60,975 nucleotides of DNA from Chitinophagales bacterium (lineage in GTDB: Bacteria; Bacteroidota; Bacteroidia; Chitinophagales; S012-47), in the NCBI GenBank assembly GCA_015487695.1, contig WFPF01000040.1, positions 1 through 60,975 of the forward strand. Direction: 5' to 3'. The position numbers and the translations under genes are program-made. The notes under the pieces are model-generated. The model saw only the letters and a program-made list of their open reading frames with translations. It made no database searches and had not been told where the DNA came from. Each line of letters starts with the position of its first letter. The first letter of the stretch is position 1. This document shows positions 1 to 60,975 of the stretch, one piece after another.

Positions 1-438
<438 letters not shown>

Positions 439-502
439 TTTTTTTTATTTTGGTTTTACTCTATTGGTGACAGTATGTCTTTTTTAACTTATTGAAGATC
501 AA

Positions 503-616
503 TTTGGTGGCTATAGCGGAGAGGTTCACCTTTTTCCATTCCGAACAGAGAAGTTAAGCTCTCCAGCGCTGATGGTACTGCGTGTAATACGTGGGAGAGT
601 AGGTCGCTGCCAAACT
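503..616 (+). rRNA. 5S ribosomal RNA
   Basis: 'tttggtggctatagcggagaggttcacc...ccattccgaacagagaagttaagc...gggagagtaggtcgctgccaaac'; terminal stem tttggtggc/gctgccaaa; located downstream of 23S. Confidence 0.93.
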
Positions 617-620
617 CTTG

Positions 621-655
621 ACCCCGTATCATTTATTTGATACGGGGTTTTTTCG
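621..655 (+). terminator. Rho-independent terminator of rRNA operon
   Basis: Inverted repeat accccgtatc-atttattt-gatacggggt followed by a T-run. Confidence 0.85.
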
Positions 656-687
656 TTTTATCTCCTTCCATATACTATTTTTGATCT

Positions 688-2229
688 ATGCTTGTAAAAT
701 CATTCGGTAGTGCGGTGCAGGGTGTCGATGCTATTACTATCACCATCGAAGTGGATGTGAACAGTGGAACCAGTTATTCTATCGTGGGCCTGCCGGATAG
801 TGCCGTAAGAGAAGCTTGGGACCGCATAGATACCGCTCTGAGGCACAATAGCTATAAAATTCCCAGAAAAAGAGTGGTGGTTAATATGGCACCGGCAGAC
901 ATACGAAAAGAAGGATCGGCTTACGACCTTCCTATAGCTGTTGGTATTCTGACCGCTTCGGAACAAATTACGAATCCCGATAAAGTCTCCAAATTTGTGA
1001 TGATGGGCGAGTTGTCGCTGGATGGAAGCATTAAGTCAATAAAAGGGGCACTGCCCATTGCTATCACTGCCAGGAAAGAAAAATTCAAAGGTCTCATTGT
1101 TCCGAAGAAAAATGCACGGGAAGCCGCTATTGTTGATGACCTGGATGTATATGGATTCGATAATATTCTTGAGGTAATCGATTTCTTTAATGAGGATGAC
1201 GTTTTTGAACCGGTAAGAGTGGATACAAGGGATGAGTTTTTTCACAATAGTCTCGATCCGGGAATTGATTTTAGTGATGTAAGAGGGCAGAAAAACATTA
1301 AACGGGCCTTGGAGATTGCGGCAGCCGGTGGGCACAACGTAATTCTGATTGGGCCACCCGGCTCGGGCAAGACCATGCTGGCAAAAAGATTACCTACCAT
1401 TTTGCCTCCGCTTACATTGCATGAAGCATTGGAAACTACCAAGATTCATTCTGTGGCAGGCTTGCTTCCCGAGCACTCATCGCTCGTTTATACCAGACCT
1501 TTTCGCTCACCCCATCACACCATCAGCGATGTGGCGCTGGTTGGAGGAGGCAATTATCCTCAGCCGGGTGAAATTTCGATGGCCCACAACGGAGTATTGT
1601 TTCTTGATGAATTACCTGAGTTTAAGCGATCGGTTCTGGAAGTGCTGCGTCAGCCCCTCGAAGATCGCAGAATTACCATTTCGAGAGCCCGCTTCAGTGT
1701 CGATTATCCTGCCAGTTTTATGTTGGTTGCCTCTATGAATCCTTGCCCCTGCGGCTATTACAATCATCCAAGTAAAGAATGTGTATGTGCTCCGGGAGTA
1801 GTTCAGAAGTACCTGAACCGTATTTCCGGTCCGCTGATGGATCGCATTGATATTCACGTGGAGGTCACCCCGGTGCCAATACAGGAAATCGCAAAAAAAG
1901 AGAATGCGGAAACCAGCGAGGTGGTCAGATACCGGGTTGTGCGTGCGAGAAATCTGCAAGCAGAAAGATATAAATCGGCCAAAGGAGTACACTCCAATGC
2001 CCAGCTCTCACCCAAGCAGCTAAAGGAATATTGCCATATTGATACAGCCGGTCAGAATTTGCTTAATAAGGCCATGGAAAAACTGGGCCTCTCGGCCCGG
2101 GCCTATGACCGGATTCTGAAAGTGGCGCGTACCATTGCAGACCTTGCAGAGAGTGAAAATATCAAACCCGAACACCTTGCCGAGGCCATTCAGTTCAGGA
2201 GCCTCGACCGCGATGATTGGGCCGGTTGA
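688..2229 (+). CDS. YifB/ComM family Mg-chelatase-like AAA+ ATPase
   Basis: 513-aa ORF; 'SIVGLPDSAVREAWDRI', Walker A GPPGSGKTMLAKRLPTILPP, FLDELPEF, FRSPHHTISDVALVGGG, MNPCPCGY. Confidence 0.95.
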   Translation: MLVKSFGSAVQGVDAITITIEVDVNSGTSYSIVGLPDSAVREAWDRIDTALRHNSYKIPRKRVVVNMAPADIRKEGSAYDLPIAVGILTASEQITNPDKVSKFVMMGELSLDGSIKSIKGALPIAITARKEKFKGLIVPKKNAREAAIVDDLDVYGFDNILEVIDFFNEDDVFEPVRVDTRDEFFHNSLDPGIDFSDVRGQKNIKRALEIAAAGGHNVILIGPPGSGKTMLAKRLPTILPPLTLHEALETTKIHSVAGLLPEHSSLVYTRPFRSPHHTISDVALVGGGNYPQPGEISMAHNGVLFLDELPEFKRSVLEVLRQPLEDRRITISRARFSVDYPASFMLVASMNPCPCGYYNHPSKECVCAPGVVQKYLNRISGPLMDRIDIHVEVTPVPIQEIAKKENAETSEVVRYRVVRARNLQAERYKSAKGVHSNAQLSPKQLKEYCHIDTAGQNLLNKAMEKLGLSARAYDRILKVARTIADLAESENIKPEHLAEAIQFRSLDRDDWAG

Positions 2230-2293
2230 TGGAAGCCCTACTCAGTACGAAGTTTTGTAATTTCGCATTTTCTCAGCCCTAAAATGACAGACT

Positions 2294-3580
2294 ATGATCG
2301 AGGCGAACAATCCGCAGTGGGAGACATGGCTGCCCGTTCCTGAAAAAAGCGACTTCCCTATTCAAAATATACCCTTTGGTATTGGTGTATTCGGCCCGGG
2401 AATACACCATGCCTGTACGAGAATTGGAGATACTGTAATTGATCTGTATGCCTTGGCTGAAAACGGGTTAGTGCTGCATTCGGGTGTCGAAAATCCGGAA
2501 GTACTGAAGCAGGAAGTGCTGAACGATCTGATGAAATCAGGCAAATCGGGAATGCGCCAATTGCGTGATCATCTTTCGCGCCTTTTCAGAAAGGACAATC
2601 CCCTGCTTCGTGACAACCCGGAGCTCAGAGAAAAATGCCTCTTCCCATATAAGGCCGTGTCGTTGGAATTGCCGGTAAAGGTTGAGAATTACACGGATTT
2701 TTACAGCAGCATCGAGCATGCGACCAACGTAGGGACGATGTTTCGCGGAAAGGAAAATGCACTGATGCCCAACTGGCGATACCTGCCGGTAGGATATCAT
2801 GGGAGAAGTTCTTCGATCATCGTGAGCGGAGAAGCGGTAAGAAGACCATGGGGGCAGCAACGACCCGACCCCGAGGCTCCTCCGGTTTTCGGCCCGTCCA
2901 GGCTTGTCGACTTTGAGCTGGAAATGGCATTTGTCACTTGTGGAGAGAATCAGCAAGGTACTCCGATACCGGTCAGGGAGGCTGAGGATTATATCATTGG
3001 CTTTGTATTGTTCAACGACTGGTCGGCCCGCGACATACAGGGCTGGGAATATGTGCCGCTCGGGCCCTTTTTGTCGAAAAACTGGGCAAGCAGTGTTTCT
3101 CCCTGGATTGTAACGCTTGATGCATTGGAGCCGTTTCGGGTGGAGGGCCCCTATCAGGAGCCGGAAGTATTTGACTATCTGAAAAGCGAAGGCAAGCGAA
3201 ACTTCGATATCAAACTGGAAGTGATCATACAACCGGAAAACGGGGAAGAAAATGTGGTTTCCAGAAGCAATTTTAAATACATGTACTGGAATATCTGCCA
3301 GCAACTTGCCCATCATACGGTGAACGGCTGCAACATTCAGATAGGAGATATGTATGCCAGCGGAACCATAAGCGGCCCTTCGCCCGACAGCTACGGGTCG
3401 ATGCTTGAGCTGACCTGGCGCGGTGCGAACCCGATCAAACTGAACGATGGCAGTGAACGCAAGTTTATCAATGATTTCGATACCGTCATCATGAGGGGAT
3501 ATGCCGAGAAGGGCAATCTGAGAATCGGCTTCGGAGAGGTCAGCAGCAAACTCCTGCCGGCAATAAAAGAATGGAAATGA
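2294..3580 (+). CDS. fahA: Fumarylacetoacetase
   Basis: 428-aa ORF; FAH-type motifs 'DFYSSIEHATNVGTMFRGKENALMPNWRYLPVGYHGRSSSIIVSG' and 'FNDWSARDIQGWEYVPLGPFLSKNWASSVSPW'. Confidence 0.95.
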   Translation: MIEANNPQWETWLPVPEKSDFPIQNIPFGIGVFGPGIHHACTRIGDTVIDLYALAENGLVLHSGVENPEVLKQEVLNDLMKSGKSGMRQLRDHLSRLFRKDNPLLRDNPELREKCLFPYKAVSLELPVKVENYTDFYSSIEHATNVGTMFRGKENALMPNWRYLPVGYHGRSSSIIVSGEAVRRPWGQQRPDPEAPPVFGPSRLVDFELEMAFVTCGENQQGTPIPVREAEDYIIGFVLFNDWSARDIQGWEYVPLGPFLSKNWASSVSPWIVTLDALEPFRVEGPYQEPEVFDYLKSEGKRNFDIKLEVIIQPENGEENVVSRSNFKYMYWNICQQLAHHTVNGCNIQIGDMYASGTISGPSPDSYGSMLELTWRGANPIKLNDGSERKFINDFDTVIMRGYAEKGNLRIGFGEVSSKLLPAIKEWK

Positions 3581-4470
3581 GCAGTATTGATCCAAAATCG
3601 ATAGCAACGCGCGATCTGCATCAGATCCTTGTCAGCATGGTGGCTCCGCGACCGATAGCGCTGGTCAGTACCATAAGTGAGGAAGGAGTGCCCAATCTGG
3701 CACCTTACAGCTTTTTCAATGTCTTCAGTTCCAATCCCCCGACCCTGATTTTTTCATCGAACCTGAGAATCAAGGATGACACATCGAAGGATACGCTTCA
3801 CAACGTGCAGCGCAACGGGGAGGTCGTTATTAATGCGGTAACCCGAAAGATTGCACGCCAGGTGGCTTTGGCTTCGGTGGAATACGCAGCGGATGTCAAT
3901 GAATTTGAAAAAGCCGGCCTTACGCCCCTTCAATCGGAAGTAGTGAAGCCCTTCCGGGTGGCAGAGTCGCCCGCTCAGTTTGAATGCAAGGTGAAGAAGA
4001 TCATGCCGCTTGGGGATAAAGGAGGTGCCGGAAATCTGGTCATTTGTGAAGTCGTGATGCTTCATCTACACGATGACATTTACGATGAAAAGGGTAAAAT
4101 CGACCCCTTGCGTCTCGACTTGGTGGGCCGGATGGGCAGAACCTATTATTGCCATGCCGGGGAGGAGAGTATTTTCTCTATTTATCAGCCGTTTGATCAG
4201 CTGGGTATTGGCTTTGATCAATTGCCCCGGCCGATCCGCGAGAGCCGGGTGTTTAGCGGCCACGATCTGGCACTACTGGCAGCGCAGACCGAAATTCCGG
4301 GACGGGAGGAGGCCATGGAAGCCCTGAAACTGCAGGAGGTTAAAAGCCTGATTGAAGCGGGAAATGCAAGCGAAGAGGCTTTGCATGAACTGGCAAAAAG
4401 GCTTCTGAACGAGAAAAGAAACCGGGAAGCATTTGCTGTGGCAATGCTTTATATTTATGAATTGATATAA
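3577..4470 (+). CDS. Flavin reductase family protein (FMN-binding split barrel)
   Basis: '[43 protein letters not shown]'; start at second ATG gives a 4-nt ATGA overlap with the upstream stop. Confidence 0.85.
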
Positions 4471-4484
4471 ATCTGAAAAGAGAA

Positions 4485-6038
4485 ATGAGCCGACAACTTA
4501 GCGAGCAGGAAATTGTTAGAAGAGAAAATCTGAAAAAAATCAGGGAAATGGGCATCGATCCCTTTCCGGCAGACCCCTTTGAAGTAAATGCCCATGCCCG
4601 TGAAATAAAGGAAAACTATTCGGAAGAAAAGAAGAACTATCAGAATGTACGCCTTTCAGGGCGCCTGATGATGAAGCGCATCATGGGAAAAGCATCTTTT
4701 GCCGAATTGCAGGACGCAAGTGGCAAGATTCAGCTCTATGTGGCCCGCGATGAGATCTGTCCGGATGAAGATAAAAGCCTGTATAATGTTCTTTTCAAGA
4801 AGCTCCTTGACATTGGGGATATCATTGGGGTTGAGGGATTTGTCTTCACGACAAAAACCGGGGAGATCACGGTGCACGTGAAGAAATTAAAACTGCTGAG
4901 CAAATCCCTGCGCCCACTGCCGATCGTAAAAGAAAAAGACGGGAAGGTCTTCGATGCATTTACAGATCCGCAACAGCGTTATCGTATGCGTTATGTAGAC
5001 CTGACGGTCAATCCGCACGTGAGAGAGAACTTCATACGGAGGTCGCAGATCATGCAGGCCATGCGGGAGTTTTTATTAAATAAAGGCTATCTCGAGGTGG
5101 AAACGCCCATCCTGCAGCCGGTCTATGGCGGTGCAGCAGCGAGACCTTTTAAGACGCACCACCACACGCTGGACCAGACCTTTTATCTTCGAATTGCAAA
5201 TGAACTCTATCTGAAGCGATTGCTGGTGGGCGGCTTCGACAGTGTTTTTGAATTTGCCAAAGACTTTCGCAATGAAGGGATGGACCGCTTTCACAATCCG
5301 GAGTTTACTCAGATGGAGCTCTATGTGGCATATACCGACTACATATGGATGATGAACCTCGTTGAGGAAATGCTGCAGTATATTGTTAAGCGCGTATTCG
5401 GGAAAAGCACGCTGACTGTTGGCGAGCATGAAATATCCTTTGAAGGGCCCTTTCAGCGCTACACGATGTATGAATCTATAGAAAAGTTTACGGGAATTGA
5501 CATTTCGGAGATGGATGAAAAGGCGCTTCGTGAAACTGCCAAAAAACTTCACGTAGAGGTGGATTCTTCCATGGGTAAAGGCAAATTGATTGATGAAATA
5601 TTCGGAGAGAAGGTAGAGCCTTACCTGAGCGATCCCACCTTTATTACAGACTATCCCATTGAGATGTCGCCACTGGCAAAAAAGCACCGGGAAAAAGAAG
5701 GGTTGGTAGAGCGCTTTGAATTGATTGTCAATGGCAAAGAGCTTGCCAATGCGTTTAGCGAACTGAACGACCCCATTGATCAAAGGCAGCGCTTCGAGGC
5801 CCAGCTTGAATTGGGAAAACGCGGAGATGAGGAAGCCATGATGCTTGATGAAGATTATATCAGAGCACTGGAATTCGGAATGCCTCCGGCCAGCGGACTG
5901 GGCATCGGGATTGACCGTCTGACGATGATATTGACGAACAGCAAGTCCATTCAGGATGTGCTCTTCTTTCCACAGATGCGCCCTGAGCATCCGACTGAAG
6001 GAATGGCTGATTCTGATGAGGAAAAGCAGGAAGAATAA
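4485..6038 (+). CDS. lysS: Lysyl-tRNA synthetase, class II
   Basis: 517 aa; OB fold start '[35 protein letters not shown]', '[17 protein letters not shown]', C-terminal '[37 protein letters not shown]'. Confidence 0.97.
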
Positions 6039-6064
6039 ATTATTGGAATTAGAGTTTAGATTCA

Positions 6065-7723
6065 ATGAGTAAAACACATTTCCGGCTGATTCTTGCCGGG
6101 TTCTTCTTTTTCCTTGGCAACCCGGCCCGGGGCCAGGCAGACTCTTTTGCCTCTTCTTTTAGCGAAGCTTTTCGTTCACCAGCAGAAATCCGGGTATTGG
6201 AGATTGAGGAGCAGGATCTGTCGGAATTGCCGGACAGCCTGGCGTATCTGACATCCCTTGAGACCTTGCGCATCAGGAGGTGTACCGGTGTCGACCTCGA
6301 AGTACTATTTGATGCCCTGCCCGGGCCGGAGAAACTCCGCGAATTGGATATCTCGTGGAATCAGCTTGAGGTTCTGCCATCTACGATCTCCGGGTTTGGG
6401 AACCTGCGAACCTTGAACCTGTCGGAAAACAGATTTGCCGTTCTTCCTCCGGCTTTGGAAAAGCTGACCCGCCTGACCCGCCTGAATCTCAAGCACAGTA
6501 TTTATCTGGATATGAACCAGGCGCTGGGAGTTCTGTCGCTTCTTCCTCAACTGCATTCTTTGATTTTGAGCTATTGCCAGATGGAAGAGCTGCCGGAAGT
6601 GATCGGTGATTTTCAGTCGCTTCGCTCGCTCGATCTCGAGGGGAATTACCTCCTGACCTTGCCCGGGTCTTTGAGCCGTCTGGCAAGTTTGGAGAAGCTC
6701 ACGCTTCGGAAGAATTTCAGGTACGAAGGAATTGAAGCGGGAAAGCCCCTGCTTGAAACAATTGAACAGGAGCAACTCTTTGAACTGCTCGGTAGCATGC
6801 CCGGCTTCGATTCGCTCGATATCTCGAGATGCGAACTCGTTTACCTGGCCGGAAATGTGGATCAAATGAAAGGCCTGCGATTCCTCTCGCTCGAGAAGAA
6901 CCGGCTCCTCGAACTGCCTGCGGGCATCGGACGACTGGCCGAACTCCGGCATCTGGATATGAGCAACCCCGGAACGGGAACCCGGACCAACAAGCTCAAC
7001 GCTCTGCCGGCTTCTTTCAATAATCTGAACAAGCTGGAGTATCTCAATCTCAATGGAAATGATTTTGTGGAGCTCAATCTGCGGGGACCCTTTCCTGAAA
7101 TGAAGACCCTGTTGATTTCGTGGAACCGGCTGAAGCGCTTTCCCGAGGGCATCCGGTACATGAAGAAACTAAAAACGCTTCGCCTGAATATCAACCTGAT
7201 TACTGAAATACCGGAATGGATCGATGAACCGGAGTTGCTGGAAGAGCTGAGTATCAACGGTGATTTCTTTCTCAACCGAAACTATAAGATTCAAACACTC
7301 CCCACAGCCCTCACCCGGCTCCGCCATTTGAAAATATTGAACCTGAATGATCATGTTATTGAAGCATTGCCGGCAGAAATGGGCGGGCTGCGCAGCCTGG
7401 AGCATTTTGAAATGAAGGATAATCTTCTTCAAAAGTTGCCGGAGAGCATGGGAAACTGCAAGGGCCTGCGCTGGGTGGATCTTAAGGCAAATGAGCTGAA
7501 AAGCCTGCCTCTGAGCTTTAATAATCTGAACAAGCTGGAGTATCTCAACCTGAGCTTCAATACGGAGCTGAGCGGGCTGGAGCTGATTCCTGCACTCAGA
7601 GGATGTGAAAACCTGAAGACCCTGGATATCACTTTTACGGCTCCGCTAAACCTGGAAGGACTAAACAAAATAAGGGCGGCCCTGCCGGGCACGATGGTCG
7701 TTTATGCTCGCATAAAAAGGTAG
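6065..7723 (+). CDS. Secreted/periplasmic leucine-rich repeat protein
   Basis: N-terminal signal peptide; many LxxLxxLxLxxNxLxxLPxx repeats. Confidence 0.9.
   Translation: MSKTHFRLILAGFFFFLGNPARGQADSFASSFSEAFRSPAEIRVLEIEEQDLSELPDSLAYLTSLETLRIRRCTGVDLEVLFDALPGPEKLRELDISWNQLEVLPSTISGFGNLRTLNLSENRFAVLPPALEKLTRLTRLNLKHSIYLDMNQALGVLSLLPQLHSLILSYCQMEELPEVIGDFQSLRSLDLEGNYLLTLPGSLSRLASLEKLTLRKNFRYEGIEAGKPLLETIEQEQLFELLGSMPGFDSLDISRCELVYLAGNVDQMKGLRFLSLEKNRLLELPAGIGRLAELRHLDMSNPGTGTRTNKLNALPASFNNLNKLEYLNLNGNDFVELNLRGPFPEMKTLLISWNRLKRFPEGIRYMKKLKTLRLNINLITEIPEWIDEPELLEELSINGDFFLNRNYKIQTLPTALTRLRHLKILNLNDHVIEALPAEMGGLRSLEHFEMKDNLLQKLPESMGNCKGLRWVDLKANELKSLPLSFNNLNKLEYLNLSFNTELSGLELIPALRGCENLKTLDITFTAPLNLEGLNKIRAALPGTMVVYARIKR
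7019..7047 (+). repeat. 29-nt direct repeat copy 1 within LRR gene
   Basis: aataatctgaacaagctggagtatctcaa, identical to 7520..7548. Confidence 0.9.
7520..7548 (+). repeat. 29-nt direct repeat copy 2 within LRR gene
   Basis: Identical to 7019..7047; in-frame offset of 501 nt (167 codons). Confidence 0.9.
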
Positions 7724-7724
7724 G

Positions 7725-8483
7725 TCAGGCAGGAGAGAGCGGAAAGATAAATGGCCTGGAAGGTGCGGCATCCAATTCAAAACAGGGAATCTGAATCTGC
7801 AGCAGATAGAGCCCATCGGGGCAGGAGTCTTCCACAAAAATCATTTCGGTGATGCTGGCATCTTTTCGCGGTTGTTCGGGATAATTCCAGAATATTTTAT
7901 GAGCCGAGAGCCTTCCTTCGTCATTTTCTTTATCGACAGAGGGCGTGTCGATGAGCAAGTGCCTGATGCCTGCCTTTGCAATGAGCTTCATTCCATCGGG
8001 GTCGATAAAGGCAGGATTGCGGCCGCTGTAGTCCTGTGTTTTTTTCGAAGGATGATTGGGCAGGGTGCGGATGATCAGAGCGCTGCAGTTTTGTAAAGAA
8101 ATGCCCTCCAGTTGCTCGCGGCTGATGTAATGATCACTTCCATCCTGCCGGGGCTGCAGCGAAATCAGGCGGGCAAGGCTATAGCCGCTGCCAATGGCCT
8201 TGTACACAGGCCACGGATCGGCCGATATGTGGCCTACACTTTCGCTGTGTGTTCCGTTTCCGTGCGGATTGAATTGCACATTGAAGAAATTGACGGGAGC
8301 CCCTTCGCGCACGCTGCCTGTAAAGTCACCGGCCACGACCGGTGAAAAAAGCGGATCGTCCACATTCCATGCCTTCGGGTTTGCACTGCCACTCTGCAGC
8401 GGCAAGGCAATGCATATGCCCGCATCCGGATCGGCACTGTAGCTGCGACCATCTATGTCTATCAGCAATTTACTCCGAGTCAT
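7725..8483 (-). CDS. Cyclase family protein (kynurenine formamidase-like)
   Basis: 252 aa; metal-site type motif 'NPHGNGTHSESVGHI' resembling HxGTHxDxxxH of cyclase/KynB family. Confidence 0.75.
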   Translation of the reverse strand: MTRSKLLIDIDGRSYSADPDAGICIALPLQSGSANPKAWNVDDPLFSPVVAGDFTGSVREGAPVNFFNVQFNPHGNGTHSESVGHISADPWPVYKAIGSGYSLARLISLQPRQDGSDHYISREQLEGISLQNCSALIIRTLPNHPSKKTQDYSGRNPAFIDPDGMKLIAKAGIRHLLIDTPSVDKENDEGRLSAHKIFWNYPEQPRKDASITEMIFVEDSCPDGLYLLQIQIPCFELDAAPSRPFIFPLSPA

Positions 8484-9183
8484 TCTTTTTCAGGTCGGTG
8501 AGTTTGTATCCCGTTCCGTGGATATTGATGATCTGAACATTGGGATCGGGCTTCAGATACTTGCGCAGTTTGGTGATAAAGACATCCATGCTGCGGGCAT
8601 TGAAATAGCTGTCGCTGCCCCAAATGGAGTTGAGTGCTTCTTCACGCGTAAGCACACGGTTCTTGTTGCGGCAAAGCAGGCGGAGCAACTCGGTTTCCTT
8701 TGTGGTCAGTGCCTGTGGTTTTTCATTATCGAACTTCAGCTCCTGACGGTCGTAATCAAAAACAAAGCGGCCAAATTTGTATTGGATGGGCTCGGGTTCG
8801 GTTTTGCCTTTGGTTCTGCGCAGCACGGCTTTGGCGCGTGCCAAAAACTCTTCCATGCTAAAGGGCTTGGTGATGTAATCGTCAGCACCAATACTGAACC
8901 CTTCTATTTTGTCGTCTTTCATGGATTTGGCGGTGAGAAATATGATCGGCATCTCGGGTTGTATGCTCTTGATCTTTCGTGCCAGGGTGAACCCGTCCAG
9001 CTTGGGCATCATGATATCCAATACGGCCAGGTCGAATTTCTTGCTTTTGAAAACCTCCAATGCCTCTTCGCCATTGTGGGCAAGCGTTACGTCATAGCCT
9101 TTGAGGTTGAGGTACTCTTCAAGCAGGGCACTCAGGTTGGTATCGTCTTCTGCCAGTAAAATTTTGGGTTTATCGTTATCCAT
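8470..9183 (-). CDS. OmpR-family DNA-binding response regulator
   Basis: Receiver domain 'PKILLAEDDTNLSALLEEYL...DLAVLDIMMPKLDGF...LTAKS...GADDYITKPF' and winged-helix output 'LTTKETELLRLLCRNKNRVLTREEAL'. Confidence 0.95.
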   Translation of the reverse strand: MDNDKPKILLAEDDTNLSALLEEYLNLKGYDVTLAHNGEEALEVFKSKKFDLAVLDIMMPKLDGFTLARKIKSIQPEMPIIFLTAKSMKDDKIEGFSIGADDYITKPFSMEEFLARAKAVLRRTKGKTEPEPIQYKFGRFVFDYDRQELKFDNEKPQALTTKETELLRLLCRNKNRVLTREEALNSIWGSDSYFNARSMDVFITKLRKYLKPDPNVQIINIHGTGYKLTDLKKNDSE

Positions 9184-10738
9184 GGTTCTTTTTTTGTTCG
9201 TTTAAGTTATAGGGTATATAGATCTTAAATTTACTGCCTTTATTTAATTCGCTGCTCACGCTTATCTGGCCGTGATGTGCATCCAGAATGGTTTTTACAT
9301 AGGCCAGGCCAAGGCCGAAGCCTTTTACATTGTGCAAATTACCTGTATGCACGCGATAAAATTTTTCAAATATCTTTTTGCGAGCCTCGGGGGTCATTCC
9401 CACGCCCCGGTCCTCTACCGTAATGCTTAACCCGTCTTTTTCAGAATAGGTGCAAACTTTCACTTCCGGGTATTCTTTGCAGTATTTCAGGGCGTTGTCG
9501 ATAAGGTTGTCAATGGCATTGCTCAGCTGCACGCGGTCGCCCTTCACCACCGAAGGGCTGGCTTTCAGTTCGGTTTCGATGTAGGCACGCTGATCTGTCA
9601 GTCGGAGCCTGTGGTTTTCTACAAGTTCGCTTATGATTTGATGAATGTCCACATCCGTAATCTTCAGTTCCACTTCCCCTTTGTCGAGGACGGCCATTTG
9701 CAGGATCTTTTCGACCTGAATGCCGAGCTTGGCGGCTTCAAGCACAATGATGTTGCTGAATCGTCCTATCCGCGCTTCATCAATGCCGATGGACCGGTCA
9801 CTTAGCGCCTGGCCTGCCAGAGAAATAGTAGTGAGCGGAGTTTTAAACTCATGCGTCATATTGTTGATGAAGTCATTCTTCATCTCCGAGACCTTCTTTT
9901 GCCTGTAGATGGTATAGATCGTAAATCCGAAACTGAAAATGATAATCAGAATAAAGAAGAGCGAGGAGAGGAGCCGGGTGATCAGCGTTTGCAGGAGGAA
10001 ACTTATTTTTCGCGGGAAATAGACAATGAGCCGGGGCGAAGGGCTGAAGAGATTGTAGGGATAGAGTTCGACCTGAAAATCGGATGCAAGCAATTTCTCC
10101 CTGTCGGCATGTCCGAGGGCAAGCAGGGAGTCGTTGGCGGGCTGATAAACGCCCAGATGAAAGTTGAGGTCGATGCCCCGGGCCCTCAGTTCTTCGCTCA
10201 TCTTTTTGTAGAGGTAATCCAGGTCAATATTGTTGCCCGAAGGATCGATAAATGTCGATATGGCTCCGATGTAGCGTTTGATCAGCCTGCGGCTGTGCCA
10301 TTTGGTTTGTTCCTCCCTTTTGATGACTTCATTGAGGTGGCGATTGATTTTATTGATCCGGTTAAGTTGGTCAAACTGTTCGTTGATCTTTCCCGGTATG
10401 CTTTTCCAGTATTTTGAAAGGCTCGGATTGTCGATGAGCAGATCGAGGCTCACATTCATATTTTCACGGGCTACGGGCGATTCGAAGGTGTCTTCGTCAA
10501 TGACGAAAAAAGTCTTTTCGCGAATATTGATGATCTGAAATTTATTGCCCAGATAGCGCCTTTCCATCATCAGTTCATACTCGTCCACCAACTGATTCAT
10601 GGCATCATACACTTCGGCATCAAATTCCTGTTCCTTCAGGTTGAGCGCAGTGCTCACCCAGTAGATCTGAAGTGTCATCAGGCCCATCAGGGCAAATGCC
10701 ATGAGGAGGATGATTCCAATGATGGTTTGCTTTCTCAT
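9176..10738 (-). CDS. Membrane sensor histidine kinase
   Basis: Two TM segments flanking a sensor domain; H-box 'DFINNMTHEFKTPLTTISL', N-box 'LIDNALKYC', G boxes 'VEDRGVGM', 'GFGLGLAYVK'. Confidence 0.95.
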   Translation of the reverse strand: MRKQTIIGIILLMAFALMGLMTLQIYWVSTALNLKEQEFDAEVYDAMNQLVDEYELMMERRYLGNKFQIINIREKTFFVIDEDTFESPVARENMNVSLDLLIDNPSLSKYWKSIPGKINEQFDQLNRINKINRHLNEVIKREEQTKWHSRRLIKRYIGAISTFIDPSGNNIDLDYLYKKMSEELRARGIDLNFHLGVYQPANDSLLALGHADREKLLASDFQVELYPYNLFSPSPRLIVYFPRKISFLLQTLITRLLSSLFFILIIIFSFGFTIYTIYRQKKVSEMKNDFINNMTHEFKTPLTTISLAGQALSDRSIGIDEARIGRFSNIIVLEAAKLGIQVEKILQMAVLDKGEVELKITDVDIHQIISELVENHRLRLTDQRAYIETELKASPSVVKGDRVQLSNAIDNLIDNALKYCKEYPEVKVCTYSEKDGLSITVEDRGVGMTPEARKKIFEKFYRVHTGNLHNVKGFGLGLAYVKTILDAHHGQISVSSELNKGSKFKIYIPYNLNEQKKNHG

Positions 10739-10882
10739 TTTAACAAAATTAAGGGCTTAAGCCACTTAAATATCAGGATTAACAATGATTAACGGCTTCC
10801 TGATCTTATCCCGGGGCATTTAACAGAATTTGAATTTTATTTTTCAGGTGAAAAACTTATATGTCTTATTATTGCAGCAATT

Positions 10883-11650
10883 ATGATAGCAGTAGAACAC
10901 TTAAGCAAGGTTTTCAAGGTAGGGAAAAAGCAACAAAAAGCGGAAAATCTGAAATCTTCGGAGGTGAAGGCCGTGGATGACGTCTCGTTTGAATGTCGTC
11001 CGGGCCGGGTCTTTTCACTGCTGGGCCCCAATGGGGCCGGAAAGACCACGACCCTGCGGATCATAGCTACCATTCTCAAGCCCAGCGCAGGCAGGGTGAG
11101 TGTGGCCGGCCACGATGTGGTGGCCGATCCGAAGGCAGTAAAAAAGAATCTCGGTTTCCTGACCGGGTCTACCGGCCTGTATGAGCGCCTCACACCGGAT
11201 GAGCTGATCACCTTCTTTGGCAAATTGTACGACATGCCAAAGGATCTGCTCGAGACCCGCAAGAAAGAGTTTTTTGACCTGCTTGATATTCATCCTTTTG
11301 CCAATAAAAAGATCGGCAAACTTTCGACCGGAATGAAGCAGAAAGTATCGATTGTACGCACCATGATCCACGATCCGCAGGTACTTGTTTTTGACGAGCC
11401 CACTTCGGGACTGGATGTCATCAGTTCGGCAGCCATCATCGAACTGATACGCAGAAACAGGGAACGGGGAAAAACGATCATCTTCAGTACCCACATCATG
11501 GGGGAAGTCGAACTACTGGCCGATGATATTGCCATCATTCACGAAGGCAGAATAAAATATTTGGACACCTTTGACGGGTTCAGGGCACAGATGCAGTCCT
11601 CTTCTCTGGTCGAAGAATTTATCAGAATTGTAAATGAGAAAGGCGAATGA
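10883..11650 (+). CDS. ABC transporter ATP-binding protein (NatA-like)
   Basis: Walker A GPNGAGKTTT, signature LSTGMKQK, Walker B VLVFDEPTSGLD. Confidence 0.93.
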   Translation: MIAVEHLSKVFKVGKKQQKAENLKSSEVKAVDDVSFECRPGRVFSLLGPNGAGKTTTLRIIATILKPSAGRVSVAGHDVVADPKAVKKNLGFLTGSTGLYERLTPDELITFFGKLYDMPKDLLETRKKEFFDLLDIHPFANKKIGKLSTGMKQKVSIVRTMIHDPQVLVFDEPTSGLDVISSAAIIELIRRNRERGKTIIFSTHIMGEVELLADDIAIIHEGRIKYLDTFDGFRAQMQSSSLVEEFIRIVNEKGE

Positions 11651-12873
11651 GACACACTATTATCATCTTTCTTAAAGAGTTGAAAGAAACCCTTCGCGAA
11701 AGGCGTACCCTGATCTCCATGATTTTCGTCCCCTTGTTGCTTTATCCTTTGATGTTTATCCTCATCTCGAAGGTAAGCCGCTCGCAAACCGAAAAATCGA
11801 TGGAAAAGGTGGTGAAGGTGGCTATGATTAACGGAGATGAGGTGAAACGTCTTCAGGAAGATTTTGAACTGGATGAAGGTTATGACCTGATCTCTCCGGA
11901 TGAGCTGGCTGCTTTGAACGGGACGGTTCCGGCTGCCGACAATGACAGCATTCTGAAGAATCTGATCCGGGAAGGAAAGTTGGATGTCGTCATTTGGGCC
12001 GATACGGCTTTTAACAGGCGCCTCGATTCATTGAGCGCAGGGGTCCTCTGGTTTTATTACAACTCCACTTCAAACAATGTGGTACAGAAAAGAGTGGAAG
12101 GCAAAATTCAGCAGCTTGAAGCCCTGCTTACCGATAAACGCTACAAAGACCTTGGAATAGACCGCTCTATGACCGAGGTGCTGACGCTTGAAAAAAGAAA
12201 TGTGGCAAGCAAGAAGGAAATACTGGGCAAGCTGATCGGTGGATTTCTCCCATACCTCTTTATCATCATCGCCTTTACCGGCAGCATGTACCCGGCTCTT
12301 GATCTTGCTGCGGGGGAAAAGGAACGAGGCACCATTGAGACCATTCTGACCACTCCGGCAGCTAAAATTGAAATCATTTTCGGGAAAACGATGGTGGTTA
12401 TGCTTACCGGGCTGACCTCGGCCATTATCTCTGTTTTCGGAATTTTAATTTCGCTTCGTTTTCTCGACACGCTCCCTCCCGAGCTTATTTCTACCATTTA
12501 TTCCATCATGGAACCGCAGGCCATTCTTATGCTCCTGCTCATGATGTTGCCGCTCACCTTGCTTTTTGCAAGTGTATTGCTGAGTATCTCGATTTACGCA
12601 CGCTCTTTCAAAGAGGCGCAGAGCATGGTAACCCCCATGATTATGGTTATCATTTTCCCTGCGGTTTTCGGCATGTTGCCGGGTGTCGAGCTGAATGCCA
12701 CTACGGCACTCATTCCGATAGTAAATATTTCATTGATTACGAAAGAGATTATGGCCGGCACACTGAATTACCTCTATTTTGCCGAAGCCATGCTCTCTCT
12801 GCTTGGCCTGGCTTTGCTCGCATTTGTATTTTCTCTGCGATGGTTCGGAAGAGAAGATGTGATCATGCGTTAA
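11647..12873 (+). CDS. ABC transporter permease (NatB-like)
   Basis: N-terminal TM, extracytoplasmic domain, 'AGEKERGTIETILTTPA', multiple C-terminal TMs; 4-nt overlap with the ATPase gene. Confidence 0.9.
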   Translation: MRHTIIIFLKELKETLRERRTLISMIFVPLLLYPLMFILISKVSRSQTEKSMEKVVKVAMINGDEVKRLQEDFELDEGYDLISPDELAALNGTVPAADNDSILKNLIREGKLDVVIWADTAFNRRLDSLSAGVLWFYYNSTSNNVVQKRVEGKIQQLEALLTDKRYKDLGIDRSMTEVLTLEKRNVASKKEILGKLIGGFLPYLFIIIAFTGSMYPALDLAAGEKERGTIETILTTPAAKIEIIFGKTMVVMLTGLTSAIISVFGILISLRFLDTLPPELISTIYSIMEPQAILMLLLMMLPLTLLFASVLLSISIYARSFKEAQSMVTPMIMVIIFPAVFGMLPGVELNATTALIPIVNISLITKEIMAGTLNYLYFAEAMLSLLGLALLAFVFSLRWFGREDVIMR

Positions 12874-13997
12874 AGCACGAAGAGTTCGGAGATAATGTGA
12901 TCGGAGAGCAACATACCCTGTACGCTAAGCCGGCAGTATCCCTTTTCTTCAATAATCAGCGCCCTGTCTTTAAAGGGGATTATTCCGCTCAGGAAGTGAT
13001 TTAAATATTCCGGAAAGTGCTCGCTTATGTATGAAATGTGAACGCCCCATTTTGTGCGCAGTCCGGTCATGATGTACTCATTGTATTCATCCCTCTTTTC
13101 CAGCACTTCGGTTTCAGCCGGAATTCTTCCTTCTTCAAGCGCCTTCATATACTTCATATTGTTCGACACATTGAAATGCCTTCTGTGTCCGTCAAATGAA
13201 TGAGCCGAAGGCCCGATTCCGAGATAGGGCGACCGCTTCCAGTAAGAACTATTGTGCAGCGCATACTGTCCCTTGTAGGCATAATTGGAAATTTCGTAAT
13301 GCTCAAAACCTTTGCTGCCGAGAAAATCATGTGTGTATAAAAACGCCTCTGCACTTTCCTCTTCCGATACGGGGGCGATTTTTCCCGTATCAATCCAGCG
13401 TCTGAAGGCGGTTTTCTCCTCAATGGTGAGCGCATAGCATGAAATATGATCCGGTTGAAAGCTGAGGAGTTCCTCCAGATTCTTTTGCCAGGCGCCTAAG
13501 CCCTGGCCCGGAATGCCGAAAATCAAATCGATATTGAAATGACGAAAGCCGGCAGCCGAAGCCCGATGCAGTGACTCGCGGGCTTCTCTTGCCGTGTGGC
13601 TGCGGTTCATCAATTGCAGCTCGCGATCGTGAAAAGACTGTATGCCGATGCTGAGGCGATTTACCGGTGTTTCCATTTTAAGGGATGACAGATAAGCGGC
13701 CGAAAGGTCATCGGGGTTGGCCTCCAGTGTGATCTCGCGGCAATGCCTGAGATCGAATTCTTTTTCAAGTACATGAAATATCCTGAGCAGTTGGCGCATT
13801 GATAGCAGGGAAGGTGTACCCCCACCGAAGTATATACTTTGAATGTCCGAATCTCCGAAGCCATCGGCACGAAGTTGCAACTCCCTGACGATGGCATCGG
13901 CCATGCGATCCATGTAGCGGATGTTGGTGCTGAAATGAAAGTTGCAATAGCTGCATTTTTTTCGACAGAAAGGAATATGTATATAAATTCCGGCCAC
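12870..13997 (-). CDS. hemW: HemW-family radical SAM protein (coproporphyrinogen III oxidase-like)
   Basis: 'MAGIYIHIPFCRKKCSYCNFHFST', 'SIYFGGGTPSLL', 'ANPDDLS', 'RLSIGIQSFHDREL'. Confidence 0.92.
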   Translation of the reverse strand: MAGIYIHIPFCRKKCSYCNFHFSTNIRYMDRMADAIVRELQLRADGFGDSDIQSIYFGGGTPSLLSMRQLLRIFHVLEKEFDLRHCREITLEANPDDLSAAYLSSLKMETPVNRLSIGIQSFHDRELQLMNRSHTAREARESLHRASAAGFRHFNIDLIFGIPGQGLGAWQKNLEELLSFQPDHISCYALTIEEKTAFRRWIDTGKIAPVSEEESAEAFLYTHDFLGSKGFEHYEISNYAYKGQYALHNSSYWKRSPYLGIGPSAHSFDGHRRHFNVSNNMKYMKALEEGRIPAETEVLEKRDEYNEYIMTGLRTKWGVHISYISEHFPEYLNHFLSGIIPFKDRALIIEEKGYCRLSVQGMLLSDHIISELFVL

Positions 13998-14019
13998 GGT
14001 ACAATCCTCCTAAAGCGTG

Positions 14020-14027
14020 TAACTTTG
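14020..14027 (+). promoter_or_regulatory. Putative Bacteroidetes -7 element (TAACTTTG)
   Basis: Exact match to TAnnTTTG, 6 nt upstream of ATG at 14034; no clear -33. Confidence 0.4.
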
Positions 14028-14033
14028 GTTTTT

Positions 14034-15806
14034 ATGCAGAGATCCCATCCGGCAAATATCATACCTTTCCTGCTCTTCTTTTTTGCTTTATCCTGCCTGC
14101 AGGCACAGGACAGCCTGAAGTGGCGACTCTGCCCCGATACGCTTGTCCGCTCGGGCATGGAAATGAAAAGCGCTTTTGCAAGCAGAGAGGAAGCACTGAA
14201 CGAGGCGAATTTATATGTAAGCCACCTGCGCCTGAAAGGCTATCTCGAAAGCGGTATCGACTCGGTGATACAGGGCGAACGATGTATAGCCGTACATGTC
14301 GGGAAGAAATATACCTGGCTGAACCTCTCGATCGGGGAGGAGGATGCGGCTTTCCTCGAAGGGTTTAGCGATTTACGGATTTATAATAGCAAGGAAGTGG
14401 AGAGCGAATCGCTCTCCAGGCTTGCAGAACAGGCCCTGCAAATATCGGAGAACAACGGCTATCCCTTTGCCAAAGCATATCTCGACAGCATTTCGATTTC
14501 CGGGCAGCAGGTTTCAGCGCTCTTTGTGCTTGACCGGGGCCCGCTGGTAGTCATTGATACCCTGGTCGTTGCAGGTGATGCCCGCATTTCAAATGCCTAT
14601 CTGGAGCAATACCTCGGAATCAGACCGGGCAGCCCCTATTCGGAGCAGGCGATCCGCGAGATCAGGAATAAAATATCGGCACTTGGCTTTCTTGAGCTGA
14701 CGGGTGATCCGGGGGTGTACTTCTCTCAAAGAGGGGCGAAGTTGGTTTTGCCCTTGCGCAACAGCGGTGGGAGTCGCTTCGATTTTTTGATCGGGATTTT
14801 GCCGGGAAATGAATCAAACGGGGGGAAACTGCTGATAAACGGACGGGCAGACCTGGCCTTGCTCAATCCCTTTGGCACGGGAAAAGAAATCCGTTTTCTC
14901 TGGCAGAACCCGAGGGTGCTTTCGCCACAGATTGACCTGCAGTTTGACGGGCCCTATTTGTTTTCCTTGCCGCTCGGTGTGGATTACCGCTTTCAGTTGA
15001 TGAAGTATGACACGAGTTATCTCCTCTTGGATCACATTGCCGGGTTCTCATGGTTTTATGAAGGAGGAAACTATCTGAAGTTCATTCTTCGAAGACAGTC
15101 CTCATCGCTGATAAGTGTGGATGAAGCCGGATTGCTGCAAAGCAAAAAGTTGCCCGATATCCTTGATTATGTTGTACTTGGAAGCGGCCTGGAGTGGAAG
15201 GCCCGACATCTGGATCAGCGTTTCAACCCGAGGAAGGGATATGAAGTAAGGATCAATATGACTGGCGGAAGGAAGCGCGTGAAAGCCAATCCCAATATTA
15301 TTGCCCTGGATGATTCGCTGCTGGATTTTCAAAAGCAATACGAGGATCTGACAGTGGGAAACGGAATCGTGCGTACCGAGTTTGATATGTCGCGTTTCTT
15401 TCCTTTCGGGCGACAAGCTACATTTCTGGCCCGTGTGAGATCAGGCATTCTGCTGGGCAGGAATATTTTTGAAAATGAGCTTTATCTGCTGGGCGGAGCC
15501 CGGCAAATACGAGGATTTGACGAACAGTCGCTGCCGGCTTCGAAATATGCCATTCTCACCTTTGAGTATCGCTACCTATTTGGGAGATATGCCTATTTTG
15601 GGCCCTTTCTTGATTTGTCCTACATTCGAAAAGAAAGCGGTACGGTAACAGAGCAAAGCTGGCCGATGGGCCTTGGCCTGAATCTGGCACTGGACACCAA
15701 GGCAGGTATATTTTTGCTTAGTTATGCGCTGGGCAAGCGCGACACGGACGAACCCGTTGAAATAAGAAACGGGAAAATCCATTTTGGTTATCAAAGCTAT
15801 TTTTAG
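14034..15806 (+). CDS. BamA/TamA-like outer membrane protein (POTRA + Omp85 barrel)
   Basis: Start refined to MQRSHPANIIPFLLFFFALSCLQAQ signal peptide; POTRA-like N-terminus; barrel C-terminus 'LLGGARQIRGFDEQSLPASKYAILTFEYRYLFG', ending in aromatic F. Confidence 0.82.
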   Translation: MQRSHPANIIPFLLFFFALSCLQAQDSLKWRLCPDTLVRSGMEMKSAFASREEALNEANLYVSHLRLKGYLESGIDSVIQGERCIAVHVGKKYTWLNLSIGEEDAAFLEGFSDLRIYNSKEVESESLSRLAEQALQISENNGYPFAKAYLDSISISGQQVSALFVLDRGPLVVIDTLVVAGDARISNAYLEQYLGIRPGSPYSEQAIREIRNKISALGFLELTGDPGVYFSQRGAKLVLPLRNSGGSRFDFLIGILPGNESNGGKLLINGRADLALLNPFGTGKEIRFLWQNPRVLSPQIDLQFDGPYLFSLPLGVDYRFQLMKYDTSYLLLDHIAGFSWFYEGGNYLKFILRRQSSSLISVDEAGLLQSKKLPDILDYVVLGSGLEWKARHLDQRFNPRKGYEVRINMTGGRKRVKANPNIIALDDSLLDFQKQYEDLTVGNGIVRTEFDMSRFFPFGRQATFLARVRSGILLGRNIFENELYLLGGARQIRGFDEQSLPASKYAILTFEYRYLFGRYAYFGPFLDLSYIRKESGTVTEQSWPMGLGLNLALDTKAGIFLLSYALGKRDTDEPVEIRNGKIHFGYQSYF

Positions 15807-15808
15807 TC

Positions 15809-16666
15809 ATGCTGCGCATATTGATCTCATGTTTCTTTGTTTTTTATCTTGCATCGCTGGGCGCGCAGGTACTGATGAGCGATACGCTGATTGAGGCGCC
15901 TGGCCCCGAATTGAAGGGAAGCCGTGAGATGGGTCTTCTGCCGAGCGTACAAAGCGATTGGGCCGGGCAAGACGAGCAGATCCTGATGGACGGTGTGCCG
16001 GTCAGGGGTATGAAGAGGCACAAAGCCGTTTCCCTGGTATTTTGGATACTCCTTCTTCAACTCTTTCTTTTTGCTTCTGTTAAGATTCTTCACCCTGCGG
16101 CCTATTCCGATCTGCTGGGAGATGTGCTGCGTTACAAATTGGCCTTGCAACGCTACTCCCATCACGATATCGATCCGCTGATCATTGATGTCACACTGCG
16201 TATAAGCGCGTTGCTCAGCATAACCCTCTTGCTGTCATATTCGCTGAATTATTTTGAAGGGGCTCCATTTTCATTTGAACTGTTCATCCGGTATGCAGGC
16301 GTGCTTTTGCTTTTTTACATTTTCAAAAAGATCATCGATCGGTTGCTGGCATACGTCTTCGGCATTGATTTTATTTTGGGGTTTCTCCAGTTCTATACCG
16401 ATCAGCTGATTAAGTTTTTCGGATTGCTGCTATATCCGGTCACGGTGTTGCTGGCATTCGTGAGTGGAAGCGCATTGCTGTGGCTTCTCTATCTGGCCGG
16501 AGGGCTTTTTCTGCTTTTCCTGTCAATAAGATTTATCCGGGGAATAGCTCTCACTTCATCGCTCATTAAGCATCATTTTTTTCATATAATTCTTTATATT
16601 TGCACCCTCGAAATCATACCCTTCTTATTGATCTTTAAGGAATCAGTAAAATTCCTGAAATCGTAG
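15809..16666 (+). CDS. DUF4271 domain-containing membrane protein
   Basis: 285 aa, multiple TM helices, located directly upstream of hemD as commonly seen in Bacteroidetes. Confidence 0.7.
   Translation: MLRILISCFFVFYLASLGAQVLMSDTLIEAPGPELKGSREMGLLPSVQSDWAGQDEQILMDGVPVRGMKRHKAVSLVFWILLLQLFLFASVKILHPAAYSDLLGDVLRYKLALQRYSHHDIDPLIIDVTLRISALLSITLLLSYSLNYFEGAPFSFELFIRYAGVLLLFYIFKKIIDRLLAYVFGIDFILGFLQFYTDQLIKFFGLLLYPVTVLLAFVSGSALLWLLYLAGGLFLLFLSIRFIRGIALTSSLIKHHFFHIILYICTLEIIPFLLIFKESVKFLKS
16595..16602 (+). promoter_or_regulatory. Putative Bacteroidetes -7 element (TATATTTG) for hemD
   Basis: Exact TAnnTTTG followed by 'caccc', within the 3' end of the DUF4271 gene. Confidence 0.4.
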
Positions 16667-16714
16667 GAAGTGTACTAAAAAGGAGTGCCTTAAATGCCGG
16701 ATACCAGGACCGCA

Positions 16715-17473
16715 ATGTCAACCAAGGTTAAATCAATTCTTATTTCACAGCCGAAGCCCGAAAGTGGCAAGTCACCCTATTACGATCTCGGAGAGAAATA
16801 CGGGATTAAGATAGAGTTTCGACAGTTTATTCAGGTGGAAGGAGTAAGTCGAAAGGACATTCAGAAGCAGCGTGTCAAGCCTTCGGATTTTACGGCAGTA
16901 ATATTTACGAGCCGAAATGCCATTGATCACTTTTTTCGCATTTGCGATGAAATGAAGATCAAGATGCCGCAGGATACCAAATACTTCTGCATCTCGGAAG
17001 CCATTGCGCTCTATCTGCAGAAGTACATACAGTATCGCAAGCGCAAAGTCATATTCGGTGATGGCAAGATCAAGACGCTTCAGGGGCTTCTGCTGAAACA
17101 CAAGAAAGGTGAAAAATTTCTCTTGCCCTGTTCTGACATCCGCAGGGCCGATCTGCCTGAGTTTATGGAGGGAAATAAGTTCGACTTCAGAGAAACCTGT
17201 TTCTACAAGACAGTGGCGAGTGACTTATCCGATCTGAAAGATGTCAATTATGACATGATCGTATTTTTCAGTCCGGCAGGAGTGAAGTCTTTGTTTAAGA
17301 ATTTTCCGGATTTCGAGCAAAACGATACACGCATAGCCGCATTCGGACTGACTACGGAGAAAGCGGTTCTTGACGCAGGGTTGCGTCTGGATGTAAAAGC
17401 TCCGATTCCTAAGGCTCCTTCGATGACCAAAGCCATAGAATTGTATCTGCTGGAGCAAAAGAACAGCAAATAG
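16715..17473 (+). CDS. hemD: Uroporphyrinogen-III synthase
   Basis: 'VKSILISQPKPESGKSPYYDLGEKYGIKIEF', 'AVIFTSRNAIDHFF', 'DMIVFFSPAGVKSLF', 'IAAFGLTTEKAVLDAGL'. Confidence 0.85.
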   Translation: MSTKVKSILISQPKPESGKSPYYDLGEKYGIKIEFRQFIQVEGVSRKDIQKQRVKPSDFTAVIFTSRNAIDHFFRICDEMKIKMPQDTKYFCISEAIALYLQKYIQYRKRKVIFGDGKIKTLQGLLLKHKKGEKFLLPCSDIRRADLPEFMEGNKFDFRETCFYKTVASDLSDLKDVNYDMIVFFSPAGVKSLFKNFPDFEQNDTRIAAFGLTTEKAVLDAGLRLDVKAPIPKAPSMTKAIELYLLEQKNSK

Positions 17474-17496
17474 TCATATTCCTGACGACTCATCTC

Positions 17497-17525
17497 CCGG
17501 CATTTCCTGCCGGTCGGATTTTTTT
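17497..17525 (+). terminator. Putative terminator downstream of hemD
   Basis: CCGGCA-tttcc-TGCCGG stem-loop followed by tcgga and a T-run. Confidence 0.6.
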
Positions 17526-17620
17526 GTAAATTTCATTTCTGTTCCGGCAACTTTATTTTGGGGGAAATGTAATGAAGACAATACACGAAGCGTTTCGTTC
17601 ATGGAATTAATGCTCAGCGT

Positions 17621-18604
17621 TTGAAAAAATATCTACACACTACACTAATACTACTGCTATTTACCTGCACGGTGCAGCTTAGTGCTCAGCAGTTAATTCA
17701 GTTCTCACACAGTGCCCGTGTGCAGTCGTTCTACAATCCGGCAGCCATGGCCAATGGTACGGATGCGGAGATAATTGCCCTGTACCGCAGTCAGTGGACC
17801 GGAATAGCCGGAAATCCCGAAACTCAGTTTCTGAGTGCGGCTTATCCGCTTTATACCATGAACGGGGCCGTGGGCCTCACCCTGGTCAACGATGTGATCG
17901 GCCCGCAGCAGGACATGGTCGCGCGGCTTAGCTTCAATCGTCAGTTTAAGTGGAAACAAAGCCGCCTGATCCTTGGTGCAAATGCCGGGTTTATACAGAA
18001 AACCTTACACGGTGACCAATTAATTACTCCTACAGGCAATTACGAACCGGGCCTTATTAATCACAATGATGTCAAATTGCCGGCTGTGAAGCAGCAGGCA
18101 GGAGCCGTGGATTTTGGTGTGGGCATGCTCTTTCAGTTAAAAGAACTTCGGATTTCGCTTGCAGCCCAGCATCTGTATTCGGGCAAAATGAACTTCGAAG
18201 GGGGCAATGCGCCCTTTGCGATTCAGGCACCTCCGCAGCTCATCGCTGCCCTGTCGTATCGGCTCAAACTTAACCATAGCTTTGGGCTGAACCCCTTCGT
18301 GCAGGGGAAAAGCGACATCAATACGCAGCAGGTTGATGTGGGAATGGAGCTGAATTATAGCGATTTTCTTTCTTTCGGACTGGCCTGGCGGGGATACAAT
18401 AAATACAGTGCAGATGCTGTTATTGCTATGCTTGGATTAAACGCAACTCCGGGGCTGTATGTAGGATACAGTTATGATTTCACGGTTTCGCAACTAAGTG
18501 CCGCATCCTCGGGTACGCATGAAATCATTTTGAATTACAGAATCCCGGTATTGGTGCCGTCAAAGGGTAAAATCATCAATAATCCCCGTTTTCTTGCATT
18601 TTAA
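17621..18604 (+). CDS. PorP/SprF family type IX secretion system membrane protein
   Basis: 'AQQLIQFSHSARVQSFYNPAAMANGTDAEIIALYRSQWTGIAGNPETQFLSA'; TTG start; directly upstream of gldKLMN. Confidence 0.9.
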   Translation: MKKYLHTTLILLLFTCTVQLSAQQLIQFSHSARVQSFYNPAAMANGTDAEIIALYRSQWTGIAGNPETQFLSAAYPLYTMNGAVGLTLVNDVIGPQQDMVARLSFNRQFKWKQSRLILGANAGFIQKTLHGDQLITPTGNYEPGLINHNDVKLPAVKQQAGAVDFGVGMLFQLKELRISLAAQHLYSGKMNFEGGNAPFAIQAPPQLIAALSYRLKLNHSFGLNPFVQGKSDINTQQVDVGMELNYSDFLSFGLAWRGYNKYSADAVIAMLGLNATPGLYVGYSYDFTVSQLSAASSGTHEIILNYRIPVLVPSKGKIINNPRFLAF

Positions 18605-18706
18605 ATGCCGGAGGGGATGAATTATGAACGAAGTGATTGTAACATGAGAATTAAAATGTCGTTAACTTAGAATTGGAATAAAGGCTGTTTTTAAGGCAAT
18701 TATGGG

Positions 18707-18738
18707 TTTGAAAAACTTTGATGATTGCTTTATATTTA
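18707..18738 (+). promoter_or_regulatory. Putative Bacteroidetes promoter for gldKLMN (TTTG-N20-TATATTTA)
   Basis: -33 TTTG at 18707-18710; -7 TATATTTA at 18731-18738; 37 nt upstream of the gldK start. Confidence 0.5.
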
Positions 18739-18775
18739 CGGCTCCTTAAAAAACAGGTAATCAATTAAATATCAG

Positions 18776-20056
18776 ATGATGAGAAAATTAGCGTTATTTT
18801 CTGCGCTTCTGGCAGGAATTCTCGTTCTCGGATCTTGTGGCAAGAAAGGCTACAAGGCCTATAAAGGGCAGCTTCTGGGAGTGATGAATCGACCTGACTG
18901 GCAGCCGGTTAACCCCTTCGGAATGGTCTATGTGCCATCGGGTACTCTGCATATTGGTGCCAGCGATGAAGACATGAACCGTTCATTCTGGCAAAAGAAC
19001 AAATCCATTTCCATCTCCGGATTCTATATGGATGCAACCGAAATAACCAATAATGAGTATCGTCAATTTGTTTTTTGGGTGCGTGATTCCATTGCACATG
19101 TCTTGCTTGGGCACTTCAAAGAAGATAGCGAAGTAGAAAGAATTGACTGGAGCCAGCGTATTGACTGGAGCAAAGACGGTGACGACTTTGAAGCACTTCA
19201 GGATATGTTTTACTCTGAGGAAAATACACTTTGGGGAAGACGTGAGATTGACAAAAGCATGCTCGTGTACGAATACGAATGGTTTGACTGGCAGGCCGCA
19301 GCACGCAAAGGAAACGGAAACCGTGAAAAAGAACGATCTGAATTTATTCATCGCGAAAGCGTAAATATTTACCCGGACACCCTGGTATGGATACACGACT
19401 TTGCTTATTCATACAATGAACCGATGACACGTCAGTATTTCAGCCACCCTGCATTTGATAATTATCCGGTGGTAGGTGTCAACTGGAGGCAGGCCAATGC
19501 CTTCGCTACCTGGAGGACCCGATTCTGGAACGACTGGAGAAGCAGCAATGGGGAGGCCATTACCGACCCTTTCCGCTTGCCCACAGAATTTGAATGGGAA
19601 TATGCTGCCCGTGGCGGCCGCGATCAGGCTCCTTATCCCTGGGGTGGTCCTTATCTGAGAAACTCCAAAGGATGTTTGCTGGCCAACTTCAAACCCGGCC
19701 GCGGAAATTATCCGGAGGATGGCGGTTACTATACGGTGAAAGCCGATGCATACTGGCCCAACGACTACGGTTTATACAACATGGCCGGAAACGTATCGGA
19801 ATGGACTTCTTCCGCATTTGATGAAAACGCATATTCCTTCGTACATGATATGAATCCTGATTACCGATATGATTCGAAAGAAGGAGATCCGCTGGCTCTT
19901 AAGAGAAAAGTAGTGCGCGGTGGATCCTGGAAAGATATCGGATACATGCTTCAGACAGGTGTGCGCGATTGGGAATATGAGGATACCGGGAAAGCATACA
20001 TCGGATTCAGGTGTGCAATGAGCTTCCTGGGCCGTTCGATGAGTGACTTCAAGTAA
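18776..20056 (+). CDS. gldK: T9SS ring / gliding motility lipoprotein GldK (PorK)
   Basis: Lipoprotein signal 'LVLGSCGKKGYK', FGE-sulfatase-like fold 'FGMVYVPSGTLHIGASDEDMN...YMDATEITNNEYRQFV...NMAGNVSEWTSSAFDENAY...VVRGGSWKD'. Confidence 0.95.
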   Translation: MMRKLALFSALLAGILVLGSCGKKGYKAYKGQLLGVMNRPDWQPVNPFGMVYVPSGTLHIGASDEDMNRSFWQKNKSISISGFYMDATEITNNEYRQFVFWVRDSIAHVLLGHFKEDSEVERIDWSQRIDWSKDGDDFEALQDMFYSEENTLWGRREIDKSMLVYEYEWFDWQAAARKGNGNREKERSEFIHRESVNIYPDTLVWIHDFAYSYNEPMTRQYFSHPAFDNYPVVGVNWRQANAFATWRTRFWNDWRSSNGEAITDPFRLPTEFEWEYAARGGRDQAPYPWGGPYLRNSKGCLLANFKPGRGNYPEDGGYYTVKADAYWPNDYGLYNMAGNVSEWTSSAFDENAYSFVHDMNPDYRYDSKEGDPLALKRKVVRGGSWKDIGYMLQTGVRDWEYEDTGKAYIGFRCAMSFLGRSMSDFK

Positions 20057-20101
20057 TTTTTAAACGTAATTTTTAGCTAACAATTAAATAGAAGAGGAAA
20101 A

Positions 20102-20920
20102 ATGGCAGCTTTTCATGAAACGAAGTTCTTTAAGAGACTTAAAAACTTAATTATTGGTTTGGGTGCTTCCGTGGTACTTGTAGGAGCATTATTTAAGATT
20201 TTGCACTGGGACGGAGCCAATACCATGTTGATGGTGGGGATGTTTACCGAGGCATTTATCTTTGCTTTTCAGGGCATCCTTCCCCCACACAAAGACTACT
20301 ACTGGGAAAAGATTTATCCCGGATTGGATATCGCTCCGGATGTGGAGTACAAGAAAAAATCAGGTATTTCCGGAAGTCAGGCAGGGGGCTCGATTACCAA
20401 GCAGCTTGATAAAATGCTGGAAGAGAGCAAAATTGAAAAAGAATTGCTTGACCGCCTGGGTACCAATCTGAAAAAATTCGGAGAAAATCTGGAAAAACTC
20501 AATGTAGTGACCGATGCAGGAGTAGCTACTGAAGAGTATGCTGCCAATGCCAAGGAAGCAGCAGCCTCCTTAAAGCGCATGAAGACATCATATGATGAAG
20601 CAACCAGTGCCGTATCCGAGCTCGCCAATGTATCGGGCGATTCAAGAGAATATCACGAACAGGTGCAAAAAGTTTCTAAAAATCTGGCAGCACTCAATGC
20701 CATTTATGAAGAAGAGTTGAAAGACTCCAATACGCATCTCAAAGCGATGAATGAATTCACAGGAAATCTTACGGAAGCAGTGAGTGCTTTAAGCGAATCC
20801 GTTGAGGACACTAAGAAATATCGCGATCAAATGTCTCAGCTTTCCAGCAATTTATCTAAACTGAACAACGTTTACGGTAATATGCTGGCAGCCATGAGTT
20901 TACAAAATCAAAACGGGTAA
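20102..20920 (+). CDS. gldL: T9SS motor protein GldL (PorL)
   Basis: Two N-terminal TM helices 'LIIGLGASVVLVGALFKILHWDGANTMLMVGMFTEAFIFAFQGI' and coiled-coil tail; in gldKLMN order. Confidence 0.95.
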   Translation: MAAFHETKFFKRLKNLIIGLGASVVLVGALFKILHWDGANTMLMVGMFTEAFIFAFQGILPPHKDYYWEKIYPGLDIAPDVEYKKKSGISGSQAGGSITKQLDKMLEESKIEKELLDRLGTNLKKFGENLEKLNVVTDAGVATEEYAANAKEAAASLKRMKTSYDEATSAVSELANVSGDSREYHEQVQKVSKNLAALNAIYEEELKDSNTHLKAMNEFTGNLTEAVSALSESVEDTKKYRDQMSQLSSNLSKLNNVYGNMLAAMSLQNQNG

Positions 20921-20977
20921 CTTACGAGGGTAAGCTATTTGTTTAATTATTACAGAACCGAAAAAACGCGATAAAAA

Positions 20978-22588
20978 ATGTCAATACCTAAGGAACCGCG
21001 GCAACAGATGATTAACCTGATGTATCTGTTCTTGACAGCTATGTTGGCGCTCAATGTTTCTGCGGAAATTCTAAATGCATTTTCTCTTGTGAATGAAGGC
21101 CTGGAAGTTTCCATTGGTGCCATCACCGATAAAAATGACGGACTGCTAAGGGCGCTCGAAGAGAAAAAACAAGATGATAAAACTGCGGAAGATGAATACC
21201 TTGCGGCTGTAAGGGTACATAAACTGACCACTGAGGCGATTAAGCAGATTCAGTCTTATATTGATAAGATCTATGAAGAGGTGGGAGTGGTAGAAGAAAC
21301 CGGAGAACTGAATAATCCGGGCAATCTTGAGATTTCAACCAACTTTATGGTCAACAAAGGGCATGGTGAGGAATTGAAAAATCTCATTCTGAGTACGAGG
21401 GATTCGTTCCGCAATATTGTGGGAGACAATCCTGCCGTAGTTAATAACCTCACGCTGCGAGCCGAAGATCCTCCTGCCAAGGAAGGTGAGAAAAAGGATT
21501 GGGTGGAGTATAACTTTTACGGAATACCCGCCATTGCCGCAGTTACATTGCTTACTAAAATCAAAACCGATTTCAACAGTTCGGAGTCAGCTGTGCTTGA
21601 GTTTCTTTCGAGCCGGGTGAATGCCTCTAAATTTACTTTTGACGTTTTGACGGGAAGAGCGATATCCAATAAGAATATTGTCAATCTCGGAGAAACCTAT
21701 AGGGCAGATATTTTTGTATCGGCCACCAGCCAAAGTGCTGCACCCAAAGTATACCTGGGGCCCCTGTCGGCCGAAGCATATGATGCCAGTGGCTCTCTGA
21801 AACGGCAAGGGGTGAAGCTGGACAAGCCCCCGCTCAAACGAATTGACAAGGTCATTGAAGACTCTGAAAACGGAATTGTACAATATGAGGTAAAAACTAC
21901 CTCGGAAGGCCCGAAAGTGATTTCAGGTGTGATTGAGGTGAAAAACCCGAATACGGGTGAAGTGACATACTATCCATTCAAAGAGGAATATCTCGTAGCC
22001 AAATCCATGGCAGTGGTTTCCCCTGAGAAAATGAATGTGTTTTATGTGGGTGTAGACAATCCGGTATCGGTGTCGGCTCCGGGCTATCAGCACAGTCAGA
22101 TTACGGCTAAGATCAAAGGCCCCGGTACGATCACCCCTCGAGGCGAAGCCGGAAAGTACAATGTGAAAATTACCAAGGCTGTACCCATTGAAGTAGAGGT
22201 TTATGCCAAAACGGACGAAGGCACACGCTTTATTGGAAAAGCCAAGTTCCGCGGTAAAAATATTCCAACTCCGGATGTATTTCTGGGAAATGCTAAGGGA
22301 GGAGGAATACGCGCCTCCGAAGCACGGGCACAATCAGGTATCTATGCACTGGCCGAAGGATTTGATTTTGACGTACGCTTCAAGATTAAATCATTTGAGA
22401 TCACCTATAAAAAAGCACGTCAAAATAACTTGATCACCGAGAAAAATAACGGACCCAAGTTCAACGATAAGATTACGAGGATCATGAGAAACGTTGGCCC
22501 CGGAGATCGACTCTGGTTTGATGATATTAAAGTGGCCATGCCGGACGGACGAACAGTGCCGGTTAACCTTTCATTAAAAGTGTTCTAA
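20978..22588 (+). CDS. gldM: T9SS motor protein GldM (PorM)
   Basis: 'SIPKEPRQQMINLMYLFLTAMLALNVSAEILNAFSLVNEGL' signature. Confidence 0.96.
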   Translation: MSIPKEPRQQMINLMYLFLTAMLALNVSAEILNAFSLVNEGLEVSIGAITDKNDGLLRALEEKKQDDKTAEDEYLAAVRVHKLTTEAIKQIQSYIDKIYEEVGVVEETGELNNPGNLEISTNFMVNKGHGEELKNLILSTRDSFRNIVGDNPAVVNNLTLRAEDPPAKEGEKKDWVEYNFYGIPAIAAVTLLTKIKTDFNSSESAVLEFLSSRVNASKFTFDVLTGRAISNKNIVNLGETYRADIFVSATSQSAAPKVYLGPLSAEAYDASGSLKRQGVKLDKPPLKRIDKVIEDSENGIVQYEVKTTSEGPKVISGVIEVKNPNTGEVTYYPFKEEYLVAKSMAVVSPEKMNVFYVGVDNPVSVSAPGYQHSQITAKIKGPGTITPRGEAGKYNVKITKAVPIEVEVYAKTDEGTRFIGKAKFRGKNIPTPDVFLGNAKGGGIRASEARAQSGIYALAEGFDFDVRFKIKSFEITYKKARQNNLITEKNNGPKFNDKITRIMRNVGPGDRLWFDDIKVAMPDGRTVPVNLSLKVF

Positions 22589-22606
22589 GACAGATAAACT
22601 ATAGCT

Positions 22607-23428
22607 ATGCGAAATATCTTATTTGGGTTTTTTCTGATTTTTCTGGGTTTGCAGGTAAATGCACAGCCCATCAATGAAAAGCCGGAGAATTCCCCTTACG
22701 AAAAACACTTATCACAAGAGCGCAGAGCCGTTCCATACGACTATGTACGACAGGCAGATGTGTTTTGGGAAAAACGTCTCTGGCGTGTGATTGACTGCCG
22801 GCAGAAGATGAATATGCCCTTTACCTACCCCAAGGCTCCGTTTATGGCGGTCATTATGGACGCTATCCGGAATGAAGGGCTGCCGGTCTACAGTGCACTC
22901 TCCGATGATTTCTCCGAGCAAATTGCACCTTCTGAGATATTTGACAAATTGGAAGGGACAGATACCATTTATACACGTGACCCGGTGACATTGCGCGATA
23001 CGATGATCATCACGCAGCAAATTTTTGACCCCTTATCGGTTAAAAAATACGAAGTCCAGGAAGTGTGGTTTATCGATAAGGTGGCCTCACGAATGCTGGT
23101 GCGTATCATGGGAATTGCTCCCGTACGTGATGTCTATGATGTAAACACGGGTGAGTACCGTGGACAAGAGCGTTTGTTTTGGATTTATTATCCCGAAGCA
23201 CGTCAGATTCTGGCCAATTCCAATGCTTATAACCCTTACAATGGGGCAATCGCCATGAGCTGGGAGTCATTGCTGGAAATGAGATTCTTTGACAGTTACA
23301 TCATCAAGGAAGAAAATGTAATGGATCGCTCTATCGAGTCCTATGCTACCGGTGTGGATGCTTTGCTTGAGTCGAAAAGAATCGAAGACGAGTTGTTTGA
23401 TCGTGAGCAGGGAATGTGGTCATACTGA
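22607..23428 (+). CDS. gldN: T9SS ring protein GldN (PorN)
   Basis: 'DVFWEKRLWRVIDCRQKMNMPFTYPK', 'VQEVWFIDKVASRMLVRIMGIAPVRD'. Confidence 0.95.
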   Translation: MRNILFGFFLIFLGLQVNAQPINEKPENSPYEKHLSQERRAVPYDYVRQADVFWEKRLWRVIDCRQKMNMPFTYPKAPFMAVIMDAIRNEGLPVYSALSDDFSEQIAPSEIFDKLEGTDTIYTRDPVTLRDTMIITQQIFDPLSVKKYEVQEVWFIDKVASRMLVRIMGIAPVRDVYDVNTGEYRGQERLFWIYYPEARQILANSNAYNPYNGAIAMSWESLLEMRFFDSYIIKEENVMDRSIESYATGVDALLESKRIEDELFDREQGMWSY

Positions 23429-23458
23429 TTATTCCCTCTGAATAAACGAATTATTAGA

Positions 23459-23492
23459 AGCCCGCATCGATTCTCGTTGCGGGCTTTTTTTT
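23459..23492. terminator. Bidirectional-type terminator between convergent gldN and uvrC
   Basis: aagcccgca-tcgattctcg-ttgcgggcttttttttatt. Confidence 0.8.
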
Positions 23493-25296
23493 ATTCTCCG
23501 TGATAGTAGTTGTAAATGATTTGCGCTTTGCTCAGCCCGACCGACTGACTCAGTTCTTCCAGACTTAACTCACTGATCTTTTTGATGGAGTGAAACTCCG
23601 TCAGCAATTGGATGGCCGTCTTTTCACCTATCCCTTTGATGTCTTTCAGTTCCGTGTGCAGTGCTTTTTTGTTGCGCTTTGCCCGGTGAAAAGTGATGGC
23701 GAAGCGATGCGCTTCATTGCGTATCTGCTGAATTAACTTCAGGCTGGGCGACTGCTTGTTGATGTGCAGCGGAATGGGATCTCCCGGAAAGTAGATTTCT
23801 TCGAGCCGTTTGGCTATGGCTGCTACGGTCACCTGCTTATTGATCTTAAGCCGCTCCATGCTCTTCATTGCCGCGCTAAGCTGCCCCTTCCCTCCGTCTA
23901 TAAGCACCAGGTCGGGCAAGGGGCGGCCTTCTTTCAGGAGCCTTCGATAGCGTCTGTAGACTACTTCTTCCATCGATGCAAAGTCATTGGCCCCTTCCAC
24001 CGTCTTGATATTGTAATGCCGATATTCCTTTTTTGAAGGCCGGGCGTTGCGGAAGACAACTGTAGAGGCTACCGGTGTGCTTCCCTGGATATTTGAATTG
24101 TCAAAACACTCGATATGGTGGGGAATCTTTTGCATTCTGAAGTCACTTTTGAGCTGTTCCAGAATACGGATGGCATTTCTGCTGCGGGTCTGGTGTTTGT
24201 CCAGCCTCGTGAGCAGCCGGTTTTTGTATTCCAGTGCGTTTTTATATGCCAGGTCGAGCAGTTTCTTTTTATCTCCTCTTTGCGGAATAAAAAAAGTGAC
24301 TCCTTCGGGCATGAATTCCGGCTCGAAGGGGACAATCACTTCCGTGGCAGTGCTTTGATGTTTCTTGCGCAGATGCAGAATGGCATAAAGCAGGAGGTCC
24401 GAGGGGCTTTCGTCCAGTTTGGCCTTCAGATGAAGAGCGGCTGTTTTGATAATGCTTCCGTTAACAACGTTGAAGTAGGATACAAAGCCCTGATTCTCGA
24501 CAACTTCAATATAGAAGACATCCACATTGCTGATGGTGCTGCTTACAATGGCTGAGTGGCTTTTAAACCGTTTTAAAAACTGGAGTCTCTGTTTTAATCT
24601 TTCCGCATCTTCGAAGCGGTACTGAGATGCCAGCTCCTGCATCTCGCTTTTTATCTTCCTTTCCACCGTGGCGGTTTGCCCTTTGAGTATCTGCCGGATC
24701 TGAGCAATGCTTTCATTGTATGAAGATTCATCTTGCCGGCCTTCGCAGGGTCCCAGGCAGTTTCCAATGTGATACTCCAGGCAGAGACGGAATTTTTTGC
24801 TTTTTATGTTGGCTTCTGACAAGTGATAGTTGCATGTACGAATGGGGTACATGCTTTTGAGGTACTCGAAGACGTCTTTCACACGGGATACCGAAGTAAA
24901 AGGGCCCAGATACTCCGATCCGTCATGAACGACCCTGCGTGTAAAGAAAACGCGGGGAAAACGTTCATTCTTGATTACGATGTAGGGATATGATTTGTCA
25001 TCCTTGGCTATGATGTTGTAGCGGGGCTGGAGCTGCTTGATCAGGTTGTTTTCAAGCAGAAGGGCATCGTGCTCGTTTTCCACTACCGTGAACTCGATGT
25101 TCTCCGCTTTGCTGATAAGGATTTTCAGTCGGCCCGGGTGCTTATCGAAATTGTTAAAGTACGAAGATACCCGGTTTTTAAGGTTGCGTGCTTTGCCTAC
25201 ATAGAGCACTTGCCCCACGGCATCCAGAAACCGGTAGACCCCGGGCGATTCGGGCAGAAGCGGAAATATTTTTTCGCGAAAATGCAGAAGCTTCAT
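23491..25296 (-). CDS. uvrC: Excinuclease ABC subunit C
   Basis: 601 aa; GIY-YIG 'PGVYRFLDAVGQVLYVGKARNLKNRVSSYF', 'IECFDNSNIQGSTPVASTVVF', 'LVLIDGGKGQLSAA', C-terminal HhH. Confidence 0.97.
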   Translation of the reverse strand: MKLLHFREKIFPLLPESPGVYRFLDAVGQVLYVGKARNLKNRVSSYFNNFDKHPGRLKILISKAENIEFTVVENEHDALLLENNLIKQLQPRYNIIAKDDKSYPYIVIKNERFPRVFFTRRVVHDGSEYLGPFTSVSRVKDVFEYLKSMYPIRTCNYHLSEANIKSKKFRLCLEYHIGNCLGPCEGRQDESSYNESIAQIRQILKGQTATVERKIKSEMQELASQYRFEDAERLKQRLQFLKRFKSHSAIVSSTISNVDVFYIEVVENQGFVSYFNVVNGSIIKTAALHLKAKLDESPSDLLLYAILHLRKKHQSTATEVIVPFEPEFMPEGVTFFIPQRGDKKKLLDLAYKNALEYKNRLLTRLDKHQTRSRNAIRILEQLKSDFRMQKIPHHIECFDNSNIQGSTPVASTVVFRNARPSKKEYRHYNIKTVEGANDFASMEEVVYRRYRRLLKEGRPLPDLVLIDGGKGQLSAAMKSMERLKINKQVTVAAIAKRLEEIYFPGDPIPLHINKQSPSLKLIQQIRNEAHRFAITFHRAKRNKKALHTELKDIKGIGEKTAIQLLTEFHSIKKISELSLEELSQSVGLSKAQIIYNYYHGE

Positions 25297-25343
25297 GCTT
25301 GATTAATCTTGCCGGTCAAATTACAGCAAAGCGGGCAAAGTGT

Positions 25344-27629
25344 TTAAAATTCCAGGTCGTCATACTCGCTTCGGTGTCCGCTTTCGTATTTCTCACAATC
25401 TAGTTCGATAGAGAGGGGTTCCGCGGGCTTGGGGAATTCTGCTTCCGGAGATATGCCAAGTGTTTTGTCCGCATAAACGCGCTTGAGGAATTCGGCAAAT
25501 ATGGGGAGTGCCATATTGGCTCCCTGGCCCAGATTTATGGTGCGGAAACGCATCAGCGGATCATCACCGCCCACCCATGTGCCTGTGACCAGATCAGGGA
25601 TAACACCCATAAACCATCCATCGGTATTGTCTTGCGTGGTGCCCGTTTTTCCGGCAATTTCCCCTTCAAACTTGTATCTGTAGCGAAGTCTGCGACCGGT
25701 GCCCTCATCCACCACCTTTTGCAGAAAATAAAGCATGGTATAGGCTACATCCTCACTCAGCACTTCACGCGTTGTAGGCGAAAAACGGGCGATGACATTG
25801 CCATATTTGTCTTCAATATGATCAATGTAATACGGAGCGGCATAGATGCCCCGGTTGTCATAGGTCGTATAGGCTCCGGTCATTTCCTCTACGGAGATGT
25901 CTGTAGTTCCCAGAGCGATAGACGGGACTTCCGGGATGGGAGCTGTGATTCCCATTTGCCTGACCAGGTCAATCACATTGCCCGGGCTTCCGAGGTCAAG
26001 CATAAGCTTGGCTGTGATCTTGTTGACAGAGTGGGCCAGCGCATCCCACAGAGCAATCATTTCGCCATCCTTGTATTTCCCGGAATTTCGGGGAGCCCAA
26101 TTGTCGAAATCAGGATTCGGATAATCTACATTGGCAAATTTCTGACAGGGCGAGTAATGCAGGTCTTTGATGGCTGCCGTATAGACAAAGGGTTTGAATG
26201 TGGAGCCCACTTGTCTCCGTGTGGTGACGTGGTCAAGTTGCCAGAAGCGGTGATCTACCCCTCCGACATAAGCTTTGATCTCTCCGCTCTTTGGATCAAC
26301 GGCCATAAAGCCGGGTTGCAGATGCATGCGATAGTATTTTACCGAGTCATAGGGCGTCATTGTGGTATCGGCCATATAACCCTCATGTTTCCATGAAAAG
26401 ACCATCATTTCATGCGGCACATCAAAGCTGCTTCGAATGCTGTCTTCGGCAATGCCTTGCTTCTTCATGCTGCTCCAGCGTGCTGTTTTCCGGATCTCAT
26501 GCTCCATGTAGTCCGGTTTGTATTTTGTGCTTTCGGGATCCCAGGTCCAGGGATCTGCTTTGACCTCGTCCCAATGTTTAAAAAACGCGGCCTGAAGCTC
26601 TTTCAGATGGCTGCGCATGGCCTCTTCGGCATATCGCTGCATGCGGGAGTCGATCGTTGTATAGATTTTAAGTCCGTCACGATAGATGTCGTAATAACTG
26701 CTGTCAGACCGGGGGTGTGATTTTACCCAATGGTGCATAAATAGCCTGAGACGCTCACGCAGGTACGGGGCAAGCCCCCGGTGATGATCTACCCGCGAAT
26801 AGTGAAGATTGAGCGGCTCCTGCATAAGGCTGTCGGCCTGATCTTGCTCAAGATAGCCGTACTTCACCATCTGGGCGAGTACCACATTTCTTCTCTCCAG
26901 GGCTTTCTCGGGAAAGCGTACGGGATTGTAAAGCGAAGGATTTTTTACCATTCCCACCAGCGTGGCCGATTGCAGGATGTCCAGAGAGTCGGTGGTGCTG
27001 CCGAAATATACACGTGCAGCGGATTTAATGCCGTGGGCGTTGTTAACGAATTCTACCGTATTAAGGTACATTGTTATGATCTCTTCCTTTGTGTATCTGC
27101 GTTCCAGCTCAGCGGCAATGATCCATTCCTTTGCTTTTTGCGGGATTCGCTCAAGCAGGGAATGCGAAGGGGAGTGAAAAAGGTTCTTTGCAAGTTGCTG
27201 CGTCAGGGTGCTGCCTCCCCCCGAGCCGGGATTGCCGAGAAAAACAGTTTTTACCAATACCCTGATGAGCCCTTTTAGGTCGATGCCCGAGTGATTTTCA
27301 AAGCGTCTGTCTTCTGTGGCTATGAGGGCATTTACCAGATTTGGGCTTAAATCACGGTATAAAACGTTGCTTCGGTTCTCACGGAAAAAGGTCCCGATAA
27401 GCTCGCCATCGGCAGAGTAGATTTCCGTTGCCAGAGAATTTTCGGGGTTTTCAAGTTCTTCGAAGCCGGGCAATGGCCCGAAAACACCCCGGGATACGGC
27501 ATACATGGAGAGGGTGATAAACAATATCCCGGCAAAAAATAAAGCCCACACCAGGCGGATGGCTTTGGTCGTTACACGCCTGCGCGCAGCTTTTCGCTCT
27601 GCTTTCTTATTTGTTTTTTTCCGGGTCAT
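25344..27629 (-). CDS. Class A penicillin-binding protein (PBP1A-like transglycosylase/transpeptidase)
   Basis: 'ATEDRRFENHSGIDLKGLIR', 'GGGSTLTQQLAKNLF', 'RQVGSTFKPFVY', 'GKTGTTQDNTDGWFMG'. Confidence 0.96.
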   Translation of the reverse strand: MTRKKTNKKAERKAARRRVTTKAIRLVWALFFAGILFITLSMYAVSRGVFGPLPGFEELENPENSLATEIYSADGELIGTFFRENRSNVLYRDLSPNLVNALIATEDRRFENHSGIDLKGLIRVLVKTVFLGNPGSGGGSTLTQQLAKNLFHSPSHSLLERIPQKAKEWIIAAELERRYTKEEIITMYLNTVEFVNNAHGIKSAARVYFGSTTDSLDILQSATLVGMVKNPSLYNPVRFPEKALERRNVVLAQMVKYGYLEQDQADSLMQEPLNLHYSRVDHHRGLAPYLRERLRLFMHHWVKSHPRSDSSYYDIYRDGLKIYTTIDSRMQRYAEEAMRSHLKELQAAFFKHWDEVKADPWTWDPESTKYKPDYMEHEIRKTARWSSMKKQGIAEDSIRSSFDVPHEMMVFSWKHEGYMADTTMTPYDSVKYYRMHLQPGFMAVDPKSGEIKAYVGGVDHRFWQLDHVTTRRQVGSTFKPFVYTAAIKDLHYSPCQKFANVDYPNPDFDNWAPRNSGKYKDGEMIALWDALAHSVNKITAKLMLDLGSPGNVIDLVRQMGITAPIPEVPSIALGTTDISVEEMTGAYTTYDNRGIYAAPYYIDHIEDKYGNVIARFSPTTREVLSEDVAYTMLYFLQKVVDEGTGRRLRYRYKFEGEIAGKTGTTQDNTDGWFMGVIPDLVTGTWVGGDDPLMRFRTINLGQGANMALPIFAEFLKRVYADKTLGISPEAEFPKPAEPLSIELDCEKYESGHRSEYDDLEF

Positions 27630-27654
27630 AACTTATTTCTTCTCTGGCGGCCGG

Positions 27655-30300
27655 TTACTGCTGTTCCAAATAGTTTTTTGTGAAAAAAGACATGTACGCA
27701 TTAACGTCTTTTTCTCTGAAAAATACTCCGTAATTAAAGGGAGTAATGGAAAATACCTCATATTTTTCTTTTGGCAATGCGTCAAATATCTTCTCGTTAT
27801 ATCGAATTTCATTGTAGAAATTCTGTGCTTTTTCCGCATTCGGAAATTGCTTGACCAAAACAATCTGAGCATTGTTGTTTAGCAGCATGGAGCTGATCTT
27901 CAGATTCTCGAGACTGTGATACTCGCTGTTGTAATTGGCCAGATTGTTCTTTATCAACTGGGCCGTGTCGCCAACGGAATAAACGAGAATTGCCAGGAAA
28001 TGGGCTGAATTCGGCTCATATTTAAATAAGCTTTGGCCCCCGTCACCGCTGCTGCCGGTATGGCTGAGTCCTTCCATTGAATTGAGAATAGCAATGGCCC
28101 GGGTTTTCACCTCATCAAAAGGGTACTTATTTACAATTTGCTCCAGTTTGCTTCGCATCGTATCGTAGATGCCGAGGCTTCCGTAAGAGAGTGCTTCGAG
28201 CATGTCAAACTTCGACATCAGAGAGCTGCCTGCAAAACGGCTGCGGGCTTCGCGAACCCGGTCTAAAGTGCCTCTGTAATCGCCATTTTCGAACAACTCA
28301 AAAGTTCGGGCATAGTAAGAAACCGCTTCATTGCTTTTGTTTTCCTGCTTCCTGAGGTAGTCTGGATCTTTGATGATTTTGGCAAGTACGCTGTCGGGAT
28401 ATTCGGATAAGACGATGTTCTTGTAATAATCCGATTTGCCCTGGTCCACTCCCTGGTAGAGGAGGTAAAGCCGGTATGCTACTTCCAGTCTGTATTTGTT
28501 CTGCGGGTATTTATTAAATAGGGCTTCATAAGTCTCCCGGGCTTTCTTGATATCGTGCAATTCCTCCTTGTAGATATTTGCCAATTCATAATAAGCGTCA
28601 ATAATGCGTTCCGTTGATGCCTGCAATTCTTCCGGACTTTGAGGGATGTCTTCGAAGCCTGATTCGCTGCCGGCCGCGCTGCTTTCCGCATTGCTTTCTC
28701 CGCCCTCTTGCTGATCGCCATTGCTCAGAGGGTTGATGCCCGAGCTGCTGGTTCTGACCCGCCACATGGGAATATGGGGTCGTTCGCCCCAAATTTTCCG
28801 GAATTCGTTGTAGCCTCGTCCCTTTAAAGAGGGATTGTCAAAGGGCCAGGCAGAGCCGCTGTTTGTATTCGTTACGTTTATCAGGGGCTGCATTTCTTCC
28901 TCCGGCTCTTCTTCCAAAGCCTCTTCCATCTGTTTCGATCTTTTTTCTTTCAGCTTTTTAAGTTCTTCGGGGTTCATTTTGGCAAGTGCCTGCATGCTGT
29001 CTTCATGGGCGATGATTTGCAGTCGCTCAGTGATTTCCGCCAGAATGTTTCTTCGGGTATTCAGTGTGTCGAAAAGGCCCAGGTTCTTGTCGAGAAAGAG
29101 GAGGGTACTGTCGTGATACGCCTTTGAGGTCACATAGTCGCCCAGCGTGAAATAATAATTGGCCAATCGCAGGTAAGCGTTGCTTTTGATGCTCTCATCG
29201 CCTTCGCTGAAGCGGATGGCTTCCCTGAAATTTTCAATGGCCTTCTCTTCCATGCCATCTTTCAGGTAGATCTCTCCCAGGCTGTAGTAGATTCGCCCTT
29301 TGAAGTCTTCATATCGTTCGTCTTTGAGCATATTGTTTAGCAGGCTGATTACGTACTCGTTGCTCACTTTCCGGAGGCGGGCACTCAGGCGGGCAATTTT
29401 CAGCTTGGCATTAAATTCCATTTCGATCTCAGGATGCTCTTCCAATACTTGTTTGTAATACTGTATGGCCAGGTCGAAATTGCCGGTTTTTTCGTAGAGC
29501 TGGGCAAGAATAAATAGATAGCGTGCCCTAAGCTTCTTGTTATTACTCAGCTCGATAGCACGCTTGAGGCTTTCTCCAGCCCGGGGGTAATCTCCCTTCA
29601 GAATAAAGATGAAAGCTTCTGTGGTGAAAAGTTCTTCTTTGAGGGGTTCGGGAAATGCCTTATCGCCTTTTGCAAGGGCCAGCACACTTTGTGCATCAGC
29701 GTATTTGCCGAGGCGGGCATATGCTCGCGAAATCCAGAGCATGGCTTCGTAGCGGGCAGGCTTGTGTTTCAGAAAAGCCGAACTGCCGTCATAATAGGGA
29801 TTGTATTCGTCTTCCTTCCCCTTGCTCCGGATCTTATCCGTTTTCTTCGGTTTTTCGCGAATGCCCGTTTCTACCCGTGAGGTGACATTCACAAAAGCCT
29901 TGATGGCTTTCTCAAAATCGCCTTTCAGATAATAGGCCTCGCCAATGTGGAAGTATGCGTCATCTGTCCATTTGCTGTTTTCGTGCAGCTGTATGTTTTC
30001 CGACTCCTTTTTGATGGCAGCATCAAGCTTCGGGAAATATTCTTCCGGAGAATCAAGGGCATCTATTGGCTGAAGCGGAAGGAGCCGGTCGTAGTTGTCT
30101 TTATGCTTGTTGTTTATATCCTCCTTTATTTCCTGCAGGATGAGCTCGGCATTGAAATATCGGTTGTATCGTGCCGTTAAATCGTGATAGGCAAGCTTCA
30201 TACTGGAGTTGTCCGAAGACTTACAGGAAGCAAGAAGAATGATCAGGAGAAAGAAAAGGAAGTAGCGACCTTTATTAAAAACCATTAATTTAGAATCCAT
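27655..30300 (-). CDS. TPR-repeat lipoprotein, PorW/SprE-like (type IX secretion associated)
   Basis: Lipoprotein signal 'LLIILLASCKSS', 'MKLAYHDLTARYNRYFNAELILQE', numerous TPRs, 881 aa. Confidence 0.85.
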   Translation of the reverse strand: MDSKLMVFNKGRYFLFFLLIILLASCKSSDNSSMKLAYHDLTARYNRYFNAELILQEIKEDINNKHKDNYDRLLPLQPIDALDSPEEYFPKLDAAIKKESENIQLHENSKWTDDAYFHIGEAYYLKGDFEKAIKAFVNVTSRVETGIREKPKKTDKIRSKGKEDEYNPYYDGSSAFLKHKPARYEAMLWISRAYARLGKYADAQSVLALAKGDKAFPEPLKEELFTTEAFIFILKGDYPRAGESLKRAIELSNNKKLRARYLFILAQLYEKTGNFDLAIQYYKQVLEEHPEIEMEFNAKLKIARLSARLRKVSNEYVISLLNNMLKDERYEDFKGRIYYSLGEIYLKDGMEEKAIENFREAIRFSEGDESIKSNAYLRLANYYFTLGDYVTSKAYHDSTLLFLDKNLGLFDTLNTRRNILAEITERLQIIAHEDSMQALAKMNPEELKKLKEKRSKQMEEALEEEPEEEMQPLINVTNTNSGSAWPFDNPSLKGRGYNEFRKIWGERPHIPMWRVRTSSSGINPLSNGDQQEGGESNAESSAAGSESGFEDIPQSPEELQASTERIIDAYYELANIYKEELHDIKKARETYEALFNKYPQNKYRLEVAYRLYLLYQGVDQGKSDYYKNIVLSEYPDSVLAKIIKDPDYLRKQENKSNEAVSYYARTFELFENGDYRGTLDRVREARSRFAGSSLMSKFDMLEALSYGSLGIYDTMRSKLEQIVNKYPFDEVKTRAIAILNSMEGLSHTGSSGDGGQSLFKYEPNSAHFLAILVYSVGDTAQLIKNNLANYNSEYHSLENLKISSMLLNNNAQIVLVKQFPNAEKAQNFYNEIRYNEKIFDALPKEKYEVFSITPFNYGVFFREKDVNAYMSFFTKNYLEQQ

Positions 30301-30358
30301 TTGCTAAAGGGGGTAAAAATATCCCAATTTTTTCAAAACAAAGTCGTGGAGCGGATCA

Positions 30359-31240
30359 ATGAGCGAACGAAATAAGAAGTCTAAAAATTTCATCCGGCTG
30401 TTAAGAAAGCACTACCGGCTGGTAATCATGAATGATGACAACTTTGAGATTAAGTCATCGGTCAAGCTCAACCCCCTCAATGTACTGTTTATTGTCAGTA
30501 CCCTTTTCGTTATCTCCGCCATTGTGATTGTTTTTCTGCTTCAGATCACTCCGGTACGGGAAGTAATCTTCGGTGAGGACGAAACCCCTCAGCTGAGGCA
30601 CGAATTAATTAAGGTGCATGGCCGGGTCGATTCTCTGCGCCTCGTCTTATCGCAGCAGGAACGATATCTCGAAAATATACGCAATGTGCTCACCGGAGAG
30701 GTGGATACCCTGCAGCCCCGATCGAGCAATCAGATGGTGGAGTATGATACGCTTGCTATTGAGCAGCACTCAAGGCAGGATTCCATCCTTCGGGAAGAGT
30801 TTGAAGAAAAGCGAAAGTATGCTCTGATTCCGGGCAAGGGAAATTACAACTTTGAGGAAGTCGAGGAGCTCTATTTCTTTCCCCCGGTATCGGGTATTGT
30901 GACCAATGTGTTTGAAGGAGAAGCTTTCCATTACGGGGTGGATATTGTTTCGGAAGAGAACGCTCCGGTGAAGGCTGTTTTAGATGGAAAGGTCATTTTT
31001 TCGGGCTGGACTTTGAAATATGGAAACGTGATTGCCATTCAACACATAGATAATCTAATCTCTATATATAAGCACAATTCTGTATTGTTGAAAAAAGTTG
31101 GTAATTTCGTTGAGGCAGGGGATGTGGTGGCATTGATTGGCAATACCGGAGAATTTTCAGAAGGTCCGCATTTGCATTTTGAATTGTGGCACAAAATGGT
31201 GCCGATCAATCCGCTCGATTACATTGTATTTGACTCCTGA
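30359..31240 (+). CDS. M23 family metallopeptidase, membrane-anchored
   Basis: TM segment then LytM domain with HxxxD ('FHYGVDI') and HxH ('GPHLHFELW'). Confidence 0.93.
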   Translation: MSERNKKSKNFIRLLRKHYRLVIMNDDNFEIKSSVKLNPLNVLFIVSTLFVISAIVIVFLLQITPVREVIFGEDETPQLRHELIKVHGRVDSLRLVLSQQERYLENIRNVLTGEVDTLQPRSSNQMVEYDTLAIEQHSRQDSILREEFEEKRKYALIPGKGNYNFEEVEELYFFPPVSGIVTNVFEGEAFHYGVDIVSEENAPVKAVLDGKVIFSGWTLKYGNVIAIQHIDNLISIYKHNSVLLKKVGNFVEAGDVVALIGNTGEFSEGPHLHFELWHKMVPINPLDYIVFDS

Positions 31241-31253
31241 CAATATCTATCGT

Positions 31254-31742
31254 ATGTTTAATAAAAAGTCAAAAATGGGGAAGCAATCTAAAATGAACGG
31301 CAACGGGAATAACTTATCGCCTGCTGTGAACCTTATCAGCGAAGGAACTAATATAGCCGGAGAAATCAACAGCAACGGTGATATACGAATTGACGGGACG
31401 GTTACGGGAACCGTTCGTTCCAAGTCCAAGGTCGTGATTGGAACCACCGGAAAGGTGGAGGGAGAAATATTTTGTGAAAGTGCCGATGTGCTTGGAGGCA
31501 TCGAAGGATCTATCGAAGTAAAAGGCATTCTGTACCTGAAATCATCTGCCCGGATCAATGGCGAAATCCAAACCGGGAAACTGGTGGTAGAATCCGGTGC
31601 CCTATTCAATGGTATTTGCAGAATGGGTCAGGGCAAAAACCAACTCATAAATAAAGAGCAAAAAGTTGAACAAGGAACAAGAGGAAAAGTCGAATTCGAA
31701 AGCAACGGAAGAAAAGCTCAAAGAAGCGGAACACCCGTATAG
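31254..31742 (+). CDS. Bactofilin (polymer-forming cytoskeletal protein)
   Basis: 'NLISEGTNIAGEINSNGDIRIDGTVTGTVRSKSKVVIGTTGKVEGEIFCESADVLGGIEGSIEVKGILYLKSSARINGEIQTGKLVVESGALFNG'. Confidence 0.93.
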   Translation: MFNKKSKMGKQSKMNGNGNNLSPAVNLISEGTNIAGEINSNGDIRIDGTVTGTVRSKSKVVIGTTGKVEGEIFCESADVLGGIEGSIEVKGILYLKSSARINGEIQTGKLVVESGALFNGICRMGQGKNQLINKEQKVEQGTRGKVEFESNGRKAQRSGTPV

Positions 31743-31929
31743 CAAGTATCTGAAGTATTCGAATGTGGCCATCCAGATGGGCATTATCATAGCGCTGGGT
31801 GCCTGGGGCGGGCAAAAGCTGGATGAGCGATTTCAAAACGAAACTCCTTATTTTACCATCTTTCTCTCTTTGCTGGCAGTGATCATTGCCATCCTGATCG
31901 TAATAAGAAGTGTGCTGAGCGATAAGTAA
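31666..31929 (+). CDS. AtpZ/AtpI family protein
   Basis: 'YSKYLKYSNVAIQMGIIIALGAWGGQKLDERF', two TM helices; TTG start, overlapping bactofilin 3' end. Confidence 0.8.
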   Translation: MNKEQEEKSNSKATEEKLKEAEHPYSKYLKYSNVAIQMGIIIALGAWGGQKLDERFQNETPYFTIFLSLLAVIIAILIVIRSVLSDK

Positions 31930-32330
31930 TGAATAAGAAAGTCCTTCTGCTCTATACAGGCCTTGAGCTTTTGGCTCTGTTCCTTGCTTACCTTGTTGAA
32001 GCCCTGGGCGGAAGCGAATTGTTTGCCCGCTATTTTATCATCAACAGCCTTTTCTTTTTTGTCCTCACCATTCTCGCTCACCGGATAAGCGAAAAAGGAT
32101 TTCGCAAAACGGGCAAAGCCTCATTGGGGGCCGTATTGCTTGTGTTTACAATGAAACTGATCTTGGGTGGCACTTTGGTGCTCGTTTGGATACAGATGGA
32201 AGCACTCAGCCGCCTGCCTTTTTTTCTGGCCTTCTCGATGGCATATGCGCTCTTTAGTGTTCCTGAGGTAATAATTCAGGTGCAGGCAAGCGGGAAAAAA
32301 AAGAATGAAAATGGAGAAGCGGCTTCCTGA
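31929..32330 (+). CDS. Small multi-TM protein (AtpI-like, ATP-synthase-associated in relatives)
   Basis: 133 aa, four hydrophobic segments, 1-nt stop/start overlap (TAATG) with AtpZ. Confidence 0.6.
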   Translation: MNKKVLLLYTGLELLALFLAYLVEALGGSELFARYFIINSLFFFVLTILAHRISEKGFRKTGKASLGAVLLVFTMKLILGGTLVLVWIQMEALSRLPFFLAFSMAYALFSVPEVIIQVQASGKKKNENGEAAS

Positions 32331-32913
32331 TCTTACTCATCATTTGCCCGAAAAAGCGGTCACTGCGATTTTATCGTTGCAGAAAAAGTACAACTTCGAT
32401 CTGAAAATTACGGCCGACCGGGTGAGCAAGTCCGGTGACTACCGGGCTCCCTATCGCGGGAGGGGGCATCGCATTTCGGTAAACCGGGGACTGAATAAGT
32501 ATGCTTTCTTGATAACCCTGGTGCATGAAATAGCACACCTTATCACTTGGGAAAGATTTAAAAACAGGGTGAAAGCCCACGGGCCCGAGTGGCAATATTG
32601 CTATCGCGATTTGCTGCAGTATTTTGTTCATCTGGGAGCTTTTCCGGACGATATCGCAGCGGAGATACAGAAGAGCGAGCGTGTGTTTGCCGCTGCATGT
32701 AGCGATCGCTCGCTCATGCACATATTGCGGAAGTATGATGAAAACGAAGTGCCTTTTCTTGAGGAACTGGAAGAAGGGGCCCGTTTCAGGGCATTGCGCG
32801 GAAGAATATTCCGAAAGGGTGCCCTGCGCAGAACAAGATATATCTGCACGGAAGAAGAAAGCGGCCGAAAATACCTTTTCAGCAAAGTGGCGCGTGTGGA
32901 GCCTCTTTCTTAG
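32305..32913 (+). CDS. SprT-like zinc metalloprotease-domain protein
   Basis: '[41 protein letters not shown]' (HExxH). Confidence 0.88.
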
Positions 32914-34265
32914 TCTGTCTCATCTTCAGGCTGAAGCTCAAAATCTTCCATGAATTTTGTTGTGAAGTTGCCTTCCCGGAAGTCTTTGTTCTTCATCAAT
33001 TGCTTGTGGAACGGGATGGTTGTTTTGATACCTTCAAGAATAAATTCATCAAGCGCCCTTTCCATGGTGGCAATAGCCTCTTCTCTTGTCTGTGCCACGG
33101 TGATGAGTTTGCCTATCAGTGAGTCGTAGTAGGGCGGAATGGTGTATCCGGCATAGACATGCGTGTCTACCCGAACACCATGTCCTTTCGGTGTATGGAG
33201 TTCTGTGATTTTACCGGGGGAAGGCTGGAAATCCTTGAACGGATTCTCGGCATTGATACGGCACTCGATGGCGTGAAGTCGCGGAAAGTACTCGCGGCCG
33301 GTAATCGGTATGCCAGCGGCTATCTTGATTTGCTCTTTGATGAGATCGTAGTCAATCACCTCTTCCGTCACGGGGTGTTCTACCTGGATGCGGGTATTCA
33401 TCTCCATAAAGTAGAAATTTCTGTTCTCATCGACCAGAAACTCAACTGTGCCTACGCTTTCGTAGTTGATGGCTTCGGCTGCTTTGATGGCCGCATCGCC
33501 CATCTTTTTGCGCAGGGCTTTGTCTACAAAGGGTGACGGGCACTCTTCTACCAACTTCTGATGACGCCTCTGGATAGAGCAGTCCCTTTCGCTCAGGTGG
33601 CAAACATTGCCGTACTGGTCTCCTGCAATCTGAATTTCGATGTGTCGGGGCTCTTCGATCAGTTTTTCAATGTAGAGACCTTCGTTTCCAAATGAGGCTT
33701 TGGCCTCCATGGCCGCATCGTCAAACTGTTTGTCAAATTCCTTTTCCGAATAGACTCTGCGCATACCTTTCCCGCCTCCACCGGCAGTGGCTTTCAGCAT
33801 GACCGGGTAGCCGATCTTCTTGGCGAGCTTCTTTCCATCTGCTTTGTCGTTGATCAGTCCTTCGGACCCCGGGATGCAGGGGACACCGGCTTTAAGCATG
33901 GTTTCTTTGGCCGTGATTTTATCGCCCATTTTCCGAATCATTTCCGGTCGCGGCCCGATAAACTTGATATTGTATTCATCACAGATTTCGGCAAAGGAGG
34001 CATTTTCGGCCAGAAAGCCATATCCGGGATGAATGGCATCGGCATTGGTGATTTCTGCTGCTGCCATGATTCTTGGAATATTCAGATAAGATTCGGTGCT
34101 GTTGGGCGGCCCGATACATACGGCCTCATCTGCAAAGCGCACGTGAAGGCTTTCTTTGTCGGCCGTAGAGTAAATGGCTACGGTTTTGATGCCCATTTCC
34201 TTGCAGGTACGTATGACTCGCATGGCCACCTCTCCGCGGTTGGCAATTAGTATTTTTTTGAACAT
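32910..34265 (-). CDS. accC: Acetyl-CoA carboxylase, biotin carboxylase subunit
   Basis: '[33 protein letters not shown]', '[14 protein letters not shown]', '[18 protein letters not shown]'. Confidence 0.97.
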
Positions 34266-34286
34266 AGCTGAATTCCCTTTTATGAT

Positions 34287-34790
34287 TTAAGAGAGTGGCT
34301 CAAGCAGAAAGAGGGGTTGGTCAAATTCAACCGGAGAGGAATCCTCAACGAGGACCTTTACGATTTTACCACTGTATTCCGATTCAATCTCATTGAAGAG
34401 TTTCATGGCTTCGATGATGCATAGAACATCCCCTTTACTTACCGTATCTCCGACCTTTACAAAGGGCTCTTTGTCAGGTCCCGGAGCCCGGTAAAAGGTT
34501 CCGATCATGGGTGACTTGATGGTGATGTAATTGTTTTCTTTTTCGGCTTTTTTGCTTTCACTTGTTTTTTCCGCTGCCGGAGGGGCTGCGGGAGCTGGTG
34601 CAGCTGCCGGGGCTGCAGCTGCTATGGGAGGAGCCGCAGCAACAGTGATGTTTCCTTTGGGGCTTTTGACGGCTTCGATATAATCTTTTGAGCGCAAAGT
34701 GATCTCAAAATCTCCGTCTTTGATCTTTAATTCACTGATATTCGAGCGGTTGACTTGTTTTATCAGTTCTTGTATTTCTTTAAAATCCAT
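34287..34790 (-). CDS. accB: Acetyl-CoA carboxylase biotin carboxyl carrier protein
   Basis: Ala/Pro linker, biotinylation motif '[13 protein letters not shown]'. Confidence 0.96.
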
Positions 34791-34795
34791 TGATC

Positions 34796-35362
34796 TTATT
34801 TTTTAACACGTTCTACGTAACTGTTGCTTTTCGTATCAATTTTAATTAAATCACCGGTATTCACAAAAAGCGGAACATTGATCTCCGCACCGGTTTCCAG
34901 CTTGGCAGGCTTCAGGGTGTTGGTGGCCGTATCGCCTTTCAGTCCGGGCTCCGTGTAGGTCACTTCCATCTCAACAAATTGGGGCAGTTCACAGGCAAGT
35001 ACCTTCTCCGTTTCGGCATGCACCACCAGCTCGACATTCAGGCCTTCTTTCAGATATTGAGGGGCATCTACCAGGCTTTCGGGCAGGTTGGTCTGTTCGA
35101 AAGTTTCATTGTTCATGAAGTGGTAGCCCAAGTCATCGCTGTAGAGGTATTGATAAGGCCTGCGCTCAATTCGTGCGGTTTTTATTTTTACACCCGAGTT
35201 AAAGGTGTTCTCCTGAATCCTTCCGGATGTGAGACTTTTAAGTTTAGTACGAACAAATGCACCGCCCTTGCCGGGTTTTACATGCTGGAATTCCACGATC
35301 TGATAGATGTCATTGTTGAACTCAATGCAAAGTCCGTTGCGAAAGTCTGCTGTGGTAGCCAT
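34796..35362 (-). CDS. efp: Translation elongation factor P
   Basis: '[26 protein letters not shown]', '[29 protein letters not shown]'. Confidence 0.96.
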
Positions 35363-35485
35363 GGGTTAAAAATAATGGTTTATTAATTATTAAAATCAGG
35401 CCGGCTCTTCTTTAATCGCATTTTAATGCCGGGACCGGATTTCTTCTCCTGAAGTGCTCATCGGACAAGCATGCGAAGCCGCACC

Positions 35486-35528
35486 GATAAAAAACAAAAG
35501 ACCGTTCCCTCCGGAAGGGGACAGTCTT
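35486..35528 (-). terminator. Putative terminator downstream of rpmF (minus strand)
   Basis: On minus strand AAGACtGTCCCCTTCCGGAGGGAACgGTCTT followed by T-rich 'ttgtttttta'. Confidence 0.65.
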
Positions 35529-35560
35529 CTGCATATATTTTTTGGGTGTAAAGCAGGAGA

Positions 35561-35746
35561 TTATCCGGCAATTTCAGGTTCAACCGCCTGCTTTCCGCGG
35601 TAGTGTCCGCATTCATTGCATACATGATGACGCAATACGGGTGCACCGCAATTGTCGCAATTCAAGACATTGTGTGCAGTTGCTTTGTAGTGCGTTCTGC
35701 GCTTGTCTCTTCTGGTTTTCGATTGTTTTCTCTTCGGATGTGCCAT
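35561..35746 (-). CDS. rpmF: 50S ribosomal protein L32
   Basis: 'MAHPKRKQSKTRRDKRRTHYKATAHNVLNCDNCGAPVLRHHVCNECGHYRGKQ'. Confidence 0.97.
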   Translation of the reverse strand: MAHPKRKQSKTRRDKRRTHYKATAHNVLNCDNCGAPVLRHHVCNECGHYRGKQAVEPEIAG

Positions 35747-35757
35747 GATCCTTGTTT

Positions 35758-36285
35758 TTAGTTGTGTTTTATGTCTTTCAATTTATCCCATCTGGGATCT
35801 GTTTTCTTTTCTTTCCTTCCCTCTTCGAGGCGGGCCAGCATTATCGGGTTACATATTTTTTCACCCATTCGGTCCATTTCGCAGGTTTTTTTGATCGGTA
35901 TTTGCAGCATCATAAACTCATAGATGAGTTGCGCCACATTGATCCGCTCGGTTTTTTCCGCTATGAAAACAATGTTGGGATCCTCATGATCAGCCGCATT
36001 GCCTTCGCCCTCATATTTGTAAATGACCTTTTCGTTGCTGCTGATCGGAAGATTAAATTCATCCAGGCAGCGGTCACATTCGCTTTTGAGGCTGCCATCG
36101 ATGAAGAAATCAAGAAGGAGCATTCGCTCTTTCTTTTCCATGCTCAGATGCACATATACATCTCCTTCACTTACCGGGCTTTCTGCAAAATTTTCAAAGA
36201 AACGTTCATCAATCTCATAGGTGAAAATGTGTTTGCCCACACTCAGGCCACTCAGATTGATGTCAAAGGTCCTCAGCTTGTTCAT
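35758..36285 (-). CDS. DUF177 (YceD-like) protein
   Basis: 'SECDRCLDEFNLPIS' and position directly upstream of rpmF. Confidence 0.85.
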   Translation of the reverse strand: MNKLRTFDINLSGLSVGKHIFTYEIDERFFENFAESPVSEGDVYVHLSMEKKERMLLLDFFIDGSLKSECDRCLDEFNLPISSNEKVIYKYEGEGNAADHEDPNIVFIAEKTERINVAQLIYEFMMLQIPIKKTCEMDRMGEKICNPIMLARLEEGRKEKKTDPRWDKLKDIKHN

Positions 36286-36319
36286 CTCTGAAGACGGTTT
36301 TATGGTTAAAAAAGAAGCG

Positions 36320-36350
36320 CAAAAATACGCATTTTCAAATAAAAATGAAA
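36320..36350 (-). promoter_or_regulatory. Putative Bacteroidetes promoter (TTTC-N19-TATTTTTG) for DUF177-rpmF
   Basis: Minus strand: TATTTTTG at 36327-36320, TTTC at 36350-36347. Confidence 0.45.
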
Positions 36351-36352
36351 GC

Positions 36353-37417
36353 CTAATTGTATTCGCGCTCTCTTTGCGACTTCAAAAGCGGATGGGCGGT
36401 CATCTCCTCGTAGTTGTGGCGGTTGGCCAGAATGTCGATAGCCAGGAAAAGCGCACTTCTGAATGATTCTTCATTTCCCTTGTTTTTGCCTGCAATGTCA
36501 TAGGCTGTTCCGTGGTCGGGCGAGGTGCGCACCACCGGCAGACCGGCAGTATAATTTACTCCTGAAGAGAAGGTGAGTGCCTTGAACGGGGCCAGCCCCT
36601 GGTCGTGATACATGGCCAGGATGCCGTCAAACTTGCGATGACTCCCTGATCCGAAAAGGCCATCGGCTGCATAGGGGCCAAAGGCAAGCATTCCTTCTTC
36701 CTGTGCGCTTTCGATGGCGGGCGATATGATTTCAATTTCTTCGTTGCCCAGCAAGCCGCGGTCACCGGCATGCGGATTGAGCCCCAGAACGGCAATTTTG
36801 GGCTTCTGTACGCGGAAGTCCTTTTTCAGGGTTTGATGAAGGAGCCGGAGTTTTTCAAGAATGCGTTCTTTCGTTATGCTTCCCGGAACCTCGGACAGCG
36901 GCAGGTGATTGCTCGCAAGTCCTACCCTGAGACCGCCCGAAACCAGCAACATCAGTCCTTTGCCACCTTCCGTTTTTTCCGTCAGAAATTCGGTCTGCCC
37001 GCTAAAACCCGCTTTGTGCTTCTGAATCAGATATTTGTTGACGGGTGCCGTAACCAGCGTGTCGATTCGCCCTTCGATCAGATCGTTGGCTGCATTTTCC
37101 AGCGAAATCAGTGCGTATTTACCCATCTCATCGCTAACCTCTCCGGGCACGATGTTGACCGTCTCGCTCCAAAGGTTAATCACATTAACGCGATTGGGAT
37201 TGATCTTTTCGAGCGTAGTGCTGCTATGTGGATGAAAATCTTCAATATTCAGCAGTTTGCTGTAATAGGAGAGAGCCCTGGACGAGCCGTAGATAATGGG
37301 AGTGCAAAACTCCAGGATGCGTTTGTCGCGCAGGGTTTTGATGATCACCTCCGGGCCGATCCCGTTCATATCCCCGATTGAAATTCCAACTTTAAATTTC
37401 TTAGGTTTATCGCTCAT
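36353..37417 (-). CDS. pdxA: 4-hydroxythreonine-4-phosphate dehydrogenase
   Basis: Start refined to MSDKPKKFKVGISIGDMNGIGPEVI; 'VTAPVNKYLIQKHKAGFSGQTEFL', 'LNPHAGDRGLLGNEE', 'MYHDQGLAPFKAL', 'RTSPDHGTAYDIAG'. Confidence 0.96.
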   Translation of the reverse strand: MSDKPKKFKVGISIGDMNGIGPEVIIKTLRDKRILEFCTPIIYGSSRALSYYSKLLNIEDFHPHSSTTLEKINPNRVNVINLWSETVNIVPGEVSDEMGKYALISLENAANDLIEGRIDTLVTAPVNKYLIQKHKAGFSGQTEFLTEKTEGGKGLMLLVSGGLRVGLASNHLPLSEVPGSITKERILEKLRLLHQTLKKDFRVQKPKIAVLGLNPHAGDRGLLGNEEIEIISPAIESAQEEGMLAFGPYAADGLFGSGSHRKFDGILAMYHDQGLAPFKALTFSSGVNYTAGLPVVRTSPDHGTAYDIAGKNKGNEESFRSALFLAIDILANRHNYEEMTAHPLLKSQREREYN

Positions 37418-37438
37418 ATTTCGATATTCAATTGATTG

Positions 37439-37446
37439 CAAAGATA
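37439..37446 (-). promoter_or_regulatory. Putative Bacteroidetes -7 element (TATCTTTG) for pdxA
   Basis: Minus strand TATCTTTGCAA, ~21 nt upstream of the pdxA ATG, in the 34-bp divergent gap with rsmA. Confidence 0.45.
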
Positions 37447-37451
37447 CAAGA

Positions 37452-38234
37452 ATGGCCATGCAAGGAAGTGGAATAAAAAAGATTAAAGCCATCGGCCAGC
37501 ATTTTCTTAAGGATGAAAAGATGGCATCTCGGATTGCAGCGGCCCTTGAGCTGCCCGATAACATGCTGGTGCTGGAGGTTGGCCCCGGTGAGGGCGTGCT
37601 GACGAAGTATCTTCTGCAGCGATATCCGCGCCTTCTTGCCGTGGAATATGATAAGCGCCTCATCCCTGTGCTCCTGGCACGTTTCCCGGAGTTGAAAGGG
37701 CGAATAGTTCAGGACGATTTCCTCAGGGTCAATCTGCAGGAACTGGTCAGAGACGATCAATATGCGATTATTGGCAATTTCCCCTATCAAATTTCCACCG
37801 GCATCCTCTTTCAGGTAATCGAAGACCGCGAAAGGGTTCAACGCATGGTGGGCATGTTTCAGAAAGAGGTGGCCGAGCGCGTAGCTGCAGCTCCCGGCTC
37901 AAAGATTTACGGAATCACAAGCATTCTGGTCCAGGCTTATTATGAGGTAGAAAAAATCCTCGATGCGCCTCCTGAGGTTTTCAACCCGCCTCCGAAGGTC
38001 CACTCTACCGTCATCCGGCTGATACGCAGAGCAGAGCCCCGGGTCATAAGTTCCTATTCCGATCTGCGGAAAATAGTAAAGGTAGCTTTCAATCAGCGCA
38101 GAAAAACGCTGAGAAATGCCTTGGGAGGAATGATCAACAAAAGTGAAATGAGCGATGAAATATTTGACCGGAGAGCCGAACAACTAAGTATTGAAGAATT
38201 TGATAGGCTGGTTCAAAATTTTTTGAAAAAATGA
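37452..38234 (+). CDS. rsmA: 16S rRNA (adenine1518-N6/adenine1519-N6)-dimethyltransferase
   Basis: 'KAIGQHFLKDEKMASRIAAAL', 'VLEVGPGEGVLTKYLL', 'IIGNFPYQISTGILF', 'FNPPPKVHSTVIRLI', 'FNQRRKTLRNAL'. Confidence 0.96.
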   Translation: MAMQGSGIKKIKAIGQHFLKDEKMASRIAAALELPDNMLVLEVGPGEGVLTKYLLQRYPRLLAVEYDKRLIPVLLARFPELKGRIVQDDFLRVNLQELVRDDQYAIIGNFPYQISTGILFQVIEDRERVQRMVGMFQKEVAERVAAAPGSKIYGITSILVQAYYEVEKILDAPPEVFNPPPKVHSTVIRLIRRAEPRVISSYSDLRKIVKVAFNQRRKTLRNALGGMINKSEMSDEIFDRRAEQLSIEEFDRLVQNFLKK

Positions 38235-39169
38235 AACAAGTGCTTGTAAGCTGCGACATGCCTTCCTCCTTTCTGCAGGCACTCCGGGGCCTGGGCTTCC
38301 GGGTCGATTATAAACCCGAAATCAGCAATGCCGAAGTCAGGGAAATCATAGCCCGTTATTACGGTTTGATTGTTTCTACACCCATCAAAGTGACACCGGA
38401 ACTGATAGACCATGCGCAGCAACTTCGCTTTGTCGGACGTGCGGGGTCGGGCATGGAGAACATTGATGTCAGTTATGCCGAAAAGAAGGGTATTCGCTGT
38501 TTTAATTCCCCGGAGGGCAATCGCGATGCCGTGGCCGAACATGTAATCGGTATGCTGCTGGCCCACTTTGACCATTTGTGCCGGGCGCATAATGAAGTCC
38601 TTCAGGGGAAGTGGCGAAGAGAAGAAAACCGGGGAATGGAATTAATGGGCAAATGTATCGGCATCATAGGATACGGGAACACGGGCTCGGCACTGGCGCG
38701 AAAGCTCAGAGGCTTCGAGATGGAGATTCTTGCCTACGATAAGTATAAATCGGGATTTGCTTCCGATCATGTAAAGGAGGCTACTTTGACGGAGATATTC
38801 CGCAAAGCGGATATCGTCAGTTTGCATGTGCCTCTTACGGAAGAAACCCGCTTTATGGCCGATAAAGCATTTTTCGAAAGTTTTGCCAAAGCGATTGTTG
38901 TTGTGAACACGAGCCGTGGCAAAGTACTGGATACCGGAGCTCTCCTGGATGCCATGGATGCAGGGCAGGTGAAGGCAGCCTGTCTTGATGTGCTGGAGCG
39001 CGAAGACATTCGCCCGGGCATCGAAGAAGAGCTAAGCTGGTGGCCCCGGCTGATTTCACAGAAAAATCTGCTCATTACACCGCACATTGCCGGATGGACA
39101 GCAGAGTCAAAAGAGAAAATTGCATCGGTTTTGATTGAAAAGATCAAAATGCACGGCCTTCATTCATAA
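38231..39169 (+). CDS. D-2-hydroxyacid dehydrogenase (NAD-dependent)
   Basis: 'GKCIGIIGYGNTGSALARKL', 'VVVNTSRGKVLDTGAL', 'ITPHIAGWT'; 4-nt overlap with rsmA. Confidence 0.9.
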   Translation: MKQVLVSCDMPSSFLQALRGLGFRVDYKPEISNAEVREIIARYYGLIVSTPIKVTPELIDHAQQLRFVGRAGSGMENIDVSYAEKKGIRCFNSPEGNRDAVAEHVIGMLLAHFDHLCRAHNEVLQGKWRREENRGMELMGKCIGIIGYGNTGSALARKLRGFEMEILAYDKYKSGFASDHVKEATLTEIFRKADIVSLHVPLTEETRFMADKAFFESFAKAIVVVNTSRGKVLDTGALLDAMDAGQVKAACLDVLEREDIRPGIEEELSWWPRLISQKNLLITPHIAGWTAESKEKIASVLIEKIKMHGLHS

Positions 39170-39230
39170 AATTGTCAAATGCCCCCATATATTCACCCCA
39201 TGGCTTTGATATTGTTAAGCAATTTTTAAA

Positions 39231-39263
39231 TTTGTTAGCACTTCTTAAGAAAAAGCTATCTTG
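39231..39263 (+). promoter_or_regulatory. Putative promoter (TTTG-N22-TATCTTG) of the TBDR cassette
   Basis: Bacteroidetes-like -33/-7 pair 43 nt upstream of the ATG at 39306; spacing slightly long. Confidence 0.35.
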
Positions 39264-39305
39264 CCCTCCTGACCCTGCAAGAAGTGAAGCAATAAAAAGA
39301 CGACT

Positions 39306-42300
39306 ATGAAAAAAATTTTACTGGCTTTTTTTATCATTCTAGGTTTCATGAAAGTCGCTACAGCACAGCGTGCTGGCGAAATTCAGGGCCGCATACTCAA
39401 TGAAAAAGGCGAGGGTATTCCGTTTGCCAATGTGGTGGTTTTTAGAAACAACATACAGGTCATGGGTACGGCAACAGACTTTGAAGGATTCTTCTCTTTG
39501 AAGCCGCTTGAGCCGGGCAATTACAAATTAATTGCTTCTTACCTGGGAAAAAATGTGGAAGTGAATAATATCTCGGTAGATGCTTCAAAAACCACATTCC
39601 TCAAGGATATCATTTTATCCACAGCCCAAACCCTTGAAACGGTGACAGTCAAATATGAAGAGCCTCCCGTGGATGTAGGGAAACCGGAATCGGGTGACTC
39701 GAGGGACCGGGAGGAGATAGAGCGCATGCCGAAAAACAACCTGGCAGGTATCATCGGAAACACAGCGATGACATACCAGGGCGATGATGATGAATTAATC
39801 AGCATTGCAGGCTCCAGAGGATATGGCACCAAATATCTTATTGACGGGGTAGATCTTACGGGTTTGGTTGACCTTCCCAATGATGCCATTGACCAGATTG
39901 AAGTTATTACGGGAGGTGTAGATGCCAGTCAGGGTGACTTTACCGGAGGGGTAGTGAATATTTCAACTCGTGGCCCTTCCAATACAGTACATGGTTCGTT
40001 GGAGTATTTGACTTCAGAATACCTGGATCCTTTTGGATACAATGAAGCACGGTTCAGTTTGCTTGGACCATTGACCAAGCAGTTTGCAGGAACAGATTCG
40101 GCCCGGACAAATTTGGGATATCTATTATCGGGTAAGGTCATCTTCGAAAAGGAGTCGGATCCTCCCGGGATTCCTATTTTTTATGTCAATGACACAAAGT
40201 TAGAGGAGTTGAAGGCGAATCCTCTTGTTCCGTCAAGAACCGGAGAAGGCTTCAATAAGGCTACTGAGTTTATCCGGAAAGAGGACTTGGTGTCGTCCTA
40301 TGTCAGACGAAATAATAATGACTGGCAGGCCAACTTTTTCGGAAAGCTCGACTACAAACCAACGATGACCACGAATCTGACCTTCGGGGCAAATTACCTT
40401 CACAGTAACAATAATGCCAACATAAGGGTATATGAAATGTTTAACTCGGAGAACAACCCGAAAGTCTACTCGGATGACCTGCGTCTATATACCAAATTCA
40501 CGCAGCGATTCAGAACGACAGAGAAGGAACAGACGAGTGGTTATACAATCAGCAGTGCCTACTACACCATTCAGGTGAATTATCAATACAATCAGGACAT
40601 TGTTGAAGACCGCAATCACAGGAGAAATCCTTTTGAGTATGGCTATATAGGTAAATTCAATACATTTCGTGAGCCGGTATATTTCTATACAGAGGATTCC
40701 GTAACCGGCAAAGAGGCATTTCGACTTTTCGGATATCGTGATACGGCCGTTACTTATGAGCCGGGAACAGCCAATCCGGTTTTGGCTCGTTATACTGAGC
40801 AATATTATGATCTCTTTGATCCAAATAACTTGACAGATGTAGTTTTGGGTGGAGGCCTTCGCAACGGTGACTTCACGCAATCACTCTATTCCTATTCCAT
40901 GTGGTACAATCCGGGGGTTCCTTACACCAGATACAGCAACTCGGACAACACGCAGTTCGGAGGTCGTTTTGATGCTTCCGTTGACCTGAAGAAAAGTACG
41001 AAAGACGAAATAAATAAACACTCCATTGAATTTGGTTTTGAATACGAACAACGTGTAGAACGCAGCTATTCCGTGTCTCCTTTTGGCTTATGGGGCCTGG
41101 CCCGACAGCTTACCAACTTTCATCTGAACAACCTGGACGTTTCCAATCCCTATTATCTGGTAAACGGTGATACTGTCCACTACACCGAATATCAGGGAGA
41201 AGTGGGTGAGTTTGATTCTATCTTTTACTATCGCAGATACGACCAACAGGATCAAACCTACTTCGATATCAAGCTGAGAGAAAAACTGGGCATACCGGTA
41301 AACAGCCTTGAGTTTATCAATCTGGATAACATTGATCCGGAGCTCCTTTCTCTGAATATGTTTAGCCCCGATGAGTTGATTAATGGTGGAAACAGGGTTG
41401 TGAACACCCGGGGTTATGATTACTACGGAAACAAATTGTCACAGGCTCCTTCATTTGCCGACTTCTTTTATGACTATATGGATAACAACGGAAATGGCCG
41501 GTTTGATTTTGGTGACTACTATACCCGCAACCTCGATGCCTACAGACCGATTTATACCGGAGCTTACATTCAGGACCGTTTCAACATCGGAAGGGTGCTG
41601 TTCAGAGTAGGACTGCGGGTTGACCGTTTTGATGCCAACCAAAAGGTATTGCGCGATCAATACTCGCTCTATGCCATCCGTACGGTGGAGGAAGTGACTA
41701 CCATTAACGGAAACGCTGTCAATCATCCGTCTACCGTTGACAATACATTTGCCGTTTATGTGGATGACAGAAACAATCCGTCCAAAATATTGGGATACCG
41801 CGATGGAGACACCTGGTACAATGCGGAAGGAACACAAATTATGGATCCGGGCGTCATAGCCAACCAGACGACTACCGGTGTGATTGCACCTTATCTGGTT
41901 GATCCCACGGCCAATATCAAAGATCCTGACAATTTTGATGTAGATGCTTCTTTCCAGGATTACAATCCCCAGTTTACGGTGATGCCACGGATTGCATTCT
42001 CTTTCCCGATTACGGAAACGGCCATGTTCACGGCTCACTATGATGTGCTGACGCAAAGACCCCTGGGCAGAAACGAAGCAACTCCTTACCATTATTACTT
42101 TTTGGAAGAGATTGCTACTGACGGTGTAATTCCGAACCCGAACCTTAAGCCGGAAAAAACGATCAATTATCAATTGGGCTTCCAGCAGGCACTGAGTGAC
42201 AAGTCCGCTTTGAAGATTTCTGCCTACTACCGTGAGATGCGTGATATGATGCAGGTTACAAGGATTCTCTACGCATACCCGACCGATTACACGACTTATG

Positions 42301-43031
42301 GGAATGTGGATTTTGGAACCGTGAAGGGCTTGAACATTAAATATGATCTGATCCGAAGAGTAAATAATATACGCTTCACAGGGGCCTATACGCTCCAGTT
42401 TGCCTCAGGTACCGGATCGAACACTACTTCTCAGCTGGGACTGATCAATGCCGGTCAACCAAACCTGCGTGCCATTGTTCCACTGAACAATGACGTTCGA
42501 CACCAGTTCCTGCTTGATCTGGATTATCGCTTTGCTTCCGGAAGAGATTACACGGGCCCACGTGTCAACGGAAAACCCATCTTCGAGAATGCCGGATTGT
42601 TGCTACAGATGAGAGCCCGTACGGGTGAACCGTATACCCGCCAGTCGAATCCGACTCCTACGGCTATGTTTGGCGTAGCTTCCCGCTCTACCTTGCTGGG
42701 CTCTATCAATGGCTCTAGGTTGCCTTTCAACTTTAAGATTGACCTTGCCATGGACAAAGACATCGCCATCAGCGGAGGCAAAAAACCCATGTTTGTCAAT
42801 GTATATCTGAAAGTTCAGAATCTCCTCAATTCCAGAATTGTAAGGGGTGTGTACCGCTATACGGGAAGCCCGACAGATGATGGCTATATCAGTTCACCTT
42901 TTGCTCAGGAATTAATAAGAGGTCAGGTTGATCAACAGGCATTCATTGATCAGTACACAATCAAAATGAGGAATCCGGGCAATTTTGCATTGCCAAGGCG
43001 GGTCCAACTCGGTGTTAAACTCAAGTTTTAA
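39306..43031 (+). CDS. TonB-dependent receptor with carboxypeptidase-regulatory-like N-terminal domain
   Basis: 1241 aa; signal peptide; 'AGEIQGRILNEKGEGIPFANVVVFRNN'; plug 'SIAGSRGYGTKYLIDGVDLTGLVDLPNDAIDQIEVITGGVDASQGDFTGGVVNISTRG'; C-terminal barrel ending 'RRVQLGVKLKF'. Confidence 0.93.
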   Translation: MKKILLAFFIILGFMKVATAQRAGEIQGRILNEKGEGIPFANVVVFRNNIQVMGTATDFEGFFSLKPLEPGNYKLIASYLGKNVEVNNISVDASKTTFLKDIILSTAQTLETVTVKYEEPPVDVGKPESGDSRDREEIERMPKNNLAGIIGNTAMTYQGDDDELISIAGSRGYGTKYLIDGVDLTGLVDLPNDAIDQIEVITGGVDASQGDFTGGVVNISTRGPSNTVHGSLEYLTSEYLDPFGYNEARFSLLGPLTKQFAGTDSARTNLGYLLSGKVIFEKESDPPGIPIFYVNDTKLEELKANPLVPSRTGEGFNKATEFIRKEDLVSSYVRRNNNDWQANFFGKLDYKPTMTTNLTFGANYLHSNNNANIRVYEMFNSENNPKVYSDDLRLYTKFTQRFRTTEKEQTSGYTISSAYYTIQVNYQYNQDIVEDRNHRRNPFEYGYIGKFNTFREPVYFYTEDSVTGKEAFRLFGYRDTAVTYEPGTANPVLARYTEQYYDLFDPNNLTDVVLGGGLRNGDFTQSLYSYSMWYNPGVPYTRYSNSDNTQFGGRFDASVDLKKSTKDEINKHSIEFGFEYEQRVERSYSVSPFGLWGLARQLTNFHLNNLDVSNPYYLVNGDTVHYTEYQGEVGEFDSIFYYRRYDQQDQTYFDIKLREKLGIPVNSLEFINLDNIDPELLSLNMFSPDELINGGNRVVNTRGYDYYGNKLSQAPSFADFFYDYMDNNGNGRFDFGDYYTRNLDAYRPIYTGAYIQDRFNIGRVLFRVGLRVDRFDANQKVLRDQYSLYAIRTVEEVTTINGNAVNHPSTVDNTFAVYVDDRNNPSKILGYRDGDTWYNAEGTQIMDPGVIANQTTTGVIAPYLVDPTANIKDPDNFDVDASFQDYNPQFTVMPRIAFSFPITETAMFTAHYDVLTQRPLGRNEATPYHYYFLEEIATDGVIPNPNLKPEKTINYQLGFQQALSDKSALKISAYYREMRDMMQVTRILYAYPTDYTTYGNVDFGTVKGLNIKYDLIRRVNNIRFTGAYTLQFASGTGSNTTSQLGLINAGQPNLRAIVPLNNDVRHQFLLDLDYRFASGRDYTGPRVNGKPIFENAGLLLQMRARTGEPYTRQSNPTPTAMFGVASRSTLLGSINGSRLPFNFKIDLAMDKDIAISGGKKPMFVNVYLKVQNLLNSRIVRGVYRYTGSPTDDGYISSPFAQELIRGQVDQQAFIDQYTIKMRNPGNFALPRRVQLGVKLKF

Positions 43032-43050
43032 ATAGAATAGAATATATAAA

Positions 43051-46000
43051 ATGATTCAAATGATAAAGCAATCGTTAAAAGTTATTGCTCTTTCCGGCAT
43101 TTTCTTCTCCTTCCAGTTTTTGGGTGCTACTGAGAATATTGGCCAGCTTACAAGCAATGAAAAACAAACCAGGTCTTTCAAGATGGCGGAAGCTTGTACA
43201 CCGGCCACTTCGCAAACAGACCTGGAGATCAACAACGTACGGACACGCCTTCTTGCCGGAGGTGATCTTTGGTGGGATTTGGCCAATGCCAAATATGAAG
43301 TGCCGAAGGTGGAGCCGGGCTCAGGTCAGGTATCAAAACACTCCCTCTTTGCAGGTGCCCTGTGGATCGGTGGAATTGATGCCGGGGGACAATTGAAAAT
43401 TGCCGCTCAGACCTACAGGCAGTCGGGAAATGATTTCTGGACCGGCCCGCTCGATGCACAGGGTTCTGTCAATGATGAGGTTTGTTCAAAATTTGACAAG
43501 CACTGGCAGGTTTACCGGGGTGAAATCAATGACGTGATCAAGAAATTCGAGGATAAAGGGAGTATCAGCATTTCAGATGTTCCCAAAAATATCAGGGAAT
43601 GGCCCGGAAGAGGGAATCCTTTTGCCATCGGAGCCAACAATATTCCGCTCAACCTGGATGTAAATAAATCGCTGGCACCTTTTATCGATCGAAACGGAGA
43701 CGGAATCTACAATCCGGAAGACGGAGATTATCCGGATGTAAAAGGAGATCAGGCCATTTGGTGGGTTTACAATGACAAAGGAAATATTCACACCGAGACG
43801 GGAGGGGAAGCCATTGGCCTGGAGATTAAAGCCCTCGCTTTTGCTTTTAAGACCAGCGATGAGATCAATGACATGACCTTCTACCAGTACGATGTTTCCA
43901 ACTTCTCGACCATTGTACTCGATAGTGTATTCTTCGGCCAATGGGTAGATCCCGATTTAGGGAACTTTCAGGATGACTTTGTGGGCTGTGATACTACAAG
44001 GGGCCTGGGCATCTGCTACAACGGTGATGCCGTGGATGAGGGGGCACAGGGATATGGAGAGAACCCGCCACTGATTGGTGTGGACTTTTTCCAAGGTCCC
44101 CTTAAATATAAATATGATAACACAGGATCAATTGTAGATTCGGTCAGACTGGGGATGTCCAAGTTTCTTTATTACAACAATGACTTCTCGACCATCGGAA
44201 ACCCGGAAGTGGCCTCTCACTACTATGGTTATTTGTCAGGAACCTGGAAAGACGGAAGCCCCTTCACTTTTGGTGGCAATGGCTACAATACCGGAGTTCC
44301 CTTTGACTTCATGTTCCCAAGCGATCCGGCCGACAATTCACCGGATGCATGGAGCGAATGTTCGGAAGGCAATACCCCTGCCGACAGGCGTTTCCTGCAG
44401 TCAGCCGGTCCATTCCGCCTTGAGCCGGGAGCCAAAAACCAGGTGGTAGTTGGTGTCGTATGGGTGCGTCCCCCCAATCAGTCCGGTTGCCGAGCTGATT
44501 TTGATGCCTTGCGTCTTGCGGATGATAAGGCGCAGGCACTCTATGACAATAATTTTGTTGTAATTGGAGGACCGAGTGCCCCAGATCTTGCCATAAGGGA
44601 GTTGGATAAGGAAATTGTTATAAGTATGGAAAACTATTTAAATGAAGATGTTGAACTATATGAAAAGGCAGACCCGGTCATAAAATCAATTATTGAAGGA
44701 CTTGGTGATCCGTTGATTACGGATTCTACGTATAATTTTGAAGGATACATTGTTTACCAATTGCGCAATAATCAGGTTACGCCACGTGAATTTGTGGATG
44801 CAAGTAAAGCAAGGGCTATATTTCAGGTAGATATAGAAAATGGTATCAGCAAAATTATAAATTACAAAGAGGACTTTGTTGTAGGCGCATTGGTGCCTCA
44901 ATTAATGGTGAATGGAAATGACAAAGGCATCAGCCACACATTGAATGTGACCGAGGATGCTTTTGCAACAGGGTCAAAGGAATTGGTTAATCATAAGCGC
45001 TACTATTTCTCAATAGTTGCTTATGCTTATAATAATTACATACCCTATGAGCCGGGCAATCCACAAAGCCAGTTAGAGCCATTTCTTCTGGGAGCTGAAA
45101 ATATAAAAGTATACTCTGCCATACCCCATAAAACTGCACCGGAGGCGGGTGGTACTATTCTTAATTCCTCCTATGGTGATGAGCCTGAAATCAAAAGACT
45201 GGAAGGAATGGGCAATGGCTACCGCGTGCTTGAACTTACCAAGGCTACGATGGATGAGATACTTACCAATGCATCGGCCCCTTATCCTGAGTATCAGTCC
45301 GGCTTCGGACCGGTAGACATTAAGATATACGATCCGATGAAGGTGCCCAATGCAGACTTTGAACTTCAGCTAGTTGATATCTATCCGCGATTGGGCAACA
45401 AAAAGATACTGGATGAGCGATCCACGTGGATATTAATTAACAAGGAATTAAATGACACCATCTATTCAGAACGAACAATTGCGATTAAGAACGAGCAGAT
45501 AATTCCTGAATATGGGTTCTCCATTACAATTAAGCAAACCGCCAATCCGGGACAGAGCTCTGCAATTAATAATGGTTTCCTTGAGGCCTCCATGGAATTT
45601 GAAAACACCAAGATAAAGTGGTTAAGTGGGATATCCGATGGAGAAGGCAAAATTGGAGCCAGTGGATTCTTTAACTGGATTCGCTCCGGAACATCCATAG
45701 ATGCAAATAATCCTTCTCCTTACGATGACTATGATCAGCCTGGGAAGTTAGATGAAGAAGAAATATATGAAAATGTCTTAGATGGTACATGGGCTCCTGC
45801 AGCCCTCACGGGAGGCTTTAATCAGGATCCTATGGATAATCCCTTTGCTCCGGGGCGAAAGGCCATTGGCCTTTTCAGTATGTTGCGCCTCGACAGCCTT
45901 GCAAGTGTCGATGTAGTCTTTACTCCGGACAAATCGAAATGGACCCGTTGTGTGGTCGTGGAAACCCAACCCGATCCGGCCCTGGCCGAGGGAGGTGCTA

Positions 46001-46926
46001 TCAAACTGGGTCTTCGTCAGCATGCCTCCCTCAATCTGGACGGAACTTATTCGACTACGGAAATCGGAAGATCCTGGTTCCCGGGATATGCGGTCAATCT
46101 GGAAACCGGAAAACGGCTTAATATCATTTTCGGTGAGGATTCATGGCTTACGGCCGAGAATGGCAATGATATGATTTGGAATCCAACTTCAAGGACAAGC
46201 ATCCCAACCGGACCCAGAGGATTTACCTACATGTTCGGAGGTAAGCATTACCTCTACATCAGCAATACGGAATATGACGAAGGAGATCAATTCTACAATG
46301 ATTATACCACTAGTATTAATGAACTCTTTGCCATTCAGAATGTCTTTGCAAAAACACTTTGGGTGAGCATTCCGATGCTGCAAAACGGCTTTGAACTGAA
46401 ATCATTCGATGAAGGACTGATTCCGACCGAAACCCGGGTACGCCTGAGAGTTGGACGGGCCTACACGGATTACAATCCGGACGGAGATCCTGAAGTTCAG
46501 CCAAGATATTTCTTCTCGACCAAAGGATGGGCTCCCGAAACGGGGAATCTAGCAGTTGCGGACACAGCTTTGGATGATATTCGAGTGGTTCCGAACCCTT
46601 ATTATGCTTATTCAGAATATGAAGCTAGCCAGGCGGACCGCAGGGTGAAAATCACCAACCTGCCGCCTCAATGTACCATTACTATTTACTCTACAGACGG
46701 TGTGTTGATTCGCAGATTTGTCAGGGATAACCCAGCAGATGCAACTCAGGGTGCGCTATTTGAGGAGGAAAACTTTGATACTACCCTTGATTGGGACTTA
46801 CGTAATGATAAGAATATTCCGATTGCCAGTGGCATCTACATCATTCATATCAGCGCCCCCGGAGTAGGTGAAAAAACCGTAAAATGGTTTGGTGTGATGC
46901 GACCCCTTGATTTTGACAATTTCTAA
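43051..46926 (+). CDS. Large secreted protein with a FlgD-like/T9SS-like C-terminal Ig module
   Basis: 1291 aa; signal peptide; 'DRNGDGIYNPEDGDYPDV'; C-terminus 'DIRVVPNPYYAYSEYEASQADRRVKITNLPPQCTITIYSTDGVLIRRF...LDWDLRNDKNIPIASGIYIIHISAPGVGEKTVKWFGVMRPLDFDNF'. Confidence 0.75.
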   Translation: MIQMIKQSLKVIALSGIFFSFQFLGATENIGQLTSNEKQTRSFKMAEACTPATSQTDLEINNVRTRLLAGGDLWWDLANAKYEVPKVEPGSGQVSKHSLFAGALWIGGIDAGGQLKIAAQTYRQSGNDFWTGPLDAQGSVNDEVCSKFDKHWQVYRGEINDVIKKFEDKGSISISDVPKNIREWPGRGNPFAIGANNIPLNLDVNKSLAPFIDRNGDGIYNPEDGDYPDVKGDQAIWWVYNDKGNIHTETGGEAIGLEIKALAFAFKTSDEINDMTFYQYDVSNFSTIVLDSVFFGQWVDPDLGNFQDDFVGCDTTRGLGICYNGDAVDEGAQGYGENPPLIGVDFFQGPLKYKYDNTGSIVDSVRLGMSKFLYYNNDFSTIGNPEVASHYYGYLSGTWKDGSPFTFGGNGYNTGVPFDFMFPSDPADNSPDAWSECSEGNTPADRRFLQSAGPFRLEPGAKNQVVVGVVWVRPPNQSGCRADFDALRLADDKAQALYDNNFVVIGGPSAPDLAIRELDKEIVISMENYLNEDVELYEKADPVIKSIIEGLGDPLITDSTYNFEGYIVYQLRNNQVTPREFVDASKARAIFQVDIENGISKIINYKEDFVVGALVPQLMVNGNDKGISHTLNVTEDAFATGSKELVNHKRYYFSIVAYAYNNYIPYEPGNPQSQLEPFLLGAENIKVYSAIPHKTAPEAGGTILNSSYGDEPEIKRLEGMGNGYRVLELTKATMDEILTNASAPYPEYQSGFGPVDIKIYDPMKVPNADFELQLVDIYPRLGNKKILDERSTWILINKELNDTIYSERTIAIKNEQIIPEYGFSITIKQTANPGQSSAINNGFLEASMEFENTKIKWLSGISDGEGKIGASGFFNWIRSGTSIDANNPSPYDDYDQPGKLDEEEIYENVLDGTWAPAALTGGFNQDPMDNPFAPGRKAIGLFSMLRLDSLASVDVVFTPDKSKWTRCVVVETQPDPALAEGGAIKLGLRQHASLNLDGTYSTTEIGRSWFPGYAVNLETGKRLNIIFGEDSWLTAENGNDMIWNPTSRTSIPTGPRGFTYMFGGKHYLYISNTEYDEGDQFYNDYTTSINELFAIQNVFAKTLWVSIPMLQNGFELKSFDEGLIPTETRVRLRVGRAYTDYNPDGDPEVQPRYFFSTKGWAPETGNLAVADTALDDIRVVPNPYYAYSEYEASQADRRVKITNLPPQCTITIYSTDGVLIRRFVRDNPADATQGALFEEENFDTTLDWDLRNDKNIPIASGIYIIHISAPGVGEKTVKWFGVMRPLDFDNF

Positions 46927-46945
46927 TGAGAGCAACAATATAACC

Positions 46946-48022
46946 ATGAGAAAATATTTTATGAAAAGGATTATTCTGAGCTTCTTGTGTCTTGTGACAG
47001 TTTCAATGACCGCCTTTGCAGGAAACCCTGACAGGGCGGGTCAGGCTGGGGCTTCGGAATTATTGATCAATCCCTGGGCACGAAGTCTGGGCCTGAACGG
47101 AATTAATCTGGCCTCGGTAAAAGGCATTGAAGCCATGCGCCTCAATGTGGGGGGGCTCGTATTTCTGGATAAAAGCCAGGCCTATGTTTCGCACACGCAA
47201 TATCTGGTGGGAAGTGAAATTACCATCAATGCAATGGGCTTTGCTCAGAAAGTGGGGGACGGTGCTTTTGGTATTACGGTGATGAGCCTTGGATTTGGAG
47301 ATATTCCGGTTACAACAAACGCACTTCCTGATGGAGGCCTTGGCACCTTTTCGCCCCAGTTCATAAATATTGGACTGGCTTATTCCCGTTCATTTGCGGA
47401 TTTTATACATGGGGGATTCGTGCTCAGAATAATAAATGAGTCAATTGCTAATGTTTCAGCCAGTGGGGTTGCTATTGATGCAGGCCTGGTCTATACCACG
47501 GGAAATGATGATTACCCTGAGAAGTTTAAATTCGGAGTTTCGCTAAGAAACGTAGGCACACCCATGACCTTCAGAGGTGATGGTCTCCAATTTAAGACTG
47601 ATGTGATAACAGGATTGTACAAACAAAATGCACAGCAGATATCGCAGGCATTTGAATTGCCTTCGCAGCTGAATATCGGTGTATCCTATGATATACATCT
47701 TGCTGATAAGCACCGCCTGACGGCCAGTGCAAGCTTCAACTCAAATGCATTTTACCGAGATCAGTTCGGTATTGGTGTGGAATATGGCCTCAGCCTCAAC
47801 GGCAGAGAGATATTTATGCTACGCGGAGGCTATAAATATGAAGCCGGGCTGACGGATACACGCTTGCGCAGAAATGCACATACGGGATTTGCCGGTGGTT
47901 TTACAGTGGACATCCCCTTCAGCAAGGATGAGAGCCTGCCACGCATGGGCATTGACTATGCATTCCGCTCTTCAGATCCGTTCAGCGGAAGCCACAGCGT
48001 GGGCGTGCACCTCGATTTCTAA
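46946..48022 (+). CDS. PorV/PorQ family outer membrane protein
   Basis: 'GNPDRAGQAGASELLINPWARSLGLNGINLASVKGIEAMRLNVGGLVF', FadL/PorV-like barrel, C-term 'GSHSVGVHLDF'; start refined to MRKYFMKRIIL. Confidence 0.85.
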   Translation: MRKYFMKRIILSFLCLVTVSMTAFAGNPDRAGQAGASELLINPWARSLGLNGINLASVKGIEAMRLNVGGLVFLDKSQAYVSHTQYLVGSEITINAMGFAQKVGDGAFGITVMSLGFGDIPVTTNALPDGGLGTFSPQFINIGLAYSRSFADFIHGGFVLRIINESIANVSASGVAIDAGLVYTTGNDDYPEKFKFGVSLRNVGTPMTFRGDGLQFKTDVITGLYKQNAQQISQAFELPSQLNIGVSYDIHLADKHRLTASASFNSNAFYRDQFGIGVEYGLSLNGREIFMLRGGYKYEAGLTDTRLRRNAHTGFAGGFTVDIPFSKDESLPRMGIDYAFRSSDPFSGSHSVGVHLDF

Positions 48023-48109
48023 AAAGTAACTTAACTTTGCAATAAAATGAGACGTTTCTACCAAGGTGGGAGCGTTTCTTTTTTAATGCTAACGGATAAA
48101 GACTGTACC

Positions 48110-48586
48110 ATGAGCCAGAAAAAATATTTCACCCAGGAAGGATATGATAAGCTGAAGAAGGAACTCGAGTACCTGACAACGCGCGAACGGGCCAAAATTG
48201 CCAACCAGATAGCGGAAGCCAGGGAGAAAGGGGACCTTTCGGAAAATGCAGAATATGATGCTGCTAAAGAAGCCCAGGGACTGCTGGAACTGAGAATCAA
48301 CAAGATGCAGGAGGTGCTTGCCAATGCGCGGGTGCTGGATGAAAAATCGATTGATACCTCCAAAGTGCAGGTGCTCACAACGGTGCGTGTGATGAACAGG
48401 AAATTGAAAAAGGAGCAAAAATTCACGCTGGTAACGGAAACGGAAGCAGACTTTAAAAAAGGAAAAATATCTACCGGTTCGCCCATTGGCAACGGACTGC
48501 TCGGAAAGAAAGTGGGAGATGTGATCAATATTCCCATTCCGAATGGAAGCATTGAATTTGAGATCCTTGAAATTACCGTGGAATAA
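48110..48586 (+). CDS. greA: Transcription elongation factor GreA
   Basis: 'YFTQEGYDKLKKELEYLTTRERAKIANQIAEAREKGDLSENAEYDAAKEAQG'. Confidence 0.96.
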   Translation: MSQKKYFTQEGYDKLKKELEYLTTRERAKIANQIAEAREKGDLSENAEYDAAKEAQGLLELRINKMQEVLANARVLDEKSIDTSKVQVLTTVRVMNRKLKKEQKFTLVTETEADFKKGKISTGSPIGNGLLGKKVGDVINIPIPNGSIEFEILEITVE

Positions 48587-48597
48587 ATTCTAGTCTT

Positions 48598-48993
48598 ATG
48601 GCCAGCATATTCACCCGGATCATAGAAGGAGAGATACCCTCCTACAAAATTGCGGAAAGCGATTGCTGCTATGCTTTTCTGGACATCAATCCCCTGACAA
48701 AGGGACACACCCTGGTCGTTCCAAAGCAGGAGATTGATTATCTTTTTGACCTTGACAATGAGCTTTATGCGGAATTGATGCTTTTTGCCAGGAAAATTGC
48801 ACCGGCCATCGAAAAAACCGTTCCTTGTGAGCGAATAGGCATGGCCGTTCTGGGCCTTGAGGTGCCCCATGCACACATTCATCTGATTCCCATCCGATCT
48901 ATTGCCGATCTTGATTTTTCCAAACCCAAGCTGAAACTTAGCGAATCGGAGTTTAATTCTCTGGCCGCCCGGATTCGTGCCAATCTGGATTAA
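48598..48993 (+). CDS. HIT family hydrolase
   Basis: 'IFTRIIEGEIPSYKIAESDCCYAFLDINPLTKGHTLVVPK', 'HAHIHLIPI'. Confidence 0.95.
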   Translation: MASIFTRIIEGEIPSYKIAESDCCYAFLDINPLTKGHTLVVPKQEIDYLFDLDNELYAELMLFARKIAPAIEKTVPCERIGMAVLGLEVPHAHIHLIPIRSIADLDFSKPKLKLSESEFNSLAARIRANLD

Positions 48994-49550
48994 AGAATCC
49001 GGTCCGGATTGTCCTTTAAAAATTGGGACCAGCCTTTTTTCCCCTTGCTTCGTCCAATGGGGTTGCTGCATGTCAGGTGATGGCATATAGCAGTAGCCAG
49101 CGCATCGGTTGCATCGGCAAAGCTCGGTGAACCGTCAAATTCAATCAAATGACGAAGCATTCCGGCTACCTGCTCCTTGTTGGCATTTCCGTTGCCTGTG
49201 ATGGCCTGCTTTATACGTCTGGGGGCATACTCTTCCACCGGGAGTTCAAACTGAAGAGCAGCTGCGATGGCCACTCCCTGTGCCCGCCCCAACTTAAGCA
49301 TCGACTGTACATTCTTCCCGAAAAAGGGAGCTTCGATGGCCACCTCTGTAGGGTGGTAATGTTTAATAAGTTTTACCGTTTTATCATGAATGATATGAAG
49401 ACGTTTGTAGTGGCTCTTGTATTTCTCAAGCCGGATGACGCCCATCGACTCCAGTGTGAGTTCCTTCTTGCGGACAGAAATGATGCTATACCCCATGATG
49501 GTACTTCCGGGATCAATACCGAGGATCACACTAACTTTGTCTTTGCTCAT
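48990..49550 (-). CDS. ruvC: Holliday junction resolvase RuvC
   Basis: 'ILGIDPGSTIMGYSII', 'VAIEAPFFGKNVQSMLKLGRAQGVAIAAAL', 'YAPRRIKQAITGNGNANKEQV'. Confidence 0.95.
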   Translation of the reverse strand: MSKDKVSVILGIDPGSTIMGYSIISVRKKELTLESMGVIRLEKYKSHYKRLHIIHDKTVKLIKHYHPTEVAIEAPFFGKNVQSMLKLGRAQGVAIAAALQFELPVEEYAPRRIKQAITGNGNANKEQVAGMLRHLIEFDGSPSFADATDALATAICHHLTCSNPIGRSKGKKGWSQFLKDNPDRIL

Positions 49551-49558
49551 TCCTCTAT

Positions 49559-50509
49559 ATGCAGTTATCTATTAAAAGCTTCTTAAAAGTAACAATTTCA
49601 GTCCTTGTTTTTGCAGGGCTCTACATGCAGATAGTAGCGCGGGGTGAATTGAGTGACCTGTGGAGCGCCTTTACAGCAGACAGGGCATCGTACAACTATC
49701 TCTTCCTTGCCGGTGCCTTTCTCTTATTGCCCCTTAATTGGGGGATTGAGGCGTTGAAGTGGCAGTATTTGCTCAGGGGGATAGTGCAAATTTCTTTTCC
49801 GAAGGCTTTGAAAGCAGTTTTGGCCGGGGTCTCGCTGGCCATTGTCACCCCTTCGCGAATAGGGGAATATGGAGCTCGTATTTGGTATCTGAAGCAGGGA
49901 CTGCGCCTCAAAGGTATTGTGGTCACCCTTGTGGGATCCATTGGACAGATAACGGTTACGCTGGTTTTGGGCAGCGCAGGCTTGCTTTTTTTCTTTTTTA
50001 AATCCGGCTTTCCCCGGCAAATTTCGTCCGGACTGGTGATTGCTCTTCTTCTTCTTTTTATGGCCTTCTCGCTCTTTTTGTTTTTTCGACTGGAATGGCT
50101 GGGCTTTCTTTTGCAAAGGCTATCCATATTGAAATCCAGGCGAAAATGGATCCGTGCAGTACGCGTCTTTTCCCACTATAGCAGGAAAAAGCTTACCGGC
50201 CTGCTTTTCCTCTCGGCTGCACGTTTTACTGTGTACGCATTGCAGTTTGCTCTCCTTCTGAAATTCTTTCATGTTTCTATTCTCGTTTTCGAGGGGGCAT
50301 TGCTCTCCTCTGCTGTTTTTCTGGGCCAGATGATGCTGCCCGTTCCGGCTATAGCCGAGTTTGGCACCCGCTCGGGTCTGTCCATTTTTATTTTCGGCAC
50401 ATTTTCTGCTTCTCCTTTGCCGTTGATCAGTGCTTCCCTGGCGTTGTGGCTGATCAATCTGGCTCTGCCGGCATTCTTCGGAGCCTTTTTACTGCTTTTT
50501 AAGAAATAG
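49559..50509 (+). CDS. Lysylphosphatidylglycerol synthase-type flippase-like integral membrane protein
   Basis: Multi-TM; 'LNWGIEALKWQYLL', 'LAGVSLAIVTPSRIGEYGARIWYLK', 'MMLPVPAIAEFGTRSGLSIFIF'. Confidence 0.75.
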   Translation: MQLSIKSFLKVTISVLVFAGLYMQIVARGELSDLWSAFTADRASYNYLFLAGAFLLLPLNWGIEALKWQYLLRGIVQISFPKALKAVLAGVSLAIVTPSRIGEYGARIWYLKQGLRLKGIVVTLVGSIGQITVTLVLGSAGLLFFFFKSGFPRQISSGLVIALLLLFMAFSLFLFFRLEWLGFLLQRLSILKSRRKWIRAVRVFSHYSRKKLTGLLFLSAARFTVYALQFALLLKFFHVSILVFEGALLSSAVFLGQMMLPVPAIAEFGTRSGLSIFIFGTFSASPLPLISASLALWLINLALPAFFGAFLLLFKK

Positions 50510-50517
50510 GAGTTCTC

Positions 50518-51351
50518 ATGATAAACAGGTCTTTTCTTTTTGCCGGATTCATCGGCATCCTTTCACTTTTTTCTTTTCCTGATTCGGGTTCTGACGGGGT
50601 GCAAATAAAAGCTCCGATATATCTGGAAGAACCTGCATTTGCTCCGGGTGAGCAGTTTACACTGAAGATATACTACAACTGGTCTGCGCTCTGGGTGGCT
50701 TCCGGAGAATTAAGCTTCCGGATTTCAAGTGATGAGCTGGAAGGGCGCCCCGTATTTCATCTCCTGGCCATCGGGAAAACGTATGAGGCATACAGTCATA
50801 TCTACCGTGTTTCAGATCGATATGAGAGCTATCTGGATACGCAAACATTGCTTCCTCTTAGGGCGCGAAGAAGAATAGAAGAAGGACGCTTTCGGCTGGA
50901 AGAGGAATATCGCTTCGACCGGAACCGGGAGAGGGTAGCTGTTCAGGAATTTACCAAAGGTCATGAAGGTGAATATGACATGGATCGCCAGACCATGGAC
51001 ATTCTTTCGCTGATACAGCATGCACGAAATCTGGATTTCGATTCTTACCGGCCGGGAGACCGGATTGCCATGTCTGTTTTTATCGACAATGAGCTGATGA
51101 GAACTCAGCTGATATATGAGGGAAAAAAGGAGATAAAAACCCGCAACGGCCGATTTCGTACCATCGTGCTGCGCCAGAAAATGGTAGATAACGAGTATTT
51201 CGATGAGAATGACTTCGTGACTATTTACGTGTCGGATGACCGAAATCGCATTCCCATTCGTCTCGAGTCGCCTCTCACGGTGGGCTGGATAAAAGGTGAC
51301 CTTAAGTCGTACCGTGGCCTCAAATATCCCTTGCAGGCAAGAATCAGATAG
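50518..51351 (+). CDS. DUF3108 domain-containing protein
   Basis: 'FAPGEQFTLKIYYNWSALWVASGELSFRI' and ending 'VGWIKGDLKSYRGLKYPL', typical of DUF3108. Confidence 0.75.
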   Translation: MINRSFLFAGFIGILSLFSFPDSGSDGVQIKAPIYLEEPAFAPGEQFTLKIYYNWSALWVASGELSFRISSDELEGRPVFHLLAIGKTYEAYSHIYRVSDRYESYLDTQTLLPLRARRRIEEGRFRLEEEYRFDRNRERVAVQEFTKGHEGEYDMDRQTMDILSLIQHARNLDFDSYRPGDRIAMSVFIDNELMRTQLIYEGKKEIKTRNGRFRTIVLRQKMVDNEYFDENDFVTIYVSDDRNRIPIRLESPLTVGWIKGDLKSYRGLKYPLQARIR

Positions 51352-51407
51352 GCCTCGGGGAATATCCTGCAATTGCTATTTTTACACTTGAAAAAAAATA
51401 CCGACAC

Positions 51408-52361
51408 ATGCCGTTTTCCAGGGAAATTGAAGAGAAAATTGAATTGCTCAAAGAGAAATATGCCGCTTCGGGGCAGGATATGTTGTCCTATCTCGAAGGT
51501 CTGATTTACCAGGACTTTCTGAATTACTGGGATTATATCAATCTGGACGTATTGCTGAACATCCAGCAACCCCGTACTCCTTTCCCTGACGAAACGGTTT
51601 TTATAGTCTATCATCAGATAACGGAACTGTACTTTAAGCTCACGCTCCATGCCATGAAGCAGATTACCGATGTGGAGCACCCTTCTCCGGAAAACTTCAA
51701 GAAGCAGTTGAGACGCATGAACGACTACTTTAAGAATCTGATTCGTTCTTATGAGATCATGGTGGATGGCATGGACAAAGAGCAGTTTTTAAAATTTCGC
51801 ATGGCCCTGCTTCCTGCCAGCGGCTTTCAGTCGGCACAGTATCGATTTATTGAGATTTTGTCTACCGATGCCGGGAATCTGCTCACGCAGCAATTGCGCG
51901 ATCAACTCGGGGACGAAGAGAACCTTCGCATCTTATACGAAAATTTCTATTGGAAACAAGGTGGAAAGGAGTTACGATCGGGTAATAAAACGTTGACCCT
52001 CCGTCAGTTTGAGAAAAAATATACGGATGACTTTATCAAGGCCCTCTACCGCTATGAGCACGACAACCTGTGGCAGAAGTTTAAGAAACTGCCCGAAGAA
52101 GCCAAAGACGAGGAATTGATCAGGCATATGAAGGATTTTGACCTTAATGTGGAAGTTCGCTGGCCCCTGATGCATTACCGTTCGGCTGTGCGCTATCTGC
52201 ACAAGAAGCCGGAAGATATTGAAGCAACCGGAGGAACCAACTGGCAGGAATATCTGCCACCGCACTTTCAGAAGACTTATCTCTTCCCGGAGCTCTTCAG
52301 CGAAAAGGAAAAAGAAAGCTGGGGGAAGAGCCGCATTACGCGCCCTGCGAAGCCTCATTGA
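51408..52361 (+). CDS. kynA: Tryptophan 2,3-dioxygenase
   Basis: 'LNYWDYINLDVLLNIQQPRTPFPDETVFIVYHQITELYFKLTLHAMKQI', 'ALLPASGFQSAQYRFIEI', 'GGTNWQEYLPPHFQKTYLFPELF'. Confidence 0.92.
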   Translation: MPFSREIEEKIELLKEKYAASGQDMLSYLEGLIYQDFLNYWDYINLDVLLNIQQPRTPFPDETVFIVYHQITELYFKLTLHAMKQITDVEHPSPENFKKQLRRMNDYFKNLIRSYEIMVDGMDKEQFLKFRMALLPASGFQSAQYRFIEILSTDAGNLLTQQLRDQLGDEENLRILYENFYWKQGGKELRSGNKTLTLRQFEKKYTDDFIKALYRYEHDNLWQKFKKLPEEAKDEELIRHMKDFDLNVEVRWPLMHYRSAVRYLHKKPEDIEATGGTNWQEYLPPHFQKTYLFPELFSEKEKESWGKSRITRPAKPH

Positions 52362-52773
52362 TATAGGCAATGCACTTTAGCTCGATGGCTATTGGTGTGG
52401 GCAGGGACCCGACCTCCACCGTGGTGCGGCAGGGCTGATTATCGGAGAAATATTCTCCGTATATGCGGTTGAATGTCTGAAAATCCCGTTTCATATTGAC
52501 CAGAAATACCGTGATATCTACCAGGTCATCCCATTGGGCACCGGAGGCTTCGAGTACCGCACGTACATTTCTGAATACTGAATGTACCTGTGCCTCAAAA
52601 TCAAATTCCAGAAAATTCCCGTAGGCATCCACTTTCAGGCCGGGGATTCCTTTCCCGTCTTTCAGGCGGGGCCCGATACCCGATAAAAACAACAGGGGAC
52701 CTACTCTGCGTGCATGCGGGTAGCTTCCTACTGCTCCGGGTGCTTCCGGGGTGCTAATCTTCTCTTTTTTCAT
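52336..52773 (-). CDS. RidA family protein (candidate 2-aminomuconate deaminase)
   Basis: Start refined to MKKEKISTPEAPGAVGSYPHARRVGPLLFLSGIGPR; 'NQPCRTTVEVGSLPTPIAIELKCIAY'; context with aminomuconate pathway genes. Confidence 0.85.
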   Translation of the reverse strand: MKKEKISTPEAPGAVGSYPHARRVGPLLFLSGIGPRLKDGKGIPGLKVDAYGNFLEFDFEAQVHSVFRNVRAVLEASGAQWDDLVDITVFLVNMKRDFQTFNRIYGEYFSDNQPCRTTVEVGSLPTPIAIELKCIAYINEASQGA

Positions 52774-53791
52774 CTTTTTCCAAATTATGTTGTTGGTTGG
52801 CCATGACCATTTCAAGATTCCATTCAATTTTTCGAACAAATTTATGAGCCCTCACAGGGCAATCCTTTATCAGGCAATGCGGGCATGAATCGTCCGTACA
52901 AGGGTCTACATGAATGAAAAATTCAACCCGTTTGCCTACGTTCCGGTTGATCAGGCGATCTATTTCTTCAATCTCGTCATGGGCTTTTCGCACATCATAA
53001 TACCAGGGCAGCGTTACGTGGCAATCGATATGGAGTTGGTGCCCGTATTTTATCACACGCATGTTGTGAATATCGATCCACTCTTCCTGCCGGTGTGCAT
53101 TTAATATTCCGATGATCTTTTCAAGGACCTTTATATCGGCTTCATCCATAATGCCACTGAGCGAAGTGCGCAGTATTCTGATTCCCGTAACAATGATAAT
53201 CAAACCGAAAAGGATGGCAATAAGACTGTCGAGCCAAATGAATCCGGTGAGAATAATGAGTCCCAGGCCGACAATCAACCCAAGGGTGGAGTAGGCATCC
53301 GACTTCAGATGTTCACCGCTGGCTGTCAGGGCGGCCGAATCGTTTTTCCTTCCCGTTCGGGCGGCATAGTAGCCCATGAGATAATTGATCACTCCACCGG
53401 CAATGACAATGTAAAGTCCGATATCGAGGCTATGCAGTTCGACCGGATAAACAAGGTTGTAAATTGATTTTACGATGATGATTCCACCTGCAATAAAAAT
53501 CATCGCTCCTTCGACAGCTGCAGAGATAAACTCTGCTTTTCCATGTCCGTAGGGGTGGTTGCTGTCGCTGGGTTTGGCAGAGAGAATGAGGCTGTAAAGT
53601 CCCAGCGCACCGGCCACAACATTGACAATGCTTTCGACCGCATCGGTAAGAACGGCATTGGAGTGGGTGATAAAATAGGCAATAAACTTGGCCAGGAGTA
53701 CCAGCAAGCCGATGCCCAGAATAAAACTCTGTACCCGTACATTCAGGCGGGCTTCTTTTTCTCCCGGCCGGTATGTGCCTTGAGACATCAT
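52754..53791 (-). CDS. Cation diffusion facilitator (CDF) family transporter
   Basis: 'KFIAYFITHSNAVLTDAVESIVNVVAGALGLYSLILSAKPSDSNHPYGHGKAEFISAAVEG'; C-terminal cytoplasmic domain 'HQLHIDCHVTLPWY'. Confidence 0.94.
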   Translation of the reverse strand: MMSQGTYRPGEKEARLNVRVQSFILGIGLLVLLAKFIAYFITHSNAVLTDAVESIVNVVAGALGLYSLILSAKPSDSNHPYGHGKAEFISAAVEGAMIFIAGGIIIVKSIYNLVYPVELHSLDIGLYIVIAGGVINYLMGYYAARTGRKNDSAALTASGEHLKSDAYSTLGLIVGLGLIILTGFIWLDSLIAILFGLIIIVTGIRILRTSLSGIMDEADIKVLEKIIGILNAHRQEEWIDIHNMRVIKYGHQLHIDCHVTLPWYYDVRKAHDEIEEIDRLINRNVGKRVEFFIHVDPCTDDSCPHCLIKDCPVRAHKFVRKIEWNLEMVMANQQHNLEKDEKRED

Positions 53792-55242
53792 CGGTATTTG
53801 ATGCAGACATTTTTGGGCTCAGTAAAGAAACGCAGCACTTCCCATCCGCCTTCGCGTCCCATGCCCGAGTTTTTCATGCCGCCAAACGGAGTGCGAAGAT
53901 CGCGCAACATCCAGCAATTGATCCAGACGATTCCCGTCTCGATTGATTCTGCCAGGCGATGGGCACGGCTGAGGTTCTCCGTCCAGATGGATGAAGCAAG
54001 GCCATATTCGCTGGCATTGGCTTTGCGCAGGGCATCCTCTTCGTCCGTAAAGGGGGCAATGCTGACTACCGGACCAAATATTTCTTCCTGATTGGTGCGG
54101 CAGTGTTCGTCAAGTCCTTCGATGATAGTGGGCTCCACAAAGTAGCCATTGCTGCATCGCTTGTTCACTTCGGGGATGCCGCCTCCAAGTAAAATGCGTC
54201 CCCCCTCATCTTTGGCCAGTTCGATGTAGGAAAGAATCTTTTCCTGATGATCTTTCGAAACCACCGCCCCTACCTGGGTATCCGGTGACTGGGGGTCGCC
54301 CACGCGCAATAGGCTTGCCTTTTCGAGAAAAGCAAGCTTGAAGCGTTCGTAGATACTTTCTTCGACCAGAATGCGCGATCCGCAGAGGCAGATTTGTCCC
54401 TGATTTGAAAAAGAAGAACGAAGCACGGTCTGTATCATGCGCTCAAAATCGCAATCGGCAAATATGACGGTGGGATTTTTACCACCCAGTTCGAGCGACA
54501 TTTTTTTGAAAAGGGGAGCAGCAAGAGAGGCTATTTTTTTGCCCGTCTCGGTGCCTCCCGTAAAACTGATGGCTTTGATATCATCCGATAGCACCATGGC
54601 TTCGCCTACTTTGCGGCCCAGTCCGTGCAGAATGTTCAGCACGCCCGGGGGCAACCCGGCTTCGATGCAAATCTTGGAGAGCAGATATGCCGTCATGGGG
54701 GTTACTTCGGATGGCTTGGCCACCACGGTATTGCCAATGGCGAGAGCCGGGGCGATTTTCCAGGTAAAAAGGTAGAGCGGAAGGTTCCAGGGAGAGATGC
54801 AAGCCACGGCTCCCAAGGGTCTGCGCAGGGTGTAGTTGATGGCACCGCTGGTCATATGATGCGATTCGGAAGAAAAGTGTTTGATGGCCGAAGCGAAAAA
54901 GCGAAAATTTTCGACCGCCCGGGGTATGTCAACGGTTCGCGCCAGGTTGACCGGTTTCCCGTTGTCTTCCGACTCGGCCACAGCCATAAGGTCCAGGTTC
55001 TGATAAATAAGATCCGCAATTCTGTTGAGCAGGCCCCAGCGAAAAGCAATCGGCTGGCGGGACCATTCGGAGAAGGCATTTTTAGCAGCGGCCACAGCCA
55101 GTTCCACATCCCGCTCATCCGAATTGGGGATGTAGGAATAGACTTCTCCCGTAGCCGGGTTGATATTGTCCAGATACTCATTGGGTACCGGATCTACAAG
55201 CTCTCCGTTGATGTAATTCTTGATGTATTTATCCGTCTTCAT
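53788..55242 (-). CDS. Aldehyde dehydrogenase (candidate 2-aminomuconic 6-semialdehyde dehydrogenase)
   Basis: Start refined to MKTDKYIKNYING; 'LELGGKNPTVIFADCDFERM', 'SNQGQICLCGSRILVEE', 'NQEEIFGPVVSIAPF'; context. Confidence 0.88.
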   Translation of the reverse strand: MKTDKYIKNYINGELVDPVPNEYLDNINPATGEVYSYIPNSDERDVELAVAAAKNAFSEWSRQPIAFRWGLLNRIADLIYQNLDLMAVAESEDNGKPVNLARTVDIPRAVENFRFFASAIKHFSSESHHMTSGAINYTLRRPLGAVACISPWNLPLYLFTWKIAPALAIGNTVVAKPSEVTPMTAYLLSKICIEAGLPPGVLNILHGLGRKVGEAMVLSDDIKAISFTGGTETGKKIASLAAPLFKKMSLELGGKNPTVIFADCDFERMIQTVLRSSFSNQGQICLCGSRILVEESIYERFKLAFLEKASLLRVGDPQSPDTQVGAVVSKDHQEKILSYIELAKDEGGRILLGGGIPEVNKRCSNGYFVEPTIIEGLDEHCRTNQEEIFGPVVSIAPFTDEEDALRKANASEYGLASSIWTENLSRAHRLAESIETGIVWINCWMLRDLRTPFGGMKNSGMGREGGWEVLRFFTEPKNVCIKYR

Positions 55243-55252
55243 AAGCCAGAAT

Positions 55253-56044
55253 TTATAGGCTGCCCGTGCGGCCTCCATCTACCGGTAAATTGATTCCCGT
55301 AATATATGAAGCGGCCGGACTGGCCAGAAATGCAATGGCATTGGCTATCTCTCCGGCAGAGGCAAAGCGTTTCATGGGTATAATCGATTTCATCGCTTCA
55401 CTGACTTCCTCTGTGCTTTTTCCACCGGCCTTCGCTTTGGATTGAATGATGCTTTCCAGCCTGCCGGTCAGTGTGGCACCAGGCAGTACATTGTTTACCG
55501 TAATGCGATCAGCGGCCAGCTCATTGGCCATGGTTTTCGACCAGTTGGCTACAGCTCCGCGAATGGTATTCGATACTCCGAGACCCCGCAAAGGTATTTT
55601 TACCGATGTGGATATAACGTTGATGATGCGGCCATATCCGGCCAGCCGCATGCCGGGGATAAGCGCCCTGCTCAGCAGTTGAGCCGTGATGAGATGCATC
55701 TCAAAGGCCCTTCGGAACTCATCGGCAGCGGCTTCGGTGATCGGGCCACCCGGAGGGCCTCCCGTATTGTTGATGAGTATTTGATAGCTGATGCCATTTT
55801 GCAGCATATGATGTTGCACCTTCTCTGCCGCGCTTTCGGCTTCCGCAAAATCTGCCGCAATGAAGTCATGTGCCTGTCCATTGCCTTTTGGAAGTTCATC
55901 CAGACATTGTTTTAGTTTTTCTTCATTTCGGGCCAGCAGTGTAACACGGGCTCCGAGGCTTGCCAGTTCTATGGCGGACGCTTTCCCAATGCCTCCCGTA
56001 GCGCCTCCTACAAGGGCATGTTTATTCGACAAATCCAGATTCAT
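55253..56044 (-). CDS. SDR-fold protein with non-canonical active site
   Basis: Start refined to MNLDLSNKHALVGGATGGIGKASA; 'LINNTGGPPGGP'; 'SNTIRGAVANWSKTMANELA' where YxxxK is expected; 'ITVNNVLPGATLT'; 'GINLPVDGGRTGSL'. Confidence 0.88.
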   Translation of the reverse strand: MNLDLSNKHALVGGATGGIGKASAIELASLGARVTLLARNEEKLKQCLDELPKGNGQAHDFIAADFAEAESAAEKVQHHMLQNGISYQILINNTGGPPGGPITEAAADEFRRAFEMHLITAQLLSRALIPGMRLAGYGRIINVISTSVKIPLRGLGVSNTIRGAVANWSKTMANELAADRITVNNVLPGATLTGRLESIIQSKAKAGGKSTEEVSEAMKSIIPMKRFASAGEIANAIAFLASPAASYITGINLPVDGGRTGSL

Positions 56045-56220
56045 GACAATAAAGATAAGGCAAAGCCTCATTGATAAAAATCTGACAACCCTGCCCGGCA
56101 GGTATGAAAGGTAGATTAAAAGAGAGGATGAAGGGCATTTGCAGAAGATGAAAATAATTCTTTCTGCAAGCTATATTTCAAAAAATGCTAACTTTCTATC
56201 CGTAATCAAACTGCTTGATC

Positions 56221-56751
56221 ATGTCTGTAATGAAACCCTTTAACCTGAATCAATGGCTCGAAGCAAACCGGGACAAACTAAAGCCACCGGTGGGCAACAA
56301 AAATCTCTATCCCGAAGGCGAGGATTATATCGTAATGGTGGTGGCCGGGCCCAATGCGCGCAAAGACTACCACTACAATGAAACCGAGGAATTATTTTAT
56401 CAACTGGAGGGAAATATCACAGTCAGAATCCAGGAAAACGGCCAGGCGGTAGATATGAAACTGGGACCCGGAGACATGTTTCTTCTCCCGGCCAGGGTGC
56501 CGCATTCCCCCATGCGCGAAGAAGGCTCTATCGGACTGGTCATTGAAAGAGTAAGAAAAGACAGCGATTTCAAGGATGGCCTGCAGTGGTACTGCGAGCA
56601 GTGCAACAACAAGCTGCACGAAGTATATTTCAAACTTGTCGATATTGAAAAGGACTTTCTCCCCAGGTTCAGAGAATTTTACGGTTCGGAATCTTTGCGA
56701 ACCTGCAGTTCCTGCGGTCATGTGATGGAAAGTGATCCCCGCTTCGTATAA
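56221..56751 (+). CDS. nbaC: 3-hydroxyanthranilate 3,4-dioxygenase
   Basis: Cupin; 'MVVAGPNARKDYHYNETEELFYQLEGNITVRIQENG', 'PARVPHSPMREEGSIGLVIER', C-terminal rubredoxin-like 'WYCEQCNNKLHEVYF...RTCSSCGHVM'. Confidence 0.93.
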   Translation: MSVMKPFNLNQWLEANRDKLKPPVGNKNLYPEGEDYIVMVVAGPNARKDYHYNETEELFYQLEGNITVRIQENGQAVDMKLGPGDMFLLPARVPHSPMREEGSIGLVIERVRKDSDFKDGLQWYCEQCNNKLHEVYFKLVDIEKDFLPRFREFYGSESLRTCSSCGHVMESDPRFV

Positions 56752-56771
56752 GTAAAATCAACGAAAGATAT

Positions 56772-57785
56772 ATGCCTCTTAAGATTGATATCCATACCCA
56801 TATTATGCCCGCACATGTGCCCCGCTGGGCAGGGCAATTCGGCTACAACGGATTTGTGCACCTCGAGCACAAGGGCCCCGGTTGTGCGCACATGATGAAG
56901 GGCGATGAATTTTTCAGAGAAGTTCAGGCCAATACCTGGGACAGCATGGCACGGTTGTCCGATTGCGATGTCCACCATGTGGATGTGCAGGTATTGTCGA
57001 CAATACCCGTTTTGTTTAGTTACTGGGCGAAGCCGCAGCATGCCTATGATGTAGCGCGTTTTCTGAATGACCACATTGCCGACACGGTGGCAGAGCATCC
57101 CAGACGCTTTGTCGGCCTGGCCACCCTTCCTATGCAGTCTGTCGATCTTTCGCTGCAAGAGCTGGAAAGAAGCATAAAGGAACTGGGATTGGCAGGAATT
57201 GAAATCGGGTCACATATCAACCACCAAAACCTGAATGATCCTGCATTTTATCCCCTTTGGCAGCTTGCCGAAGAACTTGGTGCTGCCGTATTTGTGCATC
57301 CCTGGGATATGATGGGGATGAAAGACATGCCAGACTATTGGTTGCCCTGGCTGGTGGGTATGCCGGCCGAAACCTCGAGGGCCATCTGCTCCATGATATT
57401 CGGGGGTGTATTCGAGAAGTTTCCCAATTTGCGTGTGGCCTTTGCGCATGGTGGCGGGGCCTTTCCGGCAAGCATCGGACGCATCGAGCATGGATTTAAC
57501 GTACGGCCCGACCTTTGTGCCGTTGACAACAAGGTGAAACCGAGTGCCTATCTCGGCCGTTTTTGGCTCGACTCACTGGTACACGATCGCAAGATGCTGG
57601 ACTACATTATCGGCCTGGTGGGGGCCGAAAAGGTTGCCCTCGGTACGGATTATCCCTTTCCGCTGGGCGAACTCGAGCCGGGGAAACTCATTGAAGAAGG
57701 CAACTATGATCCTGAAGTGCGCGACTATCTGCTTCACCGCTCGGCACTGGAATGGCTGGACATGAATAAAGATCAATTTTTATGA
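56772..57785 (+). CDS. Amidohydrolase family, 2-amino-3-carboxymuconate-6-semialdehyde decarboxylase (ACMSD)
   Basis: 'IDIHTHIMPAHVPRW', 'VFVHPWDMMG', 'RVAFAHGGGAFP', 'ALGTDYPFPLGE'; position in kynurenine operon. Confidence 0.92.
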   Translation: MPLKIDIHTHIMPAHVPRWAGQFGYNGFVHLEHKGPGCAHMMKGDEFFREVQANTWDSMARLSDCDVHHVDVQVLSTIPVLFSYWAKPQHAYDVARFLNDHIADTVAEHPRRFVGLATLPMQSVDLSLQELERSIKELGLAGIEIGSHINHQNLNDPAFYPLWQLAEELGAAVFVHPWDMMGMKDMPDYWLPWLVGMPAETSRAICSMIFGGVFEKFPNLRVAFAHGGGAFPASIGRIEHGFNVRPDLCAVDNKVKPSAYLGRFWLDSLVHDRKMLDYIIGLVGAEKVALGTDYPFPLGELEPGKLIEEGNYDPEVRDYLLHRSALEWLDMNKDQFL

Positions 57786-57815
57786 AATTTGTTGCTCAGC
57801 CATTAAACCCGGAAT

Positions 57816-59093
57816 ATGTCATTTGAAAACAGCCTTTCTTTTGCCCGGCAACTGGATTTTAACGATCCGCTCAAGCGCTTCAGAAGCCACTTTTATATTC
57901 CGGTAAAAAATGCGGAAGAAGTGATATACTTCTGTGGCAACTCGCTTGGCCTACAGCCCAAATCGGCTCGCACCTATTTCGAACAGGAACTTCTCGACTG
58001 GGAGCAACTGGGCGTAGAGGGGCATTTCAAAGCACGCAACCCGTGGATGTATTACCACCACCGCTTTAAGAAGCCCCTGGCCAATATTGTAGGGGCTCTG
58101 CCCGAGGAGGTGGCCGCCATGAACCAACTGAGTGTGAACCTGCACCTGATGATGATTTCTTTTTATCGCCCCGACAGGAAGCGCTTTAAGATCATAGTAG
58201 AGGACTCCCTCTTCCCCTCAGACCGCTATGCCGTGCAGAGTCAGCTTAGGTTTCATGGTTTTGATCCCGAAGAAGGACTGATTGAGTTGAAGCCGAGAGA
58301 AGGTGAGTATACACTGAGGACTGCGGATATTCTGGAAGAAATAGAGGCCCATCGCGAGGAGCTGGCACTTATCATGCTGGGCGGAGTGAATTACTACACA
58401 GGCCAGCTTTTTGACATGGCCCGCATAAGCGAATACGGACATCGTGCCGGAGCTTTCGTAGGCTTTGACCTGGCACATGCAGCCGGCAATGTGATGTTGA
58501 ATCTGCACGACTGGAATGTAGACTTTGCTGTCTGGTGCAGCTACAAATATCTCAACTCCGGACCGGGCGGAGTGGCCGGGGCCTTCGTACACTCAAGGCA
58601 TCACCATGAGGAACTGCCGCGCTTCAACGGCTGGTGGGGCAATGAAGAAGAGAGTCGCTTTGAGATGAGCAGGGAATTCAGACCTGCTCCGGGCATTGAC
58701 CGCTGGCAACTCAGCAATGCACCGGTATTCAACATGGTCGCTCATGCGGCTGCCTTGGATTTGTTCGAAGTGGCCGGCATGGAGTTGCTCCGTCAGAAAA
58801 GTGAGAAACTTACCGCCTATCTCGAGTATCTCCTTGAGGATGCCATTGCCAAAGGGAAATTGGATGCCCGGATAATTACACCTTCCGATCCCCTGCAGCG
58901 GGGAGCGCAACTTTCCATCCTCACAGGGGCGAACGGAAAACAACTGTACAACAAGCTGGAGGCCGGAAATGTAATTGCCGACTGGCGGGAGCCAAATGTG
59001 ATCAGAGTGGCTCCGGTTCCGCTTTACAATAAATTTGAAGAAGTATACCGCTTTGTAGAGATACTGAGCAGCGACTGGGAAAGCGAAGATTAA
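57816..59093 (+). CDS. kynU: Kynureninase
   Basis: 'VIYFCGNSLGLQPKSARTYFEQELLDWEQLGVEGHF', PLP-lysine region 'FAVWCSYKYLNSGPGGVAGAFVH'. Confidence 0.95.
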   Translation: MSFENSLSFARQLDFNDPLKRFRSHFYIPVKNAEEVIYFCGNSLGLQPKSARTYFEQELLDWEQLGVEGHFKARNPWMYYHHRFKKPLANIVGALPEEVAAMNQLSVNLHLMMISFYRPDRKRFKIIVEDSLFPSDRYAVQSQLRFHGFDPEEGLIELKPREGEYTLRTADILEEIEAHREELALIMLGGVNYYTGQLFDMARISEYGHRAGAFVGFDLAHAAGNVMLNLHDWNVDFAVWCSYKYLNSGPGGVAGAFVHSRHHHEELPRFNGWWGNEEESRFEMSREFRPAPGIDRWQLSNAPVFNMVAHAAALDLFEVAGMELLRQKSEKLTAYLEYLLEDAIAKGKLDARIITPSDPLQRGAQLSILTGANGKQLYNKLEAGNVIADWREPNVIRVAPVPLYNKFEEVYRFVEILSSDWESED

Positions 59094-59102
59094 TTGAAGA
59101 AA

Positions 59103-60443
59103 ATGAAAAACTCAAAGATACAGGTGATGGGTGCGGGCCTTGTGGGGTCGGTGCTGGCGGCAAACCTGGCACGAAAAGGCCATGAAGTGCATGTCTATGA
59201 AAAAAGACCCGACATACGCAAGGCCGGGAATATGGGCGGGCGCTCGATCAATCTGGCCCTGAGCGAGCGGGGCTGGAAAGCCCTTCGGCTGATTGGAATT
59301 GAAGATCAGATCCGGAAGGAGGCCATTCCGATGTATGGCCGTATGATTCACGATGAAAAGGGAAAACTGACCTTCCAGCCTTACGGAGTGGGTGATCAGG
59401 CCATTTATTCGGTATCAAGAGGCGGGCTCAATGCCCGGCTCATCGAGTTTGCCGAAAAACTGGGAGTGGACTTCCATTTTGAGAATGCCTGCGTATCTCT
59501 CGATTTGCGCGAGGGGATTATTGAACTTGAAAAAACTAAACTTTCGGCAAAGACCGTCACTTTTGGTGCCGATGGTGCCTTCTCGCGCATTCGTCTGGGC
59601 ATGATGAAGCAAGACCGCTTTGACTACAGCCAGGAGTACCTCCGTCATGCATATAAAGAATTAAGTATTCCACCCGATGAGCAGGGGGGCTGGCGGATTG
59701 AGAAAAATGCCCTGCACATATGGCCGCGTCACAGTTTTATGCTGATTGCCCTGCCCAATGCGGATGGAAGTTTTACCTGCACCCTTTTTGCTCCTTTCGA
59801 GGGCGAGAACAGTTTTGCAAAGCTCAGGACCGAAGAAGAGGTGACCCGCTGGTTTCAGAAGTTTTTTCCCGATGCAATAGCCCTTATGCCCACCCTCATC
59901 GAAGATTTTTTCAGCAACCCCACCTCCTCGCTTCATACCGTGCGCTGTCAGCCATGGAACAAAGGGCCGGTAGCGCTTATCGGTGATGCCGCACATGCCG
60001 TGGTTCCCTTTTACGGTCAGGGTATGAATGCCGGATTTGAGGATGTCACCGTGCTCGATGAATTAATGGAAGCCCATCGGGGTGACTGGCCGGAACTTTT
60101 GCATGCCTATGCCGTGAGCAGAAAGCCCAATGCCGATGCCATTGCAGATCTGGCCATTAAAAACTTTATGGAAATGAGGGATCGTGTAGCCGATGAGCGT
60201 TTCCTTTATCGCAAGAAACTGGAAAGGATGCTGCATGAAAAGTATCCGGATGAATACATCCCTGTGTACACGCTCGTTACATTCACACATACACCCTATG
60301 CCGAAGCCCAAAAAATGGGTAAACTGCAGGATCGCTTTTTCGGAGGACGAATTGAATCCTTGTTTCAAAATGCTGAGATTTCAGATGAACTGCTCGAAAG
60401 ACTTCTGAAGGAATGGAAGCAATACCTGAGAGAAGAAGCCTGA
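59103..60443 (+). CDS. kmo: Kynurenine 3-monooxygenase
   Basis: FAD motif 'VMGAGLVGSVLAANLARKGHEVHVYEKRPDIR', 'GGRSINLALSERGWKALR', 'LIGDAAHAVVPFYGQGMNAGFEDV'; ATG start 59103 preferred to TTG 59094. Confidence 0.95.
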   Translation: MKNSKIQVMGAGLVGSVLAANLARKGHEVHVYEKRPDIRKAGNMGGRSINLALSERGWKALRLIGIEDQIRKEAIPMYGRMIHDEKGKLTFQPYGVGDQAIYSVSRGGLNARLIEFAEKLGVDFHFENACVSLDLREGIIELEKTKLSAKTVTFGADGAFSRIRLGMMKQDRFDYSQEYLRHAYKELSIPPDEQGGWRIEKNALHIWPRHSFMLIALPNADGSFTCTLFAPFEGENSFAKLRTEEEVTRWFQKFFPDAIALMPTLIEDFFSNPTSSLHTVRCQPWNKGPVALIGDAAHAVVPFYGQGMNAGFEDVTVLDELMEAHRGDWPELLHAYAVSRKPNADAIADLAIKNFMEMRDRVADERFLYRKKLERMLHEKYPDEYIPVYTLVTFTHTPYAEAQKMGKLQDRFFGGRIESLFQNAEISDELLERLLKEWKQYLREEA

Positions 60444-60499
60444 AAGCAGAAGAATAAAGGCAGCATCAGCAATTTTTTTTCTTCAACTTTGTTTTTGAA

Positions 60500-60975
60500 A
60501 TGATGCGAGTTCCGGTTCTTATTTTTCTGTATCTCTTCGCTTTTGCCCTTCGGGCTCAGTTGCCCGATTCTATCTACTATGCAGGTCATCCCGACTCGGC
60601 AGCACATCCTTATACTTATAATCTGGAGCCCGTGGTCTTTGTAGAGCAGAAAAGGTATTACGGACGTGAAAACCGGAGGGAATTTCTGATTACGCGCTTC
60701 TGTGTCCAGCGCGTGTATCCTTTGGCCATCGAAGCGCTGGAGCTGATGCGCGAGACCGATTCATTGCTTGCCGCAAATGATAAAAAACGGGTTCAGAAAA
60801 GGCTCTTGCGAAGAAATTACAGGAAGCTGAAATCGCAGTACAAGGAGGTCTTCAAAAATATGTATGTGGAAGAAGGCCGAATTATGATTAAAATACTTGA
60901 GCGAGAGACGGGAATGCCTTTTTACCGGATAATAAAGAAATACCGCAACAGCATTGATGCCGAATTTTGGAATAA
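60500..60975 (+). CDS. DUF4294 family protein (3' end truncated by window end)
   Basis: Open frame from ATG 60500 to the window edge without stop; signal peptide 'MMRVPVLIFLYLFAFALRAQ'; 'RFCVQRVYPLAIEALELMRE'. Confidence 0.75.
   Translation, partial: MMRVPVLIFLYLFAFALRAQLPDSIYYAGHPDSAAHPYTYNLEPVVFVEQKRYYGRENRREFLITRFCVQRVYPLAIEALELMRETDSLLAANDKKRVQKRLLRRNYRKLKSQYKEVFKNMYVEEGRIMIKILERETGMPFYRIIKKYRNSIDAEFWN

Follow-up and report, generated by a model that had tools for sequence, protein, structure and literature searches.

A conserved, co-inherited three-gene unit coding for a TonB-dependent receptor, a giant exported protein and a PorV-type barrel in Bacteroidota with a type IX secretion system

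The three-gene locus and its conservation

The window analyzed here, a stretch of 60,975 nucleotides from a Chitinophagales bacterium, contains three genes coding for a TonB-dependent receptor (TBDR), a giant exported protein and an outer-membrane barrel, whose features are collected in Table 1. The initial annotation had described three consecutive genes on the same strand with short gaps, and the open reading frames were indeed found at those places on the plus strand, in one direction and separated by around 19 nt. The start then assigned to the barrel, 46907, is likely too early. The reading frame opening with that TTG spans positions 46907-48022 of the plus strand, but the true start is probably the ATG at 46946, because homologues begin there, with the mature end AGNPDRxGQAGA, and because the gap to the giant gene then becomes 19 nt, equal to that between the TBDR and giant genes. 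The receptor had also been called giant: its 1241 residues make it large for a TBDR, although its size falls short of extreme.

Table 1. Features of the three-gene unit and of its downstream flank, with positions in the window.
Feature	Position	Strand	Basis or remark
TonB-dependent receptor (TBDR) gene, 1241 aa; signal peptide, CarboxypepD_reg, plug and barrel	39306..43031	+	ORF and domain matches
Giant exported protein gene, 1291 aa; Sec signal peptide, mostly beta, without Pfam family	43051..46926	+	
Giant N-terminal module, residues ~45-510; common to 534-805-aa paralogs with type A signal	43183..44580	+	
Giant C-terminal T9SS-type Ig/FlgD-like domain, residues ~1170-1283, including invariant Lys1278 (46882-46884)	46558..46899	+	
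Giant C-terminal tail RPLDFDNF, ~8 residues past the last CTD strand	46900..46923	+	
Putatively dedicated PorV/PorQ-family outer-membrane barrel gene, 358 aa	46946..48022	+	start probable
Intrinsic-terminator-like hairpin, 13 pairs and T run, at the end of the three-gene unit	48049..48078	+	
greA, conserved downstream neighbour; synteny anchor, outside the function	48110..48586	+	adjoins 77/100 triplets
HIT-family gene, conserved second neighbour; synteny anchor	48598..48993	+	adjoins 73/100 triplets

A profile search with the giant protein yielded hundreds of relatives, and the best 80 homologous loci were examined first. The TBDR-giant-barrel arrangement, with the same order and strand, was present in 70 of them (some loci being cut by contig ends) and also in 18 loci belonging to other classes within the phylum, in which the identity of the giant was ~22-33%, so that the conservation survey called for in the initial annotation gave a positive outcome. 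Of the 129 loci looked at in all, the triplet was present in at least 100, with gaps mostly of 5-60 nt, and 12 of those without it corresponded to short paralogs of the N-terminal half of the giant. Given this recurrence in order, the arrangement cannot be attributed to chance. Within the class of the window, greA came next after 77 of 82 triplets and the HIT gene after 73, these loci bearing the labels Chitinophagales, Saprospiraceae, Flavobacteriales and Bacteroidales; outside this class the genes next to the triplet are different. Since greA-HIT follows almost everywhere within the class, the triplet is an old unit passed on vertically and no passing cassette.

The giant is usually present in single copy in the class of the window, and at eight loci it had no adjoining partners. 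Six of these eight genomes carry a full or contig-split triplet elsewhere, the lone giant there being therefore a second paralog, and the idea that an orphan giant means no partnership was rejected on this account. Lone paralogs with the same tail could share the barrel in trans, by analogy with Flavobacterium johnsoniae, where one shuttle serves three orphan type B cargoes (PMC12618676). One of the lone-giant loci (L195) holds a TBDR and a second giant at the contig end, and one genome (G496) encodes a tailed giant with neither partner, perhaps because the genome is incomplete. Two loci have, close to the triplet, an additional TBDR belonging to the same family (L189:13433-17131 and L084:310-4014). 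Further downstream in the window, positions 52336-60443 hold a probable kynurenine-pathway cluster, with genes for 3-hydroxyanthranilate dioxygenase, a metal-hydrolase (ACMSD-like, by eye), kynureninase and a kynurenine-monooxygenase-like flavoprotein, as well as a semialdehyde dehydrogenase on the other strand.

Co-occurrence of the three genes and link to type IX secretion

The distribution of the three genes was evaluated in 248 genomes drawn evenly from the phylum. With a profile threshold of E <= 1e-70 the barrel was present in 68 genomes, all of which contained the giant and 67 the TBDR, and no genome in this sample had the barrel without the giant. Of the 77 genomes with a TBDR orthologue, 73 also had the giant. 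The p-values for co-occurrence of the trio (~1e-50) ignore kinship and overstate independence, and the pattern spans many families. SprA was present in 191 of the 248 genomes, and the giant in 127 of these versus none of the 57 SprA-negative ones, the outcome anticipated when co-occurrence with the type IX secretion system (T9SS) was proposed as a check. In a second, order-level sample of 198 genomes, 186 had SprA and 85 the giant family; among those at least 90% complete, the giant was found in 69 of 158 genomes with SprA and in none of nine without it. The SprA-negative positives in the order sample came from just two genomes, 74% and 82% complete, of which one gave a weak match and the other had short paralogs only, and full-length giants occurred only alongside SprA. 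The giant is absent from about a third of the sampled genomes with a T9SS. These data show that the three genes constitute one conserved, co-inherited and T9SS-restricted unit.

The genome from which the window comes encodes a full SprA, together with PorU-PorV, PorQ and PorU2-PorV2, and the triplet barrel is therefore an extra, specialised copy. The initial annotation had pointed to gldKLMN and a PorW/SprE-like gene in the region, which were located at 18776-23428 and 27655-30300, respectively, at 9-20 kb from the triplet. This closeness was dropped as evidence, the conserved neighbours of the triplet being greA and HIT. A PorP/SprF-family gene lies immediately upstream of gldKLMN (17621-23428 for the whole group). 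The module had also been presented as self-contained, which these results do not support: it encodes neither translocon nor motor and is present only where SprA occurs, and so it appears to depend on the general T9SS. Of the earlier interpretation as a whole, the dedicated barrel and the conserved, T9SS-linked triplet are supported, while the self-contained character is not.

Features of the barrel, the giant protein and the receptor

Assignment of the third protein to the PorV/PorQ family, as annotated, agrees with its match to NF033709 (E 3.6e-39; 135.3 bits, over the curated cut-off of 90 bits). Scores for PorV (NF033710) and PorQ (NF033711) were 52.4 and 54.3 bits, under the equivalog cut-offs of 250 and 220 bits, respectively, the real PorQ of the same genome giving 336.9 bits with NF033711; no match to the PorV2 equivalog NF052325 was reported, and the score for the PorP/SprF family was 23.8 bits, under its cut-off of 90.55 bits. 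The maximum-likelihood tree placed PorV, PorV2 and PorQ in one clade each and 46 triplet barrels in another, separate from them (100/99). An AF2 model of the barrel built with 74 sequences (pLDDT 92) had as best Foldseek matches PorV of the SprA translocon, with bound RemA CTD (8gl6_F, E 1.8e-14) and in 6h3i_F (E 1.2e-11), with FadL relatives ranking after PorV, so that the modelled barrel has the PorV fold. Searches of the PDB with single sequences gave nothing useful for either barrel or giant, although profile searches did give matches. In two families (L185, L186, L187) the barrel carries one or two OmpA domains fused to its C-terminus, which argues for a fixed anchor over a recycling shuttle; in Porphyromonas gingivalis the link of PorP and type B cargo to peptidoglycan is provided by PorE, a separate OmpA-type protein (PMC9143113). 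Exclusive co-occurrence, a clade of its own and the private tail of the giant described below all favour the proposal, already made in the initial annotation, that this barrel may be dedicated to the neighbouring giant.

Other members of the family were noticed along the way. Two triplets with the same order and giants lacking the RPxDLDxF tail (L166, L167) have barrels outside the supported clade, with weak placement, and might represent a sister system. The genome of the window also has a further PorV/PorQ-family barrel (G000:C103, L144:8504-10782) outside the PorV, PorV2, PorQ and triplet clades, adjoining an NHL-repeat protein that is probably a lipoprotein, possibly another dedicated pair; a similar barrel is present in G500 (L213). 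The PorV2 gene of the same genome (G000:C93:5605-6687, L188; 513 bits with NF052325) is directly upstream of that for a 1676-aa PorU2-type C25 peptidase (NF052324), which gives the genome, in addition to PorU-PorV on contig C37, a second pair of sortase and shuttle.

No Pfam family was found in the giant, for which only a weak FlgD_ig match in 4 of 24 members was obtained. Its AF2 model (residues 100-1291, mean pLDDT 87) had the CTD of PorZ (5m11) as best Foldseek match, followed by a GH94/GH116-like beta-supersandwich with similar E but TM below 0.2, a likeness kept as a hint and not taken as function. The N-terminal half (residues ~45-510) recurs in proteins of 534-805 aa with an ordinary type A signal at the end (TIGR04183 over cut-off in 2/2 and PF18962 in 1/1 tested) and no TBDR or barrel adjoining; because these short paralogs carry such signals, the N-terminal module is predicted to be T9SS cargo in its own right, and the remaining long C-terminal half, which has a CTD of its own, accompanies the triplet. 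The short paralogs (L168-L179) are found two or more in tandem at L170, L174 and L176.

The Ig/FlgD-like C-terminus noted in the initial annotation corresponds to the last ~120 residues, which match the CTD of PorZ. All of 13 diverse giant CTDs match PorZ and TIGR04183, the latter with 17.9 bits and E 0.0022 for the giant of the window (cut-off 23 bits) and with E values from 1.5e-7 up to 1 over the 13 homologous domains. When the PorZ equivalog was compared with the whole giant, the CTD alone matched, with 23.8-27.9 bits for a cut-off of 260 bits. The giant CTD also aligns with those of PorU and PorU2 from the same genome, and Lys1278, invariant in the 13 domains, aligns with the last-strand Lys that in RemZ contacts PorV (PMC10994853). 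A ~700-aa CTD protein on contig C18 of this genome was considered as PorZ and rejected, since no model supports it. The giant CTD can be classed as PorZ/PorU-like (uncleaved-type), and because PorU and PorZ keep theirs (PMC11285876, PMC5562754), this suggests that the giant probably retains it. After the last strand comes a tail with the consensus RPxDL[DN]x[FY], whose final residue is F or Y in 99 of 113 giants. The coded pattern gave 21 matches in 25 genomes, every match of known position falling at a giant, with none in a reversed control and none in three sampled genomes of a family without the giant, and we take the tail to be private to this protein. It should be compatible with export, because C-terminal extensions do not block the T9SS in P. 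gingivalis (PMC11285876).

The TBDR has CarboxypepD_reg (E 3e-12), plug (2e-6) and TonB barrel (2.5e-6) domains and, after the N-terminal domain, a TonB-box-like stretch, ETVTVKY, read by eye. It gave no match to SusC models, and SusD is neither in the unit nor conserved beside the triplet. Solved TBDR structures match it only in part. Partial distance correlations over 64 triplets, calculated given greA, HIT and the third protein, were modest: 0.42 for TBDR-giant and 0.45 for giant-barrel, exceeding the 0.18 for TBDR-barrel, which places the giant as the hub between the other two. That the TBDR may act as an outer-membrane partner of the giant, as had been proposed, is supported by gene linkage only, and it might anchor, import or do both.

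Proposed function and relation to known systems

The explanation that best fits these results, to which we assign a probability of around 0.6, is that the giant leaves the cell through the T9SS and is then taken over and retained by its dedicated barrel, with the TBDR completing the surface complex as third member. Sec would carry out the first step in export of the giant and the SprA translocon the second, the latter by means of the C-terminal Ig-like domain of the giant, with the triplet barrel, a PorV paralog, replacing PorV as shuttle for this protein alone and recognising its CTD and tail. The barrel would stay bound to it as an outer-membrane anchor, the CTD being left uncleaved as in PorU:PorV and PorZ:PorQ, and the giant at the surface would form a three-part complex with the co-encoded TBDR and the barrel. 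Its likeliest role, although the weakest step of the proposal, may be that of an extracellular component for capture or gating in TonB-driven uptake. Somewhat more speculative, at slightly less than even odds, is that the triplet represents an unnamed branch of the T9SS dating from early in the phylum, in which barrel and giant are matched by a private tail code and permanently joined to a TBDR, so that T9SS export meets TonB transport, and which was lost in several well-sampled lineages.

Other explanations have to be weighed. TBDRs and FadL-fold barrels are transport proteins, the FadL family ranks next after PorV in Foldseek and part of the giant resembles the GH94/GH116 beta-supersandwich, all of which would fit a nutrient-uptake operon unrelated to the T9SS, with a FadL-like barrel for small molecules and a periplasmic or surface binding protein. 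Such an operon seems rather improbable to us, given that the best structural and profile matches are to PorV rather than FadL, that the unit is strictly limited to SprA-positive genomes, that the giant bears a PorZ/PorU-type CTD and that its short paralogs have true T9SS signals. Similarly low is the probability that the giant is ordinary cargo of canonical PorV and the barrel a mere duplicate placed there by operonic accident. PorV is said to handle every type A CTD (PMC12618676), and the giant CTD retains the PorV-contacting Lys, but the barrel clade is old and separate, in 248 genomes it never appears without the giant, gene order is maintained across classes next to differing neighbours, and the tail is private to the giant.

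It is also conceivable, if unlikely, that the module is itself a T9SS component akin to the attachment complex, in which PorZ delivers A-LPS: giant and barrel would process or anchor other surface molecules, and the TBDR would be the energised part and no nutrient receptor. The CTD type, nearer to components (PorZ, PorU) than to cargo, the sugar-related beta-supersandwich likeness, and an ancient gene set, usually single copy in the class of the window and adjoining housekeeping genes, would agree with this. However, around a third of the sampled T9SS-positive genomes are without the module, and the T9SS itself thus runs without it. We favour the surface complex of giant, dedicated barrel and TBDR. 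If this holds, it would provide a dedicated PorV-type shuttle or anchor with its own cargo tail, against the view of PorV serving all type A signals (PMC12618676), and would show how T9SS cargo and a TonB-dependent receptor can be combined in one stable complex. The triplet also offers direct tests of what determines CTD fate: cleaved, released or kept.

The triplet is widespread and ancient, and none of its parts has a named model beyond general family level in the libraries used; a description of the trio was not found in those libraries or in the open papers searched. Several known systems share some of its traits. In SusCD a TBDR is likewise encoded adjacent to a large partner protein; the triplet differs in having no SusD, a non-lipidated partner with a T9SS-type CTD and a second barrel. 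In PorU2-PorV2 (NF052324, NF052325), also encoded in the same genome, another PorV paralog likewise has a CTD partner dedicated to it, but PorV2 falls in another clade and its partner is a C25 peptidase. In the type B systems SprB:SprF and PG1035:PorP:PorE, the shuttle gene is also directly 3' of the cargo, with one shuttle per cargo (PMC12618676, PMC9143113), and peptidoglycan anchoring is of OmpA type, through PorE there and through fusion to the triplet barrel in two families; the triplet is distinguished by a barrel of the PorV/PorQ family, a PorZ/type A-like CTD and the TBDR partner. PorU:PorV and PorZ:PorQ of the attachment complex likewise pair a PorV-family barrel with a surface-held protein that keeps its CTD (PMC5562754), as proposed for the triplet, whose giant CTD is nearest to PorZ/PorU and whose barrel is predicted to fold like PorV. 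In contrast to them, the triplet barrel belongs to a separate clade, the giant resembles PorZ and PorU in the CTD alone, and a conserved tail and a TBDR gene are added.
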